Assembly: GCA_964019415.1 (NCBI GenBank)
Contig: OZ025871.1
Location: 4,432,129-4,496,128, forward strand
Direction: 5' to 3'
Source of the DNA: Ianthella basta
Lineage: Eukaryota > Porifera > Demospongiae > Verongiida > Ianthellidae
Length of the DNA stretch: 64,000 nt
The translations under genes were made by a program, and so were the position numbers. Positions within the stretch are counted from its first letter, which is position 1. The number at the start of each line of letters is the position of its first letter. Below are positions 1 to 64,000 of this stretch, piece after piece. Under the pieces are notes generated by a model that worked only from the letters and a program-made list of their open reading frames with translations, was not told the origin of the DNA and did no database searches.

Positions 1-2030
1 TTTGCAACAAATATATAATTGCCTCAACCTACTCCATGCCGGTGCACACAAGTCATGTTCTGTCAAATCTGCATGATGTGCTTCCATGTGGATGACCCAG
101 AGGGTCCTTAACTCCTTCCAGTCATTGGGCTCATTTGGAGATATCCCGTTTTGAGTACTTGTACTAGTCTGTAAATTTAATGTCATCTTCGCTCTCTATT
201 CAGAAGGATGTACCTCCTTTTCTCTGCTACTGTTCCATGTCCTTCAGGATCACTACTCCTCCCCCGCCCCTACTACACCCCCCTTCCACCCCCTGTCCCA
301 CCTTCTGCTTCACCGCCTGCCCAGCCACTGCCCCGCCCACATAGCCAGGTGAGAGGCCTAACCTGTAACACCAGTGACGGCATAGTACCATCCCTGCGTG
401 TATCCAAGTAGGTGTACACGGCTTCCAGGAGCTGAGGTTTGATCACACTCTTCTCTCTAGCATTACAGGAGGAGCACCTCATCCTTTGCCTCCTCCTCAT
501 GTGAACTGCTCCCTCCAAACATTTGCATGCCATGTGTTCCAAGTGAGTCCCTATAGCTGTGAGGCCTGGAGCTCTGGACCTCAGTCAGTAGACCAGTCAG
601 TATACACCTCCTCCTCCTCCTCCTCCTCCAGATTTCTTTTGAGCAGTGTGACCTGCTCCTCCACAGACTGAAGAGGGCAGTGTCCTGGTTGGGACTGAAC
701 AGAAGACACATAGTCTGTGTGTAGGGAAGTGCTTTATGACTCATGTCATTTTTTGTCCTAATCAATTCTTACTTTATATCAGCCGATGCTCGAAACACTG
801 TGTCCCACCAGTACACACTTGGTTCTAATGCAGTAATTTGGGACATTAAATTTCCTTTGCCACAAATCTTATTGTATTCTTGTGGATATGTCTGTGTAAG
901 CAATGCAGCACCTTATTGAGAGTGGAACTGCTGGTTTGAGGTGTCAGAGCTGTCGCGTAATGTCGTATCCAATTATATAGCACAATGTCATATACAGCAC
1001 AATTATAATAACCAGTACTGTATCACATGCAGTGTCTCTATAATAGCTAGCCAAGACACTTTCCTCCATATCTGATGTTGTGTGTGCAGCTGCATATGCA
1101 GTATATGGAAGTACAGAGAGCTGGGAAAAGCTAGCTACTTCAGACTATAATACTAGTACCATGCAGAGTATTTTGATGTTGTTATAACTCAATTCACATC
1201 AAACAGCTGGATACACTTATGGCATAGTTTAATTGCATGAAGGATCCTGGAGTACTATACAGCCAGTGATACCTAATTATAATATGCATGCATTCAGTTG
1301 TAATGGCTAATTAATAAATGTACATGTAATTTGTAGTTTTGTGTAGTGTATTAGTGTAATTTGTAGTTTGCTAGTACTATTCTTGCTTCCTTAATTGCAC
1401 CCTCCAAACAGTTAATAGCTACAGTTATTATTATTTATAATAATTTTAATATTAATATTATGCATGTCAACCATGTCGCTTCACCTGTTGGAGGGACATG
1501 TGCAAATCAGTACACATTCCTGTGCAAACATACGTGTGCTAGCTTGGCCATGCATTCATCACCTGCAGGGGCCATGTAGCTGGTTGTAATTGAGGGTGAC
1601 ATATTGTGTACAAAAACCTGGCATGGAAAGAGAGATGAAATAACTATAGCTAGCTAGCTGTTATGTAGCGACATTAATAGTAGTCACGGATTGCTAACTA
1701 TCTAGGAATTAGTCAGCTTTAACACCTCCTGGAGGTGTACGTTAGAACTGATTTATGTTACCAGTTGCTAGATTGAGTTTTGACTTTTTAAACTGATTAT
1801 TAACTACCAACACCAATGCTTAGCTAGTATGTCTAGATCCTCACACCTCTAGCTAGCTAGAGGTGGTTTAGAACATTTCTGAGTGCACAATAAACATAGC
1901 AGCCATCTAGCAACTGGAAATAAGACTGCCTCAAGTCGGCGAATACCCATGCTGGCATCAGCTGTGTGGCCTGTATGTAGTATTGTATGTACACGTGCCT
2001 ATAAACATGGACGTACATTTGTTGCAACTG
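1..2030. other. No supported gene; weak exon candidates at 0.25-0.54 kb
   Basis: No conserved protein is visible. Two short proline/serine-rich open stretches (about 249-341 and 469-540) are bordered by AG and GTGAG and could be small plus-strand exons, but no reading frame is convincing. A (TCC)n tract lies at 607-629. The rest is AT-rich with scattered TAGC repeats. Confidence 0.3.
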
Positions 2031-2035
2031 GTACA

Positions 2036-2058
2036 TGACGTCATAGCCGCCATCTTGG
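2036..2058 (+). promoter_or_regulatory. CRE-like plus YY1-like sites upstream of the NLR gene
   Basis: A perfect TGACGTCA palindrome (2036-2043) is followed three bases later by GCCGCCATCTTGG (2046-2058), the reverse complement of a YY1-type CAAGATGGCGGC site. It lies 1 kb upstream of the first coding exon and just before a probable non-coding exon, so it may be the core promoter. This is inference from motif and position. The same pair of motifs recurs near transposon 5' ends elsewhere in the window, so it could also be element-derived. Confidence 0.4.
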
Positions 2059-2069
2059 GATATCCCCTT

Positions 2070-2195
2070 CCTATCACGAGTTGGAGAGTTTCATGTACTG
2101 AGTGAAATCTGTGTAGCCACGTTGAGAGACGGCAAGAAATCCTAAATTAAGTCCTTCGTGGAATTGCCAACTGTGCACAGATCACGATCACTGAG
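2070..2195 (+). other. Probable non-coding first exon of the NLR gene
   Basis: A consensus donor (CTGAG followed by GTGAGTAT) at 2196 could splice to the acceptor at 3103 (TTTCTCTGCAG). The exon start is a guess from the promoter-like motifs. It contains a two-codon upstream ORF, ATG-TAC-TGA, at 2093-2101, which could dampen translation. No transcript evidence is available from sequence alone. Confidence 0.35.
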
Positions 2196-3108
2196 GTGAG
2201 TATTTCGTTAATACCGTACATAGCTAGCTAGCTAGCCAGGTAAATCGGCCCTTCAATCCTAGAGTGAACTGCCCGTTATTGAAGAGAACAGACTCTAGTC
2301 CCACTCCACTCTAGTGACATCCCTGCCACTCATGGTTGAATTGTGTGATTTCTCGCTTTCTTCGTTACTTGCCCGTCGCCAGTGTGTTTGTCGTGTGCGA
2401 GACAGCGGTAGCTAGTTAGCTAGCTACGTAATTAGCCCGTAAGATGGCTTTAATCGACTGGATTCAGTTGACACTGAGCAGAATGGTGTGTTGTACAATC
2501 TACGTACGTATTTCAGATGGCTTTCAAAGGGCAAATGGTGTGACGTCACTATCTTAATCAGTCAATGTTGCTTCTCTTTTGCTTCATGTCTATTGCCATG
2601 TAGGTAGGTACGTATTGCTTTTTGGCTACTTTGTCACTGTGGTCCCACCCTTATTGTGTTCCATTGAAAGCTGGGATGAAAGGGGAGCTAGCAAGCTAAC
2701 TATTTGTGTATGATGAAGGAGGCACCATGACAAATACCTTCTAAAAGGTTGCCAGAGATTGATTGCTATTACTAAATGATGGAGTTCATGCTCTATCTCA
2801 ATCAATAAAGCCTGGACTACCTGAGCCCTGTCATGATTGTGTCAAGTGTCTCAGCTAGACTTCAGTCCAGTCAATACTTGCTACTAGTAGATCCCACACT
2901 GGTGTACTGTTCCCACTCTTACTGCCTGTGCCCTGTACGTAAGGGGTGGTTAATGTCTGCCAGTTAAGGGAAGGTACACAAATGAACAGCTAATAGAAAT
3001 AGACTTGGCCCATGTGGATGTTGGTCAGGTTGACTTAGGTTGTGTGTAATGTATTGAATGGGTAACTATGGGTATCCAGTTTATCACTTTTCTTTCTCTG
3101 CAGGTGTC

Positions 3109-3523
3109 ATGCCTATATCAAATGAGCAGTGGCGTGTGGCTGTAGGACTGTGGGTTGCCCGCTTCCAGCGGACACTCATCATCAGGAGAGGAGTGAAGCG
3201 AGCAGAGTCCAGTCAGGAAGGTGCATCTTCTCCGTTAGGTCAATCACACAGTGGGGAAAAGAAGTCCATGCTAAAGAGAAAAGGGAGAAAGAAACACAAA
3301 GAAGACTCTTTGGGCAATCAGGTTATCACAGCTGATGACTTGTACAGTGGCTTGTGTGATCTTACACAAAACAGCAAGTGCAGAGACAGCACAGACAGGA
3401 GTCGGTTAAGCCCTTTGCTGGAGCTGTTAGAGTGCACCAAATGGACTTCACTTCTTGTTGTCATAATGATCCTCCTATTCCTAAGTGGTGACATTGAAAC
3501 TAACCCTGGACCCATGGAGAGAG
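3109..3523 (+). CDS. NLR exon 1: leader module ending in a 2A ribosome-skipping motif
   Basis: The exon follows an acceptor at 3103 and ends at a GTAGGT donor at 3524. Translation starts at the first ATG after the acceptor and gives 138 residues plus one base. Residues 1-30 are Trp/Arg-rich, about 62-75 are strongly basic (KRKGRKKHK), about 110-126 are hydrophobic (LLVVIMILLFLSG), and 127-135 read GDIETNPGP. That matches the D-x-E-x-N-P-G-P consensus of 2A peptides, with the usual Leu-rich stretch before it. In known 2A sequences the ribosome skips the Gly-Pro bond (here 134/135), so residues 1-134 would be released and the rest of the receptor would start at Pro. N-terminal 2A-like motifs are known in sea urchin NLR proteins. 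The donor phase (1) fits the CARD exon at 5937. The function of the leader is unknown. Confidence 0.85.
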
Positions 3524-3862
3524 GTAGGTAGTTGTGGTTCAATGAAGCATTGTGTCCTAGTACTGGTCATGTCAGCAGTCACTGGTTGTGCTTCTTATTT
3601 GACTGTTATCTTGGGCAGGACTCGCTGCTAGATGGAGATTTGTTTATTGTTAATGGTCAGTTTACACAAGTCATGAGGCACTTATTGCGCAGCAGTAATA
3701 CAGGTCACGTTAGCAGTCACTGTTTGTGCTGCTTGCTTGACTGTGATGTTGGCCGGAGTCCAGACTAGCTGTTAGTTACTGGTTTGTGACATAGAGCTAC
3801 TGAGGATGACAGGGTTGAGGACTTTGTTTGTCATCTTTTATAATTATTATGTGCTATTGGCA

Positions 3863-4490
3863 TAGCGTAAGCTGCCAATTATTGACCACTTTTCATACCT
3901 TGGAGCGTAACTTGGGCGCCGAAGGTTGCAGAAGCTTGATTCTTGCGGTGAAAGATAGCTGAACAACAGGTTGTCCTGTCCAGCCATTTCAACTATAACT
4001 ACATTCATTGCCTAAGTGCTCGCCATTTCCGTGGACCCGGTGATAGACCAATTATCGACCAAGCGTACAATTATTGACCGCACATACAAATGCCTATACC
4101 AATTATTGACCGATACACAGAAATCGTTTAGTAACTTTGCTTCACAATAACTCAGCAATCTAGGATTGACCAGGAATGCAGAGCAAGGTGTGCCACGTTG
4201 TAAAGCAGATTTCGAGAGGAAGGCTGGTACTGTTCGCAAGTTATAATGCGTTCAGACAAGACGCGTACACGTTTACTCTTCGCTCCGCTACGATTTTCTT
4301 GTAAATAAATATTTCCCTCTCTTAATTAAAGACGACGGCTAATGTTTACCAGAGTCTGCAGGAAGCCTTCTATCAATGCGCAAAGGTCCCTCACTCTGTT
4401 TACAGTTCCGTAAAAGTGAACTATTCGTGCATGTTTCAGGATACTACCGATCGATAATAGGTACTGGTCAATAATTGGCAGGTTACGCTA
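3863..4490. mobile_element. Non-autonomous TIR element, probable TA target site
   Basis: The ends are inverted repeats of about 30 bp: TAGCGTAAGCTGCCAATTAT at the left and its near-perfect complement ending GGTTACGCTA at the right. Counting TA as the duplicated target, the element runs GCGTAA...TTACGC. The motif CAATTATTGACC occurs in the left end, three more times inside (about 4048, 4068 and 4099, one with a change) and inverted in the right end. No transposase is encoded. It lies in the first coding intron of the NLR gene. Confidence 0.65.
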
Positions 4491-5936
4491 CTCTCACACA
4501 GAGGTGAGAATAACAGAAGATGTGTCCTGGCTATTTATTGAAGTATGCCAATTGCGGGCATGTGGTACTGTCCTATAAATGATATGTAAACAGCTAATTC
4601 AGTAACAGTGAATCAGTCTCAGGTGACCAGACCGTACTGACAACAGGATACTATTTGCTGTTTGCTATAGGCTACTATTAGCCATTGTCTGTTGTGAGCA
4701 CTGAAAGTGAATGTTCAGTGCTGTCTTGATTGAGTTATCTCCCATGTACCCCCCCTTAGTATGGGGTGTGTCCAAAGTCACTAGGCAATGTGCTAAACTA
4801 TAGTAGCTACAATGCATATGTGCCAACTATCCTGATTTAGGCGGAACATGCCTTACATCAGGCAGATGTCCTTCTGTCAATTCTCTGTGTGTTGCCTTTG
4901 AAGAGTTCTGTGCTCAGCTTTTTTGGCCAAAGTCCCACAGGATACTGACTGGTTAGGATTTATGTACCATAGCGGATCCAAACTTTAGCGAAATGTGTTT
5001 GAATGCTCATTTATTTTAGCCTACTCAGTTGGACCGTGTAATTGGCAGAATAGGTATTGTAAAGCATTCATGTGACTGTAGACATTGAAAAATTTAATAT
5101 CTACAATTCTACGTAATAACTACCCACCGTTATGTATAATGACATCATGAAAATTTTTGTGAATATAAGCTGATGTGAATTTGTCTGCACCAATAGTACC
5201 ACATCTTAATTAAAAGGCATACACAGTATGTGTGGTTGTTGATCACTGAGTCTTGAGCCTAGATAGGGCAGAGAAGATCAAGATGATAACACTGATTTAC
5301 TATAAGCTTCACAAAGTGCATTTGTTGGATCCTATTACACTTCAGCGGAATATTCTTAGTGGGTTTTTGGCTTGGGCATGTGTGCTAGTTTGGAGTAATG
5401 ACATTATGTTGCATCACCAAACCACCTAGCACATGCATGCAAGGTGAACATTTGGGAAGCTGAATTTGTGAGAAGGTGATGTAAAGGTGGATGGATGCTG
5501 TCCTCTATAGTGTATCACCAACAGAAATGCTTGTAATAGTACAAAACCATCCTCTAGTATGACTTTGCAGTACTTCTGTATACATACATAGTTGTTGCCA
5601 TTGTAGCAATTTGATAGAGGCTTTCTACACCGCTGCATTTTGCTGTTGCATGTACTTGATCAGTGCATTAGTCATCCCATAACTAGGTCAGTGTAATACT
5701 TGATACTGTAGAGGCTTATTGTTGTAGGCTCTTCAAAAGGGAATTAATGAGCAGATTTATGTGGCACAAATAAATTGATAACAGAATGTTTCGGCAGAAC
5801 AGAATGTTACTGTAGAGGCTTATTGTTGTAGGTATGTCGGATTAGGTTCACATAATATTTTAGTAGTCATTGCCTCTGTGTAAGTGTTGTGAAAATTGAA
5901 ACACACATCCCCCTTCCCCACTGTCCTGTACTTCAG
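4491..5936. other. Rest of NLR intron 1, no gene seen
   Basis: No coding signal. A 25-bp direct repeat (TACTGTAGAGGCTTATTGTT and following bases) occurs near 5706 and again near 5808. A stretch at about 4823-4920 resembles one at 8066-8160 (CAACTATC.TGATTTAGG.GG...), suggesting an old dispersed repeat. Confidence 0.5.
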
Positions 5937-6263
5937 ACAGCAGAAGCCATCCCATGAGTCGTTGGAATGATGCTGCCTTAGTTTCTCTAAGAGACAAGCT
6001 CAAACTGAATGTACAATTGAGCATGGGTCTCAGTGATAAACTGGAAAAGCCAGCAGGTGGCTTTATGAGTCGCGATGAAGCTCAGACGATAATGCAACTC
6101 CCTAACAGCAGGGAACAGATTAACGGAGTCATTGAGTCCCTACGTGGTAAAGGAGATGAAGACTTTCAGACATTCTGTGTGATGCTGCGAGAATGCAATT
6201 ATGCTGTATGGGCAGATGAGCTGGAGAGGGAGGCTGAGCGCTTCAAGGCAAGAGGAGGAAAAG
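5937..6263 (+). CDS. NLR exon 2: CARD domain
   Basis: The exon runs from an acceptor (CTGTACTTCAG) to a GTACTG donor. It joins exon 1 in phase (G+AC) and is open throughout, 109 codons. The product has the helix pattern of a caspase-recruitment (CARD) death-fold domain: an N-terminal Leu-rich helix, GGFMSRDEAQ, then a linker with NSREQ, then the typical ESLRGKGDEDFQTFCVMLRE stretch, which resembles the L-P-x-K-G-x-x-A-F-x-x-F signature. CARDs recruit partners by CARD-CARD contact in the cytoplasm, which fits an effector domain in front of NACHT. A DEATH domain is the main alternative. It ends in phase 1. Confidence 0.8.
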
Positions 6264-6672
6264 GTACTGGCGCTAATCGTAATGTGGTCTTGCATTCAAT
6301 TTGATAGCCTCATACAGTACATCTAGGCCAATTTTATACGAGGAAATTGGCCTTGTATACATTGCTGTATATATCGTATTTTTGTTGGATGTTTATGTAA
6401 CTTTCTCTTAGTCATCACTGAAGTCATATTTCATTCTGTCACAAAATAGAATGCATGCAAATACTAGAGTATGTATACTAGAGAGGAGATTTTGTGAGTT
6501 GCGGGATTAGCATGGCTGCCAAATCGTATGTCCTTGGTAATACTTTTATCAGTGTAAGGTTTTTGTAACTAAGTGCTCACTTGGGTGACTGGTCCCACTG
6601 TACTTGTGATACCCACTGCACAACAAACTGCGCACAATCTTGGGCATGTGTAGTAGGAAGTAAGCCAGTATG
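6264..6672. other. NLR intron 2, left part
   Basis: No gene. The 20 bases ending near 6602 (GGGTGACTGGTCCCACTGTA) resemble the terminal repeat of a Tigger element seen at about 30893-30908, so this may be a solo end of such an element. Confidence 0.35.
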
Positions 6673-7607
6673 TAGTCTATCGAGGTAGACCTCTTTTGCG
6701 TTTTCGCGTAACCAGAAGTAATGGGCAGGGAAAGGCAAAAGAGGGTCTAGCAGAGGTCATTAATATTCATAATAAGGTATTTCACACTTTGCAAGCAACA
6801 TGTACCGTAGTCTGGCTTGCTAGACCGCCCCACCCAGGGTAAACTGGCTATGATTGCTCTGCAGTGTAGCGAGGCTGTGCAACCAGTCAGTTAGCTCAGT
6901 TAGGAACTGAGGATGGCCGAACCACTGAGCTCTGTATGTGCTGCCTGCAAATTGGCCATTCCCAAAAGCAAGCCCAAGTGTCGCTTGCAGCATGAGTTGT
7001 CCCGAGGAGGCGGCCCAACAGAGTTGTACCACCAGCTGAGAGGAATTGCTGGCGCTGAGTTGTCTGCAAGTCTGGGTTCCACTTCTTGTGCTTGTCATGC
7101 CTGGGTAGGCTTCTGTCGGTTGCGAATCAGAAAAAAAAACACTACGAAGAGTCAAGGAGTGAACTTCTTCGCAAGCTGCATGACCCCTTTGCTCCCTCTC
7201 CAATGAGAATAAGCCCTCAGAGATTGACTAGTCAGTCGCAGAAACGACCTTTGCCATTTCCAGCTAAAACTGTAGTCTCCCCTTTTGCCAAAAGACCAGC
7301 TTCTGGTTCAGGGAGCACCGAAGAGCCATCAGCAACGCCTCTTCAAAAAGTATTGAGGCACTTGAGATAGCATCCATCCACACAGTGAAGAGTGCCGCCT
7401 TTACTGCTCGCACTGCAACAAAGCCGTCCATGTTTACCTAACGTGGAGGTGTCGATGAGGTGCCACTACTAGTTGGATTCAGCTATTTGATCTGATTGGT
7501 CAATCGGCTATGAATATTAATGACCTCTGCTAGACCCTGTTTTACCTTTCCCTGCCCGTTACTTCTGGTTACACAAAAATGCGAAAGAGGTCTAGCTCGA
7601 TAGACTA
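6673..7607. mobile_element. MULE-like TIR element with 9-bp target duplication
   Basis: Long terminal inverted repeats of about 98 bp start TAGTCTATCGAG at each end. The element is flanked by a perfect 9-bp direct repeat, GCCAGTATG (6664-6672 and 7608-7616). A 9-bp duplication with long TIRs is typical of Mutator-like elements. It encodes no transposase but carries a coding-like fragment inside. It sits in NLR intron 2 between the CARD and linker exons. Confidence 0.8.
6913..7369 (+). pseudogene. Gene fragment with zinc-binding Cys pattern inside the TIR element
   Basis: A plus-strand frame starts MAEPLSSVCAACKLAIPK and holds Cys pairs (CAAC, later SCACHA). A second frame takes over near 7086 with LSCLGRLLSVANQKKKHYEE, followed by a Ser/Pro/Lys-rich tail. 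The two frames look like one protein broken by a frameshift or a missing splice: a Cys-rich zinc-binding head followed by a charged helix. I do not recognise the family. Its place inside a non-autonomous TIR element suggests a captured host gene fragment. Confidence 0.45.
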
Positions 7608-7738
7608 GCCAGTATGATATTATGACTAACTTGTGTAGCATGAAAACTTCACTATTATTGAGATTCCTGTGCTGACATCAATGTCATTTATAATGTCTTT
7701 GAGTTTAATGTGACTCTCTCTATACTTTTGCTTTGCAG

Positions 7739-7803
7739 TAGACAGAAGAGTAGGAATATCTGAAGGAGGGTCATCCTCAATGAACAGTGAGGTTAATATG
7801 GAG
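7739..7803 (+). CDS. NLR exon 3: short linker exon
   Basis: Sixty-five bases between a pyrimidine-rich acceptor (CTTTTGCTTTGCAG) and a GTAGGT donor. The exon supplies the missing phase step: it accepts phase 1 from the CARD exon (G+TA) and leaves phase 0 for the NACHT exon. The 22 residues (VDRRVGISEGGSSSMNSEVN...) are Ser/Gly/Glu-rich, as expected of a flexible linker. The bridging of two otherwise incompatible phases is the main support. Confidence 0.7.
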
Positions 7804-8645
7804 GTAGGTTGCTGTTTGTACATGCTTTGTATGTACATGCATGTGCATGTCTGTCAATGAAAACACTAAACAGATGTTGTCTCGATATTATGTTACTTAA
7901 GGTGGGCTAGGAGTGCTGTGCAGAATCCTGTACGGTACTCGTAGTCCATGATATTGAGTAGCCCAGCAGGTGGCTGCACAGGTCTCATCCAGTCTTCATT
8001 TTGATATTGCATCATTTACAAGCCCTTATATTGTGTCATCTGCAAGCTTATGCATAGCCATAGGTGTCAACTATCTTGATTTAGGTGGGAGCATGCCGTG
8101 CTGTCCTGCTGTCACTCCTCAGTGTCTTGCTTTTGAAGCATTCTCTCTTAACCCTATTAAAAAGCCTTGCTGAACAAACAATATATATGGCTGTTTAAAG
8201 CTGATACAACCAGAATAAACTAATTTGAAACATGTTTGAAGCAATATAGGGGTGCCGCAGCGTAGGGGTATTGTTTTCAGATTTAGGTATTCATATGACT
8301 TCATAATGTGGTAGAGGCTCATGCTACGTTGTCTAGCAGGTTTATGGGGCGTTGATGAGCATTCACGTAGCTAAAAGGATGGTTCAGGTAAAACGTTTTG
8401 ACCATGAGGGTCTTCATCAGTTGCAAAACTGAAGTGTACAGGTACAGGAGTTGGCTTTATACAGCAACATGTGTTGAAAAAGGGCGGGAAAGTCAGGTGA
8501 TAGGTGATAGGTCATGAGTGAATAATAGAAATAATAATAATAATAATAATAATTAATCATAAGAATAAAAATATTATAGTAGTATCGATGATAAGTCATA
8601 GTAAGAATATAATGAGAATATGGTGACTTGTCTGTTTTGTAATGG

Positions 8646-8945
8646 TCATGGTGGGTTCAATATGGGGTTCCACACAGATGGCAGGCACAGACCGCGGTCC
8701 AAGTTCATGGCCTTCTTGTTGTGTTGGATATGGATGGCCTCTGTTGTCTTTCTTTGCCAAAACCCTTTGACGCATCCTCTGACTCTGGCTTCATCCCAAT
8801 TGATAGCATGTTTGGTCTCATGAGCGCGGACCGCGATACCATTCTTCGGGTCCCCTCTTTTTACTGCGGAATTGTGCTCCCCAAGTCTGATTTTCAAAGT
8901 CCTCTTTGTTTCATCTATGTAGACATCATCACATTCTTTTCCGCC
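8646..8945 (-). pseudogene. GIY-YIG endonuclease domain of a Penelope-like element
   Basis: The minus-strand ORF (open from 9035, but the first part is terminal-repeat sequence) contains CDDVYIDETKRTLKIRLGEH, the VYIGET-x-R-x-x-x-R-x-x-EH core of GIY-YIG nucleases. Further on come DPKNGIAVRAHETKHAINWD and a C-terminal MNLD...WNP motif typical of Penelope endonucleases. The expected Gly of YIGE is Asp here. With no reverse transcriptase left, it is a dead fragment. Confidence 0.75.
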
Positions 8946-9007
8946 CTTTTTGAACACATGCTGCTGTATAAAGCCAACTCCTGTACCTGTACACTTCAGT
9001 TTTGTAA

Positions 9008-9033
9008 CTGATGAAGACCCTCGTGGTCGAAAC
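9008..9033 (+). ncRNA. Hammerhead-ribozyme-like core in the Penelope terminal arm
   Basis: The arm contains CTGATGA (9008-9014), a four-pair stem GACC/GGTC (9016-9019 and 9025-9028) with a five-base loop, and GAAAC (9029-9033): the order and sequence of a hammerhead core. Penelope-like elements are known to carry minimal hammerheads in their terminal repeats. There is one extra A before the stem, and I cannot show convincing stems I and III, so activity is doubtful. The other arm (minus strand, about 8398-8424) has the same core with GAAAC changed to CAAAA. Confidence 0.4.
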
Positions 9034-9095
9034 ATTTTACTTTATTGAACCATCCTGTTAGCTACATGAATGCTCATCAACGCCCCATAAACCTG

Positions 9096-10911
9096 TATGA
9101 CTTCATGTCTGTAATCATGTAGTTTCTGTCATTGCAAATGGTGGCACTCATATTAATCTGTACCGAACTTAAATCATCTCCAATGGATCCAGATTCAGAT
9201 TGCTCCAGATTCTTCTGCATGCGAGATACAGCTCCAATTGTCTCGGATGGACATTCGCTTGTTCGACACTCTCTGTTTGCTAGCCTCAAAATCATCATTC
9301 CTCGTACTTGGATGTATATCCAAAGAAAGCAAAGTGTTTCTAAAACAAGAAATAACGTTATAATAGAAAGTTTCCTAACTGTTCTCCTGCATGGTACAGC
9401 CCCAAATACAACAGAGGTTGGCCAATAATGACAGAGACAAGTGAATCATGGCATTACCACTTAATGTGAAGGACATGCGATCATACTTACCTGTGTATGT
9501 GACCTTGCTTACAACTGTGCCCCAGTGCCCCATGACTTATTTAACTGTAAATACTTGTTTATGTTAATATGGTGAATTCCATGATTGAAGTTCAGTCCAT
9601 GACATTTCTAGCTCATCTAATAGTATATGGATGTGAGAGAGTATTGAGAACTTTTCTCCTGCTTTTTGAGTTAGTGGGCCCTTTTTCAGCACTTCTGTCC
9701 CACTTTAGTTACTTGCTAGGTTGACATCTATGTCCTTAGTTGTTCGAGCTTGCAAGCATTCTGATGAGTAGAAGGAGGTGAAGCGAATGGTTGTAGCAGT
9801 TAGAGATGAGAGCACCCCTCCTCCACCAGCTTGAAGAGCCATTGAAACAGTAACTCTCAAGTTTTCTCCTTTTTAAGTGATGCATTCGTTGTGTCTGACA
9901 GTAAATCTCCTGAGAACACCACGGCGAATAAGCCTGTCACCAGACTGAATGCCTCTATTGGCCATCCTGAAAGCTTGAGAGCCTCTGGAAGGTTCGAGCT
10001 GGCCAAGAAAGAGGTTGAACTCTTCCATCCAAGTGCAAACCAGCTGTGCCCAGGGAGCCGGCTCAACCCTAAGCACAAAGCTGCCCTGAAGCCTAAGCCT
10101 GCCGCCATGCATGAAGTCTCTTGCAACAAAGACAGAAGTCAGAAACAGCTGCGAAGCCAAGGAAAGTGCCAGCAATAAAACATGCTGCAAGACTCATAAC
10201 CCATGACCCTGTCATGGGGGGGGGGGGGGGGGTTCTTGTTTAACCAAAGTGGACAAGAACACAGTTCAATACTATGAGTGCTGCTGAGCAGTGTCCAGTT
10301 GACCCATTACTACCTACAGGCCTAGGTATTAGTAGTTAACGTGGAATGACAAGTTTGTGGGACTATAATGTAGAGTTTTCAGTGGCAGGTGGAACTTATC
10401 CAGTGCTGGGGGGGGGGGTTCTTTCGACTCCCTCCCCCCCATCCCTCCCAGCCTACGAGCCTGCCATGGGCACGATTGCTGCAAAGCGAAGAAGGTGCCT
10501 GCTGTGAAGAAGCCCACAAAGTAACTCTGTTTAATGACTAGATTTTACTATTAGAGCTAGATTGCTTTGTAATGTGGAAGCTGAAGCATGGCCCACATAG
10601 CACGCTGTTTGACTACGTATTACAAAATACACGAAATTCTTCTCATCCTCCCTTGCAAATCACTTTGTTATATTTGTTGATTGTTATATTCACTACCAAT
10701 GTCTAATGTATAGGACTGCTGGACATTAACATTTGAATTATGGGATGAACTGCTTGTCAGTGATCCTATGCCTCAATGATACTTTCCATTATAGCACGAA
10801 AACATTCTGTTGGTAGATAATGACTGGTCAGGAATTTTCAGAAATTGTAGTGTATGACTTTCTCACTGGCCATTCCATAATATGCAACCACCAAGCATGC
10901 TATAATGCTTA
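9096..10911. other. NLR intron 3 segment, no confident gene
   Basis: A 95-codon plus-strand open frame (9891-10178), Lys/Ser/Pro-rich, is the only sizeable one; it has no recognisable domain and could be chance or a pseudogene. Two poly-G runs lie at about 10216-10232 and 10409-10418. Nothing else is supported. Confidence 0.35.
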
Positions 10912-11185
10912 CAGAAACTAGAAATAATAAAAATTTTCTACAAAAATAACAAGGATGTAGGGATGGCACAAAAAGTACAGAAACAAGTAAAGGCTGTTAC
11001 ACAGTGGAGCATCAACCATCGTCCCTACATTCAAGGGTGTAGGACTATAAGGTGCGACATTCTTGCATGTAGGGACCATGGTTGATGCTCCACTGTGTAA
11101 CAGCCTTTACTTGTTTCTGTACTTTTTGTGCCATCCATACATCCTCGTTATTTTTGTAGAAAATGTTTATTATTTCTAGTTTCTG
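10912..11185. mobile_element. Foldback MITE with TA target site
   Basis: Nearly the whole element is an inverted repeat: arms of about 120 bp begin CAGAAACTAGAAATAATA and end with its complement, TATTATTTCTAGTTTCTG, both flanked by TA (10910-10911 and 11186-11187). It encodes nothing. TA duplication suggests mobilisation by a Tc1/mariner/pogo transposase. A second member of the family lies at 35.4-36.1 kb. Confidence 0.8.
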
Positions 11186-11339
11186 TACTTTTTATGGTGT
11201 GCAAGCTGCACATGCTAAGTGCCACTAGAGGACATCCATGCAGGTTACAGTGTAGGACCTTATTTCTTTAATCCTGGAGCTCGAGGTGTCAACTATCTCC
11301 TAGCCTCTGCGCCAGCCCACCTAAGAGCGGAAGTTAGCC

Positions 11340-11770
11340 GAGTACTAATTAAAAATGGCGGGTCCGGATGACCTTTTGAAACGACGCGCAAGCTAACTTT
11401 GGCCTAAGCCCTTATCTCGTATACACCTGAAACGACCTACTGACGGTGTTGGCTAGCTTTTGGACAGAAACTGAAGGAACAGTAGGCGGGAAACTGCCGT
11501 TCTTCGACGTCATCATAAAATGGCGTCTTGCGCGTAGCAACGTCTCCCGAAAGACTCGGTAACCCCAAAGTCTGAACAATACGCTTTCGGAGCCTATACT
11601 TCGAAAGAATACAGCTCGGTTAATTTTCAGTAGTTTTGTGTTCGAATTAGTTCGATAGCTAATTCTGTTCGTCAGTTACAGCTGGCGAAGAAGAATATGA
11701 AGAAGAAGAAGAAGAATATGAAGACGAAAATGGATGTTTTCGAGTGTCATTTTCTCGCCGACAGACCGCG
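11340..11770 (+). promoter_or_regulatory. GC-richer, promoter-like stretch
   Basis: This stretch stands out by CpG content from its AT-rich surroundings. It has GACGTCATCATAAAATGGCG (about 11506-11525), a CRE-like site next to a YY1-like core. A GAAGAA-rich tract near 11690 and a possible donor at about 11789 follow. It may be an alternative promoter or an element 5' end. No protein is recognised. Confidence 0.25.
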
Positions 11771-11943
11771 TTCGCTTGCCTTCCAGGTCAGTTCAGTGTA
11801 TGAATATTTCGTATTTAGCCCTACGAAGCCTCGTTTTGGCAGTTTTCGACGCTTTTCGCGATTTCGTCCCTATACCAATGTATTGTGGATTCGAAACACC
11901 CTGTACCATCCCTACATAGAGAGTACTATCGTACTCTCTGATA

Positions 11944-13787
11944 CAGTCCAACTTCTTAACACGAAATCGATTAATATGAAAAAATGCTTAACATGAAGGA
12001 GGATTTTTTAGGTCCCAACATTTTGCCTATACACTCCTGTACAATATGCTATGGATAACACGATTATGGATATGAATTTTTGGATAACGTGAGGAGTATT
12101 TCTTGTCTTGGTGTCATTTTTGATTGTTTAGCACGAAAATGGATGCTAAGCAGAAGGTTCTCTCAACTAAGGATAAGGTTGATGTCCTGAATACTGTGGC
12201 TAAGCGTTTAAGTGAATATGGAGCCAAGGGGAATTTGAAGATAGCCAAGGAATTTGGAATTGCAAATTCAACGCTGTCCACGATCATCAAAGACAAGAAG
12301 ATCTTGGACGCCTTTGAACAACCTGTGTTTAAGCCTGGCAGGAAATGACTGAGGACAGCCGCTCACCTAGATGTCGAAGAAGCACTTGTCATTTGATTTA
12401 AAAGCATCCGAGACCAAAGCGTCCCTGTATCTGGGAGCATTCTTCGGGTGAAAGCAGAGGAGCTTGCTAAGGAGCTGGGCCACGTGGAGTTCCAGTGCAG
12501 TAGCGGCTGTTTGCAACAAGTCAAAGAGTGGCACGCTATTGTTCAAAAGAAGATGTGTGGTGAAATTGCATCGGTAAGTGTGGGAACGTGTGAACTGTGG
12601 ATAGAACACACTTCGCCTACCCTCTTTTACAAGCTCCTTCTAAATAAGACGTTGTGCTTCAAGAATCAGCCATGCCATGGTGGAAAACACAGCAAGGACA
12701 AGGTCACAGTTTTAGTTGGGGCAAATGCAGATGGTAGTGAGAAGCTTCCTTTGCTTGTTATAGGGAAGAGCAAAAAACACGATGTTTGAAAATGTCAACT
12801 CACTGCCTGTTGTGTATGATGCATCAAAGACAGCCTGGATGAATCTCCCATCTTCAAATCATGGCTGCGTCAACTTGACAGTCGTTTTGCTCGCCAACAA
12901 CTGAAGTTTTATTGCTCCTAGACAACTGCCCTGCACATCCAGTCATTGAAGTTTTGACCAGCATCAAGGTTGTCATGCTGCCAGCCAATGCAACATCAAA
13001 ACTTCAACCCATGGACCAAGGGATTATCAGCAACCTCAAGGCTTTGTATCGGAATGAAGTGTTGTCCAAACTCATCTGTTCGTTAGACAGGGGTGCTGAT
13101 TTGTCTGTGACTCTTTTGGATGCATTACGCTACATCAGTGCAGCATGGGATGGAATATCCCAAACCACAGTACAGAAATGTTTTCAGAGGTGTGGGATAG
13201 GGAGAGACCCTGAGCAGGGTGCAAGCGATGACAATGCACCAGTACAATCTGAGATACAACAGCAGTTACAGCTTATACAGCATTCTGGTATGACTGGTCT
13301 AGAAGGCATCACTCCTGAAGACTACATCACAGTTGATAGTGAAGTGATGGTTGCTGAAGAACTGACAACAGAAAGCATAGAGTTGCTCAAGTACGGTACA
13401 AGAACAGTGATGAAGATGATGAGAATGATGAGGAAACTGATGACACTGAAGAAGAACCAGCTGTAGTTGTGACACTGTCAGAAGCTCTAGCATCCATATA
13501 TAAGGTCCGGCAATACTTTCAAGCACAAGAGGGAACTGCCCAGTTTTTTTACAGGAATAGATGCACTGAAGAAATTCATGGAGAAGCAATTGCTACCATC
13601 TTGTCAAACTACGATAACAGATTATTTTTCATTCAACTAAGTCTAACTTGTAGCTATGACTTGTTTAAGCTGTTTGTAGCCTTTACGTATCAACTCTGCA
13701 GTTTTCAATGTGTACTGTTAACATGAAATACTGTTACCAAGAAACAATTCTTGGTCCCATGAATTTTGTGTTAAAGAGGTTGGAGTG
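11944..13787 (+). mobile_element. Dead pogo/Tigger-type DNA transposon
   Basis: Terminal inverted repeats CAGTCCAACTTCTTAACAC and its complement (GTGTTAAAGAGGTTGGAGTG) are flanked by TA at both sides (11942-11943 and 13788-13789). Inside lies a broken transposase on the plus strand. A size of 1.84 kb and a TA target fit the pogo/Tigger group. A palindrome GAGAGTACTATCGTACTCTC lies just upstream. Confidence 0.85.
12139..13466 (+). pseudogene. Tigger/pogo transposase (CENP-B-like), broken
   Basis: The reading frame is split in three. The first part (12139-12348) is a CENP-B-type helix-turn-helix (IAKEFGIANSTLSTIIKDK). The second (12448-12789) holds the second DNA-binding helix region and the start of the catalytic core (GSEKLPLLVIGKSKKH). 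The third (12912-13466) has LLLDNCPAHP, with the second catalytic Asp, then LPANATSKLQPMDQGII, a hallmark of this DDE family, and an acidic tail. Stops and frameshifts between parts make it non-functional. Confidence 0.85.
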
Positions 13788-14149
13788 TAGCAACTTAATG
13801 TGTCTATATACATACGTATACTGTGTAATGTACTAGACGCTACCTCCTTTCTGCCGGCATGTCTTGATTCTCCCAAGCGATTGCTTGAGCTGGTATTGTG
13901 GACGTAAGTGAGCCTAAGGCGGATTTGGGTCTGCTAAGCCATCTTTATGCTGTTTGCACTGCATGTAGAGCAGCAACCTGCACTTTTCTTTTTGTCTAAC
14001 CGTATCATATTGTAGTTAATTACAGTATTATTTGCTGCCAAATTTTTGTATAATTTCTAATATTGGCGCCACTTAAATAAATAATATTTATTTAATCATA
14101 CAAAGAATGTAAGATAATATACTGCCAAAATAGAATTAATGATATTATA

Positions 14150-15112
14150 CATCTAAAAAGAAAGTCATCAGAAGCCTAAAACTAAACTGAAAGTCAACCC
14201 TCCCTGTGCAGTGGGTGGTTGGCTGAGCCCATGGAGCCCATGACAGATGCTGCATTACATGTAGGGCCACCGACACTTGTTGGATAAGGAAGGATCTGGC
14301 CCTGACCTCCTGTGTGGCCAGTCGAATGCGTCTACCTATCTCAGTGAAGAGGTTGAAGCCTCTGTCCCAAAGGCACCGGATGTCTCCACCCACGACTGGG
14401 ACGAAGTAATGAGTTCAGAAAAGGATCTCATACTTGCTCCTTTTCCTCTGCTCTGCCAGGCCTATGACAGCTCGTGCTTCCGTTACCCCCTGAGCCAGAT
14501 GGGAAGCCATAAACGTGTCAGTGCAGGAGACGTCTCAAACGAGCATGCGGCCTGCCCGCCATGGGGCAATCGTCACCCCATCCGGCCGCTTGCTATTGGA
14601 CCTGCTAAGGGCAGTGGGCTCCAATGTGGAGGGGATCTGGGCAGACGACAGGGATGGCTTCACTATGTCATTGATCACCGCATGGCGTGAAAGGCGACCT
14701 GCACTTCTGATACAGGTGAGTCCATGGGTTGCCTACTCATCTACTGGGGCACCGCAAAGCAGGCAGGCATGGGAATGGCACAAGGGAGTACCCAAACGAA
14801 GACCAGCTGCAGTCCTCACCAGCTCATCATCCATACAGAGTCTGAGTCTTGAGACTGGTAGCGCGTTCAACCATGAGCCTGACTCGCTCGTAGCAGCTGC
14901 GAGGAGCCTGGCTTAGGTTCTGGGCTCTGCGACAGCACTCAGCAGCTTTTGAAAGCTGGCCCGCATGCGTGGTTCATCCCACATTCTCTACTTGGTGTTC
15001 TCTGGGCTGGGGGAGGTGGCTGGTTGTGCCCCATACGCCACACGTGGACAGCCTCCTCCACTGCTGGGTCAAAGATACTGCATAGTCTTCGAAGGAGATC
15101 TGACTGATGAGC
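14150..15112 (-). pseudogene. 3' fragment of an RLE-type LINE (zinc knuckle and nuclease)
   Basis: Read on the minus strand, a heavily mutated frame shows a zinc knuckle (CLLCGAPVDE..ATHGLTC), then LSRHAVIND, then SKRPDGVTIAPWRAGRML and RKRSKYE, ending with a GRRI...FLIQ tail. This order (CCHC knuckle, R-x-x-H, then RPDG and K) is that of the C-terminal restriction-like endonuclease of early-branching LINEs. Several in-frame stops are present. It belongs to another subfamily than the copy immediately to its right. Confidence 0.65.
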
Positions 15113-15285
15113 TTTGAGCAACCAGTAGCATTTAATAATAATAAATAGTAATAATATTATAAAAATAAAAAATAAAAGATAATAAATAATATTAAGAGAC
15201 AACTAAAACAGAAACTATTAAGAACATGCAGCCTAGTCATCGTCAGCAGTGGGGGAATAAGCCCCGCAAATGGAAAAAATGTAAT

Positions 15286-18123
15286 CTAGTCAATGTCGCT
15301 GACAGGGAGTGATCCCAGCATGGAGGCCGCATTGCCTACTTGGATGGCAACGGAGAGGCACCGGAGCAGGTAGGCAAATGAACTGGGCTCTCCAGTTACA
15401 GACCTGAGGTGTTTACCGAGGTTTAGGAGAAAAGACATAGACTCAGGCCCGACTGTTCCACAGGTTGCAAAGGCTACAGACTGGAACAGGTAGGCATGAT
15501 CCAAATGGGCATACTTCTTAGCCTTCCCAGACTCGGCGAGTGCAGCGGCTCCACCACCCTCTCTGGCTGTAGTTGGCTTGCGAGAGTCACAAAAGGTGTC
15601 TACACATGTGGCGTCCCACACAAGGAATCTTCCGTTGGACCAGGGTACCATTGTCACTCCGTCTGGGCATTTGCTGTCTTTCCGGAAGAGATTGGATGGT
15701 TCCAATCTGCTGGGTATGTTAGCAGAGGCCAGGGAGTGATGGATGATACTGTTTAGCATATGATGACGGGGGACTCTCCCTTTGCTGAACCTACAGCTCA
15801 GCCCATGATGACCAAATTCATCTACAGGATGACCGCAGGAGCTGCAGGGGTGTGGTAGACAAATGGGAGCACCGACACGCAGGCCAATGGCTGTGCGGAC
15901 CGCATCATCTGACATGCAGAGGCCCAAAGAGGAGATTGGGAGTGCGTTAAGCCAAGCTCCAGACTCGCGGGAGCTTGCCCCGAGGATATGGGAGCAGGAG
16001 GTCTGGTCAACACACCGGGCCAGGAGGTTGTCAAGGTGAAGCTGGATAATGGGCAGGTCCCAAGACTTCTGATGATTGAAGTTGGTGGGGAGGGGGGTGT
16101 CTGCTGGCAGAGCACCCTTCCAAGCAGTGAGTGCACGGTCCTTGGAAATGTATGGGACAGACAGAAGGTGAGGTGGTAAGAGCTTTAACATGAGCCAAAA
16201 AGGCTGACGGCGCAAGACTAGAGCAGCTCCGGAACCCAAGGCCACCCTGGTTGACAGGAAGGGTCACTTGGCACGAAGACAAATCATCAAGTTCAAAGCA
16301 GATGTTGGTTATCCTGTAGACAATAGACCTTAATAAGTTGTCCCAAGTTTCCAAGAAGGGAGATGAGAAGGCAGGGGATGTTCGCAGGATGTGCAGGAGT
16401 TTTGGAATGGAGAAAGAATGGCGGAGAATGGTAATGGCGTCATGCATGGACAGATGGCACAGTCGCTCCCCAATTAGCTTCAACTGATGTAGTTGTTCCT
16501 GCAAAGAAAGGTGCATGGCTGCACCACCTAATGGGGATCCCAACAATTGAGCATGCTCGACATCAGTGAACTGCAAATCAGGGAGAGATGAGAGGAGGGA
16601 GGAAACAGCAGACTTATTATGAGAAATCACCTCTGACTTGTTGATGTTTAAAACTAGCCCGAACTTTCCCACACTTTCATTTCTTGCTGAGTCATTTTAG
16701 AGGTCTTGTAAATCACCACCAATTGTGCCATCATCTAGATAAAAAACATTGAACTCGGATGACAAGGAGGACACGAGATCATGGATCCCTAAGCAGAACA
16801 ACATGGAACCTAAGGGGTCTCCTTGCAGAATACCCTCGGCTGAGCTAAGCTGAACGCCATCCCACAGGAGAACAGATGGAGCACTGTAGGCAGAATGCAC
16901 ATAGGGAAGTAGATCTGGGTTGTATCCTTTAACTGCCTCCAGCAGTTTGTTTCGACGGATGCTGTTGAAGGTGTTCTGGAAGTCCACCTTGACAAGTGCT
17001 CTGTTGGATGGCAGGTGGGCAAGGTATACTCGGCTGGCATGTATAGCTGCCTCAACACCTGTTGCAATGCCAAAACCCAGTTGGTGGGGAGCCAACAGAT
17101 CAGGGATTGAAGCCAGGGCATGGAGGCAGGCACATTTGGAGATCAGCCTTCTCAGTGTGCAAACCACAGCAATGGGCCGGACCCCACCGCTCTTCTTAGT
17201 GAGGGCTGAAAAAGAAGGGCCGAATGGAGGGCGGTGTTTTCCCTTCCAAAACAAGGGTTACAAGACCCACCAGAGCAGACAAGAGGGATGCCCCACCATC
17301 ACCGGCTGAAGGACTAGTAAGGTCCTTAAGATGTTGGGGGAGCAGACCATCAGAGCCACCACCTGAACCATTTGGGAAGGATGATATGACTTTCAGGATA
17401 GTGGCGATGTCGACTGTCCAGGGGAGAGGGGTGGCAGGATCCGGAGCAGGGATGAAGGAGTCAGAGGAGGGAGAAGGGTGCTTTGCTTTAAGGGCTTCCA
17501 GGGTGACAGTACTGTGTTCTGCGAACCCGTCCTCGCTACTGACTAGCCTAACTGCCCCTTTGTAGTTGCCCTCCTCAAGCTTACTCGAGACTCTGGATGC
17601 TAGAAACTCGGTGTTGTTACGTTTTTGAGGTGGACGGGTGGCACGGGGCTCCACAGAGGGGGTGGATTCCTGAGACACTTGGTTGTTAACCAGCGCGGCT
17701 AGGCTCTACCGCTTACTGCCTCTGGCTGTTGTTAAAAAGCATCTCCTGGGGAAGGAGAGCAATCTAGTCCACGCGGGCTCATCATTCCTGGAGACGACCA
17801 CTCGTATCACCTCCGCGAGCTTTCTGGCGGCTGTAACTCTTGACAAGTGGGGAATCCTCTTCAACATCCTTTTAGGCTGGCTTAGAAAATCTCTTAGGGA
17901 ATCGAAGTTGTTCAGATCCCGCTGACCTGATGGTTGAGTGACAGGGGGGCGAAGGATCATTGGAAACAATGGAGGCACTTTCAGGAGGTGACGATGAAGA
18001 TGAAGAACCCGAGTTCTCACAACGATTCTCACAATGATTGGTAATAGACGTGGAGGGTCGGCAGTCTACGCATGATCCTCTATTCTTGACACACTGACAC
18101 CTTACACAACAACCATTTTTCAT
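15286..18123 (-). pseudogene. RLE-type non-LTR retrotransposon, copy A (decayed)
   Basis: Minus-strand frames in order: a Cys-rich N-terminus (CVRCQCVKNRGSCVDC, about 18110-18050), a linker, then reverse transcriptase (GGVRPIAVVCTLRRLISK; motif A VKVDFQNTFNSIRR; motif B LQGDPLGSMLF; motif C FYLDDG near 16740), a thumb region, a zinc knuckle (CSSCGHPVDEFGHHGLSC) and a PD-(D/E)XK-like nuclease (CPDGVTMVPW, VWDATCVDTF, KKYAHLDHAY). No apurinic endonuclease domain is visible, as in R2-like LINEs. At least five frameshifts separate the parts. An AT-rich tail follows at about 15125-15200. A YY1-like CAAGATGGCGGC (minus strand) sits just 5' of the ORF near 18175. Confidence 0.85.
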
Positions 18124-18256
18124 GCACGGACAGCACCAGCAGAGTTGGAGGACTGACGTTGGCAGCGCAGCACTGCCGCCATCTTGTAATCTATTATTAT
18201 AATAATCTCATAATAATCTTATAATCTGATAATAATCTTTGTCTCTTATTTACTTA

Positions 18257-18910
18257 CTGTATGGCAGGAAATTTTGGCAGATTGCTGAAATTTCTGTATT
18301 TGGTGGAATTACTTTGGCACATTGGCAAAGCCTGTGCCATAATGATATTCATATCAAAATGGCTACTCCGAGTGAAAAGAGCAGATTGCTGAAGAGTCTC
18401 TGTCTGAGGAGTGCACGTGCTGTTGTTTCACCATGATTGAATTATTTTCGTTCCAATCCTTTGCTTTTCCCACGAATGCTGCAGCGTACAAAGGCTTTTA
18501 AGCTTCCTTTTGGCAGATCTGCTGACGCTCGCCTGCAGCCTGACCTCGCATACAATCGTACCACTCCAACGTAGAAACAGAGAACAGGCTGCTGAAATCT
18601 GCTGCAGTAAGTTACCCACAGTGATCTCAACGTCAGTCTTTACAGTGACCGCATATAAGATGCCGTTCCGATTGCCTTCGGCTTCCTTGCTCTCTTCTTC
18701 CACCTCCAGTGTGCAAAACAATATGGAAACGTAGTGTCCTCGCTCTGCTGTCAGTTGTGAACTCAATGCTGACGATTAATCTATAGGCCTGGCGCAACCA
18801 GGCTTGTTAAGGGAAAAACCATACGATTGCACAAATTTTGGCGGAAGAAATATTGGAAGACTGCTCTCAAAGCCGCCAATCCGCCAAAATAAATTCCCCC
18901 GGCCATACGG
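18257..18910. mobile_element. TA-flanked TIR element carrying a HIRAN fragment
   Basis: The ends are CTGTATGGCAGGAAATTTTGGC and the complement of CCGTATGGCCGGGGGAATTT, each next to TA (18255-18256 and 18911-18912). The inner part of the TIRs repeats TTTTGGCGGA-like words. No transposase is encoded, but the middle carries a gene fragment on the minus strand. The CTGTAT/CCGTAT ends are shared with the MITE at 41.9 kb. Confidence 0.65.
18450..18760 (-). pseudogene. HIRAN-domain gene fragment
   Basis: One minus-strand frame reads CTLEVEEESKEAEGNRNG, then ITVGNLLQQISAACSLFL and GTIVCEV. A shift to a second frame gives ASADLPKGSLKAFVRCSIRG. This matches the HIRAN-like pattern E-x-x-N-x-x-D-x-x-A-V-x-V ... 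VGH-x-P-x-x-IS ... FL-x-R-x-G-x-I-x-C-x-V ... LP-x-G-x-LE-x-PC. HIRAN domains bind DNA ends in helicase-like repair proteins, but stand-alone versions are common in marine invertebrate genomes. The frameshift and the host element suggest a captured, dead copy. Confidence 0.5.
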
Positions 18911-18968
18911 TATCCCTATTATTAGTAATATTGTAGCATCATTTATTATTAATAATATTAAACAATAA

Positions 18969-19456
18969 TCTTATTATAATAAACGTAATGCACATTTTCG
19001 TTGTCCGGGATAATCTCCTTCAATTCTGGATGAAACGTTACGAAACTTGTTAGGATTACGAAGAGGGGAACTGTGAGTAACCTCGCCGAGCCGAAATTTG
19101 GTTTAAGGTCGTTCCGTCCGAGTTCTTGCCACTTTTACGTTTGCCACCATATCTAAGAGATAGGGAAAAGATTGTGTTTCGTTGTGCACAAACTCCTCCT
19201 TCAATTTTTCACCAATCCTCGCCAAACTTGGAAGAGTATATCACGGCAATACGGTGGGTGATCTAAGGTGGTTAGCGCCTTCGCCGCTGAACTCTTTTAG
19301 ATGAAATGGATTAACATAAGTAAATTCTGTACGCACGGAGTTTTATGGAGCGAGTCTACGGAATGCTCCCAATTAAATGGACGGTTTTGATTGGTTAAAC
19401 GCTCCAATTTTAAACGATATGCTGGGAACCCACCTGAAGGGTGGGCATTCAGCTAG
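18969..19456 (+). mobile_element. Non-autonomous Helitron-like element, copy 1
   Basis: The element begins TCTTATTATAATA directly after an A and ends CTAG directly before a T. Seven bases before CTAG is a perfect six-pair hairpin, CCCACC-loop-GGTGGG (19429-19445). A 5' TC, a 3' hairpin plus CTRR, and insertion between A and T without target duplication are the Helitron hallmarks. Two more copies share both ends. No Rep/helicase is encoded. Confidence 0.85.
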
Positions 19457-19885
19457 TTATTGTAATACGAGCAAGCTTTCTGCCCATAGCTTACTTCGCC
19501 ATAGAGAAAGGGCTTTCAGCAGCCCCGAGCGCTGACAGCTAAAGTACCCTAATAACGAAACATAAATAGTTAAAATACCCATGTACCGATAGCCAGAGCA
19601 GTTCCCTCGCACCAGAAAATAACTTTAAACTTCTGTGCAAGTGCGCTGCGCATCGTGCCTGAGAGACCCAAACTGAGGAGCGCGGAGTGTCTAAGAGACG
19701 GCTGGCTGCGGGGCACATGCACACTGCCAGAGTGGTCATGTTTGCGGTTACGTCATTTTGTCGTCCAATCAAATGCCCGTTTTTAATGTCATGCACAAGC
19801 AAGCGAACAAACGAGCGAACGAACGCGCAGACTGGAAAACATTAAATTATTCAGGATATTAAGGATATAATAAAAAAATAATAAA

Positions 19886-20335
19886 ATGTTGAATAGCACC
19901 ATCTATCACTCGTTAACTTCAGCAACATCCCCAGCAGACTTGAACCATCTAGCCTTCACAGAGCTGATGGAAGTGCCTGGATGGGGTTACCCTCATACCA
20001 TAGACGGACGGGAAATTCTTTGTGTGGGACGCAACATACGTGGACTCTTTTGCGACTCCCACATTCGTGCATCGTATAGGGAAGCAGGAGGAGCTGCAGC
20101 CGCGGCAGAGAAGGACAAGCTTAGAAAGTACACTCGCCTTGACAGGTCTTATGTGTTCCAACCTATTGCACTGGAAACCTGCGGGTCAATAGGTCCATAT
20201 TCATTGTGCTTCCTGCCCAGGCTGAAGTCAGCCACAGGTGAGCCCTAGTCTTTCACATACCTGCTCCAGCGACTATCCGTGGCCATTCAGATGGGGAACT
20301 CTGCCTCTGTGCAGGCACTTTGGAGCTGTTAGGAC
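19886..20335 (+). pseudogene. RLE-type LINE 3' fragment, plus strand
   Basis: The frame starts MLNSTIYHSLTSATS and continues with FCDSHIRASYREAGGAAAAA, LRKYTRLDRSYVFQPIALET and SATGEP, the same order as the nuclease end of copies A and B. The RPDG motif is lost. It is a 5'-truncated fragment in the opposite orientation to the other copies and ends just before the piggyBac insertion. Confidence 0.7.
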
Positions 20336-20388
20336 TCCAGTCTACTGATTGATCAATCGTTCAATTGAATTGATTGATTTTATTTGAA

Positions 20389-22624
20389 TTAACCATTTAT
20401 GGTGTAAAATGCCTCGCACGATAAATGAATTGTTGTGGATAAGCCACTATAGTGGCTCGACCATTGGTTGTGGATGATTGGATTACTTCTTAAGTACTTA
20501 CTTACTTAAGTATACAGAAGTGGAACTATCTTAGAGACGACCAGTGGTGTGATAGAGTCGGAAACAAGGAACTACACAAAGAGGAACCGGCTCACTCTCG
20601 TTGCATTGCTTGCAGCAGTACTTTGTATGCTTCCTGTTGACGCTGGAAGAGCAGTATTGGCAGTTGAGGACACCTGGCAGCTGATCAGGGAAGTGCCACT
20701 TGCAGGACCTCACTGAAGGAGATACGCTGTCTACTGAAGATCATGCCTCTCTCTGGATGAGTGCAGTGCCATCATCTCCCTCGCCAGTTCGACTCAAATG
20801 TCTTTGTGGGATCTGCGGGCAGAGTGAGGTGTCTCGATCTCAAGAATGTGCACGTTCACTACACCGATGTCCAGGAAGTAGTAGAAGAGTCGGTGCCACC
20901 TCTTATTCGACTTGCGAGAGCAACTGTACACCCGGCACTTGCTGTCAGCCAAGTCCACACCTCCAATCTTCTCATTATAGGTCTTGACTGGCAAAGGGCA
21001 GATCACCACTGTTCTGGAACCATCCTTATTCCTCCTCATAACAGTCCCAGTCTCACTCGGATTGCAAATTGACTGTATGAAGAAGTCGATGTTCTTCTTG
21101 TCCTTCCATACAAAACAATGTAATCTCCCAACAGTCTGGGCTTTGTGCTGACCTCTGTCAAGGTGAACATTCTTCAAAGCTGCTGGATACCTTTTTGTGG
21201 TTGGATCTTGCAGTGCCGCAACAGTACATCTTGTGTTTCAAAATCTTCTCAGCCAGGTCAACACTCGAATAATATATAATTGTCAAAGAAGAGACGGTGG
21301 CCCTTGTCATATATATACTTTGGCAAAACAACAGCTGTGCTCAGGTTTGTCTCCCTAGACTGATCAATGGAGCCTTCATACACTTCACAATCATTGGTCA
21401 TCCCATTTGGAGAACACCGACACCACACCTTGTAGCCACGTTTGGTAGGTTTTCTTGGGCATGTACGTATTGCTTCATTGCATTTCTGCCCTTGAAACCT
21501 ACCATTGCTTCATCGATGGACTGCCCACGTGGAGGATGGTAGCAGGATCTCCAAGTCTCCCGGAGACATTTGATCATGGGCCTGATTTTGTGTAGTTGGT
21601 CATGTCCGGGCTGGTTATGGGGCACTGCTTTATTTTTGTTGTTCAGATAGAAACATCGGAGCAGAGCCTTGAATTGATTTATAGGCATTCCTGCTGAAAT
21701 GCCTGGAACTCCTAGCAGAGGATCTGAAGACCAGTAGTCAGCAAGAAAAGGCAGCATGTGGACACCCATGGCGATGCCAAGGAACAGATACCATTCAGGT
21801 TGTGTAGTACCATTTGTACCTAGCACTTGGTGGATTTTGTTGTGCATACACATTTGTTTGTTTGACCATCATTTCCATGATGTCATTGCCAAGTGTAACG
21901 TTGAAGAAGTCCAATGCTGTTGCTGTGCTTGGCATTGCAATGGCTGGAGCCATTAGCTCATTGAAAGGGGTAACAGGAAGTGTGGAAGAACCACTGGTGC
22001 AGGGAGTGAAGAGAGAATCTTGTGTTGGCTCTGTTTCAATGCTTGTGGTTTTGATGTTTGGCTCATGCGAGTTGTCAGAGTCTTCGTCCGCCATGGTCAC
22101 ATCCTCCACTTGCTGGAGGGGGTGTTCTGAGATGGTGCCAAGTAAGGAGTAGTTTTCTACATCTTAGCAAGCATCAGAATTGTCCCAGTCGGGCTCACCC
22201 ACCATATTTACTACATCTTCGGCTCTAATTCCTTGGGGCAGAAGGTACGAACAACAGACTTTACTGCCTTATTTGTCTCCTAGAATAGATATGATGAGGT
22301 TTTGGACAGCTTTTGTGTGAAAGTTATTATGTGTTTTGATGTTAATATTCGGCGAGAAACCACCAATCGTAAATTGCCCGGCGCAGAGGTCAGAAAGTGA
22401 TTTAATCCACGTAGACTTACTATTGTGCTCTATAATATGCATTGTCAACAGGGAAGGTAAGAATTACTCTAAGAAATTATGCTTTTGTTTGTAAATGTGC
22501 TCTGAGAGACGAGCCACTATAGTGGCTTGTCCAACATATTGATTACACAACTGTTGTCTCTATTCCACACGATGCACGGACATGCACAAGCCACTACAGT
22601 GGCTCATCCACGATAAAGGGTTAA
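20389..22624 (-). mobile_element. piggyBac-type DNA transposon (dead)
   Basis: TTAA occurs at both borders (20389-20392 and 22621-22624), followed inward by CCATTTATGGTG and CCCTTTATCGTGG, a short inverted repeat. Three 16-bp palindromes of the form AGCCACTATAGTGGCT lie subterminally (20442, 22512, and 22589 with one change), probably transposase-binding repeats. TTAA targets are diagnostic for piggyBac. Confidence 0.88.
20531..22109 (-). pseudogene. piggyBac transposase, frameshifted
   Basis: Minus-strand parts in order: an acidic N-terminus (MEDVTMADEDSDN), then FFNVTLGNDIMEMMVKQTN; the DDE core with EWYLFLGIAMGVHMLPFLAD, YWSSDPLLGVP, RGQSIDEAMVGFKGR; a broken middle; NEKIGGVDLADSKCR near 20950; and a C-terminal Cys-rich ribbon (CQYCSSSVNRKHTKYCCKQC). 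This is the usual layout of piggyBac transposases, including the C-terminal zinc ribbon. Frameshifts near 21840, 21390 and 20790 inactivate it. Confidence 0.88.
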
Positions 22625-23306
22625 TTGATCAGTATGATTCTACAATGTCATGCGTGTCTGTCTTTCTTTCTTTTTGTCTGCTGCATGCATTACACTGTTT
22701 AATGTTTGCGATTTTCTCGATTTGACCAAATTCGCAAAATTTTTCTTCACGAATTTTCTCCACCCATCATTATAATTATATGCAAACGTCATAATAAGAT
22801 GGCCGCTGTGTAGCACAGAAGTGGATTTAGCTATTTAAGTGCTATCTTACTGTTCCGTGCTCAAAAATTCCCTTCAGCTAAGTAGTTTGCCTGCCAAGGA
22901 GTTGTTTTAAAGGTTGGAAATCGCAAAATTAAAACCGCAAAATGTTTGGTTTTGAACAAAATCGCGAAATTTTCTTCCGTGAAATTTTGCCGCTATATGG
23001 TAATGCACATCTTATTATTTTGCATAAACACTTATGTACTTCCCCATTAAGGCATTTATTTCATCTTCTCATTAATCAATTATATAATAATATGATGACA
23101 ATGGGCAAAAGGTGGAGAAAGAGATGATGCAACTGTTTCAGTCAGCATATCATGTGCATGAATTTAAATTAATGAATAATTTAATAAATAAATTAATGAT
23201 GTAATTGAACATTAATGATGAATTAAACAATCAAATTATATGCACATTCTAACATTACAGATGCTAGGTAAATAAGCATGCAGAAATCATCATAGCAGCT
23301 AAACTG
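22625..23306. other. No gene; MITE-like repeats and AT-rich tail of LINE copy B
   Basis: The words TTCGCAAAATTTTTCTTCACG (about 22730) and TCGCGAAATTTTCTTCCGTG (about 22962), ending CGCTATATGGTA, look like ends of a further TA-type MITE; the borders are unclear. From about 23150 to 23240 the sequence is nearly pure A/T (ATTAATGA words), the likely 3' tail of the minus-strand LINE to the right. Confidence 0.35.
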
Positions 23307-26208
23307 TCACATGCAAGGGAAGTCCATGGTGGGGCTCCCCAGGGCGGTTCCTTGGATGACTGCTGAGAGTCGCTGGAGCAAGTACTGGTGAGACGACGGC
23401 TCACCAGTAGCCTCCATCACCTTGCGAGCCAAGTCTCTAAGGAACGACTCAGATTCAGGTCCAATCACCCCAAGTGTCTCCACTGCAACAGGGACAAAGA
23501 AGTGGTTGCCGTCAAGGTTGGCGTACTTCTGCCTTTTGCGGTGCTCGGCCTCAGCCGCGACTGCCCCTGCCTCCCGTGTGGCTAGTGGCTTGTAGGAGCT
23601 GGCAAAAGTATCCGGACATGTTGCATCCCAAATCAGAATCTTCCCTCCCCTCCAAGGCACCACTGAGGCCCCATCTGGCCTTTTGCCATCGGAGCGGTAG
23701 AGACCGACAGGCTCAAGATGGGATGGGATCCGGGCTGAGTCAAGGGATCTCTTGACAAAGTCATTAACGGCCGCATGTCGAGAATGGCGGCCCTGGCTGT
23801 AACGGCAGCTGAGTCCATGGGTTTCTAGCTGATCTTCCTCGGACCCACAGTGAAGGCACTGATGTGGTCAGCAAATAGGAAGGCCCAGATGCAAACCAAC
23901 AGCAATCCGAGTCGTCTCGTTGTCCATCCGCAGGCCCAGGGGCGCCACGGGGAGAGCCAAGCACCCGCACCCCTGCTGGCCACGGCCAGTAGGCGGGCCC
24001 GTGTTCTGGGTTCCGAGGCTGTCTCAAGTAGGGTCTCGTAGGAGGCTTCAATCACTGGTGCATCCCATGCCTTCTGTTGGTGTGCACTAGATGGAGGGGG
24101 CGGAGGCTGCTCGTGTTTTTGGCTCCAACAGTTGAGGCCCAGCTTGATGTATGGTTCTGGGATGCCTTGCAGCCTTGAAGGGAGGATCTCCTGAATCAGT
24201 CCAGTGCAGCCAGCAGCAGAGGCCAAAAAGGCAGATGGTGCCAGCTGAACTGCACTCCTGATGCCAATACCTCCAGATCTCACTGGGAGCGAGGCTTGTG
24301 CCCATGCACTGTCATCAATGCGGGCATTGATGATGTCACCGAGGATGTCACGAAGTGTGTCATCAAAAACTTTAAGTTGAGGTGAGGAGAAACAGGGAGA
24401 AGAGCGTAGGATGTGCATGACTTTGGGGATGGCAAAAGAGTGCCGTAGCAGGAGCAATGCATCCTGGGACTGGAGGAGTTGTAGTCTGTCCCCCATCAGT
24501 CTTAGCTTCTCAGCCTTCCTTTGGATGTTGTCATCCACTGACTTGCCTAATGGGGCTCCCAAGTTCTCGGCCTCCTCCAACTTCACGGTCTGTAGGCCTG
24601 GTACTTCCTCCATCATTGCTTCCCTGGTGCCTATATCATCACATATCAGTTCTGACTTATGGCGGTTCAACTGCAATTCTAACTTTGCCGCTTCACTCTC
24701 TACCCTCTGAAGGTCATGCAGCACTTCATTTTTATGCCCTCCTAAAGTCCCATCATCTACGTAGAAGATCTGGAGTTCTGATTGTAGGCTCTTGACAAGG
24801 GGATGAATGGTTAGACAGAACCGGAAGCAACCCAAGGGGTCTCCCTGCTGTATCCCTCTGATGAGTGAATGACCTGCCCACCGCAAAATAGATTGGATGG
24901 ATTCTCGTAGGCTGAGTGGATAAGGTGATACAGTTCTTGAGCTGACTCTCGCACTGCATTTAACATACAATCTCGTCTGAGGGTGTTGAACGCATTTTGG
25001 AAATCTAGCTTCAGCAGTACGTGACTAGAAGGCAGGTCCTGAATGTACATTCGGGCCGCATGGACAGCTGCCTCGCACCCTTGTGGTATCCCACAACCCA
25101 GTTGAAGGGGTGCCATGGAGGGTCTAATGGAATGGAGGAAGCGGGAGCCCGCACATTTAGCGACCAGGTGGTGGAGTGTTAGCCCCACTGCTATGGGCCT
25201 GACCCCCCCGCCCTTCTTCCCAAGAGCTATCAGATTAGCACCAAAGAAGAAGGGGCGGACAGCTGTGCGTGTCTTTCCCTGCAGAACTAAGTTGCTGAAG
25301 GCTGTGAGGGATTGTAGCAGTCTCACTCCCCCTCCCTCGGCAGATGGACTGGTTAGGTCTCAAAGGTGCTGTGGACGGATGCCGTCAAGCCCCCCTGCTG
25401 ATCCACAGGGGAAGGAACGAATAGTTTGGGCTACTTCCTCATCTGTGACTATGCAACAAGGGGTGGTCCCTTCTGGGGGTGGTGGAACACAGGAGTTGGG
25501 GTGTGGTGGTGGGTGTTTAGCCTTCAGAGCTGTCATCGTCTCCTCATTCAATGGTAGGATGGAGTCACTCGAGCAGGTGAGACGCACTGCCCCTTTGTAG
25601 TCCCCTTCTTCAAGCTTGGTCGAGACTCTGCGGGCCAGGGATCTAAGGGGGTCCTGCACTTGCCGTGGGTCCTGCTGGTTGATGGGTGCTGGAATCCGCA
25701 GGTCACTCTCATCTCTGAGCAAATGATTGACTTCAGTAGCTAAGCTCCTACGGTGACCCCCTCTCCTCCTGCTGGGCATGCACAAGCAGCGGGAACCAAA
25801 CCTGAATAATTGATCCCAAGAGCGATTGTCATTGCACCTTACAACTCCATCCAAGATGTCAGCCAGTTTGTTGGCGCCTTGCACCCGAGACGTGCGTGGG
25901 ATCCTCTTCAGGACCTTAGGAAGTGGCTGGAGCTGTCTTGAGAGATGAATGTAAGGGGGTAGACGATTGCTCCCTTTGTCCGCTGCTGGCTGTACTGAGG
26001 TAGGGGCATTGGCGCTTGGTGGAATTGCAGAGGCGGGAGGAAAGATAGCTGTGGGGCTCCTACCTGAACCAGCACAGCGATCGTTTAGTGGACCGCGTAT
26101 ACGGATGACTCCCGCCTTAGTCACAGGCATTGATTGGCAGCACACAGGACAAGGGGCCCGCGCTGCTTCCCTCGGATCCCTCAGCTCTTCTACATTGTCT
26201 TCGTTCAT
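23307..26208 (-). pseudogene. RLE-type non-LTR retrotransposon, copy B (nearly full length)
   Basis: The N-terminal frame (26208-25360) starts at an ATG with a Cys motif (APCPVCCQSM...RCAGSGRSP) and runs to a stop. The reverse transcriptase follows (GGGVRPIAVGLTLHHLVAK; motif A LKLDFQNAFNTLRR; motif B QQGDPLG; motif C FYVDDGTLGG near 24755), then a long thumb/linker frame (24970-23825). After another shift come a zinc knuckle and the nuclease (PWRGGKILIWDATCPDTF; KRQKYANLDGNHFF). The gene is interrupted by one stop and at least two frameshifts, fewer than copy A, so it is younger. The order matches R2-like, target-site-specific LINEs, but the target is not evident here. Confidence 0.87.
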
Positions 26209-27478
26209 TGCAACTTCAAATTACTTCTGAGATAGCTAATAAAAGGTATTCTCATACTTTGATCCAGTCACATCAACAGCGACTCACCGCAAAGCACAGA
26301 TCGAGTCAACTTGGAATCAACTCGCACCTTAACACCTTCACTCCACCATCTATTCCATCTATACCATCACGTTGTCAATTGATGATGACAATTATTATAT
26401 TTGTTTCTGTAGTGCAATGTATTAATAGACACCTGTCCACATTTACCCTGAGTTGTATTGTGCCTTTGTTTTTTTGCTATTTGTTGATAATAATAAAATA
26501 AAGTAATAATAATTATAACTCCAGCGCTGAAAGGTGCTTCTTATTAGAATGGCAAAATTTATGTAATAACCAAGGAGCAATTAGAACGACGCCTAGCACA
26601 TGTGTTAGAGCAGAATAGTTGTTGAGCCCACACGTATAGGGTAGCTATCCTTTCTGGTAACTCAACTTCTGGCCATCTTTCTGTCTGCATGCCTTTCATT
26701 ATTCGCTGTTTCATAGGTCCTCGTTTAGCAATGCTCTGTTTGAAGGCATTGTCACGAAAGTTCTTTAGTCACCACTGGATGTTCATTCACGGAATACAAA
26801 ACTTCCTTTCAGTAGGACAAACTCCATGGTGTCTAGCATACAGAACAACGTGCTGCTTTGTTTCGCAGTGTATTGGCATTGAATGGACTTGGCACTTGTG
26901 GACTCTTTGCTATTAATAAGTACAGGTGCCACCTGGACACCCTCTTTGTCAGCCTGTACCTCGCTGAGTTCTTGTGAGCGCTACCTTAGTCACCCCACAG
27001 GTTACTTGACTCGCTTAACCACCTTCTGCCATGTTCTGTGGATTTGAATGAAGCAGCGACATAGTCCTCTGTGCTGACGCGGCTAAAGTGGTCCATCAGG
27101 GTTGCCATTTTGCAGTCTCATGCTCAGCACGCGGTAGTGTGAAATAACTCATATTCCACTCCAGTAATTTAGGTGTCGCCTAACATTATTTCCAATGCCC
27201 AAGTGTGCTTACAATTGGAACACGTGCCCTAGGAGGCACTTTAATTGGGGCAGCACCTATATTAGAATTATTTGGTAGTTTGTTTGATGAGCCAACCACG
27301 AAATACTTTAACGACAAAATTTTTAAATTATGTTAGTCACCGTGTAGTATAAAGGCTATGTTTTGTACACCCGGCAGAAGCAGCCAGCCTACTTCATCAT
27401 CATCATCATCATTAAAATGCATAAGAACCTCTGATCTTACTGATTTAAATATGCACTTAATCTTGCTTCTCCTTTCAG
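26209..27478. other. End of NLR intron 3
   Basis: No confident gene. On the minus strand at about 26560-26900 a mutated frame (FRDNAFKQSIAKRGPMK, TERWPEVELPERIATLYVW) faintly resembles the N-terminal DNA-binding part of a pogo/jerky-type transposase. A (CAT)n tract lies at about 27393-27412. The acceptor of the NACHT exon ends the segment. Confidence 0.3.
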
Positions 27479-29129
27479 CAATTTTCCAAGAGACTGCAGG
27501 CTCATTATGCAAAGATGAAGGTGGTGGATGACAAGTGGCGTAAAAGTCAGTCCATTGAATTTGTCAAATTGTCTTTATCTCGCTTTAAATTGGACTTTCA
27601 AGATGCACAGAAGAAGTTTGTTGAAGCTATTTCTGATCCGGAGGGGGTTGACAATGTGTATACTGTGGTGAAGAATGCTAAAATCGTGTATGAGGACATT
27701 CCGACAATGATAAAGGAGTGGAAGCTTGTTGTGATCAGTGGTGCTCCTGGTGTGGGTAAGAGCACACTGGCCAAGAAACTATGTAAAGACATGTCAATGA
27801 AGATGAGTGATCACGAATATAATTTGGTGCTGTTGGTGGAGCTGCGAGATTTGATTGCTTTCAAAGACCTCAATGAGTCTTTTGAACTACACCATATGTT
27901 ACAGTTATTCTGCAATTCAAAGGATAAGGCAGCTAGTATTGCTAAAGAGATGATAGCTAACAGTGGTAGAGGCACCCTTCTCATTCTTGATGGATATGAT
28001 GAGCTTCTACAGGAACTGCGTAGGTCTCCTTTCTTCCTCAGTTTACTCATGCATTCTCCTAATTCCTCTCTACCTGAATGTGATGTAGTGTTGACGTCAC
28101 GCTCCATCATTACAAGTCAAATTTACCAGGTCTTTGATAGTTCTGGCATTGCATGTAATTTTGTGAATGTTGAGGTGTTAGGGTTTACTAAAGGACAGAT
28201 AAATCGCTATGCCCAACAGTACTTTAAAGAAGAAGGGATGCCAGAATTGAAAGATTCATTTGCAGAGAGAATCAGTATGCTACCTCAGATTAGGAGTCTG
28301 TGTTCCATCCCTATTGTTTTATCTATCATTTGTCGAGTGTACCTGAAATACAATGACCTACCATCTACATTATCAGCTGTCTATGAAAGGTTTGTAATAG
28401 ACAAGCTTCTCATCAACTCTGTTATTGCGGGTAGGCCTGGATGTGTTCAGTCTCTGCTGGACCTACCTAATAAACATACATTTTACAGTCTTTGTGAAGT
28501 TGCGTTTTTGCGAGTCAAGGAGCAGATAGTAGTCTTTTTGATGGATGATGGCCAGATGGTGGGAATTTCTTCAGCATACTCTGACCGTGCTAATGGATGT
28601 GGGCTGCTAACAGCAAGACCGGTTAATGAGTTTGGTTTTGCAGTAGTTGCAGTTGACAGTTTCTACTTTATCCATTTGACAGTGCAGGAGTTCCTCAGTG
28701 CCATCCACATCTCTAAATTGGACATTGCAGCTCAGAAGAAGATCTGGAGTGAGTACCTTGGACAGCCCCACATGGCCCAAGTGTGGAAGTTCTTCTGTGG
28801 GATCACCAGTCTAGAGAATTTTGAAGCTTTGCAGCTGAACTCAGAAGTTAGTGATAAAGAGGTCTTAGTGCAGTCTCTCTTTGAGTCACAGAATAGTGCT
28901 GTGACTAAAGAGGCAATGCAGGCTGCTTTCGGTGACAGCCCAACAGTGATGCCAAGGAGTCCATACAGTGCAATTGCCTATGGTTACTGTTTGCAGCAAC
29001 ACAAGAGCATGAAGAATCTCACCATCAATTGTGCAAGAAGTGTCCGTATTCACCTTGGCAACCTTCTCTCTCCTGTGCTTCAGACAGCTTCTGGTTTGCA
29101 CTTGACGCTTTATAACTGTCACCCTAAAG
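27479..29129 (+). CDS. NLR exon 4: NACHT ATPase, winged-helix region and first LRR
   Basis: A 1651-base exon from a CTCCTTTCAG acceptor to a GTGAGC donor; phase 0 in, phase 1 out. After a short linker with DDKWRKSQ the product shows a classical NACHT nucleotide-binding domain: Walker A GAPGVGKST (27740-27766), Walker B LLILDGYDEL (about 27978-28007) and sensor-1 VVLTSRS. The arginine/winged-helix region follows, with IPIVLSIICRVYL and a later FYFIHLTVQEFLSAIHIS, typical of NLR HD2 segments. The last 40 residues start an LRR (LGNLLSPVLQ...LTLYNC). NACHT domains drive ATP-dependent oligomerisation of cytoplasmic immune receptors. All key motifs are intact. A single large NACHT exon is usual for invertebrate NLR genes. 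Confidence 0.95.
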
Positions 29130-29839
29130 GTGAGCATAGGATGCATGCAATATTGACTATCTCCATTGTGTGTCGCAATTATTCAATACATGTATAATAC
29201 TATTCCACCTAGCCTTGTGCTAGTGTATTCTAACGAATAGTTCTTGAATTGCACTGTGAGTGCTAGTTATTGATGCTGTATCATTCACCTGGATTGCTGG
29301 CTCCTTTTGTGTATCAAATCTATGTACATAGGTAGCTGAGCAGTGTTCTCGCCAGGCTGTTTTGAAGGGTACAAAACCCTTCTTGCTCCCTTAAGAACCC
29401 TCCTTGAGGCTGTAAACATGGCACTGTACCCTCCCTGAAAGGCACAGTGCCACTAGCCATGTGGTGTGGGCAATAGCATTTGCTTGCATACACACTGTGT
29501 CACACAAGGCTCTCCTTGTATTCAACTAATGCACACTTTGCACGCAAAAGTGATACCCTCTCCCATACCCAACCATCCACTAGCCACTCCTCACATGACT
29601 GTTGGTCAAGCGTACCCTTCTTTGATTATTTTCTGGGGAGACACTGGTAGGTAGCATCTATGGTTTGCCTAACATTAGTAAATTTGATGTACTTATTGTG
29701 TGACCGTGATGCATGGATGATTTTCACATTCATTAGCAGTGAGAAGATAGCACTTTGTGTGGACTAATCACAGCGGAATTGCCTCAATGTCATTGTCGGC
29801 ATCATCGTCATCATCTTCTTCGTGATAGGGTTCTTCAAT
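29130..29839. other. Start of NLR intron 4, no gene seen
   Basis: Reading on through the donor stays open for about 22 codons to a TAA near 29195. Nothing else of note except short repeated CCCTCC words near 29390-29450. Confidence 0.5.
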
Positions 29840-30360
29840 AGGCCTCTCTTAACCACCTGCTAGCTGTTCACTAACAACTATCTTTCGCAAATATTCCCCC
29901 AATTCTTCAGGTCTTACTCCTTCTGGTATAGTGCAACAAGTTGGCAGCTGTTCTTCAGCCTGCAGATATTCAGTTGCAGACATAGCAGGATTTACCTGCT
30001 GCACAAGCTCGCCTAATTCTTCGTCTATGTCTGCAAAAGGGTCCAAGTCATGATCTTCATCTACTACCGTAGGTTTCGGAAGGGCTCCACAACGCTTGAA
30101 GCACTTGATAACTGTGTCTTCATAAACCTCCTCCCAAGCTTGCTTTATCATCCTGATCGCTGTGAGTACATCAACGGATTTGGCGATATCATATGCCGTT
30201 CACTGGCTTTGTGAATCAATCTTTGCAAGAGTGTACTTGAGTAACTTGCGGTAATGACATTTGAAATTTTGAATGATCCCTGCATCCAGTGGTTGTAGAC
30301 GCGAAGTTGTGTTTTTTGGCAAGTATATCACCCAAATATTGGTGAACTTTGTGCTATCTC
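29840..30360 (-). pseudogene. Tigger-type transposase C-terminal remnant
   Basis: On the minus strand, from about 30335 down, the frame reads LPKNTTSRLQPLDAGIIQNF and then YRKLLKYTLAKID, followed after a shift by AWEEVYEDTVIKCFKRCGAL and an acidic tail. This is the same LP-x-x-T-S-x-LQP-x-D-x-GII signature as in the Tigger at 12-13 kb, but of another subfamily. A Tigger-like terminal sequence (GACTGGTTCCACTGTA) ends at 30908, probably the 5' end of the same element; the N-terminal half is missing. Confidence 0.7.
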
Positions 30361-30618
30361 GATAATCTTGGGGATGACAAGGTGCAAGCAGAGCCTGATA
30401 ACAGCCATGACACGATGGCTGTTGCAGTGAGGAAAGACGAGCAAGTGGTGGAGCATTTACCCAACTGGATTTCCAGATTCGTCTTTTATTTTTTGTTAAA
30501 AGAAGACAGTGCAGTCACCTGTGAAGTGGCCGGCTCTAAAGTGAACTGTGGTGTTGGTCTAGGACTGGAGATACCGTGTGTGTATCACTCCAGTGGTAGG
30601 AACAGCTACGTAGACTAG
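30349..30618 (+). pseudogene. HIRAN-like domain fragment
   Basis: The plus-strand frame reads AEPDNSHDTMAVAVRKDEQV, then EHLPNWISRFVFYFLL, AVTCEVAGSK and GLEIPCVYHSSGR. This matches the HIRAN-like pattern (N-x-x-D-x-x-A-V-A-V ... H-x-P-x-x-IS ... C-x-V-x-G ... LEIPC) end to end and is uninterrupted for about 75 residues. No start or partner domain is seen. It is head-to-head with the Tigger remnant and may be a captured fragment inside that element. Confidence 0.5.
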
Positions 30619-31060
30619 CTTAGAACTCTAATTCATAGTTCTTAGTAGCTAACTTGTTTTATTTACATGTTTTTGTAAGGTTTGATCCTTTATTTATACT
30701 GAAATTGGTAGGAATGGCCGGATATGACAGGTCGAAAAGCAGCTCGGGGCTTGCTGGAAGTGACCGTAACATGGATTAGACAGGTGACTGGATTATACAG
30801 GCTTCAATGTACAGTTAAATATGGTGGAATTTTCGGGACTCGGTAAGCGCGACCGTCTTAGTCGGGTGACCGCTTTACAAAGGTGACCGCTGAGACTGGT
30901 TCCACTGTACCTTACTTTTGGCAAATTCAGAATTGACTCTTTCTTCCATTGTCCAGCTTTTACCCAATAATGACTTTATAATGCCATAGTTAATGCAGTA
31001 ATGTGTGAGGCTTTCTATAATTCTTCTTACAAGTGCATGCATTGCTCTGCAATGCATCCT

Positions 31061-31572
31061 TATTTCCCGTTGCTAGGTGGTTGCTATGTTTATTGCACAC
31101 CTATAAATGTGCTAAACCCCCTCTTAAGTGTTGGTAGTTGATAACAATCAGCTACCAATGCTTATATCTGGATGTAAACGCTGGTAATTGATTATCAATT
31201 TGCAAGCTCACTGTCTCAGTTGCCAAAGGTCAATAGATGCAGATATCCAAAACATTGACACAATGCAAGTCATTTGCATCGTGCATTGAATGTGTCCCAA
31301 CCTACACATGGTATTGGTGCTGAAGGGTTTGAGCCCATTCAGTAGTTGCAGCAGTATTCGAGCACAAATGCTTCTCACTAAAGCCGACCATCAGTGATGT
31401 GAGCATCGTTTCCCGTGCATCAAAACTAATTGGGATCGCTCCAAGCACAGATCGAAATGAACCGCTCTTGCAGATTGCTACAAACAAAAGGAAAACAACT
31501 GTAGTAGAGGACGCTCCAGGCACAGAAAACTACAGCGCACTGCGCAAAGGTAAACCTAGCAACGGGATATAA
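31061..31572. mobile_element. Possible short-TIR element
   Basis: TATTTCCCGTTGCTAGGT (31061) and its complement ACCTAGCAACGGGATAT (31553-31570) face each other 490 bp apart. No target duplication or coding content is clear, so this is tentative. Confidence 0.4.
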
Positions 31573-31596
31573 ATCGACTGTAACACCTCCAGTCGG

Positions 31597-31674
31597 GATA
31601 TGACTGATTGATAAGCACTCCTCCCTTGGGCGCTTTGTGCCCTCATGGGTCGTGCTTATAAATCAGCCATATGT
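31597..31674. repeat. Imperfect hairpin repeat
   Basis: GATATGACTGATTGATAAGCAC on the left pairs with GTGCTTATAAATCAGCCATA on the right around a GGGCGC...GTGCCC loop. It may be a small MITE or a structured remnant. Confidence 0.4.
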
Positions 31675-33054
31675 CTCCTGGATGTGTTCTAACTAATACA
31701 CAAATGCAGATCTATCTGGTACTTCTGTCACCCTTCAGTCACAAATGGTACATGTCAGAGACCAAGTAGTGATCTCAGGAAATTGATGCAACACTATGCT
31801 GAATAATAGTAATATAAGGTGTATAAGGTGGTCATCACAGGACCTAAACTATTAACAGAAATTTCGTATAGCAGGAAAGTATATAGTATGGGAGTATATT
31901 ATCACAATGCCAAAAATTGACCCAAAGTGTAAATTTTGCAATAATATTTTTGCGTTTTGCTGAACAGATAAGACACGCCCCTTGAAAATGGCAGCTGACT
32001 ACACACTTGCTGCTGGACTACCACAGAACACTTTGGAAATGAAAAATTTACATACGGCAGAATTTACACTCCACTCCTCTGTCGTTTTGCAAGTGAGAGG
32101 ATGCCTCATTGCGGCGTTGTGTTAATACACCCTATACCAAGCGAACAACCAGTAGTCTCCACTTTCCTTGCCATGTGTAGTTCCGAACGTTGTCTTTTCA
32201 TTCGTGTCACCATGGTACATAGACCATCTTAATTAGTCTTCACTTTGCCCATTTACTACAGACAATTAGCTATGTATCTTCACTGCTTCATTAATAGCTG
32301 TGATAGTGGAATGCGGTTCTATTGTTGGAAGTGCACTATTTACTTTACCTATATATGCCTAAAGGAGGCTATAATACCATCATCTTGTTTTAGTTCGCCA
32401 CCAAATGTATTAAAAGCCTCATGCAAAATGGTTGGAGAGAATATTTGTGTATCCTATCCGCATAAATTGTGATAATATTCTATGGGACTATGGAAATTTT
32501 CCTCTTTATGGTATTTGTGGACTTTCTTGTTTCTTCTTAGGGGTCATTGTAACTCTGACTGGTTACCTTTCAATGCTTTCTGTCAGATTCAGCCAGAGTA
32601 AGCTAGCTTTCGAATTCAATGTTCCCCCCTACTTACATGCCTTTCAATCTAGGATATAATGATTTGTCCTGTTGCCATTGCAAAGGGGAAACTAATTAGT
32701 TGTAAACCTCATTCTAATGCACACTTATATAGCCTCAATCTTGAATTGTGAAAAGTGGATTATTTGATAGAAACGAATTTGTTTGCAGTTTGATCATAAT
32801 ACATTCTGATCTAAGCAGAGAAACTGTGATGGAATGAATAATTAAATGTTACTAGTGACTTGTGATCCTATGCATCCTATATTAAGTGAACAGGCACTTA
32901 ATAAATATGTTTTTGAAATCTTGAATGTTTTGAATACCACATTGGTTCACTCTATTCTTCCATGATCTCTTTAGATTGGAGAGAAGCTGTCAAGTCTCTG
33001 ACAATGCATGAAGAAAGACAGGATGCCAAAAGTGAGTCATCTCTTTTATACATA
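31675..33054. other. NLR intron 4, no gene seen
   Basis: Open frames here are short and AT-rich, without recognisable domains. No terminal repeats are seen. Confidence 0.5.
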
Positions 33055-33535
33055 CTAGCTGAATACCCGCCCTTCGGGTGGCTCCCCAGTCTACGGTTGG
33101 TAATTTGAGCACTGAACCAGTCAGAACTGTCCATTTGATTGAGAGCATTCCATAGACTCACTCCGTAAAAGTCTGTGCGTACAGAATTTACCTATGTTAA
33201 TCCATTTTGTCTAAAGGAGTTCAGCAGTGAAGATGCCAGTCATCTTAGGTCAACCCCCGTATTGCCATGGTGCAAATTTGGTGAAGATTGGTAGAAAATT
33301 GAAGGAGGAGTTTCCATCTTGTTCCTACCTCTTAGATATGGCTGCAACCGCAAAAGTGGCAAGAACTGGGATGGAACAACGTTAACTTTAAACCAAATTT
33401 CAGCTCAACGAGGTTACTCTCACTACACCTCTTCATAATCCTACCACTTTTCATGCCATTCCATCCAGAATTGAAGGAGTTTTTCCTGAATATTGAAAAT
33501 GTGCATTACGTTTGTTATAATAAGATTGTCTAGGG
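33055..33535 (-). mobile_element. Non-autonomous Helitron-like element, copy 2 (minus)
   Basis: The element is inverted relative to copies 1 and 3. It starts CTAGCTGAATACCCGCCC next to an A and ends TTATAATAAGA before a T, exactly the reverse complement of the TC...CTAG ends. The 3' hairpin is ACCCGCCC-TTCG-GGTGG-like. The internal sequence is homologous over the full length. Confidence 0.83.
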
Positions 33536-35372
33536 CCCGGTACCTGTATATGGTTCTGGGGGAAGGGTTAGTTTTGAGATATGAATAACATGCCATAGAC
33601 ACGAGGTATCTATAGATCCTGTAGACACTGTAGGAGCTTGGTATAAAGTGTTTAGACTGTGATGGCAACCAGCGTCATTACGGGGAAGGACCATGCTAAC
33701 CAGTTCTACCAACAAAAAGATAGCCGAGTAGTCAAACAGCAGCGTAAAATGCACGGAAACGATCCCGCGAGGCCCAGCTGCCATGAAGTACCTCGGAACG
33801 TTGCTAAAGTTAATTTTGCTCCAAGCCTGTCACAGCTACGTTGTCGAAAGTTTGCCTTAAAGCGCCAGAAGCTACCAGAGGTGATATAAGTTGAATCAGC
33901 AGTAGTATAAGTGAATCAGAGGTGGTATAAGCGATTTAGAACACCTCCATTGGAGCAATCATTACAGCAATTTGTTGCATCATAGTCTAAGCATGCGCAT
34001 ACTGTGGAATTTGTGCAGTATGCTGATGTGAGTTTTGTCCCTTGTCCTGGGAATTTGTTTACATAGGATGAACCGTGCTGTTGTTGCATTCTACTATGTT
34101 ACCGTGGCGTGCAAGTGACTTTGCATAATGTGCACCTGATCGAATCACCAATTTGTACTATAATGCTGCACTCGACAGACAAATCTGCATCAAGTACAAA
34201 TTGTCAATATTTCAAGTAAGACTTTCGTATTAGCATAAAGGTGGTTACATTGTCAATGTCCAGGCTTCATTTTACTTGTTGCGATGTTTCAGGAATTAGT
34301 CACAAGGACGTCTTTTGTTCTGAAGCAAATTTGGTAAGCCAAGGAAGTTTTCCAAGTGTTTTCGTTGAAACAAGGTTCTTATCATGAATTATGCAGTGTT
34401 CTGTGTAAAGACATTAGTTTTTGCGATGTAACTATCCATTGGATAGGCTTATCATCTGTGGGGACACATGGTAAAGTAGGATATTGGACCTTTCAATTGT
34501 TCTACTATTTGTTGTCTGATTGCTCTCAGCTCTTCACCTACATACCACCACTTAGAGTGTTTGTGTGTTGGAGAACACTTGTCGATGGCGATTCTCCGTC
34601 AAAGAAAATGTGGCAAAATAATTTCTTGATTGTACTTGTAGTACAAACATTCTTGTTTCAGATCATGCACAGATCACTCTACTCAGATTACATCTGCAGG
34701 AGAATACACGAGAAACATAAAGATGAAAAGTCAGGCCCCCAAGGCCACATTGTTTACCTACTGTATATACGTAGTGGATATACAGTATATAACCCACATG
34801 TGTGGCTGGGAAGTTTTAATTGGTGGGAGTTTAGTTTGTGAATTGTTGTACTGTACACATATCTCACCTGTCACTGTGGCTATGTATACAATGCACGGAG
34901 TGCCCAGCCTACTTGTTACATTGTCAATTTCTGTTAGTCTGTCTCAGATTTCGACTTGTAGTTATAATTATGAATACCACAGGAGAACCACGAGATACTA
35001 GTCCTGTTTGTGCTTGTCACACCTCAGCCATGTCAAATGACTAGTGTTTTCAACAGTAGTGCTGCTGCTACTTTCCCAAACATTGAAATATTGACTGGAT
35101 GCTAGGCTTTCTTTTCAATCAAGTGCTGTATCGCTGAAGCTCATGGCAGCATCTGACACTGTATTACCAATAATCAATGAATGCTCTGACTGTGTTGAAG
35201 AATGCCATTTTGTCATATGATGGTACAAGTGACCAATCATGTGATATGTACGCTATGTATGGATTTGTCTGATCACAGAGCATTATAATTATTTGCCTCT
35301 GCTGTTTCCTTCAACCATTTATATCCATAAGCAGAACTGTGATGAGCAGCTAAAGTGATTAACTATATATAA
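33536..35372. other. NLR intron 4, no gene seen
   Basis: A 161-codon open frame at 34356-34841 has no recognisable domain and an amino-acid make-up (Cys/Trp/Tyr-rich) typical of chance translation. A short inverted repeat (ACTGTATATACGTAGTGGATATACAGT) lies near 34761. Nothing else is supported. Confidence 0.45.
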
Positions 35373-36112
35373 TACTAGAAATAATATAATGTTTGTATAA
35401 AAAATAGTAAGTATATAGGGGTGGCATAAAAGTACAGAAACAAGTAAATGCTGCTACAGTACTTTTTGGGTTGTTTGTTCTGACCGGATGATTGCAATTG
35501 GTTATTGGTTATCAATTATCAACCTGGTGACATCATTTTTGCGTGACTTTTAGTATACCCAATTCTATTGGCGGACGGTGTACAAGAGATCAGGGTACAT
35601 GGCGAAGGCGGGCGACCTGAATCACCGACTGATCGTGATTCAACAGTTTTCTCAGCGGTCTGGAACGCAGGTTACAGAAAATTGTTGCACGCAATCGGTA
35701 CGAGTCTGTTTAGTCCCCGTGCTGTCTGTTCACTTATTGAGAAGGCATTTTCCTCTTGGTACAGAAACGTCCCCACCGTTCTTAGCCTTAAATCGTCCGA
35801 ATACGCATTGTTCCAGTCTTCCTCGTTCCAAACGCTGCTGCTTCAGCTAGAACTTGTAGCCACCAAAGTGACGTCACCAGGTTGTAAATTGATAACCAAT
35901 AACCGATTGCATATATCCGGTCGGGACTACCAACCCAAAACGTTCTGTACACGGTGAAGCATTGACAATGGTCCCTGTGTACATGCCAGAATGTAGCACC
36001 ATCCATGAATATAGGGACAATTGTTAATGCTTCATCGTGTAGCAGCATTTACTTGTTTCTGTCCTGTTTATGCCATTCCTGCATTATTAACATTTTGTAG
36101 AAAAAAATATTA
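35373..36112. mobile_element. MITE of the 10.9-kb family, split by a nested insertion
   Basis: The ends (ACTAGAAATAAT..., GGTGGCATAAAAGTACAGAAACAAGTAAATGCTG and the complementary right arm to about 36112) and the centre (AAGCATTGACAATGGTCCCTG / AGGGACAATTGTTAATGCTTC) match the foldback at 10912-11185. The left arm is interrupted at 35455 by a second element. Confidence 0.7.
35457..35947. mobile_element. Nested TA-flanked TIR element
   Basis: The element starts CAGTACTTTTTGGGTTG and ends CAACCCAAAACGTTCTG, with TA at both sides (35455-35456 and 35948-35949). Its arms pair for about 85 bp (GGTTATTGGTTATCAATTATCAACCTGGTGACATCA against its complement region). Removing it restores the host MITE arm. 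The internal open frame (35568-35957) has no known domain. Confidence 0.7.
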
Positions 36113-36157
36113 CCGTAGGACACTTGTGCAATGAATACAGTGCAATTGCTAGTTAAA

Positions 36158-36614
36158 TCTTATTATAATATACGTAACACACATTTTCATTGTCTGGATA
36201 TTTTTCTTCAATTCTGGATAGAACGTTACGAAACCTGGTAGGATTATGACCCTGCCAAGCCAAAATTTGGTTTATGGTTGTTTCGTATCAGTTCTTGCCA
36301 CTTTTATGGTCGCCGCCATATCTAAGAGATAGGGAAAAGATTGTGTTTCGTTGTCCAGAAACTCCTCCTTCAATTTTCATCAATCTTCACCAAACTTGGA
36401 AGAGTACATCACAGCAATACGTGGGTGACCTAAGGTGGTTAGCACCTTCACCACTGGACTCCTTTAGACGAAATGGATAAATATAAATAAATTCTATGCG
36501 CACAGAGTTTTATGGAGTGAGTCTATGGAATGCCCCCAATTAAATGGATGGTTCTGATTGGTTAAATTCAAACAATATGCTGGGAACCCACTCGAATGGC
36601 GGGCATTCAGCTAG
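36158..36614 (+). mobile_element. Non-autonomous Helitron-like element, copy 3
   Basis: Begins TCTTATTATAATA after A and ends CAGCTAG before T, as in copy 1, with homology throughout. The 3' hairpin (CCCACTCGAATGGCGGG) has decayed pairs, so this copy is older than copy 1. Confidence 0.83.
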
Positions 36615-36663
36615 TAATAATAATAGATTAACTGCACTTGTTGCTCTCAGATAGATATATTTT

Positions 36664-36755
36664 TAGGGGCTGCCGCAGGCAGCCCCTATATTGTTTTCAA
36701 ATTGACGTTTTCATATGGCTTCATGTTACGGATATATATATATATATATATATAA
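36664..36755. repeat. GC-rich hairpin and (TA)n tract
   Basis: TAGGGGCTGCC-GCA-GGCAGCCCCTA (36664-36688) is a perfect 11-pair hairpin followed by TATTGTTTTCA...TCATATG.CTTCAT. The same following words occur at 8265-8302 after a decayed version of the hairpin, so this is the end of a dispersed repeat. A (TA)n run follows at about 36731-36752. Confidence 0.5.
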
Positions 36756-36839
36756 TACGCCAACCTACGGTTGTACGTCAATGGTTACATTTATATTGAA
36801 TGTATTGGGCGAAGTATTGGGTATAGGGAATTTATATTG

Positions 36840-37167
36840 TCGGCCATTTTATTCGGCCGGAAGTGGACCGTGTGCGAGGCCAAGGGACTTTGAAAACCGG
36901 CTTCCAAACGACGTTTTAGCGAACTTTGGACGTTCTCTTCCGCCTCTGATCCTGGAACAGACTCCTACAGCACTTCTGGTCGACGGGCAAAGACACAGCT
37001 TCCAGACAGCGCCCAACAGGTCATCGACTTCGCCCCGCGCCTTCTTCGATAATGGCCGCGCCGCCTCGGAGGACTTCACTCCGCCGCCTGGGACACATGA
37101 CAGGAGTAACGTAGAAACTGGTGACCGCCGTGATATGTACACGCTAACGTTCTTCAACCGTTTCTAG
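36840..37167 (+). other. GC-rich open frame, function unknown
   Basis: About 110 codons stay open to a TAG at 37165 in a CpG-rich stretch that begins with CGGCCATTTTATTCGGCCGG. The product (DFENRLPNDVLANFGRSLPP...) has no recognisable domain; the opposite strand is also open. It could be a first exon, an element 5' end or chance. Confidence 0.25.
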
Positions 37168-37401
37168 CGTTGAAAAGCTTAACTCGCACGGTTGCCCTTT
37201 TAAATGCTCTTCAGAACCTGGCCCACGCGTACTGCGCTGTAGCAAACGTACGTAGCTTTTGCCACCACAGACCACTAGCTACTCTGGCGACTGTGGGTTC
37301 CTTGGTACATTATGTTTCTGTAATTACTCACTGTAAATGCATGTGCTATAAGCAGTCATGTGTCTGTCTTTGCTGGACATTTCTCTGTGCATGTGTTGTG
37401 G

Positions 37402-37761
<360 letters not shown>

Positions 37762-38118
37762 GAAGTTACTGAGGTATTATGACGCGATGTCATGTTTACC
37801 TATTGTGAGTGACAGAGCAGCGACCGAAGGGAGCAAGTATTTCAAGTTGGGGCGGCAGCCCCACGAGTTTTTAACTCGAAATACTTGTTTAACAGGTATG
37901 CCCATCGGTATACAGCATAAATATGACAATCAAGTTAATCCTGCAGAACTAAGCCCATTTATCACTGAGCGGCTAGATCTTTGAAATTGTATGAGCCTCT
38001 GGAGATAAAGTATGCATGATAAAGTGATCTGAACATCACAAAACCCCTGGACATATCATTTTCCCTGTATTAGTCATGCCTACCAGCACAAGGGTAGGAT
38101 TTGGGAAGGCAGCAAGGG

Positions 38119-40319
38119 TTATAAGGGTGTTGAGTGAACTGGTATGGAAGAGGAAGGAGCTGAGTAAGAGGACAAAGTTGAGAGTATATACATTGCCAGC
38201 TTATAGTCACAAACTTTAATAAATTGTAACACAGTATAGTTAAACAATGACAATCCATGTACGAAGGCAGCGTATGCAGCTTGTGGTTCCCTTTTTGCAA
38301 AGGTAGACAGACAGATAACCTCTTCACACCATTCAGCAACCTTCTTCTTTACAAATTTCTTGACAAATTCTGTGCTTCCAAGTGCAGCTCCAAGGTGCTT
38401 CTGTCCACTAGATGTGATGTTAACTCCACTGCTACCAAAGATATTGGTTGCCTGGTCTAAATTGCCTTCCGTCACAATAAGCCAGGTTTTGGCAGGATTT
38501 GGGTGGTATCCGAATGAAGGGCCTTGTCTCAGCAGTGCAGTCCACCACTCATGTAGATTCAATAGTGAGTCTCCTGCCGCAGCATCGTCCGCAAACCACA
38601 CCTGCTTAATGGATTTCAGCGTGTGAATGAGGGGTAGTATACCCAAGACATATATAGACATTGCAAGTGGGTCACCCTGCATTGCTCCTTCTTTTGACTT
38701 CAAAACTTTCCCTTGGATGTACAGGTTTCCATCTCCTCTGTACATATTGGTAAGAACCATGGCAATGGATGGACAGGTGACATGGATATTGATAAGAGCT
38801 GTTCGTCTGTTGAGCAGGTTGAACGCATTTGTGGCATCCACCAACTTAGCTGCTTCAGTGTTGTCATCCTCAAAAATTTTTGCCATAGCTCTTACACCAG
38901 CTTCACCTCCTGCTTCCTGGCCTGCACACAATTGCACGCACCCTGCCATTTCACGAACTTCATTAGCAACGACAGTAAGGATCACTTTATTAACTATTCT
39001 CCGTGAGACTTCTCCAATGGCAATGGGTCGCACACCAGGATGCTTGTCCAGGGCATTGAGCCATGATGCAGTACAGGAAGATAGATTGTCAGGGTCTACA
39101 TACACAGTGCAATGTTTCTTCGCAACCAAAGCCATGTTGGAACAGAGTTGTGCTGAACTTTTGAAGGAAGTACATATCCTTCTCTATCCTGCAGCATCGA
39201 TCCCTGATGGTCCAGCACTGCCATTGGTTTTCAAAGCACATGCACAGATGGCTTCCCCAGTTATAGATTCAAATATGACGGGGTGAAGTTCCTTGTCAGG
39301 GTAATCTGTTGCTGTGGCTTCTTCCACAGTTGGTGCTTTGTTTGGGTGTTTTGCAGTCAGCTCTTCCAATACAGTCCGCTCATCCTGTGCATCATACTTT
39401 TCATTGTGGTTGAGAATACCAGCTTCATGCTTTGAGAGAAGGCGAATGGCCGCTCCAACTTTACCTTGTCTCATGAACCTAGCAAAGGCTTTCGCTAAGT
39501 CATCATCTTGGGAGCTTCTCTTCCCTTTCTTTGAGTGAAGTCTTTGTTGGATGCATCTTCCTTCGTGCAGGAGAGAGGATACATTGCCTTTCTTCCATTC
39601 ATCTAATCTTCTGGCAAGTATCTGCACATGCTCTTTGCTAGTTGAAGAATTAAGGAAGGTATAGTAATAGCTGCAGATAGTGCAATTGATTCTCTAGCAG
39701 TGGATGCATCATTAGATTGGAAAAGAGAGGAAAGCTTGGCAACAAATAGCTCACCCATCTTCCTTGAAAGTACATTAAAAATGTTCCTTTTTCATTGGGT
39801 GATTTCTTGGTAGGCATCCTGAATCTCTTTTCCAAAGTCTGCACCATCCTTATTGCCCCATTTGAGGTTTGGGGCGTTGGCTCTCTGAAAGGGTGGTATG
39901 TCAAAAGCTGATCCACTCATCTCTAAGCCAGGTCTTTCTGAAGCTGGCACTTCTGAGTCTGCTCTTGAGTCTTCTGAGTCGACTAGTTCTGAGTCCGGTA
40001 GTTCTGAAATTGGTTCATCTGGGTTTGGCAATTCTGAAAGTGGTTCTTCTGATGCTGGTACTTTTGAAGCTGTTACCCCTGAGTTTGATGTTGTTCTTGC
40101 GTCTAGATGATCTAGCGCAGGAAGATTGGACGAGACAGCTGCTGAAGATGATGAAGATTGGTAATTGTCACAGTTGTCCAAGCAAGATGGGAGACAATTG
40201 GTACAGATTCGACCTTCTTTGGAACACTTACAGTTTCTGCAATGCCCACTGCGATTGCACTTGCAGCACACAGGCATTTCTCTCTCATGTAATCGAAGCT
40301 CAGAATCTTTGGTTGCCAT
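38119..40319 (-). pseudogene. Second type of reverse transcriptase element, 3'-truncated
   Basis: The minus-strand N-terminus (from ATG at 40319) is Cys-rich (CCKCNRSGHCRNCKCSKEGR, then CTNCLPSCLDNC), then comes an acidic region of PxSE-type repeats (about 39900-40090). After frameshifts follow a helical linker (39627-39184) and the reverse transcriptase (39135-38119): PGVRPIAIGEVSRRIVNK, GCVQLCAGQEAGGEAGVRAM, motif A LVDATNAFNLLNRR, motif B EGAMQGDPLAM, motif C VWFADDAAAG. The C-terminal third of such proteins is missing. Motif C is FADD rather than the YLDDG/YVDDG of the LINEs at 15-26 kb, so it is a separate family. The first codons overlap a YY1-like CAAGATGGC. The clade is uncertain. Confidence 0.8.
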
Positions 40320-41622
40320 CTTGGCTTGCGCAATCGTCCGATCCAGCTTATAGTACACCCATTCATGTGTGGAAGTGAAACATGGGTGCTAATCTCAGAG
40401 AAGAGAAGGTTGGACAGGATAAGGAATGCGGAGATTAGAGAATAGCTAAAGCAAGAAGGGGTGTTAGCAAAAGTACAGAAGAGCCAAATGAGATGAACTG
40501 TACCCTTAACTGGGTATTAAGAGACTAGTAATGGTATGAAGCTGAGATGGAAGGAAAAAGAAGATGGAAGCCAATGATAAAAAGGCCTAATAATTTTATG
40601 CAATGACGTACGTACTAATGACATAACAGAGCTATATACATAACAATTCTTCTTTTTGGCATAGGAGAAATTGTCCATTGTCCATTGGCTGATTGATTGA
40701 TTAATTGAAAATACTGTAGTCTAGGCTAGGCCTAGTAGTCTAGGTCTTTCCCATTTAATGTACCGGCAGCTTCTGAGTGCAAGACTTACCAATGTAGTTG
40801 CAGATGGGCAATGGCAGTTTGTGAAATGGAAATCAATTGTTCAAGTGCCATAGGTTTAGACGCATCATAAAGCAAGCATTTCTCTAGATAGAAGTTAATG
40901 ACAGCTTTCCTTGCTCCAGAGTGACTGAACATCCTGGATTGAAACCAACTACAATCAGAGTGGTCACTCCAAATATAAGAAATGACCACTTTGAAAAGTT
41001 GCAAATGTTATAGCAATTAAGCGAGTGATGTTAACTATAGACAACAAGGAGAAGGTATGCAAGCTTGTTAAGTGTTGAAGGGCCTTGCAGAGCATCATGG
41101 CCGAGTACGATGTTGGAAAATCCACTGTTCACAATATCATGAAGAGTATGGAAAAGTGCTAGCCATTCAGAAGGCTAGCAAGAATTCACAGATGGAAGAG
41201 GAGAGGTCACTCTTCCAACGGTCTCACTTGCAACTGCCTGCCAATCACTGCAGACAGTGCTCACATGCGTACCTCGAGCAACAACCCAGTGTACCCATGG
41301 GATGTAAGGTTCTACTCAATGGGCTTTTATTAGAGACTTCCGAAAAGAGAGCAACAAATTGAAGACAGACAACATTAATGATTACTTTACCTTACAGTTA
41401 CAGGGAATTTTATATAAATGCTCTTGCATTGTCAGTGAGTGTTGATAGCGTCAATTATCTGAACATTTCAATTATCCAAACACTCTCCAGTCCCGACATG
41501 TTCTGATATGTGACTTCCTACTGTATTATGGACTGCATTCAGCTGAGCTGTACAGTCTGTTGCCATTCATGCGTATGGTTGTATGCTATTTCCTGTTTTG
41601 TTCATATCCATTTCTTTTGTAG
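40320..41622. other. End of NLR intron 4, no gene seen
   Basis: A stretch at about 41100-41360 with mixed open frames (SQYHEEYGKVLA...) has no recognisable domain. The segment ends in the acceptor TTTCTTTTGTAG of the first LRR exon. Confidence 0.45.
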
Positions 41623-41753
41623 GTGGTAGTGCTCAGGAATGCATAGAGAGCATCTCTTTGAAACTAGTCCCACTTGATGTTGTGTGTGATGTAGTGAGGA
41701 TCTTTGAACATGTGAAAGAGCTTCAGTGTATGAACATCACCAATCCATTGGAG
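41623..41753 (+). CDS. NLR exon 5: LRR exon A1
   Basis: 131 bases, phase 1 in (G+GT), phase 0 out, GTATGC donor. Encodes LKLVPLDVVCDVVRIFEHVK and ends ELQCMNITNPLE. It is homologous to exons A2-A4 but the most diverged of them, so it is probably the oldest unit. The Leu/Val spacing fits the helix-strand alternation of LRRs. Confidence 0.82.
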
Positions 41754-41938
41754 GTATGCCAACCATATGCATCTCTATGTGCACTCTCTCTTCTGCATCC
41801 TTGTCACGCCTACACCTAGCTGGACTATATTGAAGTAAGCAAGGATCATTTATTTCTTTTCTTTATCTCTGGATTCCAATATGAAACAGTCATGTCGAAG
41901 TCCTTCTTCCATTAAATGTAACCAATAGTGTAAGAGTA

Positions 41939-42143
41939 CTGTATACGCTTTAACTTTTGCGGGGTTAAACTTTCGTGGTTTGCCAGTTTTCACGTTTTTT
42001 GCATTTTTATTTCACGGTTGCAGAATCTCCAGCAAGAGAAATAAAGCCTTGTGTAAGTTTTCGCAGGGCGAAACTTTCGCGGATGGTTGTTGATCCGCGA
42101 AAACTGTGAAAGTTTAACTCCATGAAAGTTAAAGCGTATACGG
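41939..42143. mobile_element. 205-bp MITE with TA target site
   Basis: TIRs CTGTATACGCTTTAACTTTTGCGGGGTTAAAC... and the complement ending GAAAGTTAAAGCGTATACGG are flanked by TA (41937-41938 and 42144-42145). Inner words repeat TTTCGCGG. It is non-coding and present only after exon A1. Confidence 0.8.
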
Positions 42144-44520
42144 TATATCTTGCCTCAGGAAGTATGGCTTCTCTTATCATGTCTTCATTTCGATGGCCAG
42201 TGATGCAGCTATCAAAGTACTGTCTATACATATGATATGATATACACATAATATGTAAACACATTGTATATTGGCCAAGTGGCAAAGGCACTACTGCAGC
42301 TGCTTATAAAGTTAGCATGCTGCAATGTTCCCACTCTTTCACTAGTACTGCACGTGCTTGGTTGTTCAAAGCCAGGCACTAGCAGTCACGTGGGTGTGGT
42401 CCACTAGCTCTTTGTGTAGAAGCAGTCAGTTATTTGCAGCCTAGGAGTTGATGGCCCTTCATGTAGTGCATGTTGGTTGACTCTGTGAGCACATTCGTTG
42501 TCAGTACGATGTTCACTCCAACCATGCAGTGCAAGAGACCGCTTGGTTGTACACACGTACCATTTATAATGGTTTGTAAGAGACTAAGCACTTTACAGTA
42601 CACTTCACTGCAGATTTGGTACTCTACTTTGAAAATTTGCGTGCACATAGTACATAGCACAGTATAACCTGGTGGGATTGTTTTTGGGTGACACATTCTA
42701 CTTCACAGTACATTAAACTTGTTTGCTTATTGTTTGAGGAGGTCCTGCCACTGTACACAACATGTCACTACGATACCCTATGTCTAGGATAGCTGTGGAC
42801 TTTGCTTTTATCCCTTGTGTGGATGAAGTACTCTCTTAACTGATCAGAAATGATGTGAACTGCAGTGTGAATACTGATGTCAGTGTGAACATCACACTAA
42901 ACAAATAGGTGTGAGCACTGATTTGTGTGAAGGTCACTCCGTATTTTTAACAGTGGATTGCAATCAGCTCTAATTACATGTATACTTCCCACTGAAATGA
43001 ATGCAGTGTCTGACAATAATGGGATGGTTTTGTACAGAAAGTTTGGATGTAGATGTGTGATATTGTGAATGATAAGAACTGTTTGTAATGGTGTTAATTA
43101 CAGTAGCTATAGTATAATGGTGTACCAAGTAGGGGGAAGCACTAGTTGTCAGTGACACATGAGTGCAATATTGTGTGTTTACCATGACACACTATTGCAG
43201 TGTCTATCTTGTGTTATTTACAGTAACTTTATGTATGTACACTGCTGTACTGGTTGTTCTGCACATTGGTATGCATCTCAGACATAACTTATTGTAAAGT
43301 GTAATGTGTATGAATGTGGAAGGATTTCAGGTAGCCAACTCATCTAGCATGCTTGGAAGGTGAAGAAGAATTAATGTCACAATTTGCTCATTATTTGTGT
43401 GTTTGGTATGTCTGGTATCCCACTCTAACATATTCCAAAGACATGGCACAGGAAGGCAACGGACAGAGCATGACTTGTGCATGGCCACATTGCTGGCTTC
43501 TGATCGAGTGGATCCATGCGTGCATCTTTTGCTAAACATTCACAGTACATATTTAACCACTTGTGCATAGAATACCTTGCTGTGTTCAGTCCAGCACTCT
43601 ATTTAGAATGTGAACAGCATACTTCACTCAAACCAACACACAGCGGACATACTGAAGCCATGTGTGCACTTGTGGCCTACAGACTGATTTACCCATGGTG
43701 GCAGCTGGTGTGTAATTATATAATGGGCCTGCACTAATCTTCACAGCAAGCAATATTTGCAGTGTCTAGTACAACTCTCAAGACTCTCATTTGGAATGTG
43801 CTCCCTGGGAACAGCATGGACCTCTACTGCCAGTCAGTGCTATTTTGCCTGCCTTGTTGCAGAAGATGGCTTCTGTTGTGAGTGCACATTACTTTCTCAG
43901 TTCCTAGCTCGAAAGTTATTAGGAGCAGCAATGTATTGGTCTAGTGCAGTTCAATGTTAGCATAGGTGTCGGAGCACTTTTAATATAGATGGGTAAGACT
44001 AAAAGTGTTCTGCTTGTTTATGCATAGAGATCCAGCTTTATGGGATTACTGTCGGCATGATAGTCAGGATGATAAAGAACTGTCTCTGCAAGGTGTGTGT
44101 AATTGACAGTTCAAAAGTTTGTAATACATTAGTCCAAATAGGCTAGAACTCAAATCTTTAGGAAACACCATTAATGAGTGCATTTTCAAAAGTAAGATTA
44201 TCTGTAGTTGCCTCCTCTATGTATAGTGCTGCTGAAGGTGAAAGCTAATTTCTCTGCATTTTGAAGCTGTTATTGAAGTTCAGATGTCAGTAGTGCCTCT
44301 AAAATCAGAGATACATGATAGCTCATGATAGAGCTTATAGTATGATAGAGGTTATCACTCAGTCACCTTGTTCACATCCTCCAATCTAGTCATTTCTAAC
44401 GCAGGCATCTTGTAACTTCTCTTCGTTGTGTGCAGCAGGCTATGGTGTTTTGTGTTTGCTTAATAAGTGAATGTAGTGTGTTTTGACATGCCAACTAATG
44501 GCCCTGTGTGACGCTGAATG
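42144..44520. other. Intron of LRR unit 1, no gene seen
   Basis: Non-coding. From about 43310 to 43960 the sequence is highly similar to 49065-49730 and 54165-54850, showing that the intron itself was duplicated with the exons. Confidence 0.7.
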
Positions 44521-44529
44521 TTAGCCGCT

Positions 44530-45740
44530 GTTTGTGACGTCATCAAAATGGCGGGCGGTTACACGCGGTAGCAAGGGACAAGAGTAATCATAGTCACTCA
44601 GAGCTTGCAGGTGGTCTGTCATAGAAACATACCACAAGCCACCCAGTGTAAAGGTATCGACAGCTTTTTGGTTTCTTGTCATCAGTCAGTGCCACTTCTC
44701 ACTGTGAGTTACGGAAGTTCGCAGCGACTGAAGTTGGATCCTCCTCTGTTACAGCGTGTCATTTCCTCCTGCTGCCAGCAACCATCCTACACCATATTTC
44801 CTGGGCCTTTGACGATTGTAAACAGGACTTGCCACACCTCTGGCCCAGGGAAGGCCTGCTTGAGGCAAACCACCTCAATCTTTTGTTGGACTGCGTCGCA
44901 CTGACACCTTTCAATAGTGCCCTACGCCCTATAATTGTGCAAGGACTACTGAAGAGCAACACAGCAGCTAACCTCACTGCATGCATCATCGGCATTCAGA
45001 GAACCAGAGCATTAGTGGCAGTGTGGTAAGTTTTAATTCCCACTCCATTGCTACGTATCTTGTCCACCCTTCAGACCTCCTTCCTTCCATTTACACTCTC
45101 AACACTCCATGGCATTTCTCATACACCTCACAATTGTTCTTTCTCTCAAGCCTCTTCCTCATCACTCCTCCTGCTAGTGCCTACTTCCATCTCTTGCCTG
45201 TTTTCATTCCTCACACAGTCCAAGCTAGTCACTTTCAAGCACTAACAACTTACAACTCTGTAGGCCTTCAATAATGAGTAAGTGCTTTCTAGTTTTGAAA
45301 TGATTCCTCACCACACCCACTGCTGTCAGTGCCTGGTTGATTCCCATCTCAGTATGGCCCAACTACTCTACCCATTCCAATTGGGATTCTGGCCCCACCA
45401 CTCCACTGACATTTCACTGCTTCACAATGCCAGCAACTGGTACCTAACCTTTGACTGAGGTTTACTTGTTGGTGTACTATATTATTTAGATGTGGCTAAC
45501 ACTTCTGACACTGCTGACCACTGTCTAATCATTAAAGGGCTAAGCACCATGCATGTCAATCCACAAGCTGTGAATTGGATCCAATCTTGCATTCCTGCAC
45601 CAAAGCTGTCTCTGTGGGTGATACTGTATCTGCCCATTAGAATTGTATTGTGGGGTGTTCTGCAGGGATCTCCATCTATCATGTCAGTAATGTGTTAACA
45701 GTAAGCGTTCTTTGGGACACTAGCTGGGGCACTCCTACCA
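44530..45740 (+). pseudogene. Decayed LINE in LRR unit 1
   Basis: Starts with a CRE/YY1-like motif (TGACGTCATCAAAATGGCGG). Broken frames show reverse transcriptase traces: FQLGFWPHHSTDISLLHNAS near 45380, LDVANTSDTADHCLIIKGLS near 45490 and VLQGSPSIMS near 45660, matching the F-G-F-R-x-x-H-S-T, (F)D-T-V-DH and G-V-P-Q-G-S motifs of LINEs. Many stops are present. The same copy occurs in units 2 and 3. Confidence 0.65.
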
Positions 45741-46179
45741 ACCTTGGCAGCTGATGACTGTTGACTTGATGCAATGCTAATAGTGTCAATATTTCACTGT
45801 ATACAGTTGTGGTGTATGCAATGCTCATCTTGAGTCATGCCTTACCTTCAGGTACATACGTAGACTGGTTTTGAATGTGCAATACTAGAAATCATTCTTC
45901 CCTGTCATTGTTGAAATGTACCTTGATATTTTCTGCCAAAGTTCTTGTTCAAATTTGCTACCACTGATTTGGTTGGAGCTCTTATGTTCTTTCATTCCAC
46001 CGTTCTCAAATGACGTAATCTCCATAGAAAGAGAGATGTACTAGTAATAGTTACTAAGTGACACTTAGAATACCTTAATATTTGATAATAATGTGTTGGA
46101 ATTAACTGTAATTTAGCCATTGCAGCTATGTAATTCCATTTACTGCTAAGTGGTACTGCACCATCACCTCTTCTATCAG

Positions 46180-46183
<4 letters not shown>

Positions 46184-46222
<39 letters not shown>

Positions 46223-46231
46223 GTGTGTGTG

Positions 46232-46273
<42 letters not shown>

Positions 46274-46282
46274 TGTGTGTGT
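46184..46282. repeat. (TG)n microsatellite
   Basis: About 100 bp of TG with GTGCGTG interruptions. The equivalent site carries only about 22 bp in unit 2 (52163) and about 140 bp in unit 3 (56563), so the tract length has drifted after duplication. Confidence 0.95.
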
Positions 46283-46972
46283 CATGTTAGCCTGTATCAC
46301 TCCCTCGCGAGTGCAAACAGCATGGAAGGAGGGTGTGTGTGTGGCATGCTGTCAAATCCTCCACTGTTGCAATAACGGCCTTCTTTCTGCAATGACCTTT
46401 CTGCTATGACAATCCGAACGTTGAACTAAACCTGCTACTGTTAAACTATTGTTCAACTGATGTGCATTGCCCATTGTTTGACTCTTCTTTGCCGACCCTG
46501 AGCTTTAGCCTTTAAATGTGTTGCTCATTGTATCAGACAGCTGTCTGTGGTTGTGTGTATGGTGTAGAACAACTAGAACAAACCGAGAGAGGGCACAGCT
46601 TTAAGTTTTCTGATCTGCTCATATTCTGTGCAGAACTGTCCATATTTTCCTCTTTGTGTGACCACTGATGTGTTGCTCAAGCTACATCTTCCACCTTCCA
46701 GACTTGTACTGTTCTAATTGCACTTGGACACGCTGCTACCTACACTCAGTCTACATATTTCTCCTGCTTATACCCCATTTGTTCCCCTATCTCAAGTTTT
46801 CACCAGTCCACATCCCTGCAATGGGTGACCTATTAGCATAGCTGCTCAGCCTTCACTCCTTCCTCTGTCTCATTGTAAGCTATCCCTCCTTTCACTACCT
46901 CCTGCTCTCACAGACTACATATTCTAGATAATTCATCTGCTCATGTGTACTTCACCTCCTTGCTCACTGCAG

Positions 46973-47183
46973 AGCCTGAGCCGTGACCTTCTAGACAAGA
47001 TGGCAACATCACTAGCTCAGAACAAGACAATGACAAAGCTGAAATTGCGGGGTGGTCGCTTAACATCTAATGAAGATATCAAGCTATTCACCCACCACCT
47101 CCTGTTGGGCCTCAGCAACAACACTACATTGACAGATTTGTCACTGATTCTACCAGAGCAGTGCTGGGACTGGCCTTGTGATG
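46973..47183 (+). CDS. NLR exon 6: LRR exon B1
   Basis: 211 bases, phase 0 in, phase 1 out, between CTCACTGCAG and GTGAGT. Encodes SLSRDLLDKMATSLAQNKT, then MTKLKLRGG and LLLGLSNNTTLTDLSLILP: two LRR turns with the L-x-x-N-x-x-L-x-x-L-x-L pattern. The residues after the first strand (RGGRLTSNED) differ from the other B exons. Confidence 0.9.
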
Positions 47184-47718
47184 GTGAGTTGAATGACAGC
47201 GTTTCATGTGTCACACTGACCTTGTAAGCTGTGATCATTGTCTGTAAACTGTAATGTGTACAGCTTGTCATACATTGCCTTTAGTGGTCCAGGCTCTCTG
47301 CAACTAGTGCTGGTAATGATAATGACCAGTGCAGATACTGACATGAAGGGTCTCAAAACTGTTCTCCATACAACCTGCACTGTGTGCTACCTGGGTCCTA
47401 GTGTTTCATATTGTTGTAGCTTTCTAGTTGTTAGTGACAGCTTGATATTGTCCACTTGTGGTTTGATGTACTAATCACTCACACACCTGTCATTTCATTA
47501 GGATACTTACATACATGGAATTAATGCAAGTAGAGATTCACTCACTTGTTGTTGATGTAATAGTAATGGTAGTAGGTAATTGTACTTGACTGCCAACCAT
47601 GGCACAACCCATGCAGTTCTAACTGTGTTGTGGAAGGCTTAATTGTCAATTGTGTGTAAACCTTATAATGGACCACACTCACTTGTAGCAGCTCATTTAC
47701 AAACCTTTCTCTCTACAG

Positions 47719-47849
47719 GCAATGTAGTGCAGAAGAGTGTGAAAAGGGGCACCTTATGGTATGTCCCACTTGATGTGGTGTGTGGTGCTGTGGATTACTT
47801 TGAACATGTGGAAGAACTGAAGTGTGGTAACATCAAGGACCCACAGCAG
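47719..47849 (+). CDS. NLR exon 7: LRR exon A2
   Basis: 131 bases, same phases as A1. Encodes VPLDVVCGAVDYFEHVEELK and ends NIKDPQQ. Reading on past the donor remains open for 18 codons (VHLYIFYILVV...) to a TAA. Confidence 0.88.
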
Positions 47850-48000
47850 GTACATTTGTATATATTTTACATCCTTGTTGTGCATTATGTATGCAGAGTC
47901 TGCTAACTCATAAGAGGAATACAGATAACAAACACCTGCTCCCTTTGATAAGCTAACATTAATGTAATACGAGTTAGCATGGCCTTTGGCCGTTCTTGCT

Positions 48001-48665
48001 TAGCCTCGTCCCCAGGCCGTCCACGATAATTAGCGTGGGCGGGAAGGACGGCCTGGTGTACACTGTTGCGATTGCGCAACTTTTTCCCCCAAAAGTGGGG
48101 GAACGGAATCTGACACGCTAGTATATTATCCGTATAACGTTCAAGGGCAGATTCAGTGAAGGCGCATTCATACTCTCCTTTTTGTGTCGGACTGCCTGAC
48201 ATCGCACTGAAACGTGAGCAGCTGGCTGCCGCTCTTCTCTTGTACGAGCGTAAGGACGTTTACTTTTGGCTACCGAGAGACTGTTTGGGATTTCCACTCG
48301 CTACAAGGTGCTGCCTTTTTTCGACATTAAATGTAGTGGTAAGCTGCGAAGTGTAGCTAGTCGGCGGACCTTGCGCAGTGTGTTTGCGATTCTGACGGCA
48401 GACCGTCGTTTTCCTAGAATGACATCAACAGATGCTAACTACAGCTTCCTGGAACATCTCCCTTCGACCCCACTGGGCTGAACAAGGCATTTGGGTGCTT
48501 AGGGGATAACCTCCAACAAGCAACACGTACGAAGTCTCTTGGACGTTTGGCACCGAGATATACAAACGCGCCATCTTACGGAAGCGTGACGTCATCATAA
48601 CAGTGTGAACCAGGCCCTTTTCTTCTTCCCCCACAATTAACGCGAAGGGCCTGGGGACGAGGCTA
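48001..48665. mobile_element. MULE-like TIR element with 9-bp duplication and RecQ-like fragment
   Basis: TIRs TAGCCTCGTCCCCAGGCC and its complement are flanked by a perfect GTTCTTGCT duplication (47992-48000 and 48666-48674). It is absent from the equivalent site in unit 3, so the insertion is younger than the duplication. Inside, the plus strand reads ALKREQLAAALLLYERKDVY, FWLP, then in another frame STRYKVLPFFDIKCSGK. This resembles the motif 0/I start of RecQ-type DEAD helicases (E-Q-x-x-A-x-x-x-L-x-x-x-DV-x-x-x-LPTG-x-GKS...LPF-x-FD), with the Walker A part lost in a frameshift. It is probably a captured host exon. Confidence 0.75.
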
Positions 48666-50755
48666 GTTCTTGCTCTGCCTCTCGTCACTGGCTGGATGGT
48701 GCAGGCTATCTTGTGCTGTTTGACTGGTTCCAATTGGCCAACATTGGTGGTATGGATAGTGCCAACTGCACTTGGGTGACACTGGCTGGAAAGCGTTGAT
48801 GTTGATTGCACTGGCCTAGGCCCTGCCACGCACATTCGTGCATGCACATACGTATACTCACAAGTGTGTGTTCAACAGCAATGTGCAGTAGCTGTGGGTG
48901 GCAAGGGCCTAGCTGAGTATCAAAATGTGACTGTTTGTGCACATGTGGTTTAGCTGGAATGTGAGGAACTCACTACACACAGTGTTACTGCATGACCATA
49001 AACAAACAGTGGAAGTGAGGTGAGCCCCACTGGCCACAGTAAGCAAATAGAATGTGATAATGTGTATGAATGTTGAAGGATTTCAGGTAATCAACACATC
49101 TAGCATGCTTGGAAGATGAAGAAGAATTCATGTCACAATTTGCTTGTTATCTGTGTTGGTGTGTCTGGTATCCCACTCTAACATGTTCAGAAGACATGGC
49201 ACATGAAGGCAATGAAGAAAGCATAACTTGTGCATTGCCAGTTTGCTGGCTTCTGATCAAGTGGATCCATGTGTGCACCTTTTGCTAAACATTCACAGTA
49301 CACATTTGACCACTTGTGCGTAGACTACCTTGCTGTGTTCAGTCCAGCACTCTATTTAGAATGTGAACACCATACTCCACTCAAACCAACACACAGTGGA
49401 CATACTGAAGCCATGTGTGCACTTGTGGCCTACAGACTGATTTACCCATGGTGGCAGCTGGTGTGTAATTATATAATGGGCCTGCACTAATCTTCACAGC
49501 AAGCAATATTTGCAGTGTCTAGTACAACTCTCAAGACTCTCATTTGGAATGTGCTCCCTGGGAACAGCATGGACCTCTACTGCCGGTCATTGCAATTTTA
49601 CCTGCCTTGTTGCAGAAGATGGTTTCTGTTGTGAGTGCACATGCAGTCATTACTTTCTCAGTTCATCGAAAGTTATTAGGAGCAGTATTGTATTGGTCTA
49701 GTGGTAGTACAGTCAAACGTTAGCATAGGCGTTGGAGCACTTTTAAAATGGATGGGTAACATTAAAAGTGCTTCGCTCACTTATACATAGATATCTAGCT
49801 TTATGCGATTACTTAAGTCTGCTACTAAGTTGGGATGATAAAGAACAGTCTCTGTGAGGTGTATAATTAACAGTTGACAAGTTTGTAGTACAGTAGTTCA
49901 AAGTTGGCCAAATACTCTAGAACTGTGCAGGTCTTTAGGCTGTGAGCTGACCTATTCCTCTAAACCTGCTTAGCCTGCTGCTGCATCTCCATTCTGCACT
50001 TAAATCATCCACTAGCACTTGGCTTGTGACGATGTAAGGCTGGAGTATGTGACAGTGGACACAACAGAGATGCAATGCATGGAATGGCTTCCTACTGTCG
50101 CCAGTTTGGTACACCAGCCAAGTTCATCACCATGATCTGGCCTAGGTCTATTGGAATCGAAAGAACAGGAGTAAAAACAGCACTTTGGAAGATCTGTACT
50201 GACTAGGGCTCCCCAGATCAGTGTAGTCCATGGGCACCAGGATTGTGAGGTAAGAAGGTTGAGGGGGCCTGTCACTTCTAAGAAAACTGGAGGAGGCACT
50301 GACTTGGACACTTGGACTTGGACACTAACACTGCTACTCTACACTTCACTGAGTAAGGGTCTATTAAAATGCGTTGGTTGAAAGTAATTATGCAATTCTG
50401 TTATGTCCTTTCTCTCCACCTTCTAATGAGTGCATTGTTGTACGTAAGATTATCTGTAGTTGTCTCCTCTATGTATAGTGCTGCTGAAGGTAAAAGCTAA
50501 TTTTTCTGCATTTGGAAGTTGTTGTTGAAGTTGATACTTCAGCATACGTAGTGCCTCTAAAATCAGAGGTACCGGGACATGATAGCTCCAGAGGTTATCA
50601 CTCAGTCACCTTGTCCACATCCTCTAATCTAGTCATGTTTGGCAAATGCATCTTGTAACTTTCCCTTCGATGTGTGCAGCATGCTATGGTCTTTTGTGTC
50701 TGCTTAATAAGTGAGTGTAGTGTGTTTTTGACATGCCATCTTATTGCCCTGTGTG

Positions 50756-51830
50756 GCGCTGTATGTTGTGACGTCATTAAAATGGCTAGAGGTCACACGG
50801 GCGGTCGCAAGGGACAAGAGAAGTCGAACTTCACACAGAGCTCGCACGTTGTCTGTGATTGAAACTTACAAGAAGCCACCTGGTGTAGAGGTATCGACAG
50901 CGTTTCGGTTTCTTACCCGTCAGCACTGCTTCTCACGGTGACTTATGGAAATTCGCAGCGAAAAAAGTTGGATCGCCCCCCTTTGTTGGACTGCGTCGCA
51001 CTGGCACCTTTCAATAGTGCCCTACGCCCTATAATTGTGCAAGGACTACCGAAGAAGAACACAACAGCTAACCTCACTGCCTACATTATCAGCATTTGTA
51101 GAGCCAGAGAACCAAAGATAGAGGGCATTAGAGGCAGTGTGTGGTAAGTTTAATTCCCACTCCATTGCTACGTATCTTGTCCACCCTTCAGACCTCCTTC
51201 CTTCCATTTACACTCTCAACACTCCATGGCATTTCTCATACACCTCACAATTGTTCTTTCTCTCAAGCCTCTTCCTCATCACTCCTACTGCCAGTGCCTA
51301 CTTCCATCTCTTGCCTGTTTTCATTCCTCACACGGTCCAAGCTAGTCACTTACAAGCACTAACAGCTTTCAACTCTGTAGGCCTTCAATAATGAGTAAGT
51401 GCTTTCTAGTGTTGAAATGATTCCTCACCACACCCACTGCTGTCAGTGCCTGGTTGATTCCCATCTCAGTATGGCCCAACTACTCTACCCATTCCAATTG
51501 GGATTCTGGCCCCACCACTCCACTGACATTTCACTGCTTCACAATGACTACAACTGGTACCTAACCTTTGACTGAGGTTTACTTGTTGGTGTACTATATT
51601 ATTTAGATGTGGCTAACACTTCTGACACTGCTGACCACTGTCTAATCATTAAAGGGCTAAGCACCATGCATGTCAATCTACAAGCTGTGAATTGGATCCA
51701 ATCTTGCGTTCCTGCACCAAAGCTGTCTCTGTGGGTGATACTGTATCTGCCCATTAGAATTGTATTGTGGTGTGTTCTGCAGGGATCTCCATCTATCATG
51801 TCAGTAATGTGTTAACAGTAAGTGTTCTTT
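50756..51830 (+). pseudogene. Decayed LINE in LRR unit 2
   Basis: Same element and insertion position as in unit 1, with the CRE/YY1-like start (TGACGTCATTAAAATGGC at about 50769) and the same RT traces near 51500-51790. It lacks part of the 5' segment kept in unit 1. Confidence 0.65.
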
Positions 51831-52790
51831 GGGACACTAGCTGGGGCACTCCAACCAACCTTGGCAGCTGATGACTGTTGACTTGATGCAATGCTAATAG
51901 TGTCAATATTTCACTGTGTACAGTTGTGGTGTATGCTATGGTCATCTTGAGTCATGCCTTGCCTTCAGGTACATAGACTGGTTTTGAATGTACAATACCA
52001 GAAATCATTCTTCCCTGTCATTGTTTAAATGTAGTTTGATGTTTCTGCTAAAGTTCTTGTTCACATTTGCTATCACTGATTTGGTTGAAACTGCATCTTA
52101 AGTTCCTTCAATTGACTAATTCTCAAATGGCTTGACCTCCAATTGATCTCCAAATAAGGAGAGATGTGTGTGTGTGTGTGTGTGCATGTCCAGATCACAA
52201 ATCCAGATCACAAAAGCGTAGATGGGGATGCGGCCCAGAACAGATACTCTGATGTCGTCACTCAAGGCCAAACCCCACCTCGCTCATCTCATGGGTCTTG
52301 CAAGCCCATACATGAGTACCCCTACGGCACCGAGGGGGTCATGCGACTGGGGTGATACATAAGGCTGTCTCGGTTGTGTGTACGCCTTTTGGTGTAACTA
52401 GCACAAGCTGAGAGAGGGCACAGCATTAGGTCTTCTGATGTACTCATGTTCTGTGCAGAACTGTCCATATTTTCCTCCTTGTGTGACCACTGGTGTGTTG
52501 CTCAAGCTACACCTTCCAGACTTGTACTGTTCTAATTGCATCTGCACACCCTGCTACCTACACTCAGTCTACATACTTCTCCTTCTGATACACCATTTGT
52601 ACCCCTAACTCAAGTCTTCACCAGTCCACATCCCTGCAATGGGTGACCTATTAGCATAGCTGCTTAGCCTTCACTCCTTCCTCTGTCTCATTGTAAGCCA
52701 TCCCTCCTTTCACCACCTCCTGCTCTCACAGACTACATATTCTAGATAATTCATATGCTCATGTGTACTTCACCTCCTTGCTCACTGCAG

Positions 52791-53001
52791 AGCCTGAGCC
52801 GTGATCTTCTGGACAAGATGGCTACATCACTAGCTCAGAACAAGACAATGACAAAGCTGGAATTGCAGAGTTATGACGTATCATCTAATGAAAATGTCAA
52901 GCTATTCACCCACCACCTCCTGTTGGGCCTCAGCAACAACACTACATTGACAGATTTGTCACTGCGTCTACCACCACAGTGCTGGGACTGGCCTTGTGAT
53001 G
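52791..53001 (+). CDS. NLR exon 8: LRR exon B2
   Basis: 211 bases, same borders and phases as B1. Differences concentrate after the first strand (LELQSYDVSSNENVK) and near the end (SLRLPPQCWDWPCD); the framework is nearly identical. Confidence 0.9.
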
Positions 53002-53525
53002 GTGAGTTGAATGACAGTGTTTGATGTGTCACACTGACCTTGTAAGCTGTGAACATTGTCTGTAAACTGTAATGTGTACAGCTTGTCATACATTGCCTTT
53101 AGTGGTCCAGGCTCTCTGCAACTAATGCTGGTAACCATTGCCATGCAATGCTGGTATTGATGTTATTCTCCTTACAGCCTGCACTGTGTGCTACCTGGGT
53201 CCTAGTGTTTCATATTGTTGTAGCTTTCTAGTTGTTAGTGACAGCTTGATATTGTCCACTTGTGGTTTGATGTACTAATCACTCACACACCTGTCATTTC
53301 ACTAGGATACTTACATACATGGAATTAATGCAAGTAGAGATTCACTCACTTGTTGTTGATGTAATAGTAATGGTAGTAGGTAATTGTACTTGACTGCCAA
53401 CCATGGCACAACCCATGCAGTTCTAACTCTGTTGTGGAAGGCTTAATTGTCAATGGGTGTGTAAACCTTATAATGGACCACACTCACACTTGTAGCAGCT
53501 CATTCACAAACCTTTCTCTCTACAG

Positions 53526-53656
53526 GCAATGTGGTGCAGAGGAGTGTGGAAAGGGTCACCTTATCATGTGTCCCACTTGATGTGGTGATTAGCGTTATGG
53601 ATTCCTTTGAACATGTGGAAGAACTAAAGTGTGAGGACATCCAGGACCCACGACAG
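53526..53656 (+). CDS. NLR exon 9: LRR exon A3
   Basis: 131 bases. Encodes VPLDVVISVMDSFEHVEELK and ends DIQDPRQ. Reading through the donor adds about 20 hydrophobic residues before a stop. Confidence 0.88.
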
Positions 53657-55004
53657 GTATGTATGTACATATTTTTCATCCCTGTGGGTGTTGTGCATTA
53701 TGTATGCAGAGTCTGCTAACTCATAAGAGGAATACAGATAACAAACACCTGCTGCCTTTGATTAGCAAATATTAATGTAATATAAGCCAGCATGGCCTTT
53801 GGCTGTGCTCGCTCTATCTCGTGCTACCGGCTGGACAGTGCAGGCTATCTTGTGCCGTTTGACTGGTTCCAATTGGCCGACATTGGTGGTATGGATAGTG
53901 ACAACTGCACTGGCTGGACAGTGTTGTTTGCACTGGCCTAGGCCCAGGCATGCACATACGTATGCTCACAGGTGTGTGTGTGCAACAGCAATGTGCAGTA
54001 GCTGTAGGTGGCAAGGGCCCTGAGTATCAAAATGTGACTGTCTGATACATTTAGCTGGGACGCAAGGAACTCACTATACACAATGTTAGTGCACGACCAT
54101 AAACAAACAGTGGAAGTGAGGTGAGCCCCACTGGCCGCAGTAAGCAAACAGAATATGATAATGTGTATGAATGTGGAAGGATTTCAGGTAGCCAACACAT
54201 CTAGCATGCTTGGAAGATCGAAGAAAAATTAATGTCACAATTTGCTTGTTTTCTGTGTATTTGGTATGTCTGGTATCCCACTCTGACATGTTCAGAAGAC
54301 ATGGCACATGGAGGTAACGAAGAAGTATAACTTATGCATGGCCACTTTGCTGGTTTCTGATTGAGTGGATCCATGTGTGCACTTTTTGCTAAACTTTCAC
54401 AGAACACATTTGACCACTTGTGCGCACAGACTACCTTGCTGTGTTCAGTCCAGCACTCTACTTTTAGAATGTTAACAGCATACTTCACTCAAACCAACAC
54501 ACAGTAAACATACTGAAGCCATATGTGCACTTGTGGCCTACAGACTGGTTTACCCATGGTGTCAGCTGGTGTGTAATTATATAATGGGCCTGCACTAATC
54601 TTCACACCAATCAATATTTGCAGTGTCTAGTACAACTCTCAAAACTCTCATTTCGAATGTGCTCCCTGGGAACAGCATGGACCTCTACTGCCAGTCAGTG
54701 CAATTTTGCCTGCCTTGTTGCAGAAGATGGCTTCTATTTTGAGTGTACGGTCATTACTTTCTAGGTTCATCGAAAGTTAGGAGCAGCAATGTGTTGGTCT
54801 AGTGGTAGTACACTTTTAGCGTAGTTGTTGGAGCACTTTTAAAATGGTTGAGTAACATTAAAAGTGCTTAGCTCGCTTATACATAGATATGTAGCTTTAT
54901 GGGATTACTTAAGTCTGCTGCTAATCGGAATGGTAAAGAACAGTATCTGTGAGGTGTATAATTAACAGTTGAAAAGTTTGTAATATAGTAGTTCAAAGGT
55001 GGCC

Positions 55005-56080
55005 AGAAGTCGAACTTCACACAGAGCTCGCACGTTGTCTGTGATTGAAACTTACAAGAAGCCACCTGGTGTAGAGGTATCGACAGCGCTTCGGTTTCTT
55101 ATCTGTCAGCACTGCTTCTCACGGTGACTTATGGAAATTCGCAGCGAAAAAAGTTGGATCGCCCTCTGTTGCAGCGTGTCATTTCCTCCTGCTGCCAGCA
55201 ACCATCCTACACCATATGTCTGTGAAGATTGTGAACAGGACTTGCCACACCTCTGGCCCAGGGAAGGCCTGCTTGAGGCTAACCACTTCAATCTTTTGTT
55301 GGACTGCGTTGCACTGGCACCTTTCAATAGTGCCCTACGCCCTATAATTGTGCAAGGACTACCGAAGAAGAACACAACTGCTAACCTCACTGCCTGCATT
55401 ATCAGCATTTGTAGAGCCAGAGAACCAAAGATAGAGGGCATTAGAGGCAGTGTGTGGTAAGTTTAATTCCCACTCCATTGCTACGTATCTTCTCATACAC
55501 CTCACAATTGTTCTTTCTCTCAAGCCTCTTCCTCATCACTCCTACTGCCAGTGCCTACTTCCATCTCTTGCTTGTTTTCATTACTCACACAGTCCAAGCT
55601 AGTCACTTTCAAGCACTAACAGCTTTCAACTCTGTAGGCCTTCAATAATGAATAAGTGCTTTCTAGTTTTGAAATGATTCCTCACCACACCCACTGCTGT
55701 CAGTGCCTGGTTGATTCCCATCTCAGTATGGCCCAACTACTCTAACCATTCCAATCGGGATTCTGGCTCCACCACTCCACTGACATTTCACTGCTTCACA
55801 ATGTCGACAACTGGTACCTAACCTTTGACTGAGGTTTACTTGTTGGTGTACTATATTATTTAGATGTGGCTAACACTTCTGACACTGCTGACCACTGTCT
55901 AATCATTAAAGGGCTAAGCACCATGCATGTCAATCCACAAGCTGTGAATTGGATCCAATCTTGCGTTCCTGCACCAAAGCTGTCTCTGTGGGTGATACTG
56001 TATCTGCCCATTAGAATTGTATTGTGGTGTGTTCTGCAGGGATCTCCATCTATCATGTCAGTAATGTGTTAACAGTAAGT
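55005..56080 (+). pseudogene. Decayed LINE in LRR unit 3
   Basis: Same element as in units 1 and 2, but the CRE/YY1-like start is gone and an internal stretch (the STLQTSFLPF region) is deleted. RT traces lie at about 55750-56050. Confidence 0.65.
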
Positions 56081-56562
56081 GTTCTTTGGGACACTAGCTG
56101 GGGCACTCCTACCAACCTTGGCAGCTGATGACTGTTGACTTGATGCAATGCTAATAGTGTCAATATTTCACTGTATACAGTTGTGGTGTATGCAATGCTC
56201 ATCTTGAGTCATGCCTTGCCTTCAGGTACATAGACTGGTTTTGAATGTACAATACCAGAAATCATTCTTCCCTGTCATTGTTGAAATGTATATAGTTTGA
56301 TATTTCTGCCAAAGTTCTTGTTCACATTTGCTATCACTGATTTGGTTGAAACTGCATCTTAAGTTCCTTCAATTGACCAGTTCTCAAAATCTTAATCTCC
56401 AAATAAGGAGATGTACTAGTAATAGTTACTAAGTCACATGACATAATATTTGAGGTAATGTATTGGAATAACAGTACTGTAATTTAGCCATTGCAGCTAC
56501 ATACAATTTACTGCTAAGTGGCATTGCACCACCATCTCTCTGTCATATTCTTCTGTCAGTTA

Positions 56563-56653
<91 letters not shown>

Positions 56654-56664
56654 TGTGTGTGTGT

Positions 56665-56704
<40 letters not shown>
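56563..56704. repeat. (TG)n microsatellite
   Basis: About 140 bp of TG with two TCTG interruptions, in the intron of unit 3. Confidence 0.97.
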
Positions 56705-56705
<1 letters not shown>

Positions 56706-57539
56706 CGTGTCCAGATCTCAAAAGGGTAGGTGGGGACGGCCAGGAGCCTAGAACAGATACTCTGATGTTGTCACTCAAGGCCGTACCCCACCTCCCTCAT
56801 CTCATGGGTCTTGCAAGCCCATAGATGAGTACCTCTACTGCATCGAGGAAGCCATGTGACTGAGATGATAAGGCTAGTGTCTCTGCAGCCAATGGTGCCA
56901 CTGGTCTTGTTGCCACCTGCTGGCTTACCATGGGGTTCACGTAGTCACGTCACGGGGTCTAAGTAGCTACATCTTGGCTGTGGTATTACAAGAACACAAG
57001 TCTTCTACCTGCTACTGTTAAACTATTGTGCAACTGATGTGCATTGTCCATTGTTTGACTCTTCTTTGCTGACCCTGAGCCTTAGCCTTTTAATGTGTTG
57101 CTCATTGTATCAGATAGCTGTCTGTGGTTGTGTGTGTGCCTTTTAACTAGAACAAGCTGAGAGAGGACACAGCTTTAGGTCTTCTGATGTACTCATGTTC
57201 TGTGCAGAACTGTCCATATTTTCCTCTTTGTGTGACAGCTGGTGTGTTGCTCAAGCTGTACCTTCCAGACTTGTACTGTTCTAATTGCATTTGCACACCC
57301 TGCTACCTACACTCAGTCTACGTATTTCTTCTGCTTATACCCTGTTTGTTCTCCAATCTCAAGTCTTCACCAGTCCACTTCACTGCAATGGGGTGACCTA
57401 TTAGCATAGCTGCTTAGCCTTCACTCCTTCTCTGTCTCATTGTAAACCATCCCTCCTTTCACCGCCTCCTGCTCTCACAGACTACATATTCTAGATAATT
57501 CATATGCTCATGTGTACTTCACCTCCTTGCTCACTGCAG

Positions 57540-57771
57540 AGCCTGAGCCGTGACCTTTTGGACAAGATGGCTATATCACTAGCTCAGAACAAGACGATGA
57601 CAAAGCTGGAATTGAGTAGTTTTAACTTCTTCCAGCAGTCGTTCACCCTAACACCTAATAAAGATGTCAAGCTATTCACCCACCACCTCCTGTTGGGCCT
57701 CAGCAACAACACTACATTGACAGATTTGTCACTGAGTCTACCACAACAGTGCTGGAACTGGCCTTGTGATG
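57540..57771 (+). CDS. NLR exon 10: LRR exon B3, with seven extra codons
   Basis: 232 bases, seven codons longer than B1 and B2 but in the same phases. The extra residues sit after the first LRR strand (LELSSFNFFQQSFTLTPNKD), the same place where B1 and B2 differ, so this loop is the variable site of the unit. The rest (LLLGLSNNTTLTDLSLSLP) is conserved. Confidence 0.9.
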
Positions 57772-58314
57772 GTGAGTTGAATGACAGTGTTTGATGTGTC
57801 ACACTGACCTTGTAAGCTGTGATCATTGTCTGTAAACTGTAATGTGTACAGCTTGTCATACATTGCCTTTAGTGGTCCAGGCTGTCTGCAACTAGTGCTG
57901 GTAATGATAATGATCAGTGCAGATACTGACTTGAAGGGTCTCACAGCTGTTCTCCTTACAACCTGCACTGTGTGCTACCTGGGTCCTAGTGTTTTAAATT
58001 GTTGTAGCTTTCTAGTTGTTAGTGACAACTTGATATTGCCCACTTGTGGTTTGATGTAGTAATCACTCACACACCTGTCATGTCACTAGGATACTTACGT
58101 ACATGGGATTAATGCAAGTACAGATTCACTCACTTGTTGTTGATGTAATAGTAATGGTAGTAGGTAATTGTACTTGACTGCCAACCATGGCACAACCCAT
58201 GCAGTTCTAACTGTGTTGTGGAATTAAGGCTTAATTGTCAATTGTGTGTAAACAGCTTATAATGGACCACACTCAAACTTGTAGCAGCTCATTTACAAAC
58301 CTTTCTCTCTACAG

Positions 58315-58499
58315 GCAATGTGGTGCAGAAGAGTGTGAAAAGGGTCACCTTACCAGGTGTCCCACTTGATGTGGTGTGTGGTGTTGTGGATTACTTTGAA
58401 CATGCGGAAGACCTCAGATTTGAGTATATCATGGCCCCACAGCAGGTACATCTATTAGTTGTTTTACAACGTTGTGTGTACAGTGCATTTGCAGAATAA
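58315..58499 (+). CDS. NLR exon 11: LRR exon A4, possible terminal exon
   Basis: The A-type part is 58315-58445 (VPLDVVCGVVDYFEHAEDLR...). A GTACAT donor follows, but no B-type exon is found to the right. Reading through the donor gives 17 more codons and a TAA at 58497-58499 that overlaps AATAAA (58495-58500). So this may be the last exon, making a protein of about 1229 residues before any skipping. The alternative is that the donor is used and the next exon lies outside the window. Confidence 0.7.
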
Positions 58500-58601
58500 A
58501 TAGCTTACAGTAGCTACTGATACAGGTAACAAACAACTGCTGCTGTGGATCATTCAGCTGAGCTGCAATGGCTCATACATTGTTCGGCATTACTAAAACG
58601 C

Positions 58602-58678
58602 GGAATAACGGAATAGCGGAAAAACAGAATAGCGGAATAACGGAATAGCGGAATAACGGAATAACGGAATAGCGGAAT
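58602..58678. repeat. Short minisatellite
   Basis: Repeats of CGGAATA(A/G) in 8- and 16-bp steps, about nine copies, just beyond the edge of the LRR array. Confidence 0.85.
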
Positions 58679-58689
58679 TAGATATATTA

Positions 58690-59110
58690 AAATGGCGGAC
58701 GAGCCGTACGCAAACAAGTCTCTCTGGCGTGTGATTCTGCCCAGAAAGGTTCGAATTTCGAACGAAAGGAAGGGAAATGTGTCTATTGATAACTTCTAGG
58801 AAGTGGTTTGCCCAGAAATGCTTCTTCGAATTAAAACAGCAGCTAATCGCAGTTTCCTCGCACAAAAGGCTCGAGAAAGGCACCGTACAACCCACTATCC
58901 ACTCGACGGCAGAGCCTCCGTCGCTCGCCGAAGTAGAGTTTTATCCTATCTTGCTGCGTGTATACCACATATCTTGTCCCCACACCCAGCACCAGGCAGG
59001 CTTTTGGTGGGGGTGAGTGGTGGGAGGGGGGGGGGGATGAATTGCCCTCCCACCTTGAAGAGTGTGTGGCTCTATTCTGCCCCCTCCCCCCTCACACACA
59101 CAAGTACACT
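58690..59110 (+). other. GC-richer stretch with a small open frame
   Basis: AAAATGGCGGACGAG opens a 36-codon frame (MADEPYANKSLWRVILPRKV...) ending TAG near 58798. A further open frame (PEMLLRIKTAANRSFLAQKA) follows in another frame. It could be a first exon of an unknown gene or an element 5' end with a YY1-like site. No domain is recognised. A G-run lies at about 59025-59035. Confidence 0.25.
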
Positions 59111-59319
59111 TTAGCATTTCACAGAGCCATTCTATGCATGTAGCTATTGGTACACTAATGCAGTGCATGTCACTGTGCTTGTGTGTGAGCATGTGTACAT
59201 GCACGTATGTATGGTGTGTGCATGTGTGTGTGTGTGTGAGTGGCGGTGTAGTGTGTGCATGTATGTCACTGTTTGTGCCACTGTGTGTGTGTAAGTCAAA
59301 TCAATGCTCAAGGATGTTA

Positions 59320-62300
59320 AATTGTGATGCCTAAGTTAGTGAGCAGCAAGTGTTTGTGCTCTGGCTGTAACTTTGCCTTTAGGCCAGGGTCAACGACTAG
59401 GTTGTCTCCATGAAACTGAGGCCAGTTGGCCTGGAGACACGGCAAATACACATGGTAGTAAGCATTGCCATGTCTGCTCGTTAGCATGCCTGTAATGGGA
59501 CTGTTAAAGTGCCTTTCTTCCATGTGCTGAATTGCCATGTTGTACGGTGGAGCGGCATAGCATCCAGAAGGTGTCCTGGGGAACTTTTGCCTGCATCCAC
59601 TGCACACGCTTATCCTGCCAGCAAGCAAAACCAGTCTGAATGGTGCTGTGGAAGGTGGAGCTGGAAATTGGGGGGAAAGGTGTCCGTGGTGAGAAGCTGC
59701 CATTTGACCTGGTGTTTGCAGTCGTGGTGGTTGTATGGCATGGGCTGCTCCTAAAGGAGAGAACAGCAGTGGTGGTCTAATGGGGTATGTTGGTGTAGCA
59801 CTGCCAAGAGACTGAGATTGTCCCATAGAGGGGGTAGCACCGCCTGATGGATGTGGTCCCGTAGAGGGTGTAGCACCGCCTGATGAATGTGGTCCCGTAG
59901 AGGGGGTAGCACCGCCTGATGGATGTGGTCCCGTAGAGGGGGTAGCACTGCCTGATGGATGTGGTCCTATAGAGGGGGTAGCACTGCCTGATGGATGTGG
60001 TCCTATAGAGGGGGTAGCACTGCCTGATGGACGTGGTCCCGTAGAGGGGGTAGCACCGCCTGAAGGATGTGGTCCCATAGAGGGGGTAGCACCGCCTGAT
60101 GGATGTGGTCCCGTAGAGGGGGTAGCACCGCCTGATGGATGTGGTCCCGTAGAGGGGTAGCACCGCCTGATGGATGTGGTCCTATAGAGGGGGTAGTACT
60201 GCCTGATGGATGTGGTCCCATAGAGGGGGTAGTAGTGCCTGATGGATGTGATCCCATAGAGGGGGTAGCAATGCCTGATGGATGTGGTCCTGTAGAGGGG
60301 GTAGCAATGCCTGATGGATGTGGTCCCATAGAGGGGATAGCACCGCCTGATGAATGTGGTCCCATAGAGGGGGTAGCAGTGCCTGATGGATGTGGTCCCA
60401 TAGAGGGGGTAGCACCGCCTGATGGATGTGGTCCCATAGAGGGGGTAGCAGTGCCTGATGGGTGTGGTCCCACAGAGGGGGTATGAGCCATTAGTGGGAT
60501 GGAGTCATCCCCACGTGGTGCAGTCTTGCTTCTCTTTCTCTTGGGCTTGCTGCCCTTCCTCCCTGCACCTCCTGGCATGCTGTGCCTGGCTAACTGGAAG
60601 AGGTTGGGTCCCTTTGATCTCTCTTTGGCTTCATACCATTGAAAGAACTCAATAAGGTCTCCATTCACGAACGCACAGGCTACTGTGTGGGAGCAGATGG
60701 ATAGGGACTGATAATGAGAGCATCGATCGCCACATTGGTATTCGTGCCTGGGCAAGCCCTTCACCAAATGAGGCAGTGTGGATGACTTTGACAGCACAAA
60801 TCTATCCTTAGCATTGCCACCAGGAACAATGCTGACTGCCGATTTGTCACCTACAAGAGTCTGTGCCTTCTGAAGAATCCCCAAGATGGTGTCCTCAGGA
60901 AGGTTTGTTGACTCTTGAGCGACCTGGGTGGTGATGCCAAGGATAGTTTCTTTGCTGCTGCTGCCCTTCTGCACATGTTTTTTAGGGTTGCACGGCCTCT
61001 TTCCTTTGAGCTGGGTGGTGTCTTCTGCGTCAAGCTCCTTCAGTGGGCATGTGTGAAACTTGTGCAGGTGCCTGTCCTTTTGGTCCTCAGTCATTCTCCA
61101 CCACTTTCCATCCTTCACCTGCAGTGACTCATAAATTGGTACCAGCTCATAGATGCCACCACCGACAATGGCCTTCTCCACCTCCTCCCTCTGTTGGTCT
61201 ACCAATGACTTCATCTTTTGATTGAATTCTGGCCATTGCATCTTGGTGTAATTCGTCTTTTCCTTCAAGGCACTGTTCATGGATTCACTAGCATTTGTGT
61301 AGAATGGTGCAGGGGGTGATCCAAGACCTGCTGCTTCGCGCTGGTCTGCCAAGCTTCCAGTACAGAAATCATCTGCCTTCTCTCGCCTAAACCAATTAAA
61401 GAATGTAGGCTCACAATCTGTGCCCAGTGCACCCGTTTCCCTCTCATCCCAGGTTCCTTGTAGTCCTTCCAACTTCTTGTGGAAGTCTTCCTCTCCTCTG
61501 CTGTCCACCAGCCCTTCACAGTAAGTACCATCTGCTCCAGTCCATCCGAAAACTTCCTTGCAGTAGCTCTGTATTGCAGTTGGAGGCATGTCAAGTTCCT
61601 TGCAATGGCGCTCAATGTTCTGTTGGAGGTGGCGAAAGCAGCGTAAGAGAATGGCATCCTTGAATTGGTGTTTTAGGGCTTCAATAATGCTCTTCTTCCC
61701 ATCTGTACCTGCTGCCTGGATAGCAGCAAGGCCACGGTGAAGGCCAACCAAGCTTGATAGGAAGAAATTGTAATTTCTAAATTCCTTCCTGTAGTGGATG
61801 AAAAGTGGTCCTAACACCCACGGGTGCGATTTGCTTTGCCGACTCCGGACCATCAAATGCTGGTATACAATGGAGGTGACATTGAAGTCACCAAGATTAA
61901 ATGTTGGGTCAATTCCCGTGATGGAGAATCTGGAGGAGTTACAGCAGAATCGCTCCAGATCATGGAGTTGTTGCTCCGTTGCAAGAATTGCCATTGGCTC
62001 AGGAGCACAGGTTACCTCCTGTACGAACCGATCTTGCTTCTCCATGGACTTGCATTGATCCATCACAAGAAACAGTAAATCTCGTCCTTTGCCCTTGCTC
62101 TGAGTTTCTGCCACTTTCTTCACATTTTGGCTGATGTTATAAGCCTGCTTTGGGTTCAAAGGCAGAGATCCCTGGCTTTGAGCACCTTTCAGTCCTCCTT
62201 TGGTAGTGAATACCGTCCTGATGGCTTCTTTAGGTGACTGAAGCGCTACTTCCTTGGCTAGCTGCTTCTGTACACTTTTCATTGTGCGGCAATATGGTTT

Positions 62301-62404
62301 GTTGCATTTTGATGAGCCATGTGGTCTGACGGAGACGTCATGTTCTGGAGCTCCCTCAAACTTGTATACAACTAAAACTAGTGGACACAGCTGTCCATCA
62401 GGGC
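59320..62404 (-). pseudogene. MULE-type transposase-like gene, main exon, frameshifted
   Basis: On the minus strand the exon opens after an acceptor (CAATTGTAG) at 62405. It begins PDGQLCPLVLVVYKFEGAPE and includes KCNKPYCRT. The MULE catalytic core follows (GIDPTFNLGDFNVTSIVYQH, HPWVLGPLFIHYRKEFRNYN, FFLSSLVGLHRGLAA, LLRCFRHLQQNIERHC), then a helical region (YTNASESMNSALKEKTNY) and a SWIM-like zinc finger (CGDRC...SICSHTVACAF). Then comes a basic tail, the 36-bp repeat array, and a C-terminal Cys motif domain (VCSGCRQKFPRTPSG). A one-base deletion in the array (about 60151-60156) breaks the frame, so the C-terminal domain is out of frame. The family is a Mutator-related transposase relative widespread in invertebrates and fish. 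No TIRs were found, so it may be an old or domesticated copy. Confidence 0.85.
59815..60488 (-). repeat. 36-bp coding minisatellite, about 19 copies
   Basis: The unit encodes GPHPSGGATPSM/T on the minus strand. The sequence varies only at a few positions (CCCGTAG/CCCATAG/CCTATAG, CACC/CACT/CAAT). One unit near 60141 is 35 bp. Because the unit is a multiple of three without stops, other frames stay open too. Confidence 0.95.
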
Positions 62405-62512
62405 CTACAATTGAAGTATAGAAAGCACATTACCATGGTAACCAAGCACACTCACTGTTACACTGGCAATTAGTGATGTCCTGCCATATAGTATACTCTA
62501 ACTGGTGGTGGC

Positions 62513-62977
62513 TCTATGCGGTGGAAGGAATCTCGTGCAGTTCCATTGAAGTGTAGTTGTGATTTTCCTCAGTGTGCTGTCTGTACCATGAATGCGGTAG
62601 CACCTCTTCACTTTGTAGGTGGGTGGATTCTGTAAGGTACATTTGGTGACTGATTTCACCTGCTGCTTGGCATCACGGGCCACTTTGACATAGCAGGTGT
62701 CAACACCATTGTTCTTCCAGACACCCATATCATCACTGTCAATGTCTCCTGGATCGTCTAATTTGGTCACATCAACGAGGAAGGCAACGTTGTGGCTCAC
62801 TGTAATAGGTACGCGTTGGCACACGTATTGGCAATTCAGTTGTGGGTGCAGAAGCCACTTGACAGTGTCTTCAACCGAGAAGAGTCACTTTCTATCTGAT
62901 GGTACCAATGTGAAAATTGGAAGACGAATGTCACCTTGGTAGGGATCAGGGGTAGTGAAATTGATTGCTTCCAGATA
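62513..62977 (-). pseudogene. MULE-like gene, upstream exon
   Basis: The minus-strand exon ends at a GTTAGA donor in phase 1, which joins the main exon (A+GC). It encodes VCQRVPITVSHNVAFLVDVT, DIDSDDMGVWKNNGVDTC and later VKRCYRIHGTDSTLRKITTT, typical of the N-terminal part of this family. The upstream half conflicts: the frame that joins the exon at 63079 differs from the frame of the conserved part, which has a TGA at 62885-62887 further up. So there is a frameshift or an unrecognised splice. Confidence 0.6.
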
Positions 62978-63078
62978 CTTGTGTAAGGAAAAAGATGTAT
63001 GTATGCACACAATGTGATACACTGAAACAGTGGTCATCTTGCCTATTACACTTCAGCAATGGCACTCATCTCACTCAC

Positions 63079-63198
63079 CCCATGTCAGCGAAAGCATTGA
63101 TGACCTCCTCCTCGGACGGAGATTCAAAGTCAGATTTATAGTCAGAGATGCTACTGGAGTCATCCAAAAATTTCAGCCTTGATTTTGCTGCCAATTTC
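63079..63198 (-). CDS. MULE-like gene, small 5' exon
   Basis: Minus-strand exon between an AG acceptor and a GTGAGTGAG donor. Encodes KLAAKSRLKFLDDSSSISDY and ends EEEVINAFADMG; acidic, Ser-rich. Assigned to the MULE-like gene by position and splice phase only. Confidence 0.5.
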
Positions 63199-63237
63199 CT
63201 ACAGTTGTACAATATTTCCTATTAGTGTCGTGTATGC

Positions 63238-63320
63238 ACCTTTTAGTAAATTCGTCAGAAGTGCTTGGAGATGCTACAGTCATTTTTTCTGGTGTCACTA
63301 AGTTCACAACATTGTCATTC
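63238..63320 (-). CDS. MULE-like gene, repeated micro-exon (copy 2)
   Basis: The minus-strand frame VTPEKMTVASPSTSDEFTKR ends in AAAAG followed by a GTGCAT donor. It resembles the stretch at 63936 (TPEAYASPSAADTITKR), also ending AAAAG before GT. These look like duplicated small exons. The upstream border is not certain. Confidence 0.4.
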
Positions 63321-63375
63321 AACTCTGAGTCACTGCAGTGGTGAGGCAAATTTCATGTTGTGATTGTATTGGACA

Positions 63376-63553
<178 letters not shown>

Positions 63554-63935
63554 GAAAAAGATACATGCACATCCATTTTATGCACTCATGTCTAACACAC
63601 ACATTCACACATACACACACAGTCATAAAAATGTACAGCTGATTTCAGAATGGTTTGCCAAATGGCAAATAGTATGGTCGCAAATAGTAAAATGGCAAAT
63701 GGCGTGACATTGTAGTATGACACCTAGTGCGATCGTCCTTGGTGGTGAATGATGAGGTAGATGTCACAATGTATGACATTTCATAGTGACGTTACAGAAT
63801 TTGCCCTTTACCATTTGCAATTTACTATTTGCCAATTGGCCAACTTTTTTGAAATCGACTGTACACATACACCCGTAAAGAGATGATTACATCATGGTAC
63901 GATACACATATATACATACACACACACGCACACAC

Positions 63936-64000
63936 CTTTTGGTGATGGTATCAGCAGCACTTGGAGATGCATATGCTTCAGGTGTGCACAGTCTTTCTGG
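63936..64000 (-). CDS. MULE-like gene, repeated micro-exon (copy 1), partial
   Basis: The minus-strand frame RLCTPEAYASPSAADTITKR runs off the window end and closes at AAAAG before a GTGTGT donor. It is homologous to the micro-exon at 63238. The gene therefore continues beyond the right edge. Confidence 0.4.

Follow-up and report, generated by a model that had tools for sequence, protein, structure and literature searches.

The stretch of sponge DNA analysed here (64,000 nt; hereafter the window, with positions counted from its first letter) carries on its forward strand a leader exon that ends in a 2A motif and meets a CARD-like exon in phase; elsewhere in the genome, a 2A motif lies upstream of nearly all related NACHT exons. 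The leader exon (3104..3523), as read from its translation and from the copies compared, is coding from the ATG at 3109 and provides a 134-residue leader, Pro135 and the start of the receptor. The window frame 3109-3540 translates as MPISNEQWRVAVGLWVARFQRTLIIRRGVKR...KKSMLKRKGRKKHK...LLVVIMILLFLSGDIETNPGPMERGR*; within it, 126 residues are followed by GDIETNPGP, the residues MER and one base left over at the donor, where position 3523 directly precedes gtaggt. The Gly of NPGP is residue 134 and its final Pro residue 135. An acceptor, ctgcag, judged good by eye, lies 5 bases upstream of the ATG. If it is joined by the donor 2195/2196 of a putative 5′ untranslated exon (2050..2195, forward strand; start uncertain, donor ctgag/gtgag, by eye), MPIS would be the true start of the leader, since an in-frame TGA would then stand just before the ATG (by eye). 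The segment 2050..2195 lay entirely inside blastn matches to 16 of the 28 other subfamily A loci compared (subfamilies are described below).

A sequence-only reading of this locus had proposed that the exon 3109-3523 ends in a full 2A motif and that the 134-residue leader has a basic patch and a hydrophobic end; both points held up. The motif GDIETNPGP (3487..3513, forward strand), supported by a motif count and by conservation among paralogues, obeys the D(V/I)ExNPGP rule for the C-terminal part of 2A sequences, the skip being predicted between 3510 and 3511. The D[VIM]ExNPGP codon pattern (GAYRTNGARNNNAAYCCNGGNCC) matched once in the window, against a mean of 0.00 and a largest count of 0 in 100 shuffles. 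The stretch preceding the motif, LLVVIMILLFLS, is hydrophobic, a suitable upstream context; L13 and L14 of the 2A tested in the sea urchin are present in it, and R11 is absent. Up to residue 104 the leader is basic (20 K/R against 11 D/E) and includes the patch KKSMLKRKGRKKHK (3259..3300, forward strand), whose K/R positions are mostly kept across copies. The 19-residue windows of highest hydrophobicity, 106-124 and 107-125, fall within a helix predicted at residues 101-125, and the segment formed by residues 105-126 (3421..3486, forward strand) is a candidate signal anchor or tail anchor.

The N-terminal 33 residues (3109..3207, forward strand) belong, the 2A aside, to the best-conserved parts of the leader, and the structure model places a helix at 5-27. 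That model is poor (AlphaFold pLDDT 53), which was counted against the explanation of this exon as a 2A leader. The leader matched no Pfam family at E ≤ 0.1 and no solved structure at E ≤ 1. An amphipathic N-terminal helix of mitochondrial type was rejected, the 18-residue moment being reached by 3202 of 5000 shuffles; this too was counted against the 2A-leader explanation. In the first 33 leader codons (3109-3207 and the paralogues) dS was below that of the whole leader (0.33 against 0.57 between subfamilies A and B, 0.042 against 0.090 within A), as if there were constraint at the RNA level too, or homogenisation of the copies.

The whole gene model, of 12 exons, encodes 1231 residues; its phases all agree and it contains no stop. 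The CARD-like exon (5937..6263; phase 1 at both ends) starts after ttcag, continues the leader frame (G+AC) and ends before gtactg; the phase-1 junction 3523/5937 bears out the earlier proposal that leader and CARD exons are in phase. It is followed on the same strand by a 65-base linker exon (7739..7803), a NACHT exon (27479..29129), a 57-base exon whose phases agree (32975..33031), a C-terminal 'b'-type exon (41623..41753) and three tandem a/b exon pairs at 46973..47849 (46973-47183 and 47719-47849), 52791..53656 (52791-53001 and 53526-53656) and 57540..58445 (57540-57771 and 58315-58445). From phase, splice sites and conservation we infer that the leader, CARD-like and NACHT exons are spliced into one mRNA.

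The encoded receptor had been described as CARD-NACHT-LRR. The NACHT part is certain (PF05729, 67.3 bits against a cut-off of 26.7, E 1.9e-18); this exon lies 21 kb beyond the CARD exon, with transposons in between. The CARD-like exon scored 19.4 bits with PF00619, below the cut-off of 23.9, and four copies of this exon gave 19.3-21.4 bits, all likewise below it. In a Foldseek search the best nine matches of the CARD-like exon were CARD entries or a CARD-based design (E 1.4-3.7, TM 0.35-0.39), and a comparison of its sequence with solved structures placed troponin C best (E 0.12), the first CARD, that of NOD1, having E 0.17. The LRR part found no support in Pfam: the C-terminal exons (the tandem a/b pairs) matched none of its LRR models at E ≤ 1. 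These pairs belong to three tandem units of 4.3-6.1 kb (43400-58450), one pair each, which extend the C-terminal region of the receptor and whose protein had no credible Pfam match. The ~20-kb intron before the NACHT exon contains (12879-26220) DDE_1 and DDE_Tnp_1_7 transposase and several reverse-transcriptase pieces, and an open frame on the reverse strand (59317-62429), with a short-repeat run at its end, showed weak matches to MULE/Mutator-type transposases. No RNA family reached its gathering score in the window.

Leader subfamilies and selection on the 2A motif

The long leader had 108 matches in the genome, of which 83, full-length or nearly so, were read and 25 partial ones set aside. 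Three subfamilies were distinguished: A, which is that of the window; B, with 22 copies on contig C2 and one on C11; and C. NPGP was kept in all 36 A leaders, all 23 B leaders and 17 of the 24 C leaders (76/83), and the strict form D(V/I)ExNPGP in 72 of the 83. The losses in subfamily C (NPDP, NPSP, NPNP, NAGP and NPGE, for example) suggest that the motif is dispensable somewhere, a point against the 2A-leader explanation. Six of the seven leaders that lost it are still open. This would fit a leader that serves simply to target the ER or as a type II signal anchor, without skipping and with GDxExNPGP kept for some other purpose (as a turn or processing site), and so would the hydrophobic helix directly before the motif and the basic patch on the N-terminal side of that helix. 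Such a role is nevertheless unlikely: the same motif ends leaders of quite different length and sequence, and LINE proteins as well, and its conserved and free positions match the 2A rule.

The latter point also draws on public relatives. These numbered 121 (55 first matches, plus 66 from the 120 listed of 176); some are fragments ending before the motif and some must come from this same genome. NPGP was found in 107 and the strict motif in 103, x being one of eight residues (T, P, A, S, R, M, V or I). This pattern of constant places around a variable x is that of the 2A rule. G127, D128 and P135 were invariant when the query was aligned with 41 of the 55 first matches; P0029, whose motif is broken at the final Pro, is among the sequences left out of the alignment, so that P135 is not invariant overall. 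The form DVEPNPGP, present in 23 public proteins, did not occur in this genome, in a scan that covered every x codon with C as its first base, and another genome therefore very probably has the leader too. One leader fragment, P0007, 90% identical, is filed as a protein of an alphaproteobacterial MAG; it is probably host DNA in a metagenome bin.

The leader frame was open from MPIS in 78 of the 83 copies, and the donor fell at the same codon in 82 of them, the window copy included. When left unspliced, the frame stops one codon past the donor in 34 of the 36 subfamily A copies. This stop would suit a leader exon that is a small gene of its own upstream of each NLR, with the CARD or Death junction unused, as would the finding that none of the 120 listed among 282 public matches is a leader-CARD-NACHT fusion; the listed matches cover the NACHT exon only, as unspliced frames would, and the missing fusion thus says little. 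An independent leader gene is improbable in view of the shared donor codon, of the in-frame phase-1 acceptors at both CARD-like and Death-like exons, and of 2A motifs recurring over megabases in front of CARD and NACHT exons. As had been proposed, the subfamily A leader is joined to the CARD-like exon. At the one C2 locus of subfamily B that was read (L100), the exon to which the leader is joined, again in that phase, is Death-like (PF00531, 22.2 bits, just below the cut-off of 22.6), with a NACHT exon further on, an arrangement that the sequence-only reading had missed.

The motif is under purifying selection within subfamily A: its nine codons gave dN 0.0028 and dS 0.162 (dN/dS 0.02), against a dN/dS of 0.60 for the leader. 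The corresponding ratios were 0.06 against 0.35 within B, and 0.23 against 0.54 within C, the value for C being too favourable as three C leaders with a broken motif are absent from it. The set used consisted of 76 of the 83 leaders; L034, L045, L085, L087, L088, L089 and L090 were dropped for an internal stop, lack of the MPIS start or a motif missed by the pattern, that of L085, L087 and L088 being broken. Comparing A with B or C (150 sampled pairs each), the 2A codons showed pN 0.10-0.13 and pS 0.78-0.80. Between B and C they showed no extra constraint (dN/dS 0.41, leader 0.40), and this was counted against the 2A-leader explanation, as were the ratios for the hydrophobic segment (0.70 for A-B, 0.98 for A-C and 0.22 for B-C). 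When the ratio of amino-acid to nucleotide change was computed within each subfamily for 130 windows along the leader, the 2A proved to be among the lowest: the windows as low as it, itself included, numbered 4 in A, 14 in B and 10 in C. Position 11 from the final Pro distinguishes the subfamilies: it is Leu in 35/35 aligned A copies and Arg in 22/22 B and 18/19 C copies (Q in the other).

2A motifs in the genome and their linkage to NLR exons

The pattern GD[VIM]ExNPGP matched 355 times in the 209-Mb genome, and a backward-reading control 0 times. The matches were classified from the loci read, which are part of the 355. Some were LINE proteins, in which the motif leads into a PHD-like or endonuclease region (by eye). 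Others were leader exons, which fall into at least four kinds: the long one, starting MPISNEQW; a shorter relative that starts MPISAQ(Q/E)W and ends in GDVELNPGP; and two short kinds, with GDVEANPGP or GDVEVNPGP at the end and ~26-30 residues long when counted from a nearby Met (by eye). Some short-leader copies, such as L117, have no such in-frame Met. The link of the short and middle kinds to NLRs is purely positional; short 2A forms were also found upstream of NLR exons elsewhere in the genome. Ten GDVELNPGP exons on the forward strand of contig C4 (4048149, 4686321, 5224460 and others to 8294092) each have a long-leader exon 6-24 kb downstream in the same orientation, and are of the MPISAQQW type in L134 and L135; they are either alternative first exons or separate genes. 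Three hybrid leader exons, L092-L094 (C4:12306132, 8921008 and 8597343), retain the latter half of the long leader, 2A included, and in place of the MPIS part have an in-frame Death-domain-like start (for example SSKPTLAELDEFIV...DGWEQVVLHL; by eye). At L097 (C4:9624471) a hydrophobic, Cys-rich stretch and then a basic tail come immediately after the 2A motif (GDVETNPGPAIIVSFVTVLCVCLLSTLCCCACCRWRRRHRYC); exact matches to the motif also lie at C4 9642957 and 9665477.

A search for NPGP near other NLRs of this genome had been suggested, and it proved positive. From 442 candidates, the 79 NACHT exons most like that of this gene were scored, using the 2A positions of contigs C1, C2 and C4 and one of C3 rather than all 355. 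A 2A motif on the same strand was present within 25 kb upstream of 76 of them, downstream of 16, and upstream on the other strand of one. In the region C4:3.9-8.4 Mb, 54 of 56 NACHT exons had a same-strand 2A within 25 kb upstream, against a mean of 20.4 and a maximum of 35 in 5000 circular shifts (within 15 kb, 38 of 56 against a mean of 13.0 and a maximum of 25), and a 2A lay inside 54 of the 55 gaps between neighbouring NACHT exons. For CARD exons (150 scored from 332 candidates; 2A positions of the CARD-bearing contigs and part of those of C2, minus three C4 positions), 61 had a 2A within 15 kb upstream. These were unevenly distributed: 36/36 in C4:4.0-8.4 Mb and 16/16 in C4:8.4-12.8 Mb (52/52 in total), against 0/16 on C8, 0/17 on C5, 0/9 on C6, 1/29 on C3 and 0/8 on C4 below 4 Mb (1/79); of the remaining 19, on other contigs, 8 had a 2A and 11 did not. 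This difference by contig indicates that the device is present in some NLR superclusters and that the exact motif is missing from others. The gene anatomy first read from the window holds; its scale, with superclusters and several leader kinds, had been missed.

The LINEs with an N-terminal 2A found in the same genome raise a further alternative, namely that the motif is a LINE remnant at the start of an NLR, spread by tandem duplication and now functionless. This is very improbable. The dN/dS of 0.02 at the motif within subfamily A already disfavours it, the leader frame leads to CARD-like and NACHT exons with no endonuclease or reverse transcriptase in it, and outside the motif the leader is unlike LINE N-termini (by eye only).

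Proposed products of the gene and comparison with known systems

The most likely reading is that the 2A skips, so that leader and NLR are released from each other, while leakage leaves some fused form inserted in the membrane; we put at roughly 70% the probability that this is a 2A-led NLR gene of that kind, one of dozens in a supercluster. The ribosome translating ...LLFLSGDIETNPG would fail to join Gly134 to Pro135 and release the 134-residue leader, basic and with a hydrophobic helix near its C-terminus; translation would then continue with the receptor, from Pro-Met-Glu-Arg. Where skipping failed, the hydrophobic segment would stay inside the fused protein and act there as a signal anchor. 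The fused form would probably be of type II, because the basic patch lies on the N-terminal side of that segment, and would take the receptor into the ER lumen or the secretory path. Three products could therefore come from one mRNA: the leader in the membrane, the receptor in the cytosol and, as a minor form, a membrane or exocytic receptor.

NLR expansions occur in sponge genomes. Those of Dysidea avara include CARD/Death-NACHT receptors, partly clustered as in the genome studied here, and membrane-spanning forms are mentioned (PMC12909245); the words 'ribosome' and 'skipping' are absent from that paper's main text. The earlier remark that 2A-like motifs are known at the N-termini of sea-urchin NLRs agrees with Roulston et al. 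2016 (PMC4981915). As given there, the N-terminal 2A of an S. purpuratus NLR is ~80% active, R11A and changes of L13 and L14 lower skipping, the product of an inactive-2A mutant goes mainly to the Golgi, a 2A is reported for 85 of 241 NLRs, and the 26-aa form occurs in 14 of 87 NCBI entries. On that account, sea urchin and sponge share an expanded NLR family, a 2A at or near the protein start and a hydrophobic stretch before it; L13 and L14 are kept in the sponge, and R11 in subfamilies B and C in the proportions given above. R11A cuts activity in the sea urchin and subfamily A has L11; this was counted against the 2A explanation, and A may leak more than B and C. The two systems differ in that the tested sea-urchin 2A consists of 26 residues at the protein start, whereas the window gene has its 2A behind a 134-residue leader with a conserved N-terminus and a basic patch, not within the first ~26 residues; the leader here precedes CARD-like and (at one locus) Death-like exons, and 76 of the 79 scored NACHT exons have an upstream 2A.

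APE-type LINE retrotransposons with an N-terminal 2A were reportedly described by Odon and colleagues in 2013. Such elements, present in this genome (by eye), likewise have the 2A behind a hydrophobic stretch; they are dispersed and continue into a PHD-like or endonuclease region, whereas the leaders described here precede CARD-like and NACHT exons in tandem clusters. Among the open literature listed, 2A in NLRs came up in the sea-urchin work and in a picornavirus paper mentioning NLRs; in the available part of a recoding review containing both NPGP and 'sponge', the latter concerns mitochondrial frameshifting (PMC5009743). Within this literature, the kind of NLR 2A is known from the sea urchin, where it was described, and the sponge host, the scale and the leader appear new.

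If the two-product reading is true, stop-carry-on translation has a broader place in animal innate immunity, beyond the sea urchin, and annotation of these genes as single fused proteins would misplace the receptors. The genome offers a ready experiment, with dozens of natural 2A variants, some lost, on otherwise similar receptors, and a comparison set in the NLR clusters without 2A on other contigs. Tentatively, and with the balance of probability against it, one may go further: whole NLR superclusters of an early-branching animal might consist of two-product genes, which would make the sea urchin and this animal either two independent inventors or joint inheritors of a very ancient mechanism; in these genes the leader, made 1:1 with the receptor, would have a protein function of its own (as a partner or decoy of the receptor, anchored in the membrane) and inherited differences in the 2A (L11 or R11, V or I, a broken NPGP) would set the ratio of cytosolic to membrane receptor.
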